Shown here: in pieces, positions 1-64,000 of the stretch
Layout of the letters: the number at the start of each line of letters is the position of its first letter
How positions within the stretch are numbered: position 1 is the first letter of the stretch
Source of the DNA: Arcuatula senhousia
Taxonomy: Eukaryota > Mollusca > Bivalvia > Mytilida > Mytilidae
Assembly: GCA_963971305.1 (NCBI GenBank)
Contig: OZ020311.1
Location: 6,696,001 to 6,760,000, forward strand
Direction: 5' to 3'
DNA: 64,000 nucleotides
Notes under the pieces: generated by a model
The model's database searches: none
Told to the model about the DNA's origin: nothing
Seen by the model: only the letters and a program-made list of their open reading frames with translations
Program-made: the position numbers and the translations under genes

Positions 1-588
1 ATGCAAAAATTGATCATGTTATTTACTTCTTAAGCAATAATGTTAATATGTTTTATAATGCCAATGTTTATGATATGACTTAAAGAGTTTAGGGGTATAC
101 AGGAATTACCTTGTCTGTCTAAATATTTCCTTAGTGACTTCTTCGAAACCACTTAAATGAATTTAATGAAACTTTATATATGAAGGAATGCATTGAAATG
201 AAGTTGTGCATTGCCCTCAGATATAATTCAGGGTTTATAAATTGGCTTTGTTTTTTCTCAATTTTTCCAATATAGAATTCCATATGAAGTGAAGTATTGT
301 TTTGTGAGTTAGCTCAAAGAATTCCTTGTTTCTTTTGTTTTGATACCAGAATTTCGTGACTAATTAGTACTAATTAACAAAGTCCCAAGTCAAGGAAATA
401 AATCTGATTTATTTTTGTTATGATTATTTAAGAATTTTGTATGTAGTTTTATTTGTTATTTTAAGCTGTAGCTTTAAAAAGATATTTTTACATTGATTTT
501 CAAAAGCTTGCAATAAATTGTATTAGTTGATAAAAATTGTTGTTTTCTATATTATGTGTGCTCAAAAGCATGATATTAATGTTAAATA
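1..588. other. AT-rich non-coding stretch
   Basis: I see no exon with splice sites, no long reading frame and no recognisable repeat here. It is probably upstream intergenic DNA or an intron of an unseen gene. Confidence 0.5.
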
Positions 589-1125
589 GAGGCCTTGGTG
601 GCAGAGTGGTTTAAGGTGCTGATATAATTTCTATGTACAAGTTTATTGATCATTAGTCAATTACCTATGAAGGTGAGGGGTCTGGGTGGCTGAGTGGTTT
701 TAGGCGCTGGTTTAAAGACCACACTTTTGATCACTAGCCCATCACCTCTCAGATGGTGGCTAGTACTGCTTGTAATTTACAAAAATGGGACATTCCCACA
801 TGTATGTGATTAGCTTTGTCAGTTACCTGCCAATGTCCATGGTTTCCTCTAGAAACTCTAGTTTCCTTCAACATAAACTTGACCACCCTATATGGCCCAG
901 GTGGGTTGAAAAGGGCATCAAACTTTTAACACACACACAGACGCATATGATGATGTTAAGTTACAAAAACAGCTTAGAAACCTTTTAATCAAGTTGGTAA
1001 GTTATTTCCCCAAGGTCAGTGGTTTCCTCTGGGTACTCTGCTTTCCTATATGATATAACTGGATGCCCTGTGTGGCCCCCATGCAAAGAAGAGAGTGTAA
1101 AACGCCTCAAGAACCTGTCATCATG
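589..1125 (+). repeat. tRNA-derived SINE, two-headed
   Basis: Two tRNA-Leu-like heads occur in a row. The first (about 591) carries TGGCAGAGTGG and the second (about 680) carries GGTGGCTGAGTGG followed by TTAGGCGCTGG, matching the polymerase III A box and D-arm of tRNA-Leu. A degenerate B-box-like stretch follows each. The body has two related segments built around GGTTTCCTCT (about 839 and 1019), each followed by a 'tttcct…' and a 'gcccNNtgtgg/ggcccag' stretch, as in mollusc SINE tails. It looks like a tandem or dimeric insertion, decayed and inactive. Confidence 0.65.
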
Positions 1126-2184
1126 CAGTTTCTAAAAATTTCGTTGGCAGTTTTCTCTTGTCCAAATCTAGAGCAGGGTCACATGTGTTAGATCCTTCTT
1201 TCTCTTAAAGAATTTTGTTAAATTTGTCCAAAATGGACTAAGATTAATCTGGACCTCTCCTTTCTTTTAAGACTATTGGTGACACCCCATTTCTTTTCCA
1301 ATAATTTCTAGATGTGTCCCTGTTCTCTGCAAACTTTTGGTTAGCTCACATAGTTAACATAGGTATATTTAGCTGTCTGTAAAAAAATAGTTAAGGCCTA
1401 GCTTCCAGGATTCACTTATTAAAATTTCATGTAACTCCATGAGACTTTTGATAAAAAAAAGATTTCTTTTTGGCATCAGGGTGTTAAGTATTCTAGTTTT
1501 AAATTCTTTTAAAATGTCTAAATCAAATATTTTATCAAATTTTGTCGTTTTCATTTGTAAATTGAAACTTTTATAAGCCAGAGAGTATTAAGTCTGCCAG
1601 TCATGATCAACAAAAAAAGAAAAGAGGATTTAAAATGAATGATGGATGTTGACTTTACATGATGGCAATCAGAATCTGATTAAAATTGGATTTGTCAAGT
1701 GTTCCCTGCCGTCACTACTTGGTACATGTTGGTATAGGTATGAATAAATTTCATAGTACCCCCTTCATCAACTTTTTAATGAATGTTTAAAGGAATCATC
1801 ATATCTGTTTATCTGTTCACATATATCTGTAAGAACAACTTAACTATAAATCATATTAATAATAATTTATAAATTTGGAGGAAACCTTAAAAAAGATAAC
1901 ATCAGTAAAAGACCATTGTGCAGTAAATTAACCTTTACTACTGCAAAACATAAAGAAATTACATCGCTTCTAGATACATGTATGTTCAGGAGAGAAAATT
2001 GAAAAAAAAGTTCAGAACACAGCAGAGGTATTCTGGGTGATCTTTTTGTCAGTTCTACATGATTTTTGTTTTAACATATCTGCTGTATTCACTAACAGAT
2101 TGCTTAGAATTGCTACTATCTTTTATAGTGTATGAAGTTGAAGTTGTCAAATGATAATTGTCTTAGCTGTTTGAAATGGGTTTT
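1126..2184. other. AT-rich non-coding stretch
   Basis: There is no supported exon and no repeat that I can assign. The short frames on both strands look like chance openings in AT-rich DNA. Confidence 0.5.
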
Positions 2185-3005
2185 TTTTACCTGCGTAGCC
2201 GAAGGCAAAATCAGGTCTAGTAGTCCGGGGCCGTCTGTCCGTCCGTCTTCCGTTGCGCTATGGGGTGCATGTCCTGTGTAATCTGAAACTCAAAAACCAA
2301 ACACTAGATCTTTCTGAAATTTTACACATTGATTACACATATATATATTGAAGATGTGCACCTCTCCTTTTGGGATCATTTTATAATTTCGTTTAGAAAT
2401 TAGGGACCCAAAAGGGGCCAAAAAAGCGACTTTTAAATTTGTTTCCACAATAACTTTTGATCAGGTTGACCAAAGGCCATGAAACTTTACAGTTATGTCA
2501 CTTATCATAAAAGGAAGGATGGGCTTGATTTTGGGTGTCCCCTCTTTTTTAATTAGAAATTAGGGGCCCAAAAAGGGCCCGAAAAGCAACTTTTATATTT
2601 GTCACAATAACTTTTGTTCAGGTCGACCAACTGCCATGAAACTTTACAGTGATGTTACTTACCATAAAAGGAAGGATTAGGTTGATTTTCATTTTGGGTG
2701 TCCCCTCTTTTTTCGTTTAGAAATAAAGGGCCAAAAAGGGCAAAAAATGATACTTTGATTTGTTTTCCACATTAACTTTAGTTCTTGTTTTATATTCTTG
2801 TTAGATATAAGGATCTTAAATACCTTTTTTTCTAAATATTCATTGTCAGTCTATAAATTGGGTTGCATTTGACAAATATGCTTTGTCAGTCCACCATAAG
2901 ATGCAAGTGTCAAAAACTATTTACTGTCCATATTGGACCTAAAACGTACAGGTTTCAACGTTTTCCCGTACGACGCAGAGCCAGACATCGAATGGTCTTG
3001 TTTTA
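2185..3005 (+). mobile_element. HINE-like element, family F1 (divergent copy)
   Basis: It opens with an ACCTGCGTAGCCGAAGGC hairpin-like head, then GTCTGTCCGTCCGTCTTCC. Two to three degenerate monomers follow, each with 'ttagaaattaggggcccaa', 'CACAATAACTTTTG' and 'CATGAAACTTTACA'. The 3' part ('TGTCCATATTGGACC', then 'aaacgtacaggtttcaacg' and a GTACGACGCAGAGCC-like end) matches the end of the copies at 33.6, 37.0, 46.1 and 48.5 kb. It is a non-autonomous element with no protein coding. Confidence 0.65.
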
Positions 3006-3824
3006 TTATTAAATCTCTTAAAAAGAAAAACCGAACGAAAAAGCACGTGTCTGCTTAAATGACCAGGTTCATGGGGTTATAACGTCTCCATTGAGCCAAG
3101 GTCTGAGATGGCCCTTTTAAGACACCTTGTTCTTTAAAGGTCAAACTATGTATTTGTGTTTAAATTGGCGCAAAATGCATATTCTTGCATTGCATAAGAT
3201 TTTAATGCAAATGAATGTTATATTGCAGAACTTTAATATATGTTGTTGATTGATATTTCTAAATTCATCAGGATCTCGTTATGATAAAAATTCAAGCATT
3301 TAGATTTCTTTTAAGATGATGATCAGGTGTTCATTTATACCTCCCACGGCCCTTCGTACATGTTGAAAATAACAAAAAAGAGTATATTTTGCACTTCTTC
3401 TTGCCACTCTTGAATTGAATTTATAATTAGAAACCTTTTAGCACATTTAACAATAAATTCGCTACGGGCCATGCTTTCAAACTACCGAGAAATCAATATC
3501 TGAGATATTAGTATAGCAAAACTCCAAAAAAAAATCTTTAATTCTTGTTTCATGATTTATTGAAGTGTCATGCCTGTCCACATCCATGATAATTCGTTAT
3601 CTCAATTCCTCAGGTGCATGAAGAAAATTATGGAAATTAGTGCCTGCTTACGAAGACCTATTTTCTATGTCAATATAATTCTTTTTTAAGCAGGGGTATC
3701 ACCATTAAGCTTTCTCAAAGCTTTAATAGCATTTTGTTCCCCACTACTTAGATACTATTAAGAACTTTTCGAACTTGAACATTGTATTCCTAACAATGGA
3801 TCGTTTTTTAGGAACAACAAACAG
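3006..3824. other. AT-rich non-coding stretch
   Basis: No gene or assignable repeat was seen. Confidence 0.45.
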
Positions 3825-4000
3825 GAACTACTTACCCTTCCGGAGCACCCGAGTTTACTCACTCTATGACCCATTGTCGATTGCTTTTGAGTTGGTGTTC
3901 TTGTTGTGTATTCGGGTTTTTTCTTTGTCCTTTCGAACATTTGACATTCCATTCGATTGCCCCATTGGTACCTCTCAGCTTCTTGCAGAAAACTTCCCAA
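3825..4000 (+). repeat. PLE family-2 3' end fragment
   Basis: The segment has CAGGAACTACTTACCCTTCC then GGAGCACCCGAGTTTACTC, a T-rich middle, and ends CCCATTGGTACCTCTCAGCTT. The same block follows Penelope-like RT remnants at 27.83-28.03 kb (+) and 38.93-39.2 kb (-), so it is read as the 3' untranslated end of that PLE family. No RT coding remains here. Confidence 0.6.
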
Positions 4001-4714
4001 TATTTTGATAAATAATTAGAAATCGGACAAATTGGTTGCAATAAAATACTTGTGTCTGCCTAACCAAATCGGATTCTGATTAATCTTATTTGATTTCCCT
4101 GACACATGATTATCAATCTAAATAATAAGATGATTGGTAAATATTAGATTCGCATATAAGTAAATGTTAGAGCAAAGTATTTGCACCAATTTCGGTTTTA
4201 CCGAAGTATCTATTTTAAAACTCTGTGAAGGGGAGAAAGTGTAAAACAAGTGCAAAACTTACTCCTACACGGTATTTAAATGCGTTTAATTTCCTTATTC
4301 TGATCATTGGATGTCTTTGGCTTGTACTGACTCAACTTGAAATCAAGCAATGATTTTTTTTTTATTTTCAATTATGAAAAGCTATTACTTGTAATCTGAA
4401 TTCGTCCAATTTGTGTTGTTTCAACTGAAGACCTTAAGTCGTTTAATTTTCAATTTGCCTGTTAAAATACGACGAATAAATATATTTTCTATTTGTATTG
4501 AAAAGTGGGGTTTTTACACAATGTGTCCTTATGTAGATGTGTACCTCCTTGTATTTTAGAATTTGTTCCGATTAATAATATGGGTATCGGGGGCGTTTTC
4601 CCAGAATTTCTAGACTTCAGTTTTATTTATTGTTGATTTACACAATGCCTGTTTCAGTGAATTCTCATCACAAATCAAACAAATACACGTATGTTTGTCG
4701 ACGGATGTCTGGAA

Positions 4715-4835
4715 ACCAAGCCCAGAACACGTTGCAACTGCTTACCCTTCCGGAGCACGTATCTGATCTTTGCTGTTTTCGGACTTTTGAAATTCGAATG
4801 TCCCATTGGTACCTCTCTGTTAGTTTTGGAGTGCG
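4715..4835 (+). repeat. PLE family-2 3' end fragment, second copy
   Basis: A shorter, decayed copy of the same 3' end. CTGCTTACCCTTCCGGAGCA is followed about 70 bases later by TCCCATTGGTACCTCTCTG. It lies about 0.9 kb after the previous copy in the same orientation. Confidence 0.55.
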
Positions 4836-5544
4836 TTATACACCCATAATGTGTAATCTGAATTCAAGACAGATTTTAGTAGATCGTTTGGGATATCAAA
4901 GGAGCAGCCTCTATACTGAAATGAATTTATAGAAAAATCAAATATTTTTAAAGTGGCATGTTGGGCTCGGTCGTTTTCTGTCATGTTCGTTGAGAAAACG
5001 GGAAACCTTGTTAGATAATAATTTGCACTCATAGTCCCAAAGTACATTTAATAAATGAAACCGTAACAACTTAATTTAGTTGTCCAGAATTCACGCAATT
5101 ACCAGTTAGGCATATTTCAGTCTGTTCTTACCCATAAACGTAAGACGTCATTCTCCAGAAATGGAAATTATCGCGTTACATAAAAAATTCTGTAAAGAAG
5201 TTATATAACCAAAGATATTTTCCTTAATTAGATCTGGTGTATATAGACTCGTTTCTTTTACAAATAATCCAATCACAACTCTAGATGGGGAATGTAATAG
5301 GAAATTTGATTGCATTGCAATCTATCATATTGCCTCTACTAAATTTTGATTTCCGTTTGCCGCTCGGCTTGCTTTGATAATCACATGGTGCTTAAGATAT
5401 AAGATGAATCTCTTTTATCTGGGCTTCCTTAAAAGTACACACTTCTCAGCGTATCTTGTAAATATATTTTAAACGCTTTACAATTCATACTTAATCTGTT
5501 GAATTTGTATTCAATAATTTAAGAAAAAAATCTCTTTTCTTGTA

Positions 5545-6196
5545 CATTTTTATTGCCCGCCACGTAATCGGTCATATAGTTTAACCCCTTGTGTGGCTCC
5601 CGCAGGGTTAAAAACGACCTGCGACCTGAGGGCTTTTTAAGGGCGACTTTCGACCTACACTTCATAAAATCGACCTATGCCAAAAAACGACCTGCGACCT
5701 CCGCCAAAATATGCCTTTTAAAAGCGACCTTGCGACCTCAGGCCCCTTTTAAAAGCGACCTTGCGACCTGAGGGGGGTACCCTGTGGGAGCCCCCCTTGT
5801 CCGTCCGTAACACTTTGGTTAAGTTAAGGTCTATAACTTTGAATACAAGATGTTGGGGGAAATGATATTTCACCACTAAACGTGTCTTGGGAAACTTGAC
5901 ACCACCCACTAGAAATTAGGTCACTGCGACCTATATTTTACGCATGAACGACTTTGATTCAGTTCTTTGTTAAGGTCCATATCACGATTAATACATGTTA
6001 GGGGTCAATGATATTTTGCTACTAGATGAGTCTTGGTAACAAAGCACCACCCCCCAGAAATAAGGTCACTGCGGCCTATATTTTACTTTTGATTAATTTC
6101 TTGGTAAAGGTCCATATCCGAGGTAATACACATTGAGGGTCAATGATATTTCAAGAACGGGAGGGCCATTCTGTGGCTCATAGACACATTTTCTAG
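5545..6196 (+). mobile_element. HINE/Helitron-like element, family F7
   Basis: Three degenerate monomers of about 143 bp start near 5826, 5970 and 6110. Each has 'aaggtcYatatc/aacttt', 'TCAATGATATT', 'CACCACCC' and 'GGTCACTGCGRCCTATATTTTA'. A TTGTCCGTCCGTAAC tract precedes them. The right end has a GGGCCATTCTGTGGCTC hairpin, then CTAG (6193-6196) followed by T, as at the 3' end of Helitrons. The left end is unclear because a MITE sits inside it. Confidence 0.5.
5593..5792. mobile_element. Small GC-rich MITE nested in F7
   Basis: A 200 bp insertion is flanked by a direct CCCCTTGT on each side (5585-5592 and 5793-5800). Its ends are inverted: GGCTCCCGCAGGGT near the left and ACCCTGTGGGAGCC at the right. 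Inside are repeated GCGACCTGAGG/CGACCTGCGACCT motifs. The 8 bp duplication would suit a hAT-type MITE, but the left end has two extra bases before the inverted repeat, so the boundary is uncertain. It encodes nothing. Confidence 0.6.
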
Positions 6197-6743
6197 TTTA
6201 AATTGTGAAAGGACTATTGGTTTTAATCTATTAAGATTGTAATGAAAAATTAAAAGAATTTGAACAAGAATACGCCCAAAAGACACAATGCCCTATCTTG
6301 TAACATTTAGGATGGACGGACAAACGGAAGTACCCGAATACTTTATGACCTCCCTACTTTCGTAGATGGGGCAAAATCATCCATAGCAAGTCTCCACAAG
6401 CTTGTAAATTGCCCAATCAAACTTCCTGAACTGTCAAACGTTTGTCAATGAATGTTCTTAGTAGAACATATACTTCCACTCTTAAAGAGACCTGTGCTTT
6501 ATTGCCATCACTTTATCCGTCTTACTGTCCGTATTTTGATCTGTTCAAACTTTCTCAAATTTCTCAGCTTCTACTGAAAATCAATTTTCGTACTGCTTGA
6601 GCAAGCTAAGTTAAACCGTGCCTTTAATTTCAAGGTCATGCAGATGGTCATTTAAGTCCCGTTTTAAGAATTTTATTCTAAGACTAAGTGCAACAGCTTT
6701 TTTTCAAAAGTTATCTCATGTTGGCAAAAGGCACAAAGGTTTT

Positions 6744-7490
6744 TGTCTCGCCTGCGAAGCAGAGCGGGACATAGGTGTTACTTTACCGGCGGCGGCGGTG
6801 ACGGCGGCGTTAACTTTTTGGAAAAGTTTTATGAGCACCTCTATATCTCAAGAACTATAAGTCCTAGGTTGGTGAAACTTGGTATGCATATGCCCCAGTA
6901 GTAGCTTAGCACAGTTGCATCCCCATCTTTTGACCTTGACCTTGATTTTCCGGTTGAGTGACTTTGATAATTTTCAGTACATATAATAGCAATGGAAAAG
7001 TTTTGCGAGCACCTCCATATTTCAAGAACTATAGGTCCTAGGTTGATGAAACTTGGTATGCATATGCCCCAGTAGTAGCTTAGCACTGTTGAATCCCCAT
7101 CTTTTGACCTTGACCTTGATTTTTCGGTTGAGTGATTTTGACAATTTTCAATACATATAATAGCAATGGAAAAGTTTTGCGAGCACCTCCATATCTCAAG
7201 AACTATAGGTCCTAGGTTGATGAAACTTGGTATGCATATGCCCCAGTAGTAGCTAAGCACAGTTACATCCTCATCTTTTGACCTTAACCTTGATTTTCTG
7301 GTTGAGTGACTTTGATTATTTTTATTGCATATATTTGCAATGTTTAAGTTCTATAAACATCTTTTGATCTCAGAAACTGAAAATCCATATAAATTCAAAA
7401 TAGAGTGGAAGTAAGAAAAAATAATTGTTTCTGATGGTGCCGGCAGGCGAGACATACTTTAGTGTTAACTCTTGTTTTTTTTTCGGATCA
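6744..7490 (+). mobile_element. HINE-like element, family F2, copy 1
   Basis: The 5' head is GTCTCGCCTGCGAAGCAGAG followed by CGGGAC (a hairpin of the GTC.CGC/GCG.GAC type), then a GGCGGCGGCGG tract. Three monomers of about 175 bp follow, marked by GCATATGCCCCAGTAGTAGC at about 6887, 7061 and 7237. Each carries 'GATGAAACTTGGTATG' (or GGTGAAACTTGG) and 'TTTTGACCTTGACCTTGATT'. The 3' end has the subterminal inverted repeat GGCGAGAC and 'gttaactcttgttttt'. The minus-strand frame over the monomers (6841-7260) is an artefact of their length in codons. Confidence 0.75.
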
Positions 7491-8462
7491 AACAATCAGT
7501 TTCTTCATTTTGCTGGTGTACGGAATTGATTTCCGGTGCATAACTTTTGATCGTCTTGTAAGAATTCGCCTTTCCTAATTCAATTAAAATTATGAATAAT
7601 AGACACTGGTGATGAAACGGCCATTTTAGAGACACAAATATACTGAAATTATCTTAACGAATATCAGTGTTCGAACACAGTGTCTGACAGTCGATTGTCA
7701 AAATGTCTATACAAGTTTAAACTGGCTACAAGTTTCTTAACTGAAAAAGAGCTGAGTATCTTGACAAGACTTAAAAAAAGTATTTTGATCAGATATGCAC
7801 TATTGAAGGACGTCTAGTATTTGAGAGGATTACTGAACAAGCATGTGGTTCTTCAAAAATGATTGCAGATTGAAATGTTCTGATGACAAATTAAAATTCA
7901 ATTTATATCAAAATTATGTTGTCAAAATAAATTACAGCATTTTGTAGAAACTTGTAAATAGCCTGAAACCTATCGATGACAAAAAGTTATCATACATATT
8001 TAGCAAGATCTTGGCACATATGAAGCATTGCTTGTCGATGGAACATGTGCTTTTAAATTTGAGACATCTATTTACATAAAGAACCCTTTCTATATTTTTC
8101 TCCTTGATGGATCATTTATACAGTGAATCTTTCAATTAAGACGATTGCGTGTGTTCGTCTAAATCACATATCTCTTTCAATTCGTCATCGATGCCAGGAA
8201 TAAAAACTTTTTAAAATTATCAGCTAATCTAGAGAAGAAGCAAGACAAAAATCTTTTTATCGCGATTTTAGCTAGTGATATCAATTTGTTACTTGAAATT
8301 TTCACCCAAAAGTTATTACATCAAGACTATAACAGAGTTATTGAAGCGCACAAAATTTAATTTATAAAGAAAACTCCTCCGAAAATGTTACAATTTTCTG
8401 GTAAAGTTATCAGCTGATATTTGTCCATTATATCTTCGGGGGAAGAAATCGAAAAACCGTAA
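7491..8462. other. Upstream region of the temptin-like gene
   Basis: There is no repeat or coding exon that I can support. The position just upstream of the TATA box makes it the likely proximal promoter, but I recognise no clear operator. Confidence 0.4.
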
Positions 8463-8470
8463 TATAAAAG
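8463..8470 (+). promoter_or_regulatory. TATA box of temptin-like gene
   Basis: TATAAAAG lies 104 bases upstream of the inferred start codon at 8574, which would put the cap site near 8493-8500 and leave a 5' UTR of about 75-80 bases. A donor-like AA|GTAAGT at 8474 is too close to the TATA box to be a leader exon. Confidence 0.45.
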
Positions 8471-8573
8471 AGAAGTAAGTGATTAATAGGATCTTCTGTG
8501 GAATTTACGTAAAACAGAATTGGAGGATCTGAAACGATTGCTGTGTATACTTGGTAAATGGATTGAGCTTAAA

Positions 8574-8579
8574 ATGAAG
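8574..8579 (+). CDS. Temptin-like gene exon 1 (codes Met-Lys only)
   Basis: ATGAAG is followed by a good donor, AAG|GTTAGT, with A at -3 of the ATG. Exon 2 is open from its acceptor but has no methionine before the signal peptide and an in-frame TAG just upstream, so the start must lie in an earlier exon. This is the nearest phase-0 candidate, and it lies 104 bases below a TATA box. Joined to exon 2 it gives a conventional signal peptide. The assignment is inference. Confidence 0.5.
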
Positions 8580-11500
8580 GTTAGTATGTAATTATTTTAT
8601 GGGCTAGCATCTTTATTGTCTTAGCAGAGTGACAGTTGTTGACAGCAGAAAATTGGAAGATATGGTCTATACGTCTGTCAACAGATGGACTTTCTGTAAA
8701 TAAACATATACTTTTTGTACCTGCAAAAATTTGGGGTAGTTCTTTTATGTAATGGAAAATTTTGATTGTTTTATCCCATGTAAAACCTTAAATTTTGTTT
8801 TGACTCCCTGTTTTTTACTGCGGGAAGCGAAAATTTAAAAAAAAAGGAAGGTTAAAGAAAGTTTAAGATGATTGAAGATATCTTGGAACAAAAACACAAC
8901 TCTTAAAGTTTTTAAAACCGTAAGTAAAAGTAACAACAGAACTTTGAAGTAACAAAATTTCGAAGCATCTTTTAAGGCTTTTTATCATAATGGTCGTCTG
9001 TTCAACCGTAGTTACTTTTTTCAGGTTTACAGCTATTTTTCAACAACCTAATAAGACCCAATGATGATTCGTGATCAACGTTCCTAGCGATGCAAATTTG
9101 CAAATTATTCACTTTAAATAAATAAATTCAATAGGAAATCTTAAGAAATTCGAACGATAGTTTTCTCAGAAAATTTTTTGTTGAACGTAATGGAGTTTCA
9201 ACATTTCCTATTTTGAAGCTAACTCGAATGATCTAAGCCCTATCCGTCTTCGCATACTTCGGCGGGACAGGTTAATGTAGCGACTGTAAGGAGCGAAATA
9301 TAACGACTGTATTATTCGGGGATTTCTTTGATTTAAGGTATTTAACTAAAACGTTCAAATGATTTTTAAGAGTTATCCACCTTAGATGTTCTGTTCCCCA
9401 TTAAAGGCTGGTTTTTAAGAATGTGAGGTAGTTTTAAAATTGTCGCAATGCATTTTGCTCTAACTTTTGTTTTGTATAAATAGCTGGCTCTGCTAGTTGA
9501 GGTCTGATACAAATTTTCGATAAGAGGAGGGGGGTTGTTCCACAAAGAGTCCAATGTGGACTGAAGTAGGGGGGGTTCCATACCAATTTTGCCGCAAATC
9601 TACACTAAAGTAATAGGATTCCTACCCCCAGCAATTTATGAAAGATGCTATATTTCAGTTAATTGTTTTCAAATCTAAAAATATAAGATTAATCTAACCG
9701 CAGGCATAGGCTTGTATCTTAGTTTTACACTTGAGGCCTCCATCAATATTCGATTTTAAAGTCTAATACTTAATACACTTTCATAAAAACTTTTGGTTTT
9801 GAATGGTTTTGGTGGGTCGCTGTTAGATGTACCGATCGACAGAAGCTCCCCTGGATTTTTGTTGCATATTTGGTTTGGATATAAGTGTAATTTTAATATT
9901 TGCCATGATTGTAAGTTTATCTGTTTTTACAATAATTTAAAACATTGTCATCTTCATCATTTTAGTTTATTATGACATTTATAATATTCTTGAATTTGTA
10001 GGATAGCAAGTTGTTCTATATTGTATTGGTGTTTCCGTTCTGTATTGGATTCCAAAAATTCCAAAATCTTATTCCAAACGGACAAAAAGTACCTAACCCT
10101 TGCACCGGAAATGTTTGGGATGGATTAGGACATATTAATCCGCGCGGTGGTGCAGATAGAAACCCATTTGGCATGGACTTCATGAAGAATGGAAAGGTTG
10201 GTGCTATTTAAATGATTTGTAGAACTTTTAATGCGTCTACCTTTTAATTGGTAGTGATAGAAGTGAATGACAATTTACTATTTTCTTTAAAGTTCTTCTG
10301 ATAAACCGTTAAAGACTGTTAATTAAAGCAGCTCCCACCTCAATGACATCTTTTACAAACAATATTTGTCATATGACAGAATAGCTTAAGTTGTAACTTT
10401 ACAAATGTCTAAAAATGTAATGAAAAGGTCGCGGCGAACTTATTTGTAGTGTTTTGTAAGTCCCTTGGGAGTTTTTTGAATGATATTGTTTTAAGTTCGT
10501 GCATTTATAACCACAATTTAAGATCTACTTGACACTGCACTTGAGGTATATGTTCTACTGTAGTAAAGTTTTTTTGAAATAGATAAAAATAAAAGACAAA
10601 TATCACATAGACCTTGCTTTTCTGAAGAAGAGCCCGATACTGTAGTGGTTAACACGTCAAACTTATAACACCAAAGTTCGTGGCTCGATCGTCATCTTGA
10701 ACCATCTTTCAGACACTATTAGCTCTATTTGAAGAACCCGATGGTCTCAAGAAGCGATGCTAGTCCTTTGAAAGGGCCAGAAATGGTGTATTGGAAGAGC
10801 AATCACGATGGCATGGGATAAAGACTCCTTTGCAGAATTTGATAAGTGTAGGGTCATTAGGGAGGCGCTACAATGCAACACTCGCGCACAGCAATTCACA
10901 TTAACATATCATAGCTGTTTCCCAAAATCCAGTATTATAAGATAAACAATTTTAAAATTACCAGAAAGCTTTTTGTGGTCAGTATTTATAGAAAATCGTT
11001 TGCAAGAATGGTTCTGTTAAATGTTCTTGTTAAAACGGAGATTCATACAATTTGATTCTTTCAATCAACAACACAGTTCAAATAACTGACGAGATACCAA
11101 TATATAACTGCCAATTAGACACACGCGTCATAACTTGTGTTAGCAATGAGTGAAACAATCTGACACGAGCACTATGCCACCTTGTTTTGCGGAGATAAGA
11201 ATTAGTCAATCAATTGAACGGTGCCCCAACACAACGGAGGTTCATACCTGAACAGTGATAAGACCGAATTACTCAATCTAAATACTCTTGGATCATCATC
11301 TATCTATTCATCAATTCTCTGTCACGCCTTATCTAAAAATATAAACAAAAACTTATCTGTGAATTGTTTCTGCAGGCTGTGAAGAGAATTTTGATTGAGA
11401 AGTTTACATGTGCATCGGATTTGGCAGACTTCGTGTCTTTTTTAAAAACTTGATCAGTAAATCAATGATTTGAACGTTTTATTGCAGTTCACAATTTTGT

Positions 11501-14500
11501 AAAAAAAAAAAACATTCTGCCATACATTTTAGAAGATTTAAAGATGCCAAACAGCGGCAATGCAAATGAATATTTAATCTAGAGAAAACCGGTTTCCCCT
11601 AAATATTATAAACGCTTATAGCATAAAAAACGAGCACGTGTACCTACATTTTTGTCTTGCTCATTTTGATCATTTGTCAAATTCCATTTTCCATAAAGAA
11701 GATGCAACTTTAGTATGGAGGAGAAAACCCCCTAAAGTGGATGATCTACTTACCACATCCACAACAGCTGTCCATCTGATTTAGTTTATCTCAGCTCTTT
11801 TGGCTTCTGTCCAGGTGATGTTGCAAGTTTTCAGCTTTGCGTCTATGGTTCGTTTCCATGTGGTTGTTGGTCGATCTCTGCTTGTGCCTTGAGGATTATA
11901 TTGTTATTTTGTTTTTGGGGATACCTTAGTATGTTACCTATCCTATGCCGTGTGAATGGATGAATAGCCTGTTTTATCCCACAATTTTGAGTTGCTGGTC
12001 TTTTTTTCGCCATCTGATTTGAAGGATCTGTCGAAGGCCTTTGTTAACGAATACCTGTAAGCCGTGGTCGATTTTTTTGTTTGTTTGTCTACAGTCAATC
12101 AACCATGTCAACGAAGTTGAAAAAGAGATGTAAATGCCTTTCAAGTGACTGCTTTATGATACAACGTAGTACGGCAATTTGGTCAGTGCATGATGGTCCA
12201 CAACAAAAACTTTCATGCTCATCGTGGATATTTGACTCGTTTGTTTCCCCTTTTATTCGTTCTACAGCCACTCTAACGAGGACTTTGCTTGGAAGAGAGA
12301 GCAGTTGCATTCGTCTTAGGTTCTGCCTCTTGCCTGGGACCCCTTTGGAAAAATGATGCAACATCAACTCAAATCCTTAGGTTTCACTTCTGTTTACAAG
12401 ATGTTGTTCAACAGATCTTTAAGGATTTAACAGGTGACATCCCAGGTGGAATCTGGTCTAGTCCTAGTGCTTTTCCATTCTTGACTTTACGTTAGGCTTT
12501 AAAGGTTTTATCTAGCTTTCATGATTGGGCCTATAGATCTTAACATCAAAGTCTTGCACAGGTGGTAAATCAGGTGCATAATGAGCTTGTTCCTCATTAA
12601 AGTGGTCTTTCCATCGTTCAAATCGTTTGTCAAGTTTTGTGATGAAATTTTCATCTTTGTATTTCACTGGTTAAGATGTGTTATACACGGTCTTGGTGTC
12701 ATTTCTGGCCATGCCATCTTCTGCTTGTGAGGACAGTTGGTTCAAATAGTCTCAGTTGTCTTTTCTGGCTTTTCTATTTACATTTGTTCTTCCTTTTTGG
12801 GTTTTCTTTCGTCAGCCTTACATTTTGGGCTCTGGTCTAGGCCTATTCAAGTTGTATCTTTGTCAGTCGTATTTTTCTATTGCTTTGATCGCCAACGGCA
12901 CTTTTCTTTCTTTGCAAAAACAAGCCTTCATTACAAGTGATGGTAGATGTAAACTAGACTTCCACTTCTGATCTTTTTTGCCATATTCGACGTGTAGTAT
13001 ATGTCTTCGTCGTTAGTGTCTTTCGTCGTTGCCGTCGCCAGCGGCGAGTACGTAAAAAATCTGCCCTTGCGGAAGCTTCTTACGATGGTACTACGCCTTT
13101 GATAGTCCTGGCCTAACTCTTTCTGTTTATCTAAATCTCGACAATATCACTCTTTATTTGTATTCAAAGCCTTGAGTGCATACCTACCTACCTACCTATC
13201 TACATATTCCTTTGCTTGAGACACACAAGGCCATGGCTAGAATTTTTCAATTGTCTCGTTTATTTGCTGCTTTATCCATTTTTCCCCAAAGTTAGCTTGA
13301 GCCTACTCATTTCTGTTTATTCTTAATGGTTCTTCGTGTCTTTGTTAAGAGTCTGCCTTGTTCTCTCAGTCCTTAATTCTGTCCATCTGACAGCAACTCT
13401 GTAATGTTACTTATTTGTCATATTAGGACGTGCTATTTAATAGGAAAACCATTGTTTCATCATAGATGCTAAAATAACAAATACATTAAGTTATTTGGAG
13501 TTTACACAAGTCTTTCAAACGATTCTTGTTTCGTCAGTTACCAGACCACTAAGTGCAAACACTAAAGCATCGTTCGCCTTTATTTGAAAGATCTTTAGGG
13601 TATAAAGTTGTGATATGATTGTTTTTGTCTCGCCTGCGACGAATAGTCGCTGAAGGCGAGACATAGACGGCGGCGGCGTAAACTTTTTTGTAAGACTTTT
13701 GTGGACAATGAATTGCTTGAAAAGTATAATAGCTATAGGCATCTGATATTTGGTATAAAGACAGTTCAGGTTATGGTCTTCGCAACTGTCACCATGCCAT
13801 GTGACCCTGACCCCATTTTCACGCTCCAGTGACTCTGTGAACTTAAGTCTTTTTTCAGGCCGTAAACTTTTTTGTAAGACTTTTGTGGACGATGATTTGC
13901 TGGAAAAGTGTAATAGCTAGGCATCTAATATTGGGTATACAGACAGTTCAGGTTATGGTCTACGCAACTGTCACCATGACGTGTGACCTTGACCCCATAT
14001 TCATGCTCCAGTGACTCTGTGAACTTAGGTCTTTTTTCAGGCCGAAAACTTTTTTGTTAGACTTTTGTGGACAATGATTTTCTGGAAAAGTGTAATAGCT
14101 AAGCATCTGATATTAGGTATACAGACAGTTGTGATTATGGTCTACCTAATTGTCACCATGCAGTGTGACCCTGACCCCATTTTTACGCTCTAGTGACTCT
14201 GTGAACTTAGGCCTTTTTCAGACTGTAAACTTTTTTGTAAGACTTTTGTGGACTGAATTGCTATAAAAGTATAATAGCCAGGCATCTGATATTGGGTATA
14301 CAGACACTCATTGTGTTAATATCAAGAAATAAAAGCCTAGGTAGTTGATTTAAGCGATGGTGCCGGCATGCGAGACATACTTTTAGTGGTCACACTTAGT
14401 GTTATCCTTTGCTTTATTGATCATAGATCTTAATAAGTAATGTTCCATTTCTATCTATAATATTTTCTTTTTAGCATTCTGCTTTGTTTTCAATGATTCT

Positions 14501-17500
14501 TTTTAAAAGTTTTTTTTCCTTAACTATGGCACGTCAAACGTTTCAATATTCAAAACAAATATTGATTCAAAAGAAAATAATTTATATTCAATATTTATAC
14601 ATATATATGCAATTTTTTTCTATTTATATTCAAAAATTAAAATATATGTTCAAAACTTACAAATATATGGTTGAAAAACCAAAAAATATGTTCAAAACTA
14701 ATAAATATATTATGCAACATTCTTCTATTTATATATTCAAAAATTAAAATATATGTTCAAAACTTACAAATATATATTCAAAAATTAAAAATATATGTTC
14801 AAAACTTACAAATATATATTCAAAAACTTACAAATATATATTCAAAAACTTACAAATATATATTCAAAAACTTGTAGAAAATACATTCAAAACATGTTTC
14901 ATAGATATATTCAATAATATTGCATTCTGGGTAATATTTGTAATGACATTGCAATTCAATGTAGCACATGAGTCCACCGTTGTGTGAAATAACACGCTTT
15001 TTCGTGGAGAAAAAAAAGAGTACTCCCTTCTTTTTATTGCTTTTATAAAGTTAGAACCACGAGAAACGATCCAAGCACCACGGGCATGTCAGTGGACTCC
15101 GGGGATGCTCCAATTGTCTTGAAATTTTGTACCTTCCTCTTCCATTGTGGTCCGGGTAATAACACAAAACACAGCACAATTTTGAGACATAATGGGTATA
15201 TTGAGGTAATTAATTCCTGCAACAAACAGCCAGACACTTATAAAGTCAATCAATAACAATTAAGTGATTGGGGTGTCCTTCCGTGCATTCGCGGATAAGA
15301 AATAAGTAAATGTACTACGTACCCTAAGGTGTGACGGACACGCTGACAATCGGTTTTTGTGTGATGATACTTAACCAAGCATGAAGTGTTTAAAGTGTTG
15401 TGTTTGATTTAAAATCAATATACTTGATTTTTTAAAAATCAGTCGATAGATACGTCTAAGCTCTTCTCAAGAGAGTTCCACTACAATCTGTTATTTTTAG
15501 ACAGAGCCTTATGCAGTCGATTTTCGCGTGTTTTTTTTATTGAACTAATAGGTTCAACTATACACCAACGATATAAATCTGCACCATATGTCATGTATCA
15601 ATACACAAGTTGATGCATAACTAAGCTTTCTTTAACTTTCAACTTTATCTACGTATATATCTGTTGCTCAGTTCAATCTGTATAACATTTATTAAAGGTA
15701 ATAACAAAATTACCGAACTTGGAGAATCAATCTCAAATGTCCATAAGACGACACAAAACAAGGAATACGTACCAGAAAAATTAAGATCGCAATGGTCCTG
15801 ACTTGGTACATTAATACATTGAAACAATTAAAATAGACGATTAATGTTCTTTAAATGATTCTGTGGTAGGAGAATTGTCTGACCAATTTACCCTGTCTAG
15901 ACAATAAAAAAAACCCCACAAAAATCGACTACATAATGCTCTGTCTAAAAATAACGGGACGAAGAGGAACTCTTTTGAGAACAGCACGCTACTATCGACT
16001 GATTCAAAAAAGTATATCGATTTTAAATCCAACACAATACTTTAAACACTTAATGCTTGGTTAAGTATCATCACACAGAAACCGATTGTCAGTGAGTCCG
16101 TCACACCTTAGGGTACGTAGTACATTTACTTATTTCTTATCCGCGAATGCACGGAAGGACACCCCAATCACTTAATTGTTATTGATTGACTTTATAAGTG
16201 TCTGGCTGTTTGTTGCAGGAATTAATTACCTCAATATACCCATTATGTCTCACAATTGTGTTGTGTTTTGTGTTATTACCCGGACCACAATGGAAGAGGA
16301 AGGTACAAAATTTCAAGACAATTGGAGCATCCCCGGAGTCCACATGTCCCGTGGTGCTTGGATCGTTTCTCGTGGTTCTAACTTTATAAAAGCAATAAAA
16401 AGAAGGGAGTACTCTTTTCATTTTCTCCACGAAAAAGCGTGTTATTTCACACAACGGTGGACGCATGTGCTACATTGAATTGCAAGGTCATTACAAATAT
16501 TACCCAGAATGCAATATTATTGAATATATCTATGAAACATGTTTTGAAAGTATTTTCTACAAGTTTTTGAATATATATTTGTAAGTTTTTGAATATATAT
16601 TTGTAAGTTTTGAACATATATTTTTAATTTTTGAATATATATTTGTAAGTTTTGAACATATATTTTAATTTTTGAATATATAAATAGAAGAATGTTGCAT
16701 AATATATTTATTAGTTTTGAACATATTTTTTGGTTTTTCAACCATATATTTGTAAGTTTTGAACATATATTTTAATTTTTGAATATAAATAGAAAAAAAA
16801 TGCATATATATGTATAAATATTGAATATAAATTATTTTCTTTTGAATCAATATTTGTTTTGAATATTGAAACGTTTGACGTGCCATATTAACAAATGATT
16901 ATGCATAATTCAAAAAGTGCTGGCCTAAAGATATTTACTGAAATAGTTTTGTTTTTAATTATATCTTTTTTATAGTAAATAATATTGTTTGCTTACAAGG
17001 AAAGATGCCAGTCCATCAAAGCCATAACAAGAACAAATTAATAAAAACTTTCTATGAAGAATTCTGATCCTTCTTTAACATTTCTCTTTGATTCTCACAT
17101 CTTGTTCCTCTGCTAAAATAAATTAATATCATCTGAACTTGAAAAATCCTTGATTTTCAAAAGTACTCATTATAAAGATTTTTTTTCTTAGAATTAATCC
17201 TATGACCCCATTCTGCTCTAATATGAGATTTTTGTCTTTACACCATGTTGACCTTGCAGTTACATTGTAATTTCAGTCCAATCTTGTAGTCTTTTTTCTC
17301 CTGAGATTTTTTTATTCATGTATAACGATCAAAACATGTTTGCCTTAAAGACATGATATTTGAAAAAAATCATAGCATTGTATTTAATTCATTTGTTGGA
17401 CTTATTTTTTTTCTTCTTGACTTGAAAGCCAGAACTGTTTAAACGATTTTGCAGACTCGGTTAAAAAGTACTTGAAAATCTGTCAATTCTTTGCCGTGGT

Positions 17501-20500
17501 TATATTTTCTGTTTGGTTTTTTTTTTTATTAATTTTCAAACTGTTCAAAGCTCTAAATTTGTGATTTTGCATGATCTTTTCTAACGTATGGGAAACGACA
17601 AGGTTGTATTATTGATATAAAATTGAGTCTGGAGTTACTTGTGGTTGAGACGATGGATTATCATATCAGATATCTCTGTTTTGAAAAATGAAGTAGATTG
17701 ATAATTTACATCTCTGACTTTTGACTTTGTTGAACGAAAAGAGTTGAAAAATATTAGAATCCTAGCGAACAAGCTACAAATAATGATTGATATTAATTAC
17801 TACCAACATGCTGAAAGTCATATAAACTGTGTCTACTCGTCGATATAGTGGCTCGAAAAGGGTTTGAAAGACAAAAGCTGAGAATGATTGATTCCCATTG
17901 AAATTTAGTCGTGTTAAGTCTATTTCCATGTTTTGCAATGGTACAAAATTATAAATTAAGCATTGAGTGTCATTAATTCCATTAAATTTCCTGACTGTAA
18001 AATTGATATCAATATTGGTAAAGGTAACATCAAGGGCGACAATTCCGACTATTTCATATATGCCATGGAACCCTTTTGCAGCATTTTTGGCAAATTTGCA
18101 GATTCCATGCATAAAGTTATCTTCGTAAAATTTTATCAGGTTATCGTTTCATTTCTACAACAAAACATTATAATCGCTTATTGTTCAAGATTTAGTTAAT
18201 ACATCTTTTATCATTGGCCTACTCCCTTAGACTTGTATAATTGGCATCATTAGATAGATATGATAGTTTTTCTTTAATTTTCTACATTTTTACGTCGTGT
18301 TATTTCTTAAACCTTTCAGTTCTGAATGTGGGAAACAGGATCTAGCTTGGCCTTTAGACACATTTCTTATATCAAAATTTAGTTTCAATTAGCTTATACT
18401 AGTAATTTGAACATAATGGACACTACTTAGATACCGAACACTGTTCCATTTTCCGGAAACAGGATCTAAGATTCAGAGGAGATAGTTATGTTGTTGCCTT
18501 TCCCACATTGAGAACAAGTCATATATTCATACTGAGTCTACCTTTATACTTTATTATTTTTTTTTAAAATAACAGCTTACTATGTTTAAGCCTTTTCCCT
18601 ATTCTTTATACATTTGTTTTTCTACCTTGTGAAAGAAGGGCTTATTGTTAAGATAGGCAAAAGACGTTGTTGTCGAGACAATGACATGACTTTGATGCCA
18701 ACATCATTATTTGGGGGTTGTACTAGAATAAAAAAACCTGTCATATCTGTTTATACAACTTAGTCTAATATGGAGTAGACAAATGATATTATATGCATTA
18801 ATTAAATAAATGGTTTCATAAATGCCAGGTTTTATTGAGAATATTTTGAAAGTTGGTAGTCGCCATTCAAAAGAAAGCCTAGGATAACCTGCCGATGTCC
18901 TATATGGCACGTCAAACGTTTCAATATTCAAAACAAATATTGATTCAAAAGAAAATAATTTATATTCAATATTTATACATATATATGCAATATTTTTCTA
19001 TTTATATTCAAAAATTGAAATATATGTTAAAAACTTACAAATATATGGTTGAAAAACCAAAAAATATGTTCAAAACTAATAAATATATTATGCAACATTG
19101 AAAACATTCTTCTATTTATATATTCAAAAATAAAAATATATGTTATATATATTCAAAAATTAAAAATATATGTTCAAAACTTACAAATATATATTCAAAA
19201 ACTTACAAATATATATTCAAAAACTTACAAATATATATTCAAAAACTTGTAGAAAATACATTCAAAACATGTTTAATTGATATATTCAATAATATTGCAT
19301 TCTGGGTAATATTTGTAATGACCTTGTAATTCAATGTAGCACATGCGTCCACCGTTGTGTGAAATAACACGCTTTTTCGTGGAGAAAAAAAAGAGGACTC
19401 CCTTCCTTTTATGGCTTTATAAAGTAAGAACCACGAGAAACGATCCAAGCACCACGGGGCATGTGGACCCCGGGGATGCTCCAATTGTCTTGAAATTTTG
19501 TACCTCCCTCTTCCATTGTGGTCCGGGTAGTAACACAAAACACAACACAATTGTGAGACATAATGGGTATATTGAGGTAATTACTTCCTGCAACAAACAG
19601 CCAGACACTTATAAATAAAGTCAATCAATAACAAATAACAATGGTGTTGTGTTTTGTGTTACTACCCGGACCACAATGGAAGAGGGAGGTACAAAATTTC
19701 AAGACAATTGGAGCATCCCCGGGGTCCACATGCCCCGTGGTGCTTGGATCGGTTCTCGTGGTTCTAACTTTATAAAAGCAATAAAAAGAAGGGAGTCCTC
19801 ATTTTTTTCTCCACGAAAAAGCGTGTTATTTCACACAACGGTGGACGCATGTGCTACATTGAATTGCAAAGTCATAACAAATATTACCCAGAATGCAATA
19901 TTATTGAATATATCTATTAAACATGTTTTGAATGTATTTTCTACAAGTTTTTGAATATATATTTGTAAGTTTTTGAATATATATTTGTAAATTTTTGAAC
20001 ATATATTAGCAAGTTTTTGAATATATATTTGTAAGTTTTGAACATATATTTTTAATTTTTGAATATATATTTGTAAGTTTTGAACATATATTTTAATTTT
20101 TGAATATATAAATAGAAGAATGTTGCATAATATATTTATTTGTTTTGAACATATTTTTTGGTTTTTCAACCATATATTTGTAAGTTTTGAACATATATTT
20201 TAATTTTTGAATATAAATAGAAAAATATTGCATATATATGTATAAATATTGAATATAAATTATTTTCTTTTGAATATTGAAACGTTTGACGTGCCATATT
20301 TTTTTCTAAGTTTCAGCTCCTGGGTTTTAAACTTACTGACTGAAATTTTTTGCCTCTTGATTTGGTGACTTCTGGATGATCGATATATATTTAAAAAAAT
20401 AAATTTAAGTTTCAGATTGGATTTGTATTCGGTACTGATATTTGGATAAATTGGTGACGTCATTTAAGTCGTCTGTAACCTTGCTTCTCGATCTCCCCAT

Positions 20501-23500
20501 GAAAATAAATATCAAGCAATTATTACATCATGACATGCAAATAGTGTTCTGCTTATTCGCTTGGATGAAAAAAAAAACTGTGATTGACATTGGTTTAAGC
20601 TCTCAGAAGCCTATTTCTCTAACTGGTTCTGATAAATGCGATTACTTTAGAAATGCAAAGGAACGCGTTTTGAAGGTTTTATCGCCTTATAATTCCACGG
20701 TTAACATGTTATTTGCATAATTGTATTAAGTTAGCATTTTAGGTCTTTTACAAACCTCTTTTAATATGTTACTGTTTAAGTGTTACTATATTTGTGTTAC
20801 AATTTATTGCATCATCTTTTTAGCCAAACTATCATTCTTGTAAGAATAATATGAACAGTATATCATTGACCATCATTGATTGATTGTTTATACTCGAATG
20901 GATGATGTTAGCTCAAAAGAAAATCATTGTCACAAAGACATCGCCCTGTAACTATCTTAACAGTAAACCAATCCATTCTTTGTCAAAATTGAAAATTCTA
21001 TTAATAACAAGAGTTAACACTAAAGTATGTCTCCATGGTCTCGCATGCCGGCACATTCAGAAACAATTATTCTTTCTTACTTCAACTTTATTTTGAATTT
21101 ACATGGATTTTCAGTTTCTGAGATCAAAAGATGTTTAAAGAACTTAAACATTGCTAATATATGCAATGAAAATAATCAAAGTCACTCAACCAGAAATTCA
21201 AGGTCAAGGTCAAAAGATGGGATGCAACTGTGCTATGCTATTACTAGGGCATATGCATACCAAGTTTCATCAACCTAGGACCAATAATACTTGAGATATG
21301 GAGGTGCTCGCAAAACTTTTCCAATTTGCTATTATATGTATTGAAAATTGTCAAAGTCACTCAACCGGAAAATCAAGGTCAAGGTCAAAAGATGGGATGC
21401 AACTGTGCTATGCTATGCTATTACTAGGGCATATGCATACCAAGTGTCATCAACCTAGGACCAATAATTCTAGAGATATGGAGGTGCTCGCAAAACTTTT
21501 CCAATTTGCTATTATATGTATTGAAATTGTCAAAGTCACTCAACCGGAAAATCAAGGTCAAGGTCAAAAGATGGGGATGCAACAGTGCTAAGCCCAAAAC
21601 TGAAGCTACTACTTGGGCATATGCATATTCATCAACCCAGGACCTATAGTTCTTGAGATATGAAGTTGCTCGCAAAACTTTTCCATTGCTATTATATGAA
21701 TTGAAAAATGTCAAAGTCACTGAACCGGAAAATCAAGGTCAAGGTCTAAAGATGGGGATGCAACTGTGCTAAGCTACTACTGGGACACATGCATAACAAG
21801 TTCCATCAACCCAGGACCTATAGTTCTTAAGATATGGAGGTGCTCAAAAAACATTTCCAAAAAGTTAACGCCGCCGCCGGTAAAGTACACCTATGTCCAG
21901 CTCTGCTTCGCAGGCGAGACAAAAACAGAATAATCTTTGTTGGTCACGGGTTTCTCGAGGTGACCTATGCTTTATAACCTTATCTTATTTATTCGACTTC
22001 TTATGACAAAAAAATCGAATTGCATAAGAGCAATTTTAACCCAATGTGAAAAGTTCTTCAATAAATACTTTTAGTCGGATTACCTTATAAACTAAACTTT
22101 GTAACGGCGTATTACGTCACTCAATAATTTACAATGTCTAACAGTCAGGAACTTCCAAGAGGTACTTTGGCGACAACCTGATATTGAATTGAGCAATAAA
22201 CAGCAGTCCAAAATGCCAAGATGTGAGTCATTGACGTAAAACAAAACGATATTTTTACAATTAATGTGTTCTCCTTTCTAGCTTCCTGTTCGTGTCATAT
22301 CTTTCTTGTACATTAACAGAAGAAATCATTCTCCGAAACTTGTGCTGATTTTGTATATATTAACAGTTTTAAATTTTTCGCTTGTTTAAATTTGAACATA
22401 TAGCCTATCTTACGCAGTATTGTCAATAAACATTATTGGACTTTACTTTTCAAATTTAAGCGGTCATTTATGCAGAAAGTATAGTTTAAAGTCAGCATCT
22501 GAATCATGCATAATGCTAAGCACCACTAAGGTGCATCTACTATACCAATATTGGTGGTGTGGGATTTGTCTGTTAGCAGGAAGAGGCTTAAATCATTCTT
22601 CTATAAGTGGTCATCTATGCGGAACATATAGGGCACAGCCAGTATCCAAAGCATGCGCTGTGCTCAGTTATAATAGAAATATGGTTGATGTGAGGGTAAT
22701 GGTCTCAAACTATTTTTCTGTAAATGGTCATTCCTGCTGAAAATGTAGGTCACAGTCAACATCCAAAACTTTAAGTTTGCATTGTGCTGGTTATAGCTTT
22801 GATGTTCCCTTATGACACTTTTGGTTTTTGGCATTTTAACTAATTTGATTCAAATGCTGACGTTGAGAGGTTACTCTTTGCAATGTGCATTTACAACAAA
22901 GCGAAAATATCCTTGATACGGTGTTTTCAAGCGTATCAAAACTTATGTTTATTTTTACAAACTGTCTCAGACATTTTTTTAATCTTTTTTAAGATATTGT
23001 GTGATTATTACTTTCGATGAGTATCACTCTTCTTTAAAATTATTTTTCACATTGTTGGTCAGTGAAAAATATACAAATCAACCCTGTTTTTTTATACAAG
23101 CTTAAAACTCTAGTCACTTGTTATTGAGACGATTGATTGGCATATCAGTGATCTCTGTCTTGAAGACTGAAGAAGATAGACATTTTGTATATCTGAAAGA
23201 AGCAGAGGTACCAATGGGGTCTGACTTTTGACATTGTTTAACAAGTTGAATAAAATGTTTTGAAATATATAATCAAATCATATATATGTGTTGAAAGATA
23301 TGATTAATGATGGTTTTCTATCATGCTGAAATTTGTTATAGATATGCTATTAGATAAAGTTTTAAAAATCTAAATCTTGGAAGGTTGCTTGTCATTAAAA
23401 TCCAAGTTGTAGTACACATGCTTATTAAAAGCTTGTAGTTAGTCAATTTGAAATCATAACTGGTTTAAAAAAAAAAGAAAAGGGCGACCTAATACACTGT

Positions 23501-26500
23501 CATCTGAAGCCTGGTTCCTGTTTCCGGAGAGCTGAAAGGTTTTAGTCTCTTAAATTCTTTGACAATTAGTTACAAGTTAAAGCTGATTCAACTTAGGTGC
23601 AAAGATGATTTTAGTCTATATGTTTAAAATACTCATACTACTTGATAATGTTTCCGACATTGACGAGTTGAAATGTTTTGCGTCAAAGATTTGATTTACC
23701 CTTTAAAGCATCTGAGTGCACCCTCATTTGCAATTTAGTCCTTTTGAGTACGTTTTGTTGTTTTGTTTTATGGTATTGTTATTGTATTTGGTGACATATT
23801 GATGTTAACGTGCTTATTCGGACTACACAAATCAAAAGCTAGTTTTAAAAAATTTGTGTAAAATTGGATTTATTTTATGTTTAGTTCAGTTGAAAACTGA
23901 CTGTTTCTTGCGCTAATCAATATCTTCTGATTATTGCATTTTGACATGCAAACATACTTCTATATCTGTAACTGACATTGGTTTAAGCTCTTAAAAGCCC
24001 ATTTCTCTGACTGGTTTAAATAAATGCGATTACCTCTTAAATGTATTGAATTTATAATATGAAATTTTTTACCTCCAAATTGGTTAATTTCATTGTTAAA
24101 ATGCATTTAGTTGAGTAGTTTCTTAGATTTTGATATCAGATTTTTTTAAAATATTATAGTTGCTTAAGTGTCACAGTATTAGAATATATCTCATCTATAA
24201 ATCTATTGTGGACCGACCATTTAACTTAAAGGGGGAGGGGGCTTATCTTTTTGTTAGATATTTTGAAATATTTTTCAGCAAACAATAGAGATTCCAATGG
24301 GCACTAATTCTGCACATTTGCTGATTTGTTCATAGGAAACAGACTTTTTACAATCATTTCTGGACAAAAAAGATGATAGACTAGCTCTCACTTTTAATCC
24401 CAATTTCTGTGATATTGATGATGTCCTTTCATCGACACCTCCTTCACTCGGCTAACTGAGAACTCGGTCAGTTGGTTTTATTTAACATGGAGGCTATATG
24501 GGAAATGGGTCTGTTGAAGAGTCGGCTAAAGTCTGTTGGTCAAATACTATCGAGAATAACATAGCAAGGTCAATATATTTTACTAAATATTTCTTTTTTA
24601 CTTACTTTAATAAAAAAAAATTATGTTGGGCAAAACAATATTGAATACTGAACCTATTCATATGTTGTTTTTCTCTGTAGCTTACATTGGTAAGCTACAA
24701 AATGGAAAGGCGTGTTACACATCGAGATATTTCTATCAATTTTGTCATTCAAAAATGTAAACATAACAGCGTTTTGCTAAAATTAAGTCGAAAGCATTAC
24801 GAAAAACGCAACCTAAATTGTACAGCATGTATGTTTGACATATAACTGTACGTATAAGAAAGAAAAACCGACAGACATGCGTTTTTGTGGCATTTATTGT
24901 GTTTTTGCCTTAAATTGGGTCTGTTGGTGAGTCGGCTATAATGAACTCAGTCTGTTGGTCAGTCTGTTGAGAGTAAATTATTCAACTGATATCATACTAT
25001 ATTTGTGCCATAACACACATTTTTTACAAATAGAAATATCTTACAAAGTGACATAAAGCGTATATATTCGTAGTGATGATTGTTTAGTCATAGATTAGAC
25101 GTAAAATTAATATAAATCGCGTTATAACAAGCACATCAGTCTGTTTGATCAAGCTTACCATTAATTTTTCAGTATGAAAAGAAAAAGAATGAATTTTTCC
25201 AACAGAAAGCATGGAAAGAAAAAAAATAAAGAATTAAAAAATCAAAGATGAAGACGTTTAACAAGAGACGCTTATCCCTAAAATACTAATAAAAAATTGT
25301 AACACTAGTCTTAGAAAGAGAGTGAAGAAGATTACAACTAATTATAAACTATGCCAACTGATTTTGTATTGCAAACATGGCCAAAAACCATTATAACCTC
25401 CAAAGTATAATGTATTATATATATATGGCAATCGTTTTAAAGCATACATGATACGTGCATTAAAAAAATCGAGAATTTAAACAGTCTGTTACTACCCGGG
25501 TGGGTTGGGGGATGGGATGTTCGTTCGGTCTGTTTATTTCCATATGATAATCGGTGATTGAATCCATAAATCAGATCGGTTCTAATTTATGCATTTTGAA
25601 GCCCTTATAAATGTGTACAAGTAAAAAGTACTAATTTAAAATCAACAATTTTAAAGCCATATTATTATCCCCGCGCTAGCGAAAGCGCGGGGAAAATGTT
25701 TTGCTGTTCGATGCACGTACGTACGTATGGCGTTAATGTCCAGGATAATCTCTGTAACCACTGGGAGTAGAAAGATGAAACTTGGGTTATTAATTGCATT
25801 GTGGGTGGGGTCTGTGCCGAGGGTTTTGGAATTTTGATAATTCCCCTAGGGGTTGGGCTGCATAGGTAGCCTAAGTGCACATTATTCATTTGTCACGCAA
25901 CTCCTCCTAAGTTATTTAGATTATGGAACTGAAACTTGGCTCAGTAGTTGCACTACGGATGTAGATTCTGTCATAGCTTTCGGAATTTTGATAATGCCCC
26001 TAGGGGCTGGGCTGCATAGGTAGCCTAAGGGCACATTATTCTTTCGTCACGCAACTCCTCCTAGGTTATTTGGAATATGGAACTGAAACTTGGCTTGTTA
26101 GTTGCACTATGGAGTATGGATGTAGATTCTGCCAAAGGTTTCGGAATTTTGATAATGCCCCTAGGGGCTGGGCTGCATAGATTGCCTAAGGGCACATTAT
26201 TCCTTCGTCATGCATAATTCATTACATGACTATCACTCCCACTACAAGTGTGACCAGGGAAAAGTCTCATATTAATACATACACATTTGATAGTACTAGT
26301 AATGCTTATTATAGTCATAGTTTGTTTCCTTTTATTATTTGCCCTTATACTATCAAACACCAGAGTAGCGCGGGGGTATGCAGCGTGGCTGCTTCGACTA
26401 GTTAAATACTTATAATTATACCCTCGACTTTAAGAACAGGGGTATACTGTTTAACCCTTATCCATATGTCTGTCCGTTCGTTCGTACGTGGCATAATTTC

Positions 26501-29500
26501 CGTCGCAGTTATTCAAGAAACTACATAAGGTAAAGGTCTGGTATTTTGCTTTGTCTTAAAGTGTCATATGGTGTATTTCGATTTTACGCCCCTAGGTCAT
26601 CTACCTCTTGTTAACCGAAAACTTAAGTTTTAGATGTATTGTACATACATGCAAAATTTTCCTCACAGTTTTCTCGACAATTCATGACATAGAAGTTGGG
26701 GTATAATACCTTGTATACAGCCCTATCCTATAGTACCATATAGTGTGTACTGATTTCGTGCTTTAAGGTGTCTTTTTCCTGTACATACACGCAAAATTAG
26801 AGATAATTTCACTCTTGATTTAATACAATATAAAATGTTAATCCTAAAAGTTTTTAAAAATTCAAAATATACCTCGCTTGCAATCATTCTGCCTCGGCTA
26901 ATTAACTCTCAACAGACTTTAATTTAATTTGCCGACTCACCAACAGACTTTAGCCGGCACTTTTTTAAGAAAAACTCATTTTTTATAACATTTTAACATT
27001 AAATCACTTTTTGTTGTTTGAATATTTTATTTTTAAACTGAAGATTACTTTCCGAATCGCTAATCATATTTCAAAAGTATAAAAATTTTGTTTATTTGTA
27101 AAAAAAATCATTCATAGTTGCCAAATTTGAGCATACCGCTGTCTCGCCTTTTCGTTTTATCGAACACTGGTATAACTAATTGACTCTGTTGCAAGTTGAA
27201 AATGTGCTCAAATGAATATCATTTTGGTTGAAAGATTTTGTATTTTGACAATTAATTGTCATTTTGCCAAAATAACATCTTTTTCACAAAATTTCATGAC
27301 CATCCATTGGATTTTACTCTCAACAGACCTATAGCCGACTCTTCAACAGACCCATTTCCCATATAGCCTCCATGTTAAATAAAACCAACTGACCGAGTTC
27401 TCAGTTAGCCGAGTGAAGGAGGTGATCGAACAATTCTCGATTTGGTGACTTTCTCAATCTTATAAATCCTCAGGAACCTGGGATTAAGGACACTACGGAT
27501 TCTAGGAATTCTGTTAATATTTAGATGTACACCTTGTAATAGACTCTCAAGGAAAAATTTCAACAAAGCTCTATGTTAAACGTGATGACTTTGAATTTCC
27601 AATCGTCAAATTTCCCTTCTTGTGTAGCAACATTCCGTCCGATCCAGCTTATGAAGTTATTCCAGAGCTTGAGGGACTTACATCAATTTCCTTAGCAGAG
27701 CATCACGTCTAACACAAACAAATCACGCGCTTATAGACAAATATGGGATTTCGATCTCTCAGATGAGTGCAGATATTGGTTTGTCATAAGGTTTTGTTTT
27801 GTCTTACTTTACCGGATTTGACACACTGAATTAACTGTTGGCAACGCGACGGGTGTGCTATAGCAAGCAGAAACTGCTTAATCATCCGGAGCAGCTGACT
27901 TCACTCTCGGTACGACGAGTTTGCGTTAGTTTTTGTGTTTCCGTGTTTTTTTTTTATGTTGTCTTGTTCTTGTTGATGTTTACTGGTTTTGTTTCTTCCC
28001 TTTCCATTGGTACCTCCGCTTCGCTGAAAAAGGATTTTTGAATAAAAAATATTTTGGCAGCAGAGTAAGAAAAAAATATTCTGAAGAAGGATTTCTGATA
28101 TATATAAAAAAAATGCTAATAATGAAAAAAATATTTTCTGTCGCGACGCGCGAAAAAAAATTATGCCTTCAAAAAATCATATTTCTTCCGTGGAAAATTT
28201 TTTCTAACTAAAACAAAAAAACATGGCTACCCTTGAAGCTAAATGGTCCTTGCCTTATATGTTATCGACTTCTTTACCAAACAGACAAATAATTTTCTTG
28301 ATGTTTATATAATAAACGTTTATATCATTTAGCGCTCATTAAAGGTAAAGTTAATGTTACTTTATATATTTTTGGCCAGGACAAATCTGATGTGGCTCAG
28401 TACACGAATGCGCGTCTGGTATTACTAGTATTAAGTTGTATAATATTAACCCATGTTCTGTTTCGCAGTTTCACCATTTTATTCGACTCCTTGATACAAA
28501 TCACTAATTCAAATTTCATCTCGATGTCAAGCAGTTCTTCAAGAAATGCTTTAAGTCTGATAGTCAAACAAATTATCTAGTATTTCGGCGTTGTACGTCA
28601 TGCAAAGAATAAAGTGTATTTTGACTTAGGATAGGATGTATTGGACTCTTCTTTTTCCAGGAGCAAATACATTGTAGTTTTATGTCTTCAATTAATAAAT
28701 TCAGAACAGTCCAAAATATCAGAGTGTGATTGTCAGTAAAAAAGCGTATTGCTCCTTAACTTTCTAGCCGATCAGTTCTATTTTTCATTTTCAAGCGACC
28801 CTTTCCCATTTTGCCATAAGAACAATTGATAAAAACCCACGCGATAAACTTGTGTTAGCACTTGTTATTTCTTCCCCTTTTTTAAATTTTTTACTGCACT
28901 TTTATAGAACATACTGTCCAAATTCGTCATTTTTCTCTTTATATGCATTCTGCAATAGCAACATTTTTTTTTTAATATCCAAGCTTCTAATCATTTTTTT
29001 TAGAAACTTATATCATTTTCATTGCTCCTTTATCCAGTCTTGTTTGACCTCATGCTGCTCTGATAAGACATTGTTCTAAACCTTGCTGTTATATTGTCCT
29101 TTTACTTCATTCGTCTAGCCAGTAATAAATAAAAACTTTTCTCAAAATAGATGAAATAAGTTAAAATATATTTTGACCTCGAGATGTATTTATAACTGAA
29201 AATTGTTTTGCTTTATTTTGTCTTGTGGATATTAATAAAGACGATGACTTAAGATCATAGAGTTGCTCTAAGATGTCCGAAAATGATTTGCAATAGGTTA
29301 GGTTTTCTGTATAAGATCTTTCGATGCATATTTGACCTCCCCTGCAAACAAAGTATATAGACACACCCTGTGGGTTTGCTTGTTTGTCTATTTGTTTGGT
29401 CAACGAATCACATATTTTATAAGCGTAACACTTCCGAAATCTCTAAATGGATTTTGAAGAAACTTAAAATGAAACAAGAGGCTCCCAGGAGCCTGAATCG

Positions 29501-32500
29501 CTCACCTGCCATATGTGCCTGAAGTAAAGGTTATTAGGCAAAATCTATTTGATATTGAAGGGTCATAAAATTAATAAGGGGGTCATCTGACAATATGGTG
29601 GATCTAAAGGTGTTGATCACTTTTGTTCTCAATCAAAATCTAAACATCTGTCACCCTTTTTGAGTTATTAGCAAAAAAAATGCAGTTTAACCTAATGTTC
29701 TATTTTTAGCCACAGCGGCCATGTTTTACAACCAATCAAAAATCCCCACATTAATTCTATACACCTAATTCTTATAAACAACTATACCATGTTTGCTTTC
29801 AATTGGACTTAAAGTGTCAGAGGAGTTAACGTTTTCAATGTAATGAGGAAATGCTACTAAAATGCTCAATTTTGACGTTCTAAGGGCAATAACTCCTCAA
29901 ATGAAAGGTCCTACAATGTTGACCCTATTACATATTTTGTAGATGTTGATGTGCTTAACAATATGCAATTTAAATTTCTCAAATATCTTGTACAGTTTTC
30001 AAGATATTGAGCTAAACAGGTGCAAAAATTGCAAAAAAATCCACAAAAAAGGGCAATGACTCCTACATGGGTTGTTGGATTTTCTTCAAAATTTCAGAGC
30101 TAGTAGATCTTGAAGTGCTGATCACTTTTGTTCCCAATCAAAATTTTAAAATCTGTCACCATTTTTGAGTTATTTGCAAAAAAACTGCCATTTACCCATA
30201 TGTTCTATTTTTAGCCACAGCGGCCATTGTTTACGACCAATCAAAAATCCCCACATCATTTCTATTCACCTATTGCTAATAAACAACAATACCAAGTTTG
30301 GTTTCAATTGGACTTAAAGTGTCAGAGGAGTTAACGTTTTCAATGTAATGAGGAAATGCTGTTACAATGCTCAATTTTGACGTTCTAAGGGCAATAACTC
30401 CTTAAAGGAAAGGTCCTACAACGTTGACCCTTTACATATTTTGTAGATCTTGATGTGCTTAACAATATGCAATTTAAATTTCTCAAATATCTAGTATAGT
30501 TTTCAAGATATTGAGCTAAACAGGTGCAAAATTTGCAAAAAATCCATAAAAAGGGCAATAACTCCTACATGGGTTGTTGGATTTTCTTAAAAATTTCAGG
30601 ATAGGTAGATCTTGAGGTGTTGATCACTTTTACCCGCGCCAGAATTTTGATATCTGTAGCCGTTTTTGAGTTATTTGCAAAAAAACTGCATTTTACCACT
30701 ATGTTCTATTTTTAGCCACGGCGGCCATGTTTTACGACGAATCAAAAATCCCCACATCAGTTCTAAGCACCGAATGCTAATGAACAACCATACCAAGTTT
30801 GGTTGCAATTGGACTTATGGTGTCAGAGGATTTAACGTTTTAAAACGTTTTCGGACGACGGACGCCAAGTGATGACAAAAGCTCACATGACCCTTCGGGT
30901 CAGGTGAGCTGAAAAGTATATTTAATCAATTAGACTCAAGTTTTTTCAACAAAGGTGACAAACAGCTACAGGTCTTTATGTTATTTATTTAGACGAAAGT
31001 AGCTATGCGACTCTTAGCAATGTTTGGACGATTGAAACACAAATTAGAGGCAACATAAATTTTGATAGAATTTTGAGTTGTATTTATTTGATGACGTAAC
31101 TTTTAAGTCGTCTGTAACTTGGTTTTTTAATCTCCCCACGGAATATGTAGCAATTATTGCATCATGACATGCAAATAGTCTTCTGTTTTATCGCTTTCAC
31201 GAAAGAAATTGTGATTGACATTGGTTTTAGCTCTCAGGAGCTAATTTGTCTAGCTGGATTTGATCAATGCGATCACTTCTTTTAAATGTCATGGAACGCT
31301 TTTGAATGTTTTCCTGCAAATTAGTTAATTTACAATTCCATGCTTAGAATTGTCTTTGCATAATTTCATGAAGTGAGGATTTCGAATCCTCTACGTAACT
31401 GTTTAATTGAAAATTGTTCAAGTATCACAATATTTGTGATTAAAGTAAATGAATCTGGCTTGTACAATTACCAATATTAGATTAATATGAAATGTTGCCT
31501 GAAAATAGGAATAAAACATGAATGGAAGATTTTGGCCTTAGGCAACTCATCGCCTTGAACTTATCTGAACAGCATTACCTTCTTTTTAGGCAAAGTCGTA
31601 TGTGGTCTAGCTGATTTTTGCGTTTTTATATAGTCTAGTTATAAAATCGGCCAAGCAATATTCTTACTAAAGGGTCTATATTGTAACCTTAAAAAAAAGA
31701 AAGAAAAATAATAATATTCCATTTACTGAAATATTTCCAAAATTTCTGTAAATGGAAAAGCTTGGGACCATGCTTGTTTTGCTCTTTTTCGTTCATTGGA
31801 TAATTTCTTGACCCTTGAATTTATGTGAAATCATATCCAATATAATTTGGTTGCAAAGTTTAAATCTTTACTATACCAAAATCGCTTCTATTTGTATATA
31901 GCTTTACTTATTTGATGCAATTTCGGGGTCACTACTGCTTCATAACTTTATCTGCTTTATCCTAACAAAGATTTTATTTGATTTTTACCTCATTGCTGAG
32001 TTTGTGACTTCGTATTGCGTCATTCAATAAAATTAAGTCAAAAAATAATTTACAGAGGTTCTTTGGCGACAAATTTATATTAAATTGAGCAATAAACAAC
32101 AGTTCAACTTGCCAAAATGTGATTCTTTGACGTAAATAGCAAATATGCAATCACAGAGAGAGAAAATAAAATACTTTTTGTTGGTCACGGGCCTAGAACT
32201 CGGGCCTGTCAATGGTTAACAGGAATTTCCAAGAGGTACTTTGGCCGCGGCCTTATATTGAATTGAGCAATAAACAGCTGTCAAAAATGCCAATATGCGA
32301 GTCATTGACATAAACGAAATAACGTATTTTTCACTGTCTTCCTGTTTTTTTTCGAGACTTGTGCTGATTTGTCTACATATATATAATGTAACCTTTTTCA
32401 ATATTCCGATTGATATCTTTTATCGTAATGCACATGATCGATATCATCGTTGCTAGTTATGACTTCTTAGTTCCAAATTTTTGTGTCTCTTGTGTCACTT

Positions 32501-35500
32501 TCGGTTTTCAGCATTCCAACTATTTTGTTTCAAAAGACCATGGCCATTTTCCCTGTAATTCTGACCATAGACGGACCAATTTCAAAAGTAACACAAATAC
32601 TCTCAATGTTTTAAAAATGTGTTGAGTGGGACCATTGCGATGAAGTCAAGAAAAATCAATAATGTTCAAAATCTTCAATGCGAGGATATTTTGTCCTGAA
32701 AATCTAAGAAAATACATTTTGCACATTTTTGCTTAAAATTCGCAACTTTAATATGGGAATCCCCCATGAAGGACATGCACAACTCACATGACTTTGGGGG
32801 TTTTGAGTAGAATGGTTAAATTGGAATAATATGCATAATAAAATATTTTGGTTGTCGATGTCCTTTTAACAAAAAATTAACTTTTTAACAAAAAATCACA
32901 AATTAAAAGAATTCTGGACTTTAAATGTTTATTTCTTCACAGCTACAGTATGTCTCCGATAGCTCAGTGAGATAGGTCGTTAGTGTTTTAAACTAATACT
33001 AATACTGTGGCAATATTATATAGACAGTAAGTGTAAGTTCATGTCCAAGTATGGATTGTTCGATTTTGTTCTCCTTTAACGATCTTAATTCTAGTAATTT
33101 TTTATGCTTAATTAAAAAAACAATTACGTTTTTCTATGATTTGCCGTTTTATTTCACTTTTTTTCCAGCCAAATCATATGACACTTATTTTTTGATTGGT
33201 AATACAATACTATATTAGTTAGATATTAACATTGTGTTATACGGTACTTTACATCTTTCTTTTTATACTTTCTTTTAATTTATTTAAAAGAGGTTTGGGG
33301 GCATTTTATAACAATATCTATATTTTCAATGAAGTAAACGAATACACCCAGCATAATAAAGGTGACTTTGATTGGGGCAAACCTTGCGATTTAAAATAGG
33401 ATTTATAAATGACGACTTAAGATATCCACTCCTAGGCACACGCGAATCGATCCAGGTAATTTTTACTAAACACCGCAAAAGATTTCTCTTGTAATCAACT
33501 GCATTAACTTTATACTTATCAAAGCAAATCGAATGAAAAAAAAACTGTTCTTAATTACCCAATGTGTTGTTTTTAAGCGTACTAAAACTTTCTTTTTATT
33601 TTTACCGTTGAACTGTTTCAGATATTTTTATACGATCGCAAACAAATTGATGCTGTTGTCGTCGTCGTCGTCTGCGTTGTCTGTTAACTTTAGTGTTCCC
33701 ACAATAACTTTAGTTCTAGTTACCCGATTGGTATGAAATTGATTTTGGGGGTCTCCCCTTTTTCGTTTGCTTCCACAATATATTTTTTCTGGTTTACCAA
33801 ATGCCGTGAAATTTTATAATAATGTTTCATACCATAAAATGATGAATGGGATTGATTTTGGGCCCCCTTCTATTGGTTTACAAATTAGGGACCCAAAAGG
33901 GGCAAAAAAATCATTTTTTTTATTTGTTTCTGCAGTAACTAAATTTCTTGTTGGCCAGTTGCTATGAATTTTGCAATGATATGCCTTACCATTAAACCAT
34001 ATGTGGTTTTGATTTTGGGGTCTTTGTCTTTTTAATATAGAAATGAGGGACCAAAAAAGGGGGAAACGCAACTTTTTTATTTCTGGTCCAATTTTGCAAA
34101 TCGTTTTTGCATGTTAAGTCTTGTCAAGTAGTCAATACAAAATAAAGGATTAATTATTGCAGCCCCCCCTTTTTTCCAAGATGAAGTTAGGGGCCAAAAA
34201 GGGCAAAAATTGAAACTTTTATTTATAGTCCCATTTCATTTTTTTTGCTCATTAATTCTTGTCAAGTAGTGAGTTAGAAAAAAATAGGATATATTTTGTT
34301 TCACTCCCTTCCTTCTTATTATTGTTAGGGGTCGAAAGGGCAAAAGTGAAAGGTAGCAATTACCCTTTATTAGGGCCAGAAAGGGTAATATTTTTGTAAT
34401 TGTAATTTAGTTTGGTCTGCTTTTGAATAAAATGAATTCCATGTGAAATGTGGATGGAAAGTCCACCAATGGCTGCATGTGTCAGAAACCTTTGTCAGTC
34501 CACCATGGGCTGCATGTGTCCAGAACAATTGACTATCCATATTTGGCCTACAACGTGAAGGGTTCAACATGTTCCGGTCGTATATAGCTGCGCTCGCCGA
34601 AGCTTTTTATTTATCTTTAATAAGATGTGTGATTATTGTTATTGTTGAGTACCGCTATTCTATAAATAATTTTATTATACTTCAGTAGATTTTTTCTATA
34701 TAAAATACAGGTAAACATTTTAACTATTTCATCTTGAATTTGGTTAAAGTACTATTTCCCTAGGGATATAGTAAAAACTATTTCCCTAGGGTAATAGTAC
34801 CGTAATACTATTTCGCGGGTTTTTTGTATGATTGGCAGTAGGCGTGGCTAGAGTACCCTGTATACAAAGAAAAAAAAGTGTGAGCAGTAGGCGTGGCCTA
34901 AGTTAAGTTGTTTACCGATTCAGTATAATAAAACAATTGTTTTCCCTCGGTACTTACCATTTCCCTCGGCGCTACGCGCCTCGTGAAATTGTAAGTACCT
35001 CGTGGAAACAAATGTACTGTTTCCCTGATGACCAGTAAACAATTGTATAATACAAACCTACCCTGTTGTATATTTTTACCCAAACATGTTAACTGCTATT
35101 AAGACTATAGATTGGCATATCAGAAATCTCTGTCTTGAAGATTGGAGAAGATTGATATTTTGTTTTTCTGACTTTTGATTTTGATGAAGTAGATTGAAGA
35201 AAATCTTGTAAAATATAATCAAATTATACTAGCATGTTGAAAGATATGATTAATAATGATTTTCTATCATGCTGAAATTCGCTATAGATATGCTACCATG
35301 TTCCAGATAAGATTAAGTTTTTAAAAAATCAAAATGTTTTAGTATGAAAAAATTGCTTGTCATTCAAATACAAGTACATATAGGAGTATTAACCCTTCCT
35401 ACATGTTCTAAGATGGCACCAGCTAATTTTTAGCTTGTAGTTTGTCAAGTTGCAATGATTACCGGTTAGAATGTCAGAATGATTGAGTCTTTGGTATCTT

Positions 35501-38500
35501 CTAAATCATTGCTACTTTAGTTTCCGTTAGATATTGTAATTTTGGGGGGTTTGAATACGGCATGCTTGTATTACCATTATAAAAGTTCAACTCAGTTTGA
35601 ATTGTGATAGAAAATGGCGACTTAAAACAATGTCGTCTGAAGCCTGGTTCCTGTTTCCGAAGAGCTGAAAGGTTTTGCTTCTCTTAAATTTACAAGTGTC
35701 AAGTCATTGACAATTGGTTACAAATTAAAGTTGGTTCAAAAAGATGATTTCAGTCTACCCGCGCTGCTAGATCCTGTTCTCGACATTGAAGAGTTACAAT
35801 GATTAGCGTCTAACTGTTTCTTGAGCTAATACTAATATACCTATCAATTATTGCATCTTGTCATTCAAACAAACTTCTATATCGGTTTAAGCTCCTAGAA
35901 GCCTATTTCTGAAAATGGTTAAGAAAAATGCGATTATCACTAAAATGTCGTGGAATGGTATGTTAATTCTTACCGCCAAATTAATAAATTTCATTGTTAA
36001 TATTCATTTGGTTGAGTTTCTTTTATTTTGACATCGGATCTTCTATGAAAAAAATATTGCTCAGGTGTCACAATAATATTACAATTCAATACATCTTATC
36101 TCAACTAATTTCTCTTTTGATCTTTGATCTTTTGATGTTTTGATCTATCACTATTTTGAAACTAGAAAAACTGTGAGCAGCAGCTCAGAAATAAATACCC
36201 CCGCCCCCACAAAAAATTAATCATATAAAATTTTAAAATAGGTGGTGCACATCTACATGATATCACAAAGATTGTTTGAAAGTTTCATGAAAATCCATCG
36301 AGGGGTTTAGGAGGAGTTGCGGATAAGGAATAGGTAACCTTGTTCTCAAATGGCCAAGTCCATGTTTTGCTATGGGAACCCCACAAAAATCATTCTGATC
36401 AAATTTCAAAATAGTAGGTGCACATCTACATTATGTTACAAAGATTGTGTGAAATTTTCATGAAAATCCACCAAGGGGGGTTTAGGAGGAGTTGCGGATA
36501 AGAAATGGGTACCCCCATGTAGTCGAATGGCTTAGTCCATGTTTTGCTATGGGAAACCCCAAAAATCATTCTGATCAAATTCTAAAATAGTAGGTGCACA
36601 TCTACATTATGTCACAAAGATTGTTTGAAAGTTTCATGAAAATCCATCAAAGGGTTTAGGAGGAGTTGTGGATAAGAGATGGGTACCCCCATGCAGTCGA
36701 ATGGCTAAGTCCATGTTTTGCTATGAGAATTCAAAAAATCATACTGATCAAATTTTAAAATAGCAGGTGCACATCTACATTAGGTCACATTACGCCACAA
36801 AGATTGTATGTAGGTTTCAGGAAAATTATCAAGGGGTTTAGGAGGAGTTGCGGATAAGAGATTGGTACCCTGAAGTGTAACGGAAGGACGGGCGGACGGA
36901 CACCCCTATCACCCCTTTTCAAGCGGGGGTATAAAAAGGCAAAATGTCGCTGTTTTGAAAACAATAAACGTCTATCGTAATTAACGCTCATTAATTAGTT
37001 TAACTAAAATTATTTATGATTATTCAACTTAGGGATTAGAGATTGAAGTTTTTATACGACCGCAAAAAAATTTCTGAAACATTATGGTATGATGCTATCG
37101 TTGTCGTCGTCGTCATTGTTGTCTGTTTACTTTTAGTGTTGCTACAATAACTTTTGTTCTAGTCATCTGATTTATGAAATTTAACAATAATGTTTCTTAC
37201 CATAAAAGGATTAATGGGATTGATTTTGGGGTTATCCCCTTTCTTCATTTCGGAATTAGGGGCCCAAAAGGGGCCAAAAATGCAACCTTTTATTTCTGGT
37301 CCAATTTTGATCATTTTTTTTTTTGCAAAATAATTCTTGTCAAGTAGTTGATCAAAATGAGGATCAATTATTGCATGCCCCATTTTTGGTCATTTCCACT
37401 ATGAAACTGGGGGCCAAAAGGAGCAAAAGCGATACTTTTTTTTATTTATTGTCAGATTAAAAAAAAATGCTAATGTATTCTTGTCAAGTTGTGAATTTAC
37501 TAAATTGAGGATTATTTTTTTTGTTATTCCCTCCCCTTTATTGTCATATAGGGCCAAAAGGGGCAAAAAAGGAAAGGTATCAGAGACCCTGAATAAGGGC
37601 TAAAGGAGGAATATTATTTTAACTCATTTATTTTGGTTTGCTTTTGAAAAAAAAAAAATTCCTTTTGTAATGGGTGGAAAGTGCATGTGTACAAAATAAT
37701 GTGCCAGTCGACCATGGGCTGCATGTGTCCAGAACAATTGAATATCCATATTGGGCCTAAAACTTACAGGGTTCGACATGTTGCGGTCGTATCATGCTGC
37801 GCTTGGCGAAGCTTTTTTTTGTTATATTGAAACGCCCGTGTAAAGTTGCGATGAGAAACTTTACAAATGCTTTATATACATTTATTTTGGACAGAACTTC
37901 TCTGATATGGTTCAATGTCTACTACTGTTAGTAATGACTTGTTATTAAGATTGGCCTTTGTTCTGTTTTATAGCTTCAACATTTTATTAGACTTCTTGAA
38001 ACAAATTTGAAAAAAAATATCAAGTCTTGCATCCGAATTCCAATTTTCATCTCGATGTGATGGGTTCTTCAATAAATGCACTTATAGTCTTACATCATGC
38101 AATAATTAAAGTGTGCATTTATTTATTTTAAGAGATATTGGACTCTTCTATTCCCATGAACAAATAGTTTTAATTTAACAATAAACAAAATTCAGAACAG
38201 TCATGACAGTCTAAAATGTTAGAAAATAAAGGTAAAAACAAAACTACCGAACTTGAATGATCAATTTCATAGTCCAGAGAAAATGACAAAAACGAATCAG
38301 TCATACCGGAGAATTGGTGGATCGTAATGGTCCTGACTTGGTACAGGCATTTCAAACGAAATGGTGGGTTAAACCAGGTTTTATGGCGCCAAACCTCCCT
38401 CTTCCATTGCGATCTTAGGATCCGGTAATGACCATAGAACACAACATAGTTGTGAGACACAATAGGGATATTGAGGTGATCATCTCAGTACAGCAGACCA

Positions 38501-41500
38501 GTCAAACACTAATTAAAACAATTAATTATCATATCTTTTAACTCAATTTTGAACTTTTCTACTAGTGGCTGATAACGAAGAAAGAATTTTTTTAGAGATC
38601 ATATGAGACGTATTTTCTTATAGCCCTGCTCCAAAAGTCGGTCACGAAGAAATCGGTGTCTGATCAAAAAAATGATTGTTTGACGTAAAAAAGACGAGCA
38701 ATTTTTCTTTTTTGCACTTTGATCTTCTTTTGGTTATCAAACTTTTGAACATCTCGTTACAATAACAATTGATGAAAACACACACACAAAATTTACAACA
38801 TAGGGTTTACATTCGTTATTTCTGTCCTTTTTGAATCTTTTATCTGCAGTTTTATAAATAAAATTGGAGTTTAAACATTACTGACCAAATTCATAATCTT
38901 TCTATTATGAATTCTGTTCTAGCAAGAAGCAGAGGTACCAATGGGGTATCCGAATGTCAAAAGTCCGAAAGGGCAGAGACAAACCCAGTAAACACCCACA
39001 AGAACGGGATAAAAACAGACAACATGTAAAACATGGAAACAAAAAATAACTGAATATCAATCAACAAAGCGAACTCCAGTCGAAAAAAGAGTGAACTCAG
39101 GTGCTCCAGAAGAGTAAGCAGTTCCTGCTTGCTATAGCACACCCGTTGCGTTGCCAATAGTCCATTCAGCGTGTCAAATCCGGTAAAGGAAGACAAAACA
39201 AAACACTATGACCAACCAACATCTGCACTTATCTGAGAGATCGAAATCCCATATTTGTCTACAAGTGCATGATGTCTTCCGTAAAATTTCTTGAGTGAAG
39301 ACAGCAACCAAGGAGCAACATAACCCTGTGTGAGCAATTTTTGCGTCAGACGTGTCGCTCTGCTAAGGAAATCGATGAAAGTCCCGCATGCTCTGGAATA
39401 ACGAATCAATTGAGATGCGTATACTCTATTTTCTTTACCCAAGGTTCTTATCACTTATCTTATAGAAATCTATATCATTTTCATTGCTCCTTTTCCAGTC
39501 ATGCTTGACCTCATGTTGCTATGATAAGATATTTTTCTAATAACCTTGCTGTTATAATGCCATTTTATTTCAATCATCTAGCCAGTAATAAATAAAAACG
39601 TTTCTCAAAATAGATGTGATAAGTTAAAATAATTATCGGCCTCGAGTATAACTGAAACTTGTTTTGGTTTATTTTTTCTTGTGGATATTGAATTTGAACA
39701 ACGATGACTTAAGATCATAGAGATGCTCTAAAAGATAGATAACGCTAGACACACCCTGTCGGTCTGTTTGTTCGTCTATTTGTTTGATCAACGATTCACA
39801 TATTTTGTAAGCGCTACACTTCAAGGCGAAATATCTTAATTGAGTTTAGATGATAAAGTATACTAGTATTCAATGGAACTGCGCAGGGAAAAGTTTCATT
39901 GCTTTCAGATATTTTTCAGGGAGTTATTAGACTTTAAGTTTTTTTCCAACAAAGGTGACAAAACACGCAAAACAGTTACGGGTTTTTAGACGAAAGTATC
40001 TAAATAAAAAGCTAAGCGACTCTTTGCATTCTGTAGACGATTGAAGCTACTTCTTTACATAAATGTTGATAGAATTTTGAGTTGTATTTATTTGAAGACG
40101 TCCCTTGAGTCGTCTGTAACCTGGCATTTTAATTTCTTCACGGAATATGTAGCAATTATTGCATCATTACATGCAAATACATTTGTAGTCTTTCACGAAA
40201 GAAATTGTGATTGACATTGGTTGTAGCTCTCAGGAGCCAATTTCTCTAGCTGAATTTGATCAATGCGATTACTTCTTTTAAATGTCATGGAACGCTTTTG
40301 AATGTTTTCCGGCAAATTAGTTAATTTACAATTCTATGCTTAGAATTGTCCTTGCATAATTTCATGAAGTGAGGATTTCGAATCCTCTACGTAACTGTTT
40401 AATTGAAAATTGTTCAAGTATCACAATATTTGTGATTAAAGTAAATGAATCTGGCTTGTACAATTACCAATATTAGATTAATATGAAATGTTGCCTGAAA
40501 ATAGGAATAAAACATGAATGAAAGATTTTGGCTTAATGCATCTCTAGCTGGTTTCGATAAATGCGATTACTTCTTTCAATGTCATGGAACTCTTCTGAAT
40601 GTTTTCCGGCAAATTAGTTACATGCTGGATTTGGCTTTCCTACTCGAACATTTTGGTTTTGAGAACTTGTGATCTTCCAATCGTTTGATTCTAATGCTGC
40701 TGATTAGAGGTTACTCCTTGAAATATCGATATACAGCGTAACCAAATTAACCGTTTTATATACGTTTTTTGGTATTGTATTTTGAAACTACTGGGTCGAT
40801 AACCGCTGCTAGTGGACCAGAGGTCCCCGAGGGTAATCACAAGCCTGGTCGCAGCCTTTTCTGACACGATATTACCAATAAATTTCAAATATTTTTTGTC
40901 ATTGAAATTTCCGCTTGTTAAATTCAAAATTGTTTAAAACACCAGGTTCCTTTCCTTGTAATGCACATGGTCGATATCCTCGGTGCTGGATTTGGCTTTC
41001 CTGTTCGAACTTTTTGGTTTTGAGAACTTTTCATTCAATATTTTTGGTTTGTTATCTTCCAATGGTTTGATTCAAATGCTGCTGATGAGAGGTGACTTCT
41101 TAAAATATCGATATACAGCATAACCAAATTGACAGTTTTATACCCGTTTTTGGGTATTGTATTTTACTATTCCATTCTTAAAATTGTCTTTGCATAATTT
41201 CATGAAGTGAGCATTTCGAATGATCAATCCTCTATGTAACTGTATAATTGAAAATTTGTCAAGTATCAAAATATTTGTGTTTATAAAGTAAATGAATCTG
41301 GTTTCATTGGTCATACTCTCTATGGCTTGTACAATTTTCAATATTAGATTTATATGGAATTGATATCATTTTTAGTGTCTGCAAACGTTGCCTGAAAATA
41401 GGAATAAAAAATGAATGGAAAATTTTGGCTAAAGGCATCGCCTTGAACTTTTCTGAACAGCAATCCCTTGTTGTTGAGACAGAGCCTTATGTGATCATAT

Positions 41501-44500
41501 TACTAGATTATTTTTGTATAGTCTAGATAGAAAATCGGTCAAGCAATATTCCTACTAAAGGGTTTATATTGGAACATTGATCTTGTTTATTTTTATCGTT
41601 TTAATGTATTAAATACAGATTCTCTAGTTTGATGATGATGGGTTTTTATAGTCGTGACTATAGGCTAAAGAGCCTCTGCAGAGACTTTTTTAGACTCGCT
41701 ATGTCATGGGTCGTCCAGCCCATGACACACAACCGCCAGTGTCAGCTGCTCCAAAGTATCCTTTGTTATCGCTGGAGCAGGGACAGTCTTCTATCACGGG
41801 GATGTAATTGTCGGAATTCTAGGAGACTAGAGAAAGGTACATCTTTATACCCAGATATAAATGCAATATAAATGTGCACTACATTTCATGTATCAATACA
41901 ACAGTTGATGTATAATTGAGCATTCTCGACCTTTTACCTTAAATAGCCAATACACATTATACATTTTTTCAACAACTATTTAAGTGGGCGGAGCCAAATT
42001 ACAGCTTTTTAATAACAAATGTTTAAGTGAGCGGAGCCAAATTACTATAACAGCTTTCAGATCGTTCTTTTTTATCTTAGATTCAATTTTATCTTCATTT
42101 TTATTCTGTGGTATAGAATATGTTCTGGTAAGAATTCGTGGAACTGAAACATTTTTTACATCAACAATATGTATTCTAGAACTTCTATGGGGAGTTTTAG
42201 TTGATAACTATACCTGAGTTAATTAATTGTAGATTAAGAAAGCTGGGTCTTGTTTCCGATGATATACTTTCAGTTTATTTTTAGTGGTTAAAGTTTATTT
42301 TTTTTATCTATATTGGATATTAATGATTTTAGAAAGAAAAAACTTCAGGAAAATTGGCAATTGCAGAGTAAGATACTAATAAAAAAATGAATAAAAAAAC
42401 AATAAATAGGAAGAAAAATAATAATATTCCATGCATTTAAATTTTCCAAGCTTTCAGTCAATGAGAAAGCTTGGGGCCATGCTTGTTTTGCTCTTTTTCG
42501 TTCATAGAATAAGTTCTTGACAGTCACTCTTGTATCTTTTTGTGAAGCACAAGGAAATCATATCCACTATAATTTGGTTACAAAGGTTTTAATCATTACT
42601 ATACCAAGAACGCTTCTATATGTCTATAGCTTTACTTATTTGATGTAATTTCCGGGTCACTTCTGCTTCATAACTTTATCTGCTTTAATTAAACTTTCCA
42701 CTTGTGTAACAAAGATATATAAATTTAATCCTTAGCCATTTGCTGAATTTGTGACTACGTATTACGTCATTTAATCATTTACAATGCAAAACTAAGTCAA
42801 ACAAGACTTTACAAGTGGTTCTTTGGCGACAACTTTATATTGAATTGAGCAATAAACAACAGTTCAGAATGCCAAAATGCGATTCTTTGACGTAAAAGAC
42901 AGAAATATATGTAACAAGTGTCTTATTTTATAAGCTTTAATTAGCAATTTCTGATTTGACATTAGAACAGTGATAGGGAAAATGCTTTCGAGTTTTGATA
43001 GAAAAGGTGACATTTTAGACCCCGTTTACACCATGACAAAAAATACATCGACCTTTTTTGAATCGATCTTAAAAAGACTGGTTTGCATTTACAACATTTA
43101 TGAAATAACCCGAAAAATACGGTCATTGTATTTAACTCCCTGTAGTTGCTGCATTACACAACAAGAAAGATCGATTAAAAAAAGATCGATCTTTTTAAGT
43201 CTAGGTCTAAAGCAGGACTTTTTAAGTCCGGTTCTTTTTGAATCGATTCAAATAAAGATCGATCTTTCCCGTTTACACTGACAAAAAGATCGATCTTTTT
43301 TGCATCGATTCAAATAAGATCTCTCTTTCCGTCTAGTGTAAACGGGGTCTATGGCTGTCGTCTAGAGGATGAATCCTGTAACCTGGGAATTAAAACGTTT
43401 TTCTTTGACGATTACAATATATAAAAAGTTAAAAGCTGATTCAAAATGATTAAATACATTGAAATTTGAAATCTGTAAATCTGCTTTAAGTGTCGGCAAG
43501 ATCCTGTTTCCGACATTCAAGAGATGAAAGGTTTTGCGTTACGGAATATCTTTTTTTCCTTCTAACCAAATGGGTTCACTCACTCTCTATCTCTCTGACA
43601 CTTCGGCAGCTCATTTCTAATTATGGTGTACGTTTCATCGTGTTGTTTTCTTTTGTTGCAAAGTGTTTTACTTTTGTCGGCAAACATGTGTGTGTGTGTG
43701 TGTGTGTGTGTGTTTTATATATATATAATTGATCGATGATCAAGTTATTGAAACTCCCAACAAATCTGGTAAAAACGGGTGTGTTTTTAGAACGTTTAAA
43801 ACGAATCCACTTAAAATTGTATGAGGTTCTTTTCTCTTATATGGAATAAAACTATAAGAGGTTTTCGCGTCTCTTAATTTGGTAAACTCTGGAGAACCAT
43901 TATACAAATAAGGAAAATTGGATTCTTTTAACTGGTGACGTCTTAATTAAGTCGTCTGAAACCTAGTTTATTAAGCCCTTTACTAGCTATTATTTCTTGA
44001 CATGCAAACAGACTTATGTTTTATTGGTTGGATAAATAATGCTGTTATTGATATCGGTTTAAGCTCTAAAAAGTCCGTTTTGAGTTTCTTTAAAGCAGTG
44101 TTTGATTCTAATAAAACATTAACCGGTAATTGCTTACTCCCCAAGTGTCACAATATTTATGTTCAATTTGATGCATCTTGTTTTATCAGTGTTCTTTTCA
44201 ATCAATCTCTTAGAACTTACATTATTGAATTAGAAAAAAAAATATATTCCATTTCGTACGTAAATTAATAACTTCGATTCTAGATAAATGTGACCGGACT
44301 CTTTTTATGTGTGTTAAATCAAAGAGCAGAACGCGAGACAATCGCATTTGAGCTCAAAATAAAGGCATTTGAAATAAACGTTAGTTGGAACCAGATTTAT
44401 GTCGCCAAATCTACCTCTTTACTTTTTAGTGGCCTTTTTATTTAATCTTTGGAACTGGTAATAACACAAAACAAAACACAGTTGTGAAACATTTGGGGTA

Positions 44501-47500
44501 GTAAGGTGGTCATCTCAGTAAATAAAGGTTATAACAAAATTACCGAACTCGGAGGATCAATTTCAATGTTCAAGAGAAAAGACAAAACATGGAAATTGAA
44601 GAACGCCGTGGTACTTGGTACAGGCAAATCAAATGCAATGTTTGGTAAATTCTGGTTTTATGGAGTGAGTGCAAAACCTCCCTCCTCATTGCGATCTTAA
44701 GGTCTGGTAGTAACACCAAACGCAACACGGTTGTGAAGACATAATAGGGATAAGAAGATGATCATCTCATCATAAAACAGACAATATGAATGTTGAAAAG
44801 ATGTAATATGAAAACCAAACTTTGAATCACAAATTCCAATTTTATCCCAATGTTCAGTTTTTAGTCTGATAATCAAATAAAACTATTTCCAATGGTTGAA
44901 CTTGTTACGGTATATTGCGTAATTGTGTAATTTAAAAGTTTGTTACTTTGTAAAACAAGAATTTCTAACAGGTTTTCGGTTATTTTTTCTCAATAAAACT
45001 TATTTTGAAATGGACAAACAACCAATTCGGAACCGTTCAATACGGTTAAGGTTAAAGGAACCGTTGCATAACAGAGCATTTTCTATTTTTTTTTTTTTTT
45101 TTTTTGTTAACATGGATTTTCTTTTGGTAATTCAATCGCTTCAAATCCGATCAATAATGCTTTGCTTTGGTTATTTTCAAAAGACCCTTCTCCACCCTGT
45201 TACCAAACCACTTGGTTCCAAACCCACAGACCCTTCCTTGGGTATTCATATTTGCAATTTGTTTGTCCGTTTTATTGGTTTTATCTGTTTCAATGTAACT
45301 AAGATTTCATTTAATAAGATGTTGGTTTGACATAGAGTTTGGTATAATGTCATCTTTTCCGGATTTGACCAACACTAAATCGATCTATGGCAACATGACG
45401 GGTGTGCTATAGCAAGCAGGAACTGTTTACTCTTCCGGAGCACCCGAGTTCACTCTTGTTTCGACTGGAGTTCACGTTGCTGAATGAGGTTTTGTTGTTA
45501 TGTGTGTGTGTTTTTTTGTTTGTTTGTTGTGTTGATTGTTCTGTTGTGGTGATTTTATGTCTACCGATTTTGTCTTTGTCTTTTCGGTATCATGATGCTG
45601 AATCGCCCTTTTGGTATACACTTTTGCTTTTTTCAATGAGCAAATACTGAACAAACTCATTATCTTTTTTTTAAGCATTATGATCGTTTTTACAGTAGCA
45701 ACATGTATCTTTAATCAACGTTTATCGCTCGGCTAAACATAAATTATAACCTAATTTTAAAATAAGTATCACTTTTATTGCTCTATTTTAGTCTTGCTTT
45801 GACCTCATGCTGCTATTAAAACAAATGTTTTCTTAAACTTGCTGTTATATTGTTATTTTATTTAAATCTAGTTCATTTTTTTTTTCTCAAAATAACCGTG
45901 ATAACTTCAAATAATTGTGTTTTTACCTTGGTATTGCTATGACTTACGATCTAAGAGATTACAATGACACCATGATAAAGAAGTTCCAAAAGTAAGATGG
46001 CCAAGAAAGGTTTTGTAATCAGTGGTTTCTTGGTCTTGACAAGTTATAATTTCTAAGATATGTACAGAAAGACAATATCTTATATGGATATTCGCGCGAG
46101 AAATAAGCTTTAATTAAGGAACATAGATTTCACTTTTTTATACGACCGCAATTTTTTGCGATCGTATTATGTTATGGCGATGTCGTCGTTGTCGTTGTCG
46201 TTGTTGTCGTTGTCGTCGTCTATAGACACAGGTTTCCATGAAATAACTTTAGTTGTAGTGAACCAATTGTGATAAAATTTTGATATGATGTTTGTACCGA
46301 CTAAAGGAAGGTTGATATTGCATTTGGGGTTCTGGTCCCTACCGTTTCAGAAAAAAGGGCCAAAGGGGCTAAATTGGGTGTATTGACAAAACGTATGAAG
46401 AATGTTGAATTTTCATCTGATTTTAATCATTCTTTTTAATTGTATTCCTCAATAAATTCTGTAAACAAAATGAAACATTAGTGGTGAGAAATCTTGAAAG
46501 GTTACATTGCTATGAGGGGTCAAAAAGGGGCCACACCCCAAAAATCGAAATTTTATTTGTGGTCAGATTTTCAAAAATCTTTTTTTTTTTCATTGAAATC
46601 CTTGTATAAATCCCTGCCTGGGTTATTTTCAATCAGATTTACCATATCTCCTACCGTTTTCGAGAATTTAGGGGTCAAAGGGGCCAAAAATGCTAATTAT
46701 GAGAGTTTTGTCTAGGCAAATGGTTTAATTTAAAAAATCCAGTTGCATTAGGCTGATCAATTGTTAGGTTCTTTTAAACAATGCTTGTAACCACTAATTA
46801 AAGTTTCCTCATGTTTTAAGGGATTGTGGCCCCTACCGATTCAGAGAAAAAGGGACCAAAATGGGTAAAATGGATGTTTAAACAAAACTGTCGTAGAACA
46901 TTTAACTTTCATACGATTTTGTTCATTTTTTTAATTGTATTCTTCAATAAATTCTGTCAGGTAAATGTTGCTACAATTTTGAAGTTTTTTGCACCATAAC
47001 GTTGCACAACGAGGGGTCAAAAAGGGGCCAACCTAAAAAAATCGACTTTTTAATTGTTTTTCGATTTTCAAAATCTTTTTTTCATTGGAATCCTTGTAAA
47101 AAATCCTGCCATGCATTTGTTCCATCGAATTTGCAATTTCTCCTTTCAATTTGGGGATACTAGGGTTCAAAGGGACCAAAAGTGTCTAATGAGTTTTCCT
47201 TGAAGTTGAAAGTTTGTATAAATGTATAAAAAAAAATATGCATTGAAAGTCCATCAAAGAATGCATGTGCTAAAAAACTTTGTGAGACCACCATGGGCTG
47301 CATGTGTCCAAGGCATTTGACAATCCATATTGGGCCGAAAACGTACAGGGTTCAACATGTTGCGGTCGTATCATGCTGCGCTCGGCGTAGCTTTCTTTAC
47401 TTTATCAACCTGATTTAGATTCTATACAGTTTGAACGAAGTAACATCATATAAAGCCGTTAGCAAAATAATTTAATTGTCTGTCTTCGAGGTTTATATTA

Positions 47501-50500
47501 AGATATTTCAGAGAATAGCATTATTAAGTAAAAGCTAGTTTATTCAGAAGTTTTTTTTTTAATTGTGATGTAGATTTAGAAAGTTATGAGTTGAGTTCTG
47601 GAGTCTTAACTAAGGTCGTTTGGTAAAAAGATAGCTATAGGTTAAAATTGTAATGGAAAAGACGACATGAGACGACATTGTTGTCTGAGGCTTGGTTCCT
47701 GTTTCCGGAGAAATGAAAGGTTTAACATCTCAAACGTTAGACAGCCCTTTAACAATAAATGTACACACTGAAACCTAGTTTTGTTAAAGGATTAATTCAG
47801 CAAGGCTTATTCATTTTTCCTGATATTTGATATGTAAAAATTTTGCCTATAAGTATTGAATTGATTGGTGTGCCGTCACGTTACAAGTTCAAGATATTCT
47901 AAACAATTATGTCGTCTGTTATTGAGTCTCTCTAAAATAAAAATAAAAATAAAAGGTTTTTGTACTACCTTAATTAACAATGTTATGACGATCAATATAC
48001 AAATTAAAAGCTATTTTGAATAAATTTTGATGAAAAAGTATTGAGTTTATTGGTGACGTCATTAAAGTTGTCTAAACCCCCCATTTCTTGAGATCTACAT
48101 GGATATCAATATTACAGCATGACATAAAAAGCAGACTTCTGTTTTACATTGTACTCCTTCAATGAATGGAGGAGTAATTGACATTGTTTTAAGCTTTTCT
48201 CTAACTGGCCGTTTCAAAAAATGCGATTTCTTCATAGATATAACAGAATGCTTGTTTAAGTTGGGTTCTCCCGCCAAATTAATCGATTCCATGGTTAAAA
48301 CTGAATTCGAGAAATCTTAATCATGTTGCAAAAATGTAACAATATGCTTGTTCCTCATGATCCCGGGTTCAAATTCTGATGCATCTTATTTCAGTAGTAC
48401 TCTCTTTCATTAAATCTTTTTCAGCATATATTATTTGATAAGGAAGAAAACTGATTTTTCATTATACGTTTATCATAACAAATCTAGGTAAAATTTCAAG
48501 CTATGTGACTAGACTTTTTATACGACCGCAAAAAAATGCAGATGTATTATGGTCTGATTCTGTTGTTGTCGTCATCGTTATCGTCGTTTTGTTAGATAGT
48601 TATCTGGTTGCTCTGAAATATGACAATTATGTTTCTTACCATAAAAGAATGGATGGGATTGAGTTTCGGGGTCCTCCCTTTTTTCGTTTCGAAATAAGGG
48701 GCCAAAAAGGGGCTAAAAATGCTACTTTTTGTTTTGTTCCACAATAACTTTTGTTTTGGTTAACCAAATGTTGTGAAATTTTACAATTATGTTTCATACC
48801 ATAAAAAGGATGAATATGATTGATCTTGGAGATCCCCCTTTGTTTAGAAATAAGGGACCCAAAAGGGGCAAAAAAATTCAAACATTCAATAAGTGTCTAT
48901 AATAACTTTGGTTCTGGTTGGCCAATGGTTATGAAATTTGACAATGATATGCCTTACCATTAAACCATAGACAGAATTGAATTTTGTTTGTTTGTTTGTT
49001 TTTTGGGGGTTGGGGGTCCTCATTTCATTTAGAAATAAGGGCCTAATAAGGGGCAAAACATGCAACTTTTATTTCTGGTCTGATTTTGATTTGGGGGGGG
49101 GCAAATATTTTCTTGTGAAGTAGTGGATACAAATATGAGGATTAATTATTATTTTTTGTTATTATTATTATTTTTTTTTTGCTATTAAAAGTATTCTTGT
49201 CAAGTTGTGAATCTACAAAATTGAGGATTAATTTTGTGACACTCCCCTCCCCTTAATTGCCGTAAGAGGCCAAAAGGGGCAAAAATGAAAGGTAGCAGAT
49301 ACCTGAAATAAGGAGTCAAATGGGATAATATTTATTGACTAATTTATTTTGATTTCCTTTTGAAAAAAATGAATTCCTGTGAAATGTTGGTGGAATGTCC
49401 ACCAAAGGCTGCATGTGTCAAAAAAATTGTCAGTCCACCATGAGCTGCATGTATCGATATTAGGCCTAAAACGTACAGGGTTCGACATGTTGCGGTCGTA
49501 TCATGCTGCGCTCGGCGAAGCTTTTTATTTATACATTTATACATTTATACATGTATCGAAGAGAATCGAAAAGAACAACAAGAGATATGCAAAAAAGGTG
49601 TTAACAAATAACCCAACAGGGATGATCAATCTTATAAATCCAATATAAAAAGACAAAACAAGACAAAGACATTCCAGAGAAAATGATGATTACAATGGTC
49701 TTGACTTGGTACAGGCATTTCAAAAGAAAGTACTGTTTCATGGCACCAAACATGTCTTTCATTTCGATATTTTATAGGTCCGGATATATATATTATGCAT
49801 ATGGATATCAAGAATATTTTTCGATTTCTATTTTTTTCAAACTTTATTAACATTAACGTTATGATACTATTGGAAGATTGGATAGAAGTGTAAGAGCTGA
49901 CAATAGCGATGAGAAAGTTGGCTGTTGGTTCTGTGGTGAACATAATCATGTAACTCGTAATTGTCGCCACGGCGATTACTTAATGTGTCATAGATGTAAA
50001 GAACTTGGCCACAAAGAACGCTTTTGTAATTTTTAGGCAGTTGGCCAAGATGATTGTGCCGATTTAGGCAACAGTTCTGTCCCACCTTTCCCAAGTGACT
50101 CGTCACCTAGCAAACAATATTCGCGTCGCCACCGAAGGGGTGGCATAAAAAAGAATAAGCATAAAAATGGTCTTATTAATGTTAACTTTTTAAATGTAAG
50201 AGGTATGCGTAGTAAGATACATGAATTAAACAAGCATCTCGAGGACAATTCTCCTGAAATTTTCTGCATAGCAGAAACATTCCTCAAGACTGATGATAAA
50301 CCTAACCACCTACATAAGTCCTATAATTGGGTTGGAAAATGTAGAAAGCTTAATAAAAGCAAAGGCGGCATTGGTATTTGTATTAAATCAGATTTCCCAA
50401 TAATTGATGAAAACCTAAACGGGAGTAAGGAGGATAAATTTGAGCGTCTTTGGGTCTTAGGTCGAATAAATGGGGTAAAGACTGCGATAGGCGTAGCTTA

Positions 50501-53500
50501 CTTCCCTAATGATGGTACTGATAAGACTATGACTGATAGTCTGTTCTATGAGTTATTAGAGAATTGTGCCTCTTTTCCTCCCAAGGATATGAAATATGCC
50601 TTTCGGGTGATTTTAATGGCCGTTGTCTTAAACAGTGCGATATTTCTCGTAAGACTATTATCTTTGACAATAACCATAGTTATAACGGTCACCGATTAAA
50701 GCAATTTACCGAAGCGGCCGATTTGACTATCGCTAACGCTGTAGATCCATGTGAAGGTTTTCATACGAGAATTTTAAACAACCAACGATCGGCAATTGAT
50801 TACATTTTATTATCAAACAAACTTGCTGAAATTATCAGGCAAGTGTATATCGACGAAGAAGGCCAATACGACTTGCATAGCGATCATGTTATCCTAAGCG
50901 TCTCCTTGACTCAATCCAAATTGAAAAAGCGAACAAAAGTTCGGGTTGAGAATGATATTTCCTTCTGGAAAATCAATGATAGCACAAACTGGGACTCTTT
51001 CCAACAGTTGCTGGTCTCAGCTTTTCCTGACTCTTGGATCCAGGCTTCTCATGATATAAATGAAGTTTGGAACATCTGGAAAGGAAAAGTAAACAAGGCC
51101 GCAGAACAAACGATACCAAAAGCGTCAAGGGTTAAAAATTATCGTAACTTCTGGGACAAAGATCTGGCTAATATGTTGAAAGCGCGTCAAGACGCAAATA
51201 AGTTGCAACGCAGACATAACAAAAAACACCCATCTGACAGCGAATTGGGTAAATCTATATCCTCCTTGTACCGTAAGCGTAAGGAAACTCTACATAACGC
51301 TATCAAACAAAAAGAAATACAGGGTAAGATAAAGCTTTTCGAGAAAAATAAAGGTTACCAGAAAAATAGCAAGGCCTTTTGGAATCTCCTTAAAGGCCCT
51401 AGGGAAAAGCGAACTGTTAGTCAAATTATTGACCCTATGCGTAACAATAACCTGGTCGAAGATGAAGATGAGTTAAGTGAATGTCTTATCAAACACTTCG
51501 ACTCTATTGGTAAAGACACAACAATCACTACCGAATATAGAGAAAAAGTCTGTAATTTTATAAGCGAAAAACAGCATGCACATTTTTCCGATGAAAATAC
51601 TATGTCATTGCTGTTCACTAAAGAGTCCATTCTAAATTCCATCAAGAAACTTAAATCTGGGAAGGCGCCTTGTATAGACGGTATACCAAACGAGTTTTTG
51701 GAATATGGGGGCGAGGCCATTACACGAACTTTGGTAGATATGTTTACTCTAATGACGGACCTAGAGGTAATTCCCGACGAATGGCATAAAGGTATTATAA
51801 AACCCCTTCATAAATCGGGCTCGGTGTACAACCTAAATAATTATAGAGGAATAACGTTATCCTCGAATGTCTATAAGCTCTTTTCAAGAACGATTGAAAG
51901 TAAAATCGTTGAACACCTCGAGAATTCAAATATGTTAGGTGAATCCCAAGGGGCTTTCAGGAAAGATCGCAGAATCGAGGACCACATATTTACTTTACAG
52001 GGTATTTGCTCCCTTGCCAAATCATCTAAGAAACCCCTTTATATTGCATTCTTAGACCTGTCTAAAGCATTCGACAGAGTCTGGCGTGAAGGACTTTTAT
52101 TTAAACTGTGGGAAAGTGGAATCCAGGGTAAAACCTGGCGTTTGATAAAAGAGATCTATAGAAATGTTCAAAATAAGGTTCTATTTGGCGATATTGAGTC
52201 TGATTTCTTCGAGCAAGAATATGGGGTCAAGCAGGGTTGCATTTTATCCCCTACGCTTTTTTCTGTTCTTATGAATGATCTTGTTCAGATGTTGAACGAG
52301 AGCAATATCGGCGTAAACTTAGCATCTCAAGTGATTAATTGTCTTCTGTTTGCTGATGACGTGGTTTTATTTTCTAAATCACCTAAAGAGTTGCAAACAC
52401 AATTACAAATCTCCCACGAGTTTTCTAAAAAATGGAACTTAAAATTCAATGCAAGCAAATCTAAGGTGATGGCAATCGGTAAAAGAATAAACCAGAACGC
52501 AAACTGGAAACTGGGTGATGAGTCTCTTGAAGAAGTAACTGAGTATAAATATCTTGGTTACTATTTCAATAATTCCCTACGTTCAAATTATCATGTTAAC
52601 AAATACCTCCAGGAAAAGGGTGAAAATCAGATAAATTATATGATTCGTGTCCTTGAAGAGCATGGTGATTTTAACCGTTTTAATTTTGGCGATGCCTTAT
52701 GGAATTCTGTTGTGATGCCCTCGCTTACGCATGCATCTGCAGTTTGGATGCCTTTGTCTAACTCGAGTAAAGATATATTAGAACGACTACAGTATAAAGC
52801 TGCTAAAGTTATCATACGAACCAAACTAAATGTACCCAAGGTAGCTATCTTACTTGAGTTGGGATGGGAACCTATAACAGCTTTTATAGATCGACAAAGG
52901 GTCACCTATTTTCAGCGCCTTTTAGAACTTCCAGATCACCGATTATGTAAAATGGTATTTAATGAAATGCGGAATGAATCGAATGAATCTTTTTGGGGAT
53001 ATGAAAGTAAGATCTTGCAAACTATTTCCAATGTAAATAACACCAATGTCCCTATTGAAAGCCTAAATAAGAGGCATCTTACTGGTCTCATTGGATCTTA
53101 TACCAGGGAAAAACTCTTTGAAGAAGTACAATCTAAGAGTAGTCTAGATAACTATAGACAGTTCCATATTATAAAAGGAAGACAAGCGTATTTAAATGAA
53201 GGGAATTTCCGCGAATCTCGCCTTAAACTTCTTGCGCGAACGAAAACGCTGCCTATAAATGAATATCTCCATAGGATGAATATGTCGCAGCATAATACTT
53301 GCGATCTATGTACTGAAAACGTAAGCGAGGACCTCTCACATGTTTTATTTGATTGTCCAATCTATGACTATATTCGTAATGAATACTCAGAACTTTTAGA
53401 ATCCAATATTGACTTCCCATATCATACTGGAGAAAACTCAACTGTCTATTTCACAGAACTGTTGCCTAATACAAAGTTACAATTTTTAATTGGTGATATT

Positions 53501-56500
53501 GGATATGTTTTTAGCAATGATGTAGGACAATTTTATGATTGTTTAGGTAGAATGTTTCTAAGTGAATGTTTTAATTTAAGGTCCAAGCTTTTACAGGAAA
53601 ACTGAATAGACTTTTAATTGAAAGACATTTTATCTTTGTCAATATCATATTTTATAATTTCAATTTTGTTGTTGTTGTTGTTTTATAGGCTGAAAGAATG
53701 CATTTTATGTTTATAGTGTATATTTCAACTTGTATAGAATATTTATAGACGCGCCACTTTTATACCCTGGAAGTAGGCGCCCCCGTTGTGAAGGGGTAGA
53801 TCTAAATAAAATATATATAAATATATATAGACATGAATTTCGTTCTTTTATGAGATAACTGATTTAATATACCTGTATTGTATTAATGTTGTTATGTGCA
53901 ATGAAAAACAAAAACGACAATTTCTACCAAAAGCTTAAAACCTTTTACACGGTTGAATTCCATAGAATCGACTGATAAACCTAAACCAACTTAATAGTGT
54001 TTTGTAATTGCTTTCTGTGATTTAATTGTCCACGTCTTTAGTATCGATTTTCAAAATATTTTCAATCATTATGTAACTTTTGGTGGAACAATCTTCTATG
54101 CCATTGTTTTTTTTACATGAATTGCGATGCTTTGATTTGCTTCGATCCATCTGCTAACATTGACATTTTAATATAAAATTAAAGTCTTTCATCATCAATT
54201 CCGATAATGGTTCTTCAAGGGATGCTTTTAGTCTGATAATCATATAAACGTGTTTCCAATGGCTGAATTTGTTACGACATTCGGTAATTTAGTAAAACAA
54301 GAACTTTTAGGAGGTATTTGGCTTTTTATTTCCAAGATAACGTATACAAATGAAATGAAAAGTGCGGTAAAGTGCAAAATGCTTAACGTATTTCTATGAC
54401 GAAAAGCGGATCAATTGTCTATAAACGTTCTGATTTCATTTGGAAAACCAAGTCCTAAAAGCCATTCAGTTAATTTTTTCGCTGTGGCTGGAATAGAATT
54501 ATATACCCTCAGTATTGGGTAATTCTCAAATTTTAGAAAAAAAAATTGTTTGATCGTATTTTCTCAAATTTTAAAGCTTTAAAGTTCCCTGTCTATGTTT
54601 AAGATATGCTGCCCACAGTTGTGCATTACTTTTTGAATAATATTTCACAAGTAGAAATCAAAATAAAGAATAAAATGTTTTTGACTCAAAAAAGAGAGAG
54701 AGAAAAAACCACACGAATGTCTCTGAAAATATGACAGAAATAAAGTTTTTGATATTCCAAAGATTAAAAAATTGACGGAGATCCTTAGCTACTTAAAGTC
54801 TCAACCTTGGTTGAGTATATCATGATATAGAATTAATGGTTATTTTTTTTTTTTGGAAAAAAAAGTCGATAATAAATTGTATCGCCCTATTGTGAGGTTA
54901 ATATTGTGTTATCTTTAAACATTTTGCGAGTGATCAGACATGATTAGTGGGCCTACTATTAATGGCATAAATGATGTAAAACAGACATCCATTAAAAACA
55001 AATATTCATTTTTTTATTCTGAAACCTTTAATCCATCTATAATTGAGTACATTAATCTTGTTATTTTAAGAAGACGTTTGTCTTAATTAACATGAAATAA
55101 CTTGTAATGATATTTTTATGTCCCATCTACATATTGCTATGGTAGGTGCATCTAGTGATGATAAGCACATTGAATGCTTCGGATGCTGGATGTGACCTAT
55201 ATTTTCCGCATGAATGATCATGTACAGAAAAATGGTTAAAGTGTATTCCCACTTACTGCCACATCAACCATATTGGTATGGTATGTACACCTAGTGATGC
55301 TAAGCACAATGCATGCTTCGTATGCTGGCTGTGACCTATATTTTCCGCATGAATGACCACTTATAGAAGAATGGTTAAAGTCCATTCCCACTTACTGACA
55401 TGTGCCACATCTTCTATATTGTTATGTAGGTGCACCTAGTGATGCTTAGCACAATGTATACTTCGGATGCTGGCTGTGACCTATATTTTCCGCATGAATG
55501 ACCACTTATAGAAGAATGGTTAAAGTCCATTCCTTTTTACTGACATGTGCCACATCAACTATATTGATATGGTAGGTGCACCTAGTGATGCTTAGAACAA
55601 TGCATGCTTCGGATGCTGGCATTGACCTATATTTTCCGCATGAATGACCACTTATAGAAGAATGGTTGAATTAAAGTCCATTGCTTCTGACTGACAAGTG
55701 CCTTAATAGCAACCACGTTGATGCTTTAGTGATTGCAGAAAAAAATAAATGTTGCGAGATGGGGCATTATGTCTTTTGGACATATTCTTGTTCCATTTAT
55801 TTTTATACCACTGCGTGTAAATTCGCTACTTTTTGTTTTTGGTTCATATAAACTTATTTGTTCTATTCAATTGCCTTTTTACACAAATGAACCTTTTGAC
55901 TTCTCAATCACTTCGAGTATAGCTTTTATTTAATAGCTATTGAGCCCTTATTCCCTCCTTATCCTCTTGTTTCAGTCTGACCCCGTGTGACGATTTGTTT
56001 GAAAGTTGCTTCGTTCTGTTTGACTGTACACCTTTAAATTGCTTCTTTCTACTTTCTTGATGTTACTTTTTACTGTTGTTTTTTCCCTGTCATTTTAAGT
56101 AACATTGTCAAGGAAAATCAATGGATTTCTTATATACTTCACTTTTAAACATTTTTCTACATTATGGTTTTTGACGTTTGTTTCTCATTGTAGATTGTTC
56201 GTGCCTTTAACTTTATGTCAATTTAAATACCTTGTTAGCTCACCTGGACCGAAGGTCCAGGTGAGCTATTGCCATCACTTGGCGTCCGTCGTCGTCTGTT
56301 AACATACAAAAATCTTCTCCTCTGAAACTACTGAACAGAATTTAATGAAACTTGGTGTGAGTGGTCCTTAGGGTGTCGTGCACCAAACTTGTGTTTCGAT
56401 TTTTGATCCGTCAAAAAACATGGCCACCGTTACTAAAAATAGACCAGGAGGGTCAGACTACTGTTTTTGGCTTGTAAATCAAAAAGTATAAGATGGCATG

Positions 56501-58573
56501 AAATCTGATGCCATCCTACTGCTTCAGCATCAAAAGTTCTACAAAAGTGTCCATTTGGTCGAAGTTGTCAGATGATCCCTTATAGGGGTTACAGCCCCTT
56601 AAAGGTGAAAAATAGCGTTTTTTCATGTTTTTGGCTTACAAAATGCAAACTATTGCAGATAGAGAAAAGCTGTTGCTTGCTTAAATGTTCAGCTCATTTA
56701 GCTCTACAAAAGTCTCCATAGGGTCGCAGTTGTCAGATGACCCCTTATAAGGGGTTACAGCCCCTTAAAGGCGAAAAATAGTGTTTTTGGCCTATAGAAG
56801 GAAAACTTTTGCTGATAGAGAAAAGCTAATGCTTGCTTAAATGTTCAGCTCATTTAGTTCTACAAAAGTCTCAATAGGGTTGAAGTTGTCAGATGACCCT
56901 TTATAGGGGTTACAGCCCCTTAAAGGTGTTTTGGCCTATAGAATGAAAACTATTGCAAATAGGGAAAAGCTGTTGCTTGCTATAATGTTCAGCTCATTAA
57001 GCTCTACAAAAATCTCCATAGGTGTGAAGTTGTCAGATGACCCTTTATAGGGGTTACTGCCCCTTCAAGGCAAACAATAGTTTTTTGGCCTACAGAATGA
57101 AAACTATTGAAGATAGAGAAAAGCTTTTTCTTGCTTAAACATTCAGCTCATTTAGCTACACAAAAGTCTCCATAGAGTTCACATCAAGACCAGGTGAGCG
57201 ATTCAGGCTCCTGGGAGCCTCTTGTGTTTTAAATAAAGACCAATAAACCCATATTGTCCCATATTACGCATTGGCTACCTTTAGATTTGTTTAGATCTAT
57301 GTTTACATTTTTGTGCTTCCATAGTTTTTGAGGCTGGTTTCATCCACAAAAAGTGTTTGGTTTGTTCCACGTATAGTTTTACTGTTCTATTTGATCTGAC
57401 AGCATTTGTGATCTTGTTTTGTTAGGCCTATGTGCAGTCTATATAGTCCATTTAACGAACTTTATTTTGACCAATAGAGAAAAAGGCGGTAAAATTAACA
57501 ATATATTTCTTTTACAGACTTGGAACTCCAAACTATGTTTCCTAGATTCAGACAACGATGGGTTAACCAATGGAGAAGAACTAGGGGATCCTGGTTGTGA
57601 ATGGGTTCCTGGAACAGTGCCAGAAAATACTGTGAATATTTCACATCCAGGTAGGCCACATTTCTGTAACAATGTCAATATAATAAGGTCCAAAATTTTA
57701 GTGAACTTCTGCCCCAGGTAGAACTACATATAGCAAATTTCTCACCCAGGTAAGGCTAAAATTAGTAATTATGTTATACGTTTAATTCTAAATTTAGTTA
57801 ACTTCCAAGTCTGGTTAGTCTAAATTTAGTAATCATGTTATCCAAAATGGTCTAAATTTAGAAACTTTCTTATCCAGGTAAGTCTAAATTTAGTAATTTC
57901 ATCTAGGTAAATCTAAATTTAGTAATCATTTCATACAGGTTAGTCTAAATTTAGTAACTGTTTTTATCCAGGTAAGTCTATGTTTAGTCATTGTCACATC
58001 TAAGAAAATCAAAATTTAGTTACTCATCCAGGTAAGTCTAAATTTAATAACCTTCTGGGTCTTCTAATTTAGGCAAACTTAGTAACCCTATCATTCAGGT
58101 AAGTCTTGATGTTGATACCTTTTTCAACCAGTAAGTTTAAATTTGATAAAAACCTCCCCAGGCAAGTTTCAATTTGATAATCTTCTCAACCAGGAAACTG
58201 AAGAAATTATTATGGTTTTGAGTTTATTTTAGTTCCCATGTTAAAATGATTTGTGAAGAATGTAAAAGTTTAAAGTGTAGAACATAGGATACTAACAAAG
58301 ACGAACGATTAATCTTTTTTTTCAAATTTGAATCGTTACGTCTTTTATCATGACTTGCTACTCAGTAAAGTATAATTTTGAAAATACATAACCTGAGTAT
58401 GGTCGACCCTGCCTCTAAGAATTCATCAGACAATATATACATTGCTTTAAGCAGATAAATTATGCCTGTTCCCATAGAAAATTGATCATTTTAAATGACT
58501 CGTTACGTAGACATGTTTCAATATGATTCTGATTCACTATCTAATTGTTCTTACAGACGAAGCCTTAGTGTAA
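8574..58573 (+). CDS. Temptin-like secreted protein, join(8574..8579,10002..10196,57518..57650,58557..58573)
   Basis: Temptins are small secreted molluscan proteins; the Aplysia founder is a water-borne attractant pheromone component. The inferred product is about 116 residues. Residues 1-18 form a signal peptide (basic start, hydrophobic FYIVLVFPFCIG). The mature N-terminus (FQKFQNLIPNG) is followed by VPNPC, the WDGLGHINPRGG and RNPFGMDF blocks typical of temptins, then TW…LC, an acidic loop DSDNDGLTNGEE of the calcium-binding DxDxDG kind, LGDPGCEW and a C-terminal ISHP. All three junctions agree in phase (0, 0, 1). Exons 2 and 3 rest on protein similarity and exons 1 and 4 on splice logic. 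Introns are 1.4, 47.3 and 0.9 kb. No symbol is given because the orthologue cannot be fixed from here. Confidence 0.75.
10002..10196 (+). CDS. Temptin-like gene exon 2 (signal peptide and N-terminal half)
   Basis: The exon follows the acceptor ATTTGTAG and ends at AAG|GTTGGT, 65 codons in phase 0. It encodes the hydrophobic signal core FYIVLVFPFCIG and then the temptin N-terminal blocks (IPNGQKVPNPC, GLGHINPRGG, RNPFGMDF). The donor GTTGGT is weak. The open frame runs only four codons past the donor before TAA. Temptin proteins continue with a tryptophan segment after this point, which is what exon 3 begins with, 47 kb away. Confidence 0.88.
10625..10880 (+). repeat. tRNA-Val-like SINE
   Basis: The head GCCCGATACTGTAGTGGTTA then ACACGTC resembles the 5' half of tRNA-Val including the A box. 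About 35 bases later AGTTCGTGGCTCGATC resembles a B box. The unrelated tail runs to about 10880. It is a decayed single copy in intron 2. Confidence 0.6.
11755..12965 (-). pseudogene. Degenerate LINE reverse transcriptase fragment
   Basis: Read on the minus strand from 12965 downward, pieces of a non-LTR retrotransposon ORF2 appear in order. They are a KNGKALGLDQIPPG-like block near 12500, then LSLPSKVLVRVAVERIK, then GPSCTDQIAVLRCIIKQS followed by a NFVD remnant of RT motif A near 12100. After a deletion that removes the FADD catalytic region comes the C-terminal block GLQVFVNKGLRQIL, ending near 11755. Stops and frameshifts are frequent. The layout resembles RTE-like LINEs, but the clade is not certain. 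It is antisense to the host gene and inactive. Confidence 0.75.
13621..14395 (+). mobile_element. HINE-like element, family F2, copy 2
   Basis: The 5' hairpin is GTCTCGCCTGCGACGAATAG followed by TCGCTGAAGGCGAGAC, with a CGAA in the loop, then a GGCGGCGGCG tract. About four monomers of about 180 bp follow, each with 'AACTTTTTTGTAAGACTTTT', 'GGTATACAGACAGTT' and 'GTGACCCTGACCCCAT'. The 3' end has TGCCGGCATGCGAGACATAC as in copy 1. The monomers differ from copy 1, so this is a subfamily sharing only the ends. Confidence 0.75.
14525..16887. mobile_element. Giant palindromic transposon T2, copy 1
   Basis: The 2,363 bp element starts TATGGCACGTCAAACG and ends CGTTTGACGTGCCATA. Its arms are inverted copies of each other for about 1 kb (to about 15540 and from about 15910), leaving a loop of about 370 bp. 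TTAAC flanks both sides (14520-14524 and 16888-16892), a candidate 5 bp target duplication; TA duplication is the alternative. The outer arms are AT-rich 22 bp-like repeats (TTCAAAAACTTACAAATATA). Inner arms and loop carry sequence related to the 3' end of PLE family 1. There is no transposase. The left and right arms differ mainly by one repeat unit, so insertion is recent or the arms are being homogenised. Confidence 0.9.
16888..17639. other. AT-rich intronic stretch
   Basis: No gene and no repeat that I can assign. Confidence 0.4.
17640..18500 (+). repeat. Intronic duplicated module (a), first copy
   Basis: The segment GAGACGATGGATTATCATAT then CAGATATCTCTG is shared with 23.13 kb and 35.1 kb, as is the following 'catgctgaaa' stretch. 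Two inverted copies of the 'AAACAGGATCTA' motif occur at about 18340 and 18460; the forward form is in module (c) elsewhere. It is non-coding. Confidence 0.55.
18903..20298. mobile_element. Palindromic transposon T2, copy 2 (internally deleted)
   Basis: The ends are the same as copy 1 (TATGGCACGTC… and …GACGTGCCATA), with the same AT-rich repeats and the same PLE-3'-end-like block in both arms. It is 1,396 bp because the inner arms and loop of copy 1 (about 15250-16160) are missing; the arms meet at about 19618-19650. No 5 bp duplication is visible (tccta and ttttt), but TA lies at both ends. It encodes nothing. Confidence 0.88.
20450..20800 (+). repeat. Intronic duplicated module (d), copy 1
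   Basis: Marked by GGTGACGTCATTTAAGTCGT then CTGTAACC, 'attacatcatgacatgcaaatag', and TGTGATTGACATTGGTTTAA followed by GCTCTCAGAAGCC. The same order recurs at 23.9, 31.1, 35.85, 40.1, 43.9 and 48.05 kb in the same orientation. Confidence 0.65.
21010..21926 (-). mobile_element. HINE-like element, family F2, copy 3
   Basis: Reverse orientation. The 5' head is at the right (GCTCTGCTTCGCAGGCGAGAC, ending near 21920) and the 3' end at the left (AACAAGAGTTAACACTAAAG near 21008, then 'TCGCATGCCGGCA'). About four monomers carry GGGCATATGCATACCAAG and GGTCAAGGTCAAAAGATGGG, closely matching the monomers of copy 1. Confidence 0.78.
22100..22260 (+). repeat. Intronic duplicated module (f), copy 1
   Basis: Contains 'gtattacgtcactcaat', AGAGGTACTTTGGCGACAAC, TGAATTGAGCAATAAACAGC and 'gagtcattgacgtaaaac'. 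The same run occurs at 32.0, 32.2 and 42.76 kb. Confidence 0.65.
22420..22790 (-). repeat. Tandem repeat family F8, inverted copy
   Basis: Three degenerate units with TTCTATAAGTGGTCATCTAT and 'gcatgcgctgtgctcag' are the reverse complement of the units at 55.13-55.73 kb (ATGACCACTTATAGAAGAAT). The 106-codon forward frame is a by-product. Confidence 0.6.
23120..24270 (+). repeat. Intronic duplicated block α, modules a-c-d
   Basis: Module (a) at 23125 (GATTGGCATATCAGTGATCT), module (c) at about 23484 ('ctgtcatctgaagcctggttc', 'GTTTCCGGAGAGCTGAAAGG') and module (d) at about 23915 follow in the order seen again from 35.1 kb. At about 23200 a short inverted piece of PLE family-2 end (GCAGAGGTACCAATGGGG) is embedded. 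Confidence 0.6.
25668..26401 (+). mobile_element. Helitron-like element, family F4, nested in T1
   Basis: It begins with TC after a host A (A25667|TC) and ends CTAG before a host T (CTAG26401|T). The 5' end is a strong hairpin, CCCCGCGCT-agcga-AGCGCGGGG. The 3' end has the subterminal inverted repeat GCGCGGGG, then hairpin GCAGC-gtg-GCTGC (26380-26392) five bases before CTAG. These are the hallmarks of a Helitron inserted between A and T. Inside are three monomers with 'TTTGATAATGCCCCTAGGGG' and 'CTGAAACTTGGCT'. There is no Rep-helicase coding. Confidence 0.82.
26415..26810 (+). mobile_element. HINE-like fragment related to family F5, nested in T1
   Basis: It opens TATACCCTCGACTTTAAGAA then CAGGGGTATA (a hairpin), followed by GTCTGTCCGTTCGTTCGTAC. 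Two degenerate monomers repeat GTACATACATGCAAAATTTT and 'ttggggtataatacc'. The right end is unclear. Confidence 0.45.
28370..29470 (+). repeat. Intronic duplicated block α, modules g-h-i
   Basis: Three modules recur in the same order at 37.88-39.73 kb. They are (g) 'tttcatctcgatgt' with 'attggactcttct' and 'aattcagaacagtc'; (h) 'caattgataaaaac' with 'gttatttct'; and (i) TATATCATTTTCATTGCTCC, 'ttgacctcatgctgct', TCTAGCCAGTAATAAATAAA, and 'gatgacttaagatcatagag'. Module (i) also occurs at about 45.77 kb. No coding was seen. Confidence 0.65.
29472..30911 (-). mobile_element. HINE-like element, family F3, copy 1
   Basis: Reverse orientation. The 5' hairpin is at the right (CTCACATGACCCTTCGGGTC then AGGTGAG, 30882-30909; in sense CCCGAAGGG at the loop) beside the GGACGCCAAGTGATG head. 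The 3' end is at the left, with hairpin AGGCTCccaGGAGCCT and CTCACCTG as subterminal inverted repeat. About 2.5 monomers of about 510 bp each hold TTTTTAGCCACAGCGGCCAT (about 29705, 30215, 30713) and 'TTGGACTTAAAGTGTCAGAG'. Confidence 0.8.
31070..32340 (+). repeat. Intronic duplicated block α, modules d'-f-f
   Basis: Module (d') at 31075-31520 is nearly identical over about 400 bp to 40080-40525, including TGAAGTGAGGATTTCGAATC and 'atatgaaatgttgcctgaaaatagg'. Module (f) follows twice, at 32005 and 32215, with TTGAATTGAGCAATAAACAG in each. Confidence 0.7.
33620..34612 (+). mobile_element. HINE-like element, family F1, copy B
   Basis: It starts TTTTTATACGATCGCAAAC with a GTCGTCGTCGTCGT tract. 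Four degenerate monomers follow with 'CACAATAACTTTAGTTCTAG', 'GGGCAAAA' and 'CCTTACCATTAAACCATA'. Then come GCATGTGTCCAGAACAATTG and an end with GGTCGTATATAGCTGCGCTC then GCCGAAGCTTTTTAT. The end holds the subterminal inverted repeat of the head and a short GCTGCGCTCGCCGAAGC hairpin. Confidence 0.75.
34740..35065. repeat. Palindromic GC-island repeat
   Basis: CTATTTCCCTAGGGATATAG occurs in two variants (about 34749 and 34779). GGCGTGGC occurs twice (34850, 34881). A hairpin-forming core has GGTACTTACCATTTCCCTCG, then GCGCTACGCGC and a near-inverse ending GTAAGTACC. AACAATTG lies near both ends (34932 and 35037), so the right half may be one small palindromic element. No coding was seen. Confidence 0.5.
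35095..36115 (+). repeat. Intronic duplicated block β, modules a-c-d
   Basis: The order is the same as 23.1-24.2 kb: GATTGGCATATCAGAAATCT (module a), 'caatgtcgtctgaagcctggttcc' with TTTCCGAAGAGCTGAAAGG (c), then 'gcgattatcactaaaatgtcg' and 'aattaataaatttcattgttaa' (d). Confidence 0.65.
36170..36945 (-). mobile_element. HINE-like element, family F5
   Basis: Reverse orientation. The right-end head reads, in sense, ACCCCCGCTTGAAAAGGGGT (a hairpin with a GAA loop) then GTCCGTCCGCCCGTCC. Four monomers of about 175 bp repeat 'GGTGCACATCTACAT', TTTCATGAAAATCC, TTTAGGAGGAGTTGCGGATA and 'AGTCCATGTTTTGCTATGG'. The left end has TACCCCCGCCCCC. Confidence 0.72.
37048..37820 (+). mobile_element. HINE-like element, family F1, copy C
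   Basis: It starts TTTTTATACGACCGCAAAA with GTTGTCGTCGTCGTC, has about three monomers with GGGGCCCAAAAGGGGCCAAA, and ends TTGCGGTCGTATCATGCTGC followed by GCTTGGCGAAGC. Head and tail carry TACGACCGCAA in inverted form. Confidence 0.78.
37880..38169 (+). repeat. Intronic duplicated block β, module g
   Basis: It matches 28.39-28.72 kb: 'cttctctgatatggttcaatg', 'ttctgttttatagcttcaacattttatt', TTTTCATCTCGATGTGATGG and 'gagatattggactcttct'. The next bases enter a minus-strand PLE 3' end. Confidence 0.6.
38170..38695 (-). pseudogene. PLE family-1 3' fragment (P3)
   Basis: On the minus strand the last PLE coding block is seen near 38690-38560 (LIRHRFLRDRLLEQGYKK, as downstream of the RT at 59.8 kb). 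It is followed by the family-1 3' sequence, with CCTCAATATCCCTATTGTGT, 'GATCGCAATGGAAGAGGGAG' and CCAAGTCAGGACCATTACGA. The 96-codon frame in the 3' part also appears as a frame in the 60.0 kb copy but looks like UTR. Confidence 0.65.
38925..39455 (-). pseudogene. PLE family-2 C-terminal fragment (P2)
   Basis: Minus strand 39454-39206 is an uninterrupted 82-codon piece of a PLE protein: SQLIRYSRACGTFIDFLSRA, the LTQKLLTQGYV and LKKFYGRHH blocks, and KYGISISQISADVG, ending in a stop. The family-2 3' end follows (ACGGGTGTGCTATAGCAAGC in sense) and closes with CCCATTGGTACCTCTGCTTC near 38930. The RT core is absent. It lies 230 bp from P3 in the same orientation. Confidence 0.75.
39456..41500 (+). 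repeat. Intronic duplicated block β, modules i-d' with local tandem copy
   Basis: Module (i) at 39456-39730 and module (d') at 40080-40525 match 28.98-29.29 and 31.07-31.52 kb. A tandem duplication shifted by about 365 bp follows: TGCTGGATTTGGCTTTCCT at about 40624 and 40987, and ATATCGATATACAGC at about 40722 and 41105. Another partial (d') tail lies at 41165-41480. Confidence 0.65.
41647..41780. other. Cluster of short perfect hairpins
   Basis: Three strong inverted repeats lie within 134 bp: TATAGTC-gt-GACTATA (41647-41662), TGTCATGGG-8-CCCATGACA (41702-41727) and CTGCTCCA-19-TGGAGCAG (41746-41780), the last extended outward by TGTC/GACA. The local base composition is more GC-rich than its surroundings. 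It is either a structured RNA remnant or the end of an unknown element. Confidence 0.5.
42640..42905 (+). repeat. Intronic duplicated module (f), block β
   Basis: 'tacgtattacgtcatttaat', TTCTTTGGCGACAACTTTAT, TGAATTGAGCAATAAACAAC and 'gattctttgacgtaaaag' match 32.0 and 22.1 kb. The preceding 'tttccgggtcacttctgcttcataactttatctgc' also matches 31.92 kb. Confidence 0.65.
43018..43349. mobile_element. MITE with GATCGATC palindromes
   Basis: A 332 bp element flanked by TA on each side, with 14 bp inverted ends GACCCCGTTTACAC and GTGTAAACGGGGTC. TA duplication suits a Tc1/mariner-type MITE. The interior has four AAAGATCGAT(C)TTT-type palindromes and repeated 'GAATCGATT'. It encodes nothing; the 103-codon frame across it is chance. 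Confidence 0.8.
43400..44270 (+). repeat. Intronic duplicated block γ, modules c-d
   Basis: GATCCTGTTTCCGACATTCA with 'gatgaaaggttttgcgt' (c) is followed by GGTGACGTCTTAATTAAGTC (d), 'gttattgatatcggtttaagctc' and 'caagtgtcacaatattta', as in the other blocks. Confidence 0.6.
43687..43713 (+). repeat. (TG)n microsatellite
   Basis: About 13 uninterrupted TG units followed by a short TATATA run. Confidence 0.95.
44385..44770 (-). repeat. PLE family-1 3' end fragments (P6)
   Basis: Two overlapping degenerate minus-strand copies. 'AACACAAAACAAAACACAGT' and 'GTGGTCATCTCAGTA' are followed by 'AAAATTACCGAACTCGGAGG' and 'CCTCCCTCCTCATTGCGATC', then a second 'ATGATCATCTCATCA'. They match the sequence after the RT at 60.0-60.26 kb. 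No coding is retained. Confidence 0.6.
44830..45000 (+). repeat. Intronic duplicated module (g'), block γ
   Basis: TTTTTAGTCTGATAATCAAA and 'atttccaatggttgaacttgttacgg' are shared with 54.2-54.33 kb, and less closely with 28.55 and 38.08 kb. Confidence 0.55.
45345..45625 (+). repeat. PLE family-2 3' end fragment (P7)
   Basis: 'ccggatttgacc', GACGGGTGTGCTATAGCAAG, TTACTCTTCCGGAGCACCCG and 'gactggagttcacgttgctg' match the ends of P1 and P2. No RT sequence precedes it. Confidence 0.65.
45640..45980 (+). repeat. Intronic duplicated module (i), block γ
   Basis: 'tatcacttttattgctc', 'tttgacctcatgctgcta', 'cttgctgttatattg' and 'gacttacgatctaagagatt' follow the order of 28.98 and 39.46 kb with more divergence. 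Confidence 0.55.
46134..47397 (+). mobile_element. HINE-like element, family F1, copy D
   Basis: The head TACGACCGCAATTTTTTGCG then ATCGTAT is a near-perfect hairpin, followed by repeated GTCGTTGTCG. About four long monomers hold 'GGGGTCAAAAAGGGGCCA' and TTGTATTCCTCAATAAATTC. The 3' end has GCATGTGTCCAAGGCATTTG, TTGCGGTCGTATCATGCTGC and GCTCGGCGTAGC. Confidence 0.78.
47500..48420 (+). repeat. Intronic duplicated block, modules c-d
   Basis: 'gttgtctgaggcttggttcctg' with TTTCCGGAGAAATGAAAGG (c), then GGTGACGTCATTAAAGTTGT, 'tattacagcatgaca' and 'ttgacattgttttaagc' (d). It is the same order as blocks α, β and γ. Confidence 0.6.
48514..49528 (+). mobile_element. HINE-like element, family F1, copy E
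   Basis: It starts CTTTTTATACGACCGCAAAA and ends TTGCGGTCGTATCATGCTGC then GCTCGGCGAAGCTTTTTAT. CTTTTTAT is present at both edges. Three to four monomers hold 'CACAATAACTTTTGTTTTGG', 'GTGAAATTTTACAATTATGT' and 'GGGGCCAAAAAGGGG'. Confidence 0.8.
49640..49795 (-). repeat. PLE family-1 3' end fragment (P5)
   Basis: 'ATTCCAGAGAAAATGATGAT' with GGTCTTGACTTGGTACAGGC and 'TTTCATGGCACCAAACATG' matches the minus-strand PLE 3' ends at 38.2 and 44.6 kb. It ends about 60 bp before the 5' end of the LINE. Confidence 0.55.
49857..50036 (+). CDS. LINE gag-like zinc-knuckle segment (5' truncated)
   Basis: The open frame from 49857 to the TAG at 50034-50036 ends with two CX2CX4HX4C knuckles, CWFCGEHNHVTRNC and CHRCKELGHKERFC, separated by eleven residues. 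This nucleic-acid-binding module closes ORF1 in many LINEs. The frame upstream is cut by the element's truncation. The following endonuclease lies in the same frame after the TAG, so either ORF1 and ORF2 are separated by a single stop or the TAG is a mutation in a fused ORF. It would bind the element RNA. Confidence 0.8.
   Translation, partial: RYDTIGRLDRSVRADNSDEKVGCWFCGEHNHVTRNCRHGDYLMCHRCKELGHKERFCNF
50037..50605 (+). CDS. LINE AP-type endonuclease, N-terminal part
   Basis: In the frame of the zinc knuckles the sequence continues with a basic linker (SRRHRRGG, about 50120-50150), then INVNFLNVRGMRSK, the start of an exonuclease/endonuclease/phosphatase fold, and FCIAETFL with the catalytic glutamate. 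The first in-frame ATG is at 50205. The frame then runs to 50699, but the family sequence leaves it near 50600 because of a one-base frameshift: the conserved GDFN motif is in the next frame. Role: nicking target DNA for target-primed reverse transcription. Confidence 0.82.
50564..53605 (+). CDS. LINE endonuclease C-terminus and reverse transcriptase
   Basis: The frame is 1,013 codons; the meaningful part begins near 50600. It completes the endonuclease with GDFNGR (~15-20), SAIDYILLS and SDH (106-108). The RT follows: a GKAPCIDGIPNEFL block, NNYRGITLSSNVYKLFS, the QGAFRKDR block, AFLDLSKAFDRVW (motif A, ~495), GVKQGCILSPTLFS (motif B), LLFADDVVLFSKS with the catalytic FADD (~595) and a KCNIMAIGK-like KSKVMAIG. 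Near ~912 is CDLC-x8-H-x4-C (CDLCTENVSEDLSHVLFDC). No in-frame stop interrupts the RT, so it could still be functional. Listed start codons upstream of the frameshift are artefacts. Confidence 0.92.
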   Translation: MCLFSSQGYEICLSGDFNGRCLKQCDISRKTIIFDNNHSYNGHRLKQFTEAADLTIANAVDPCEGFHTRILNNQRSAIDYILLSNKLAEIIRQVYIDEEGQYDLHSDHVILSVSLTQSKLKKRTKVRVENDISFWKINDSTNWDSFQQLLVSAFPDSWIQASHDINEVWNIWKGKVNKAAEQTIPKASRVKNYRNFWDKDLANMLKARQDANKLQRRHNKKHPSDSELGKSISSLYRKRKETLHNAIKQKEIQGKIKLFEKNKGYQKNSKAFWNLLKGPREKRTVSQIIDPMRNNNLVEDEDELSECLIKHFDSIGKDTTITTEYREKVCNFISEKQHAHFSDENTMSLLFTKESILNSIKKLKSGKAPCIDGIPNEFLEYGGEAITRTLVDMFTLMTDLEVIPDEWHKGIIKPLHKSGSVYNLNNYRGITLSSNVYKLFSRTIESKIVEHLENSNMLGESQGAFRKDRRIEDHIFTLQGICSLAKSSKKPLYIAFLDLSKAFDRVWREGLLFKLWESGIQGKTWRLIKEIYRNVQNKVLFGDIESDFFEQEYGVKQGCILSPTLFSVLMNDLVQMLNESNIGVNLASQVINCLLFADDVVLFSKSPKELQTQLQISHEFSKKWNLKFNASKSKVMAIGKRINQNANWKLGDESLEEVTEYKYLGYYFNNSLRSNYHVNKYLQEKGENQINYMIRVLEEHGDFNRFNFGDALWNSVVMPSLTHASAVWMPLSNSSKDILERLQYKAAKVIIRTKLNVPKVAILLELGWEPITAFIDRQRVTYFQRLLELPDHRLCKMVFNEMRNESNESFWGYESKILQTISNVNNTNVPIESLNKRHLTGLIGSYTREKLFEEVQSKSSLDNYRQFHIIKGRQAYLNEGNFRESRLKLLARTKTLPINEYLHRMNMSQHNTCDLCTENVSEDLSHVLFDCPIYDYIRNEYSELLESNIDFPYHTGENSTVYFTELLPNTKLQFLIGDIGYVFSNDVGQFYDCLGRMFLSECFNLRSKLLQEN
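53831..54169. other. AT-rich intronic stretch
   Basis: I see nothing assignable here after the LINE tail. Confidence 0.4.
54170..54340 (+). repeat. Intronic duplicated module (g'), last copy
   Basis: 'atggttcttcaagggatgc', TTTTAGTCTGATAATCATAT and 'ttccaatggctgaatttgttacg' match 44.84-44.95 kb. Confidence 0.55.
54341..55129. other. AT-rich intronic stretch
   Basis: No coding exon and no assignable repeat. Confidence 0.4.
55130..55730 (+). repeat. Tandem repeat family F8
   Basis: Four units of about 145 bp start near 55146, 55283, 55430 and 55576. Each contains 'CACCTAGTGATGCTWAGCACA', TGTGACCTATATTTTCCGCA and TGAATGACCACTTATAGAAG. The array resembles the monomer core of a HINE, but I could not identify terminal hairpins. 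An inverted relative is at 22.42-22.79 kb. Confidence 0.75.
56235..57226 (+). mobile_element. HINE-like element, family F3, copy 2
   Basis: It opens with a perfect 13 bp hairpin with GAA loop: GCTCACCTGGACC-gaa-GGTCCAGGTGAGC (56238-56266). Then come 'cacttggcgtccgtcgtcgtc' and TTTAATGAAACTTGG. About four units of about 150 bp hold GTTGTCAGATGACCCCTTAT and 'ggggttacagccccttaaagg'. The 3' end has the subterminal inverted repeat CCAGGTGAGC, hairpin AGGCTC-ctgg-GAGCCT (57205-57220) and CTTGTG. It is opposite in orientation to copy 1. Confidence 0.85.
57518..57650 (+). CDS. Temptin-like gene exon 3 (calcium-loop half)
   Basis: Acceptor TTTCTTTTACAG, 133 bases, phase 0 in and phase 1 out, donor CCAG|GTAGGC. 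It encodes TWNSKLCFLDSDNDGLTNGE and continues ELGDPGCEWVPGTVPEN to ISHP. The DSDNDGLTNGEE run is an EF-hand-like acidic loop, and LC, GC and the tryptophans match temptin C-terminal halves. The native donor is weaker than several copies in the array that follows. If unspliced, the frame stays open 23 more codons to TAG at 57720, adding a tail with two cysteines. Confidence 0.9.
57651..58200 (+). repeat. Minisatellite of 5' splice-site-like units
   Basis: About 14 degenerate units of about 30-35 bp have the consensus ATCCAG-GTAAGTCTAAAT followed by TTAGTAA, beginning at the exon-3 donor itself. GT sites in near-consensus context lie at 57750, 57814, 57878, 57939, 57972, 58032, 58099 and 58131. 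Those at 57878, 57972, 58032 and 58099 are perfect CAG|GTAAGT. A GC variant (CAG|GCAAGT) is at 58162. CTAAATTTAG in each unit is itself palindromic. Confidence 0.85.
58557..58573 (+). CDS. Temptin-like gene exon 4 (C-terminal end)
   Basis: A good acceptor (AATTGTTCTTACAG) is followed by ACGAAGCCTTAGTGTAA. With the G left from exon 3 this reads Asp-Glu-Ala-Leu-Val-stop. Phase fits, and an AATAAA lies 33 bases after the stop, so the gene appears to close here. Temptins usually have glycine after the His-Pro at this point; Asp is unusual, so a different terminal exon or use of the read-through tail remains possible. Confidence 0.55.
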
Positions 58574-58605
58574 CGACTTTAATCATTTACTGAAAAGAAT
58601 GAAAC

Positions 58606-58611
58606 AATAAA
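58606..58611 (+). terminator. Polyadenylation signal of temptin-like gene
   Basis: AATAAA lies 33 bases downstream of the inferred stop at 58571-58573. The 3' UTR would be only about 50-60 bases. Confidence 0.55.
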
Positions 58612-59099
58612 AAGACAGATGAAATTTTCAGTAATGTAAACATCGTTAAGAATATAAACATGATAAATCGAATTTAGATCTCCACACGTGCATTAGATTA
58701 CAATAAGTATTTTGATTTAAAACCTTAAATCTGCAAATTTCAATTGAAACATGTGACGTCAACATTCGAAATCTTTTCGGTGCATTTAAATGATCTTTAA
58801 TTTCTGAACTTTTTTATTTTAATCTATATAATTTTAAATTTATATGTTATTTTAAAACCTTGTTACCATGTTATTTTCAGTTTTAATATATCTCGGTGCA
58901 TTAGATGTTATCATAGATTTTGATTGTCCTTAACATATAGATGTAAAATATCAATTGAAAATAGGGGTCACCATTCATTTCATTTTTTTTTAAGTGAAAC
59001 TTCAATTTTTCTATATAGAATATGTGGATCAGAAAGCTATAGAAGAACCATAGAAATAATTCCCATCAAAATCTGGAGTAGAATCCATATTCAAAAGTT

Positions 59100-60280
59100 C
59101 TTTGAAATATTTTTTTTAATAGGATCACCGTCCTTTTGTTGCAAGATATTTATTTCCTGTTTAATCTACTTCAAAAATGTCGCCTGAAAAAACTTCTCGA
59201 AAAAGCCTTTTCAAACTCTAGGAATTTTGTTGTTTTGGGTTATAATTCTACATTATTTTCCAAAACATCTTTCAAAGATAAAATTTGTTACACACTGGGA
59301 CAAGTTTGCAGTATGCTTGATTTCCTCATTGACAACATATTTGTCACCTTCGGAGTAGAGATTTTTCAACAACAAATCGGCATTCCAATGGGCACAAACT
59401 GTGCTCCTCTCCTCGCCGATTTGTTTTTATACTCTTCCGAGACTGAATTTCTTCAGGGACTCGTAAAGAACAAGAATATGAAAGAGGCAAGGTCATTTAA
59501 TCTTGCATTCAGATATATTGATGATGTCCTTTCTGTCAATAACACTCCATTTGGTAGATGGGTTCCTTCAATAAATCCTTTACAATTGGAGATTAAAGAG
59601 ACCACCGAATCAAATTGCTTCACGTCTTTCTTGGATTTGCACCTAGAATTTGACCCAGGTGGTCATCTCAGTACAAAAATTTACGATAAACGAGGCGATT
59701 TTAATTTTCAAATTATTAATTTTCCTAATCTACAGAGCAATATACCTACTTCCCCTGCATACGGTGTTTATATTTCACAACTTATTCGATATGCCAGAGC
59801 TTGCACACATTTCACAGATTTTTGATCAGACACCGATTTCTTCGTGATCGACTTTTGGAGCAGGGCTATAAAAAAATACGTCTCATACGATCCCTAAAAT
59901 ATTCTTTCTTCGTTATCAGCCACTAGAAAAGTTCAAAATTGAGTTAAAAGATAATGGTAGTTAATTGTTTTAATTAGTGTTTGACTGGTCTGCTGTACTG
60001 AGACGTCACCTCAACATCCCTATTGTGTCTCACAACTATGTTGTGTTCTATGGTCATTACCGGATCCTAAGATCGCAATGGAAGAGGGAGGTTTGGCGCC
60101 ATAAAACCTGGTTTAACCCACCATTTCGTTTGAAATGCCTGTACCAAGTCAGGACCATTGCGATCCACCAATTCTCCGGTATGACTGATTCGTTTTCGTC
60201 ATTTTCTCTGGACTATGAGATTGATCATTCAAGTTCGGTAGTTTTGTTATTACCTTTATTAATTAGGTAGCGGCATGTTA
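59100..60280 (+). mobile_element. Penelope-like element P4 (family 1), 5' truncated
   Basis: The RT core is at 59136-59825. One extra T in a T-run near 59821 shifts the last coding block out of frame (LIRHRFLRDRLLEQGYKK, then RLIRSLKYS). The family-1 3' sequence follows to about 60275 (CCTCAACATCCCTATTGTGT, 'GATCGCAATGGAAGAGGGAG', 'CAAGTTCGGTAGTTTTGTTA'). It lies downstream of the temptin poly(A) signal. No GIY-YIG endonuclease domain remains. Confidence 0.85.
59136..59825 (+). CDS. PLE reverse transcriptase fragment
   Basis: The 229-codon frame holds the middle of a Penelope-like RT: LDFLIDNIFVTFG (61-73), IGIPMGTNCAPLLADLFLYS (81-100, motif B), FRYIDDVLSVN (125-135, catalytic YIDD), SCFTSFLDLHLEF-like SNCFTSFLDLHLEF (~158-172), GHLSTKIYDKRGDFNF, and SQLIRYARACTHFTDF at the end, where a frameshift ends the frame. 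Catalytic residues are intact but the N-terminal third and the endonuclease are missing, so it is not autonomous. The first codons (about 1-17) are probably not native. Confidence 0.88.
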   Translation: MLQDIYFLFNLLQKCRLKKLLEKAFSNSRNFVVLGYNSTLFSKTSFKDKICYTLGQVCSMLDFLIDNIFVTFGVEIFQQQIGIPMGTNCAPLLADLFLYSSETEFLQGLVKNKNMKEARSFNLAFRYIDDVLSVNNTPFGRWVPSINPLQLEIKETTESNCFTSFLDLHLEFDPGGHLSTKIYDKRGDFNFQIINFPNLQSNIPTSPAYGVYISQLIRYARACTHFTDF

Positions 60281-60349
60281 AAATAATAATCTAACGACAT
60301 TTTAATCAAAACTTTCACAAAAGAAGATTATTGGGAGTGCAATACTAGT

Positions 60350-60706
60350 TATACACAGGAAAAAATGCAACATATGCTAAACATATGTTTGCAAAACCAT
60401 ACCGTTATAATAACGTTAAACATATGTTCACCTTACGTTTGGTGCTTATATGATAAACATATGTTTTAGAAAAAAAATGAAGAAAATCATTTCAAATGAA
60501 TTGCCAATGCATAACTCACATTTTAGATTTTTAGGTTTCTGTTACCATATGTTAATCATATGTTCGTCATTATTATGTTGAACATATGTTTGAAAAGATA
60601 TGATTATCATATGGGCACCAAACGTAAGGTGAACTATAGACATATAACCCAGCTAGCATATGTCGAACATATTGTTTAACATATGTTGCAATATCTCCTG
60701 TGTATA
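60350..60706. mobile_element. MITE rich in CATATG
   Basis: The ends are TATACACAGGA and TCCTGTGTATA, extended inward by 'tgcaacatatg' and its inverse. The 357 bp hold about ten CATATG sites, mostly as AACATATGTT. Also inside is a second inverted pair, TTCACCTTACGTTTGGTGC and GCACCAAACGTAAGGTGAA, so the whole element can fold. TA flanks are possible. It has no coding. Confidence 0.8.
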
Positions 60707-60723
60707 ATCTTTTAAACTTGATT

Positions 60724-61125
60724 ATGTCACCCAAGACGAAAGTCGGGTGACATGTTGTTATTCTATTGGCCGCCATTTTATTCTTCCACAAAATTTTGTC
60801 CAACGTTTTTCTCGGAGATGGGTGAATGGAATGACATGAAACTTTGCCAACTCCAAGTTAGTCATCTGAAATTATGCCGTGGATGTTTAAAAGTTTTCCA
60901 AGATGGCCGCCATTTTCAAAATGGCCGCCGGAAGAACCGATTTTTTAACGCCTTATATCTCGATAACCTAGGTGCTAGGGTGGCTAAAATTTTGCATGTG
61001 GATAGACAAATATATTATCTCGGAATTGGACAAAAAAAATTTGAAGCGATATTTACCATTTTTGAGTTATTTGCGAAAATGGCAACTGGGGTGACATCTG
61101 CTATTGCTCGCAATGGCAATTCTAG
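60724..61125 (+). mobile_element. Helitron-like element, family F6
   Basis: The 5' hairpin is ATGTCACCC-aagacgaaagtc-GGGTGACAT with a CGAA in the loop. The interior has ATGACATGAAACTTTGCCAA and 'AAGATGGCCGCCATTTTCAA'. The 3' end has subterminal GGGGTGAC, then a hairpin TGCTATTGCTCGCAATGGCA (61099-61118) and CTAG (61122-61125) followed by T. The end layout is the same as the nested element at 25.7 kb. The 143-codon frame through it is not supported as a gene. Confidence 0.75.
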
Positions 61126-61194
61126 TTTAAAATGTATTTTTATTTCAATTAGAATTATCTCAAAAATATATTTTATATTGTAATTTGCAGCAGA

Positions 61195-61560
61195 TGCGAA
61201 ATAAATTTTCAAAATCTTTAACAAATATCAGCAACACTACAAATTCTAGTTTAATTCTCTTTTAAATTGATGTAATATGCATTTAGGCTATAATGTCATT
61301 GCAGTTATGTGCCGTTTGTTTCTAGTTAGATTTCCTAATCTTTAACCAATTATGGTTATATACAGTCCAAATACAGTTTAACACTCGTTTTAATTGATGT
61401 GATTTCTTTTTAAAAAATCTAATTTAGCTGTTATGTGCAGTTAGAATCCAAATTAGTTGCTAAACTTTAACAAATCATGGGTTGTAGGAATTCCATTCTA
61501 GTTTGATGCTGTTTTAATTGATGTGATATGCATGTTATTCAATTCTAAAAGACCGATGAA
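61195..61560 (+). repeat. Degenerate tandem repeat, ~125 bp x 3
   Basis: TTTTAAATTGATGTAATATG, TTTTAATTGATGTGATTTC and TTTTAATTGATGTGATATGC mark three units (about 61260, 61388, 61512). The units also share 'attctagttt' and 'aactttaacaaat'. Confidence 0.65.
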
Positions 61561-61610
61561 ATTTTCAGTTATATAAACATCATTAAGAATATAAACATGA
61601 TAGATCCTTA
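61548..61610 (+). repeat. Copy of temptin 3' flank
   Basis: GATGAAATTTTCAGTTATAT then 'aaacatcattaagaatataaacatgata' nearly repeats 58618-58675, just after the temptin AATAAA. The AATAAA itself is not present here. Confidence 0.7.
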
Positions 61611-61631
61611 TGGAACGCCATAGCTGCCTTA

Positions 61632-61905
61632 TGATGATGAGTTTCATTATGTGATGATACTTTGTCATTATATGATGGTACTTTGTCATTATGTGATGGT
61701 ACTTTGTCATTATGTGATGGTACTTTGTCATTATGTGATGATACTTTGTCATTATGTGATGGTACTTCTTCATTATGTGATGATACTTTGTCATTATGTG
61801 ATGGTACTTCTTCATTATGTGATGATACTTTGTCATTATGTGATGATACTTCTTCATTATGTGATGATACTTTGTCATTATGTGGTGATACTTTGTCTTT
61901 ATGAG
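61632..61905 (+). repeat. 21 bp minisatellite, ~13 units
   Basis: The unit TGATGATACTTTGTCATTATG (21 bp) varies at few sites (GGT/GAT, TTGTC/CTTC). Because 21 is divisible by three, several frames on both strands stay open and give heptapeptide repeats such as KYHHIMT. Nothing suggests that these are translated. Confidence 0.92.
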
Positions 61906-61934
61906 ATCAAAGTTTATTATTATGAACAGCGCTG

Positions 61935-63050
61935 AAAAAAAATAGTCATTTCTTATTTTGTTCAACAGGTAGTTTTTCTGTGTATCCCCCCCTAAAAAAA
62001 AATCGTTTCCAAAAGGTCGCTTTCTCGAATTTCAAATCAATAACCAATATATAATTTATTATATATTAATGTTGCAGGGGCTGTTTCTGGGGGTAAAGAA
62101 ACTCTGCGTAGGGTTCAATCGTTTTATTACCAAATATTACATGGCTCTGAAATTTACAACAAATCAAGTATCAAATATAGAAGTAACAATCAATCAATAT
62201 AGTATAACAATATCACAGAAAAAATATAGTAAAATTTTTATGTTGTAATAGCTCTTTTGTAACTCAGAGGTGCGATCTGTTATAGTACATTTAACCTTTT
62301 CAAAATATACATCGCATTCCATAGTGATTGGATGTGTATTGCATTCCAATAGAACGACATTGAGCCAACCTCAAAACTTTATATGAAAATATGAAGGTGT
62401 ATTTGCGTGATTAAAATAGCAAAATAACTTTAAATGTGTAAATTGATAATCTGTAACTCTAATAAGTCATTATCAAAATATGTTTCTAAATAGTAAATGT
62501 AAAGTTTTGTAAATCCGCTTGATACAATATTGGAATATTAAATAATCAAAAATATTAAGGGAGACAATAAAAATCTTACCACACGCAAATATACAGACTA
62601 AGCTTACCACTTGTGGAGCAAGCCGTTAAAGCACAGGCGCTTGGGTACAAACTGTGATTCTCGGTGTTTTACCTTATTCCTGGCTTATTTGCATAATAAT
62701 CCCTTGAGTGCCTCATATTGTGTTTGAATACGCATGTCTGACCCGTATTTCTAACGTTTTTATAATTTTTAGGCAAGCGCCAGCGAAGCCTTATGGAGTC
62801 TATAGAGTAGTGATGATTTTCGCGTTTTTTTTCTGTCTAGACGGAGTGATTTTCCTGGATCCAGACTGGAAGAAAATGCTTTATTTTCTATATTACTTTT
62901 CAATATTTTTTAACATGATATACACTTCTATAAATCTCAATTTTTATTGGCACTTTATATGACCGGCACAAGTTTTATTTATTCCTTTGCATCTTTCATG
63001 CCGAACTTTTTAGTTAAAGGCGATAGAATATACATTATGCATTCATCTAT
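61935..63050. other. AT-rich intergenic stretch
   Basis: It lies between the temptin gene end and the next promoter. No exon or repeat was firmly recognised. Acceptor-like sites at 62082 and 62772 were considered as alternative temptin terminal exons and judged weaker than 58557. Confidence 0.45.
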
Positions 63051-63055
63051 TACTT

Positions 63056-63092
63056 GATTGGTTCGTATAAATATTTCTCTCATTTGATTGGT
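63056..63092 (+). promoter_or_regulatory. Two inverted CCAAT boxes and a TATA-like site
   Basis: GATTGGT occurs at 63056-63062 and 63086-63092, the reverse form of the NF-Y CCAAT box, with TATAAATA at 63066-63073 between them. They may be distal promoter elements of the gene starting at 63843. Confidence 0.35.
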
Positions 63093-63411
63093 CAATGCAT
63101 GGATTCAGATTCTAGCTTCACCATTCATAAAATCAGTACAAAATAATACACATCATTGGGACGAGTGCATTTTAATCGAAGGGGTGTTTCAATCGATACC
63201 GTTTTTACACGATACCTGTCTTGTGTGTGTAATTGTGTTCATTAACTTTAAATTTGATGGCATCTGCATGACGATCCTTTCTTCGCTCACCAAAATTAAT
63301 AATTTGCAAACATTTTGAACAATATACTTTAACAGAGAATAAATCTATTATAGTTCTTTATATTTCGCTTGCCTTTAAACGCTTTAGCGCTTTGATTGAT
63401 ATTTACCCTCG

Positions 63412-63449
63412 TATAAAAAACCACAAGGCAGACAACTGTCCGCCATTTT
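63412..63449 (+). promoter_or_regulatory. Core promoter candidate of right-edge gene
   Basis: TATAAAA at 63412-63418 is followed 28 bases after its start by CCGCCATTTT (63440-63449), a match to the YY1 motif that often sits at or just after the cap site. This would give a 5' UTR of about 400 bases, possibly spliced. A 37-codon upstream frame starts at the ATG at 63656 (ends TGA 63767-63769). Confidence 0.4.
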
Positions 63450-63842
63450 TTTTGTTATGAAAATACATAAAAATTTGACCTACCTTCTTTCCGGGGGAAA
63501 AGCGCTGTAAAAACGTGCTGTCCTCTAATACCTATCATTGGCGATGTTCACACACATACACAAGATAATGTTTATATCAGTCCTGAGGCACAAATTGTTT
63601 ATTAACCATTTATAATCAATCATTTTCGTCATAGGTTTCACATTTTCACATTTCCATGGACGGAAGTAGACCAAGGGAGGTCACTCTAATTTTCCCGCGC
63701 TTCAGAACTACTCGGACGTTTTCTTCTGAAACAATAAAAAATCCCGATGACTTTTGGCGCAAAATTTGATTTTAGCAAAATAAGTTTACTTCTTTACCAA
63801 AAACATTAGAAAAAAGTATTCTGAGTCAGTTGGCAGACCTGC

Positions 63843-64000
63843 ATGGAATTCCAAGCAAACTTGCCATTACTGACATCTACCATGGATGAATGTGAAAAAG
63901 AAAGCTGTGCTGATGTACAAAATGCAAATGTACATGAATCCAACAAAATTGACATTGAAGATGGAAAGGAGACATCTAAAGAGAGAATAGTTTCTTGGTA
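63843..64000 (+). CDS. Unknown protein, 5' end only (runs off window)
   Basis: An ATG at 63843 opens 52 codons that are still open at the window end. An in-frame TGA lies just upstream (63822-63824), so this is the first possible start. A second in-frame ATG at 63882 has the better context (ACCATGG). The product begins MEFQANLPLLTSTMDECEK and continues hydrophilic and acidic (ADVQNANVHESNK, then IDIEDGKETSKE), consistent with a cytosolic N-terminal tail. Base use is more balanced than the surrounding DNA. I do not recognise the family. Confidence rests on the open frame, its composition and the promoter-like region before it. Confidence 0.5.
   Translation, partial: MEFQANLPLLTSTMDECEKESCADVQNANVHESNKIDIEDGKETSKERIVSW

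Follow-up and report, generated by a model that had tools for sequence, protein, structure and literature searches.

In Arcuatula senhousia, the intron beside a Temptin_C exon appears, judging from the sequence, to hold tandem copies of the end of that exon together with its splice signal. An earlier sequence-only reading of the window, which is the whole 64,000-nt stretch of DNA analysed here, had described a donor-like tandem array following this exon. The array is real, and certain details of that description are corrected here. Its size, put at about 14 units, is 18 by wrap-around alignment, with unit starts spaced 28-36 nt apart (Table 1).

Table 1. Positions of the exon, the array and its perfect donor-like copies in the window
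Feature	Positions	Details
Temptin_C exon	57518-57650	Donor GT at 57651
Tandem array	57639-58211	18 units, ~32 nt each; wrap-around alignment
Perfect CAGGTAAGT copies	57875, 57969, 58029, 58096	Exactly four

The exon/donor junction and the array

The exon matches Pfam Temptin_C (PF24784) with E=4.5e-17, and its tail encodes a motif ending in HPG. This motif is found in 20 of 20 exons, namely this one and its 19 paralogs, and therefore the exon is very likely older than the array that adjoins it. The array unit includes the last 12 nt of the exon, so the exon/donor junction is the most likely seed of the array, as had been proposed earlier. The exon-tail sequence recurs in the intronic units, whose consensus reads TTTCTCATCCAG vs TTTCACATCCAG in the exon. 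Of 31 positions, 26 agree between the unit at the exon edge and the refined consensus, which is built from 18 units that include the exon-edge unit itself. When this unit is divided into its parts, the 9 nt of exon that precede the core outscore every one of 5000 random windows drawn from the paralog flanks; the intronic part alone gives a marginal match (p=0.056). In two paralogs, L017 and L027, long arrays span the junction beyond doubt.

Donor-like cores and splice-site choice

Splice-site choice at the array is inferred here. The GT is retained in 10 of the 17 downstream array units. The sequence-only reading had correctly counted the perfect CAG/GTAAGT cores, and the rest of the window holds no further perfect CAGGTAAGT on either strand. 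With an assumed sequence for the U1 5' end, the native donor CAG/GTAGGC has a duplex energy of -10.7 kcal/mol, whereas the four perfect copies reach -12.1 kcal/mol and the array copy at 57747 reaches -11.5 kcal/mol. Thus, the perfect copies do pair better with U1 than the native donor, as claimed, and the copy at 57747 brings the stronger sites to five. Predicted read-through beyond the native donor would reach an in-frame TAG at 57719-57721, and the predicted tail up to this codon holds two cysteines, in agreement with the stop codon placed at 57720 and the two-cysteine tail described earlier. On a functional reading, the decoys would compete with the native donor and yield this predicted extended isoform. 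However, in all four arrays compared (4/4), the parts of the unit that are best conserved do not include the donor core, and because of this the decoy donors look passive.

Similar arrays in other genomes and across this one

The sequence-only reading knew of no named repeat class of this kind. In amphioxus, however, a few such exon-end/donor repeats have been described, and the class there bears the name "mirages" (PMC3087553); in humans, a splice-donor minisatellite is present in IFI6 (PMC4526556).

Similar arrays are present at other exon ends in the A. senhousia genome. Three closely spaced CAGGTAAGT occur 394 times in the 1.04-Gb genome vs 4 times for the reversed pattern, and AAGGTAAGT, compared likewise with its reverse, gives 158 vs 6. 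As a single word, CAGGTAAGT is rarer than its reverse genome-wide (8,725 vs 12,535). Copies of the sequence immediately 5' of the first donor were found in 11 of the 12 such arrays examined, and the exons beside 2 of the 12 gave strong protein matches. Arrays of this kind are unexpectedly common in this genome, and their novelty here lies in their scale.

The array at the end of the Temptin exon

The Temptin_C exon ends in phase 1 at CATCCAG|GTAGGC, after ...ISHP plus one base, and runs directly into a tandem array that crosses the exon/intron junction. Wrap-around alignment places the first unit astride the junction, with 12 nt in the exon end and about 20 nt in the intron, in register with the units behind it. 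A sequence-only reading had already noticed this array and put it at about 14 units. Tandem alignment shows that the array is real (57639-58211) and counts 18 units, unbroken from 57639, with those at 57671, 58053 and 58087 closing two gaps in the ungapped unit family. The unit at the exon edge matches the consensus at 26 of 31 positions and is no outlier among the other units, which match at 21 to 30. GT is retained in 10 of the 17 downstream units. The same reading took the four perfect copies to be stronger than the native donor; all four are indeed perfect, and they are the only perfect donors in the 64-kb window, while by computed U1 pairing five array sites, not four, outdo the native one. 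It was also right that read-through past the native donor meets an in-frame TAG. Beyond the array the intron extends another ~345 nt to the next exon, with the TTACAG acceptor at 58556 preceding the probable last coding piece.

Features of the Temptin locus, in window positions
Feature	Position	Strand	Basis
Temptin_C coding exon ("exon 3")	57518..57650	+	PF24784, E=4.5e-17; TTTTACAG acceptor and GT donor in the sequence
Junction-spanning minisatellite, 18 units of ~32 nt, consensus TTTCTCATCCAGGTAAGTCTAAATTTAGTAAC	57639..58211	+	wrap-around alignment
Native splice donor GTAGGC (CAG|GTAGGC, 7/9 to CAGGTAAGT)	57651..57656	+	use probable from frame and paralogs
In-frame TAG reached if the native donor is passed over	57719..57721	+	reading frame
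Perfect donor consensus CAGGTAAGT, copy 1/4	57875..57883	+	sequence, U1 pairing
Perfect donor consensus, copy 2/4	57969..57977	+	sequence, U1 pairing
Perfect donor consensus, copy 3/4	58029..58037	+	sequence, U1 pairing
Perfect donor consensus, copy 4/4	58096..58104	+	sequence, U1 pairing
Probable last coding piece after TTACAG: DEALV and stop TAA	58557..58573	+	sequence

The suggestion that the exon/intron junction seeded the array holds well on its exonic side, where none of 5000 random windows fits the consensus as closely as the 9 nt ahead of the donor core, and is marginal on its intronic side, where the part of the first unit after the core reaches p=0.056 against random windows. Over the whole junction, L030, a paralogous Temptin exon that has no array by the duplication test, ties with the window's locus (34 and 34), because the coding tail is common to the two exons. 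The junction match shows coding-tail sequence present in the intronic units, as seeding predicts; the match alone does not prove the intronic half.

Contrary to the view that no named repeat class fits, such arrays were named mirages in amphioxus (PMC3087553). Two reports describe mirages as minisatellite-like tandem repeats across the exon/intron boundary, often with AG/GT, at either exon end (PMC3087553, PMC3902484). The array under study likewise has a unit that spans the boundary with both exon and intron sequence, and the units of the paralogs L017 and L027 do so more clearly. Its unit is specific to the locus and unrelated among genes, as the 12 CAGGTAAGT arrays among the matches listed have other units, and its copies carry AG/GT signals. 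A DNA search of the genome, which skips very common words, found the array only at the window and on contig C1450, and a copy of a dispersed repeat was rejected on this ground. An intron gained by tandem duplication of AGGT was also rejected: HPG codons followed by GT occur in 20/20 Temptin exons, and the intron continues far beyond the array. With HPG encoded in every one of the 20, the exon very likely predates the array.

Other sequences of the window were noted in passing. A 1017-aa open frame at 50552-53605 resembles, by eye, a non-LTR retrotransposon reverse transcriptase, and a reverse-transcriptase-like open frame with RYIDDVL, which we take to be Penelope-like, lies at 59106-59825. 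A 21-bp minisatellite at 61644-61907 (12.6 copies at 90%) is open in several frames on both strands. Four arrays of like sequence with 21-22-bp units lie at 14555-14892, 16565-16857, 18961-19267 and 19904-20261; by eye, two are the reverse complement of the other two.

Exon-end copies in paralogs and control exons

A 45-residue query from the Temptin exon returned 21 rows in the genome, comprising at least 20 exons, including that of the window, and one weak partial row. Two of these paralogs settle the mechanism in kind. L017 has 10 units of 65 bp made from its own exon tail and donor, with 53 of the 58 exonic nt of the first unit matching the consensus, and L027 has ~9 units of ~80 bp, again from its own exon tail and donor, with 72 of 74 exonic nt matching. 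L015, L022 and L032 show single weaker copies of the exon end. Exons 1 and 2 of the window's gene were not recognised among the best 25 matches when open frames of at least 25 residues in the 1500-nt flanks of the paralogs were compared with window positions 40001-57500.

Under one and the same test (p<0.01), the exon end recurs within the following 340 nt for 6 of 20 Temptin and 4 of 40 myosin-head exons (Fisher p=0.07), the latter being the first 40 of 87 rows, including rows that contain stops, with row ends that are not always exon ends. By eye, the copy crosses the donor in two of the four passing myosin exons: in L091, and in L104, where 25 nt are duplicated exactly (ACCAGTCCTGTTTGATTAC|GTAAGT). 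Of the other two, L090 has a 63-bp array with an unclear tie to the exon end, and the match in L102 does not end at an exon end. Since myosin exons also pass, exon-end duplication seems to be a general property of this genome, and Temptin exons are at most mildly enriched for it. The test of the acceptor side gives p=0.003 for L017, L020 and L026, out of 20 Temptin exons, with the acceptor position set crudely and AG absent in several rows, L020 and L026 among them. Exon starts therefore seem to be affected too, in agreement with amphioxus mirages, which affect both exon ends. Kinase matches were set aside as a poor control, being mostly long open frames plus one tandem cluster. Dozens of kinase-domain open frames, mostly of 249 aa and many with equal scores, lie at C5:32732633-33034581 and C740:35569-44722; those on C5 form long runs at ~1806-bp spacing.

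The copy on C1450 (locus L009) is a longer array of 32-bp units, 24 by TRF and about 30 by alignment. Its flanks are 81% like window positions 54842-55119 and 77% like 58452-58743, the exon-4 region around the last coding piece. Exon 3 was not found on C1450 with 20 exon translations (tblastn, best E=0.22 over the first 10,000 bases and E=0.10 over the other 3,628). The ATCCAGGTAAG core is common to both arrays, but their consensus units have drifted apart, as homogenisation of units within each locus would predict. This copy (L009 3313-4860) may be paralogous or allelic: it may have decayed after duplication, belong to a divergent haplotype or be in part an assembly error. A (TC)n run lies ahead of its array.

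Donor-word arrays across the genome

Genome-wide, we counted three copies of a word with gaps of 10-40 nt in the 1.036-Gb assembly. The perfect donor word CAGGTAAGT gives 394 such matches (351+43) against 4 (1+3) for the pattern reversed, although on its own the word shows no excess (8,725 occurrences, with 12,535 for the reversed word). A second donor word, AAGGTAAGT, gives 158 (136+22) against 6 (6+0) reversed. The permuted word CAGTGAAGT gives 23 matches in 2 arrays, and its own reverse 44; these few words are the controls for the donor words. Each long array contributes many matches, so the counts are not independent. Distinct CAGGTAAGT arrays among the matches listed number 12, with different units, up to C6:48.4 Mb (~42% of the assembly), and by extrapolation ~29 may be expected genome-wide if the listing runs in contig order. 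For AAGGTAAGT, the matches listed fall in 13 places, of which two resemble each other. The pattern misses the array of the window itself, since its perfect copies are spaced too far apart. Among single CAGGTAAGT words listed up to C1:4.09 Mb, three places were inspected. L076 is a probable exon-end array of 72 bp x 3 with no Pfam match, and L077 has two words 30 nt apart and no array. The third, L078 (C1:376001-377600), falls on a 66-bp satellite at C1:376226-393539, which apparently extends over more than 17 kb, has CAAGTAAGT or CAGGTAAGT in its units and is not clearly tied to an exon.

For all 12 listed CAGGTAAGT arrays, the sequence ahead of the first unit was read and aligned to the unit. 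In ten (L035, L066, L067, L068, L069, L071, L072, L073, L074 and L075) the first unit takes in 12-75 nt from just ahead of the donor, which agree with the unit at 93-100% identity. At L065 it is the second array that repeats the exon tail, 34 nt at 97% identity and again at 88-91%; in L070 the exonic copy is 5 nt only. Strong protein support exists for 2 of the 12: L068 is a KChIP2/KChIP-like EF-hand exon (E=2.2e-25) whose match extends to the last residue before the donor, and L069 encodes Meckelin (E=2.4e-17). Three more fall below the Pfam cut-offs (L065, 7tm_1, E=0.0085; L067, NAC, E=0.062; L073, cNMP, E=0.13). No Pfam family was found for the six submitted pieces L066, L070, L071, L072, L074 and L075, and L035 was left out of that search; PDB searches with the L071 and L067 pieces returned nothing useful. 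These six and L035 are at best putative exons, read from an open frame after an acceptor, and L035, L070 and L074 are the least clear as exon-end arrays. In L017, L027, L067, L071, L074 and L075 the intronic part of the unit is often short (~6-9 nt, just past the donor hexamer) and the exonic part long, which for the arrays from the word search is partly an effect of how they were found.

Origin of the array and role of its copies

We consider it about three chances in four that the array is a mirage-type minisatellite formed by duplication of the exon end, with the native donor most likely in use and the downstream copies mostly passive, and that it is one of a number of independent arrays. 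A short tandem duplication would first copy the exon end together with its 5' splice site and the adjoining ~20 nt of intron; unequal exchange or slippage would then expand the array to 18 units. Duplication leaves the first donor intact by the exon and makes everything after it intron, and growth would therefore be tolerated. The spliceosome would most likely keep the donor beside the exon, with the copies sitting within the intron as mostly passive, decaying decoys. Such arrays would arise independently at exon ends, each from the sequence of its own exon.

Copies that served as donors or U1 sites would be expected to show stronger conservation in the core than in the spacers. Conservation was compared in four arrays chosen without selecting for perfect cores, those of the window, C1450, L017 and L027. 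The means for core and rest are 0.778/0.770, 0.853/0.902, 0.914/0.885 and 0.819/0.917, so that the core is slightly above the rest in two arrays and below it in two. Among 9-column windows the donor core ranks 14/32, 25/32, 22/65 and 77/80, never near the top. Since the cores are not specially kept in any of the four, passive decoys are favoured. It is unlikely that the array provides working alternative donors, with some transcripts ending early with the tail GRPHFCNNVNIIRSKILVNFCPR or decaying. Human IFI6 does use two downstream repeat units as donors (PMC4526556), and the five sites with better U1 pairing point the same way, but the donor core lies outside the best-kept stretches of the unit, GT is lost in 7 of 17 downstream units, and amphioxus mirages are reported not to disturb splicing (PMC3087553, PMC3902484). 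The functional proposal of the sequence-only reading, decoy sites for U1 and an extended C-terminal tail, is unproven and not favoured.

An unrelated intronic minisatellite might instead have grown by the exon, its likeness to the exon edge being splice consensus plus chance. Minisatellites are dense in the window (44 TRF rows) and the intronic half of the first unit is marginal, yet none of the 5000 random windows matches its exonic part, clear junction copies occur at L017, L027, L067, L071, L074 and L075, and donor words in arrays far exceed control words; we regard this origin as very unlikely. A 32-nt step is shorter than the usual intron, and therefore only multi-unit steps could splice. 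This limit and the lack of special core conservation in 4/4 arrays make it highly improbable that the copies were selected as extra U1 sites against early polyadenylation, or as dual-specific or recursive AG|GT sites stepping through the intron, even though intact units, by eye, have the dual-specific form of a partly pyrimidine-rich stretch followed by CAG|GTAAGT and introns spliced by dual-specific sites are enriched within human tandem repeats (PMC10809524).

Known systems share parts of this exon-end structure. Amphioxus mirages are alike in their boundary-spanning tandem units with AG/GT; a handful are described, in Adh3, globin BflGb6/BflGb9, troponin C and PGBD5, the last added by PMC3902484, which cites troponin C (PMC3087553, PMC3902484). 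The present arrays are from a different animal, probably a mollusc, in which they recur at many loci and control words provide a baseline for counting them. In human IFI6 (6-16), as here, tandem units with donor consensus lie at an exon end; its units serve as donors in mRNA (PMC4526556), whereas here U1 pairing is computed. UBC and VCX3A, from a human survey of introns inside tandem repeats, have fixed-spacing AG|GT repeats with dual-specific sites, as here, but their repeats are coding and introns are excised between units, whereas the present array lies inside an intron that continues ~345 nt (PMC10809524). Internal tandem repeats at human exon-intron boundaries also have ~30-bp minisatellite units at exon ends in recent paralogs; they belong to primate segmental duplications and have transcript support for new introns (PMC2812944). 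In Drosophila, intron gain by tandem duplication of proto-splice sites is described (PMC2891723). Searches of open-licence papers listed no mollusc or bivalve report of exon-end arrays, no count of such arrays against control words and nothing useful on Temptin.

By extrapolated array counts, a donor word is about ten times likelier to belong to a short-period array than the reversed word is. Tolerance alone cannot explain the excess, since neutral DNA tolerates control words as well. The remaining causes are a raised rate of birth or growth at exon ends, or selection; the first fits the conservation data better, although the control words are few. It is possible, if doubtful, that splice donors, or exon ends generally, are hotspots of tandem-array birth, because 5' splice sites suffer damage or copying linked to transcription or to the spliceosome. 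If so, the arrays would continually supply new introns and exon ends.

What most deserves to be followed is how the structure recurs in this genome. Its presence in what is probably another phylum, with several independent cases in one family and in unrelated genes, makes it possible to measure how often it arises, where it prefers to lie and how it affects splicing. The finding bears on how accurately exon ends are chosen among stronger decoys, and on the origin of new introns.
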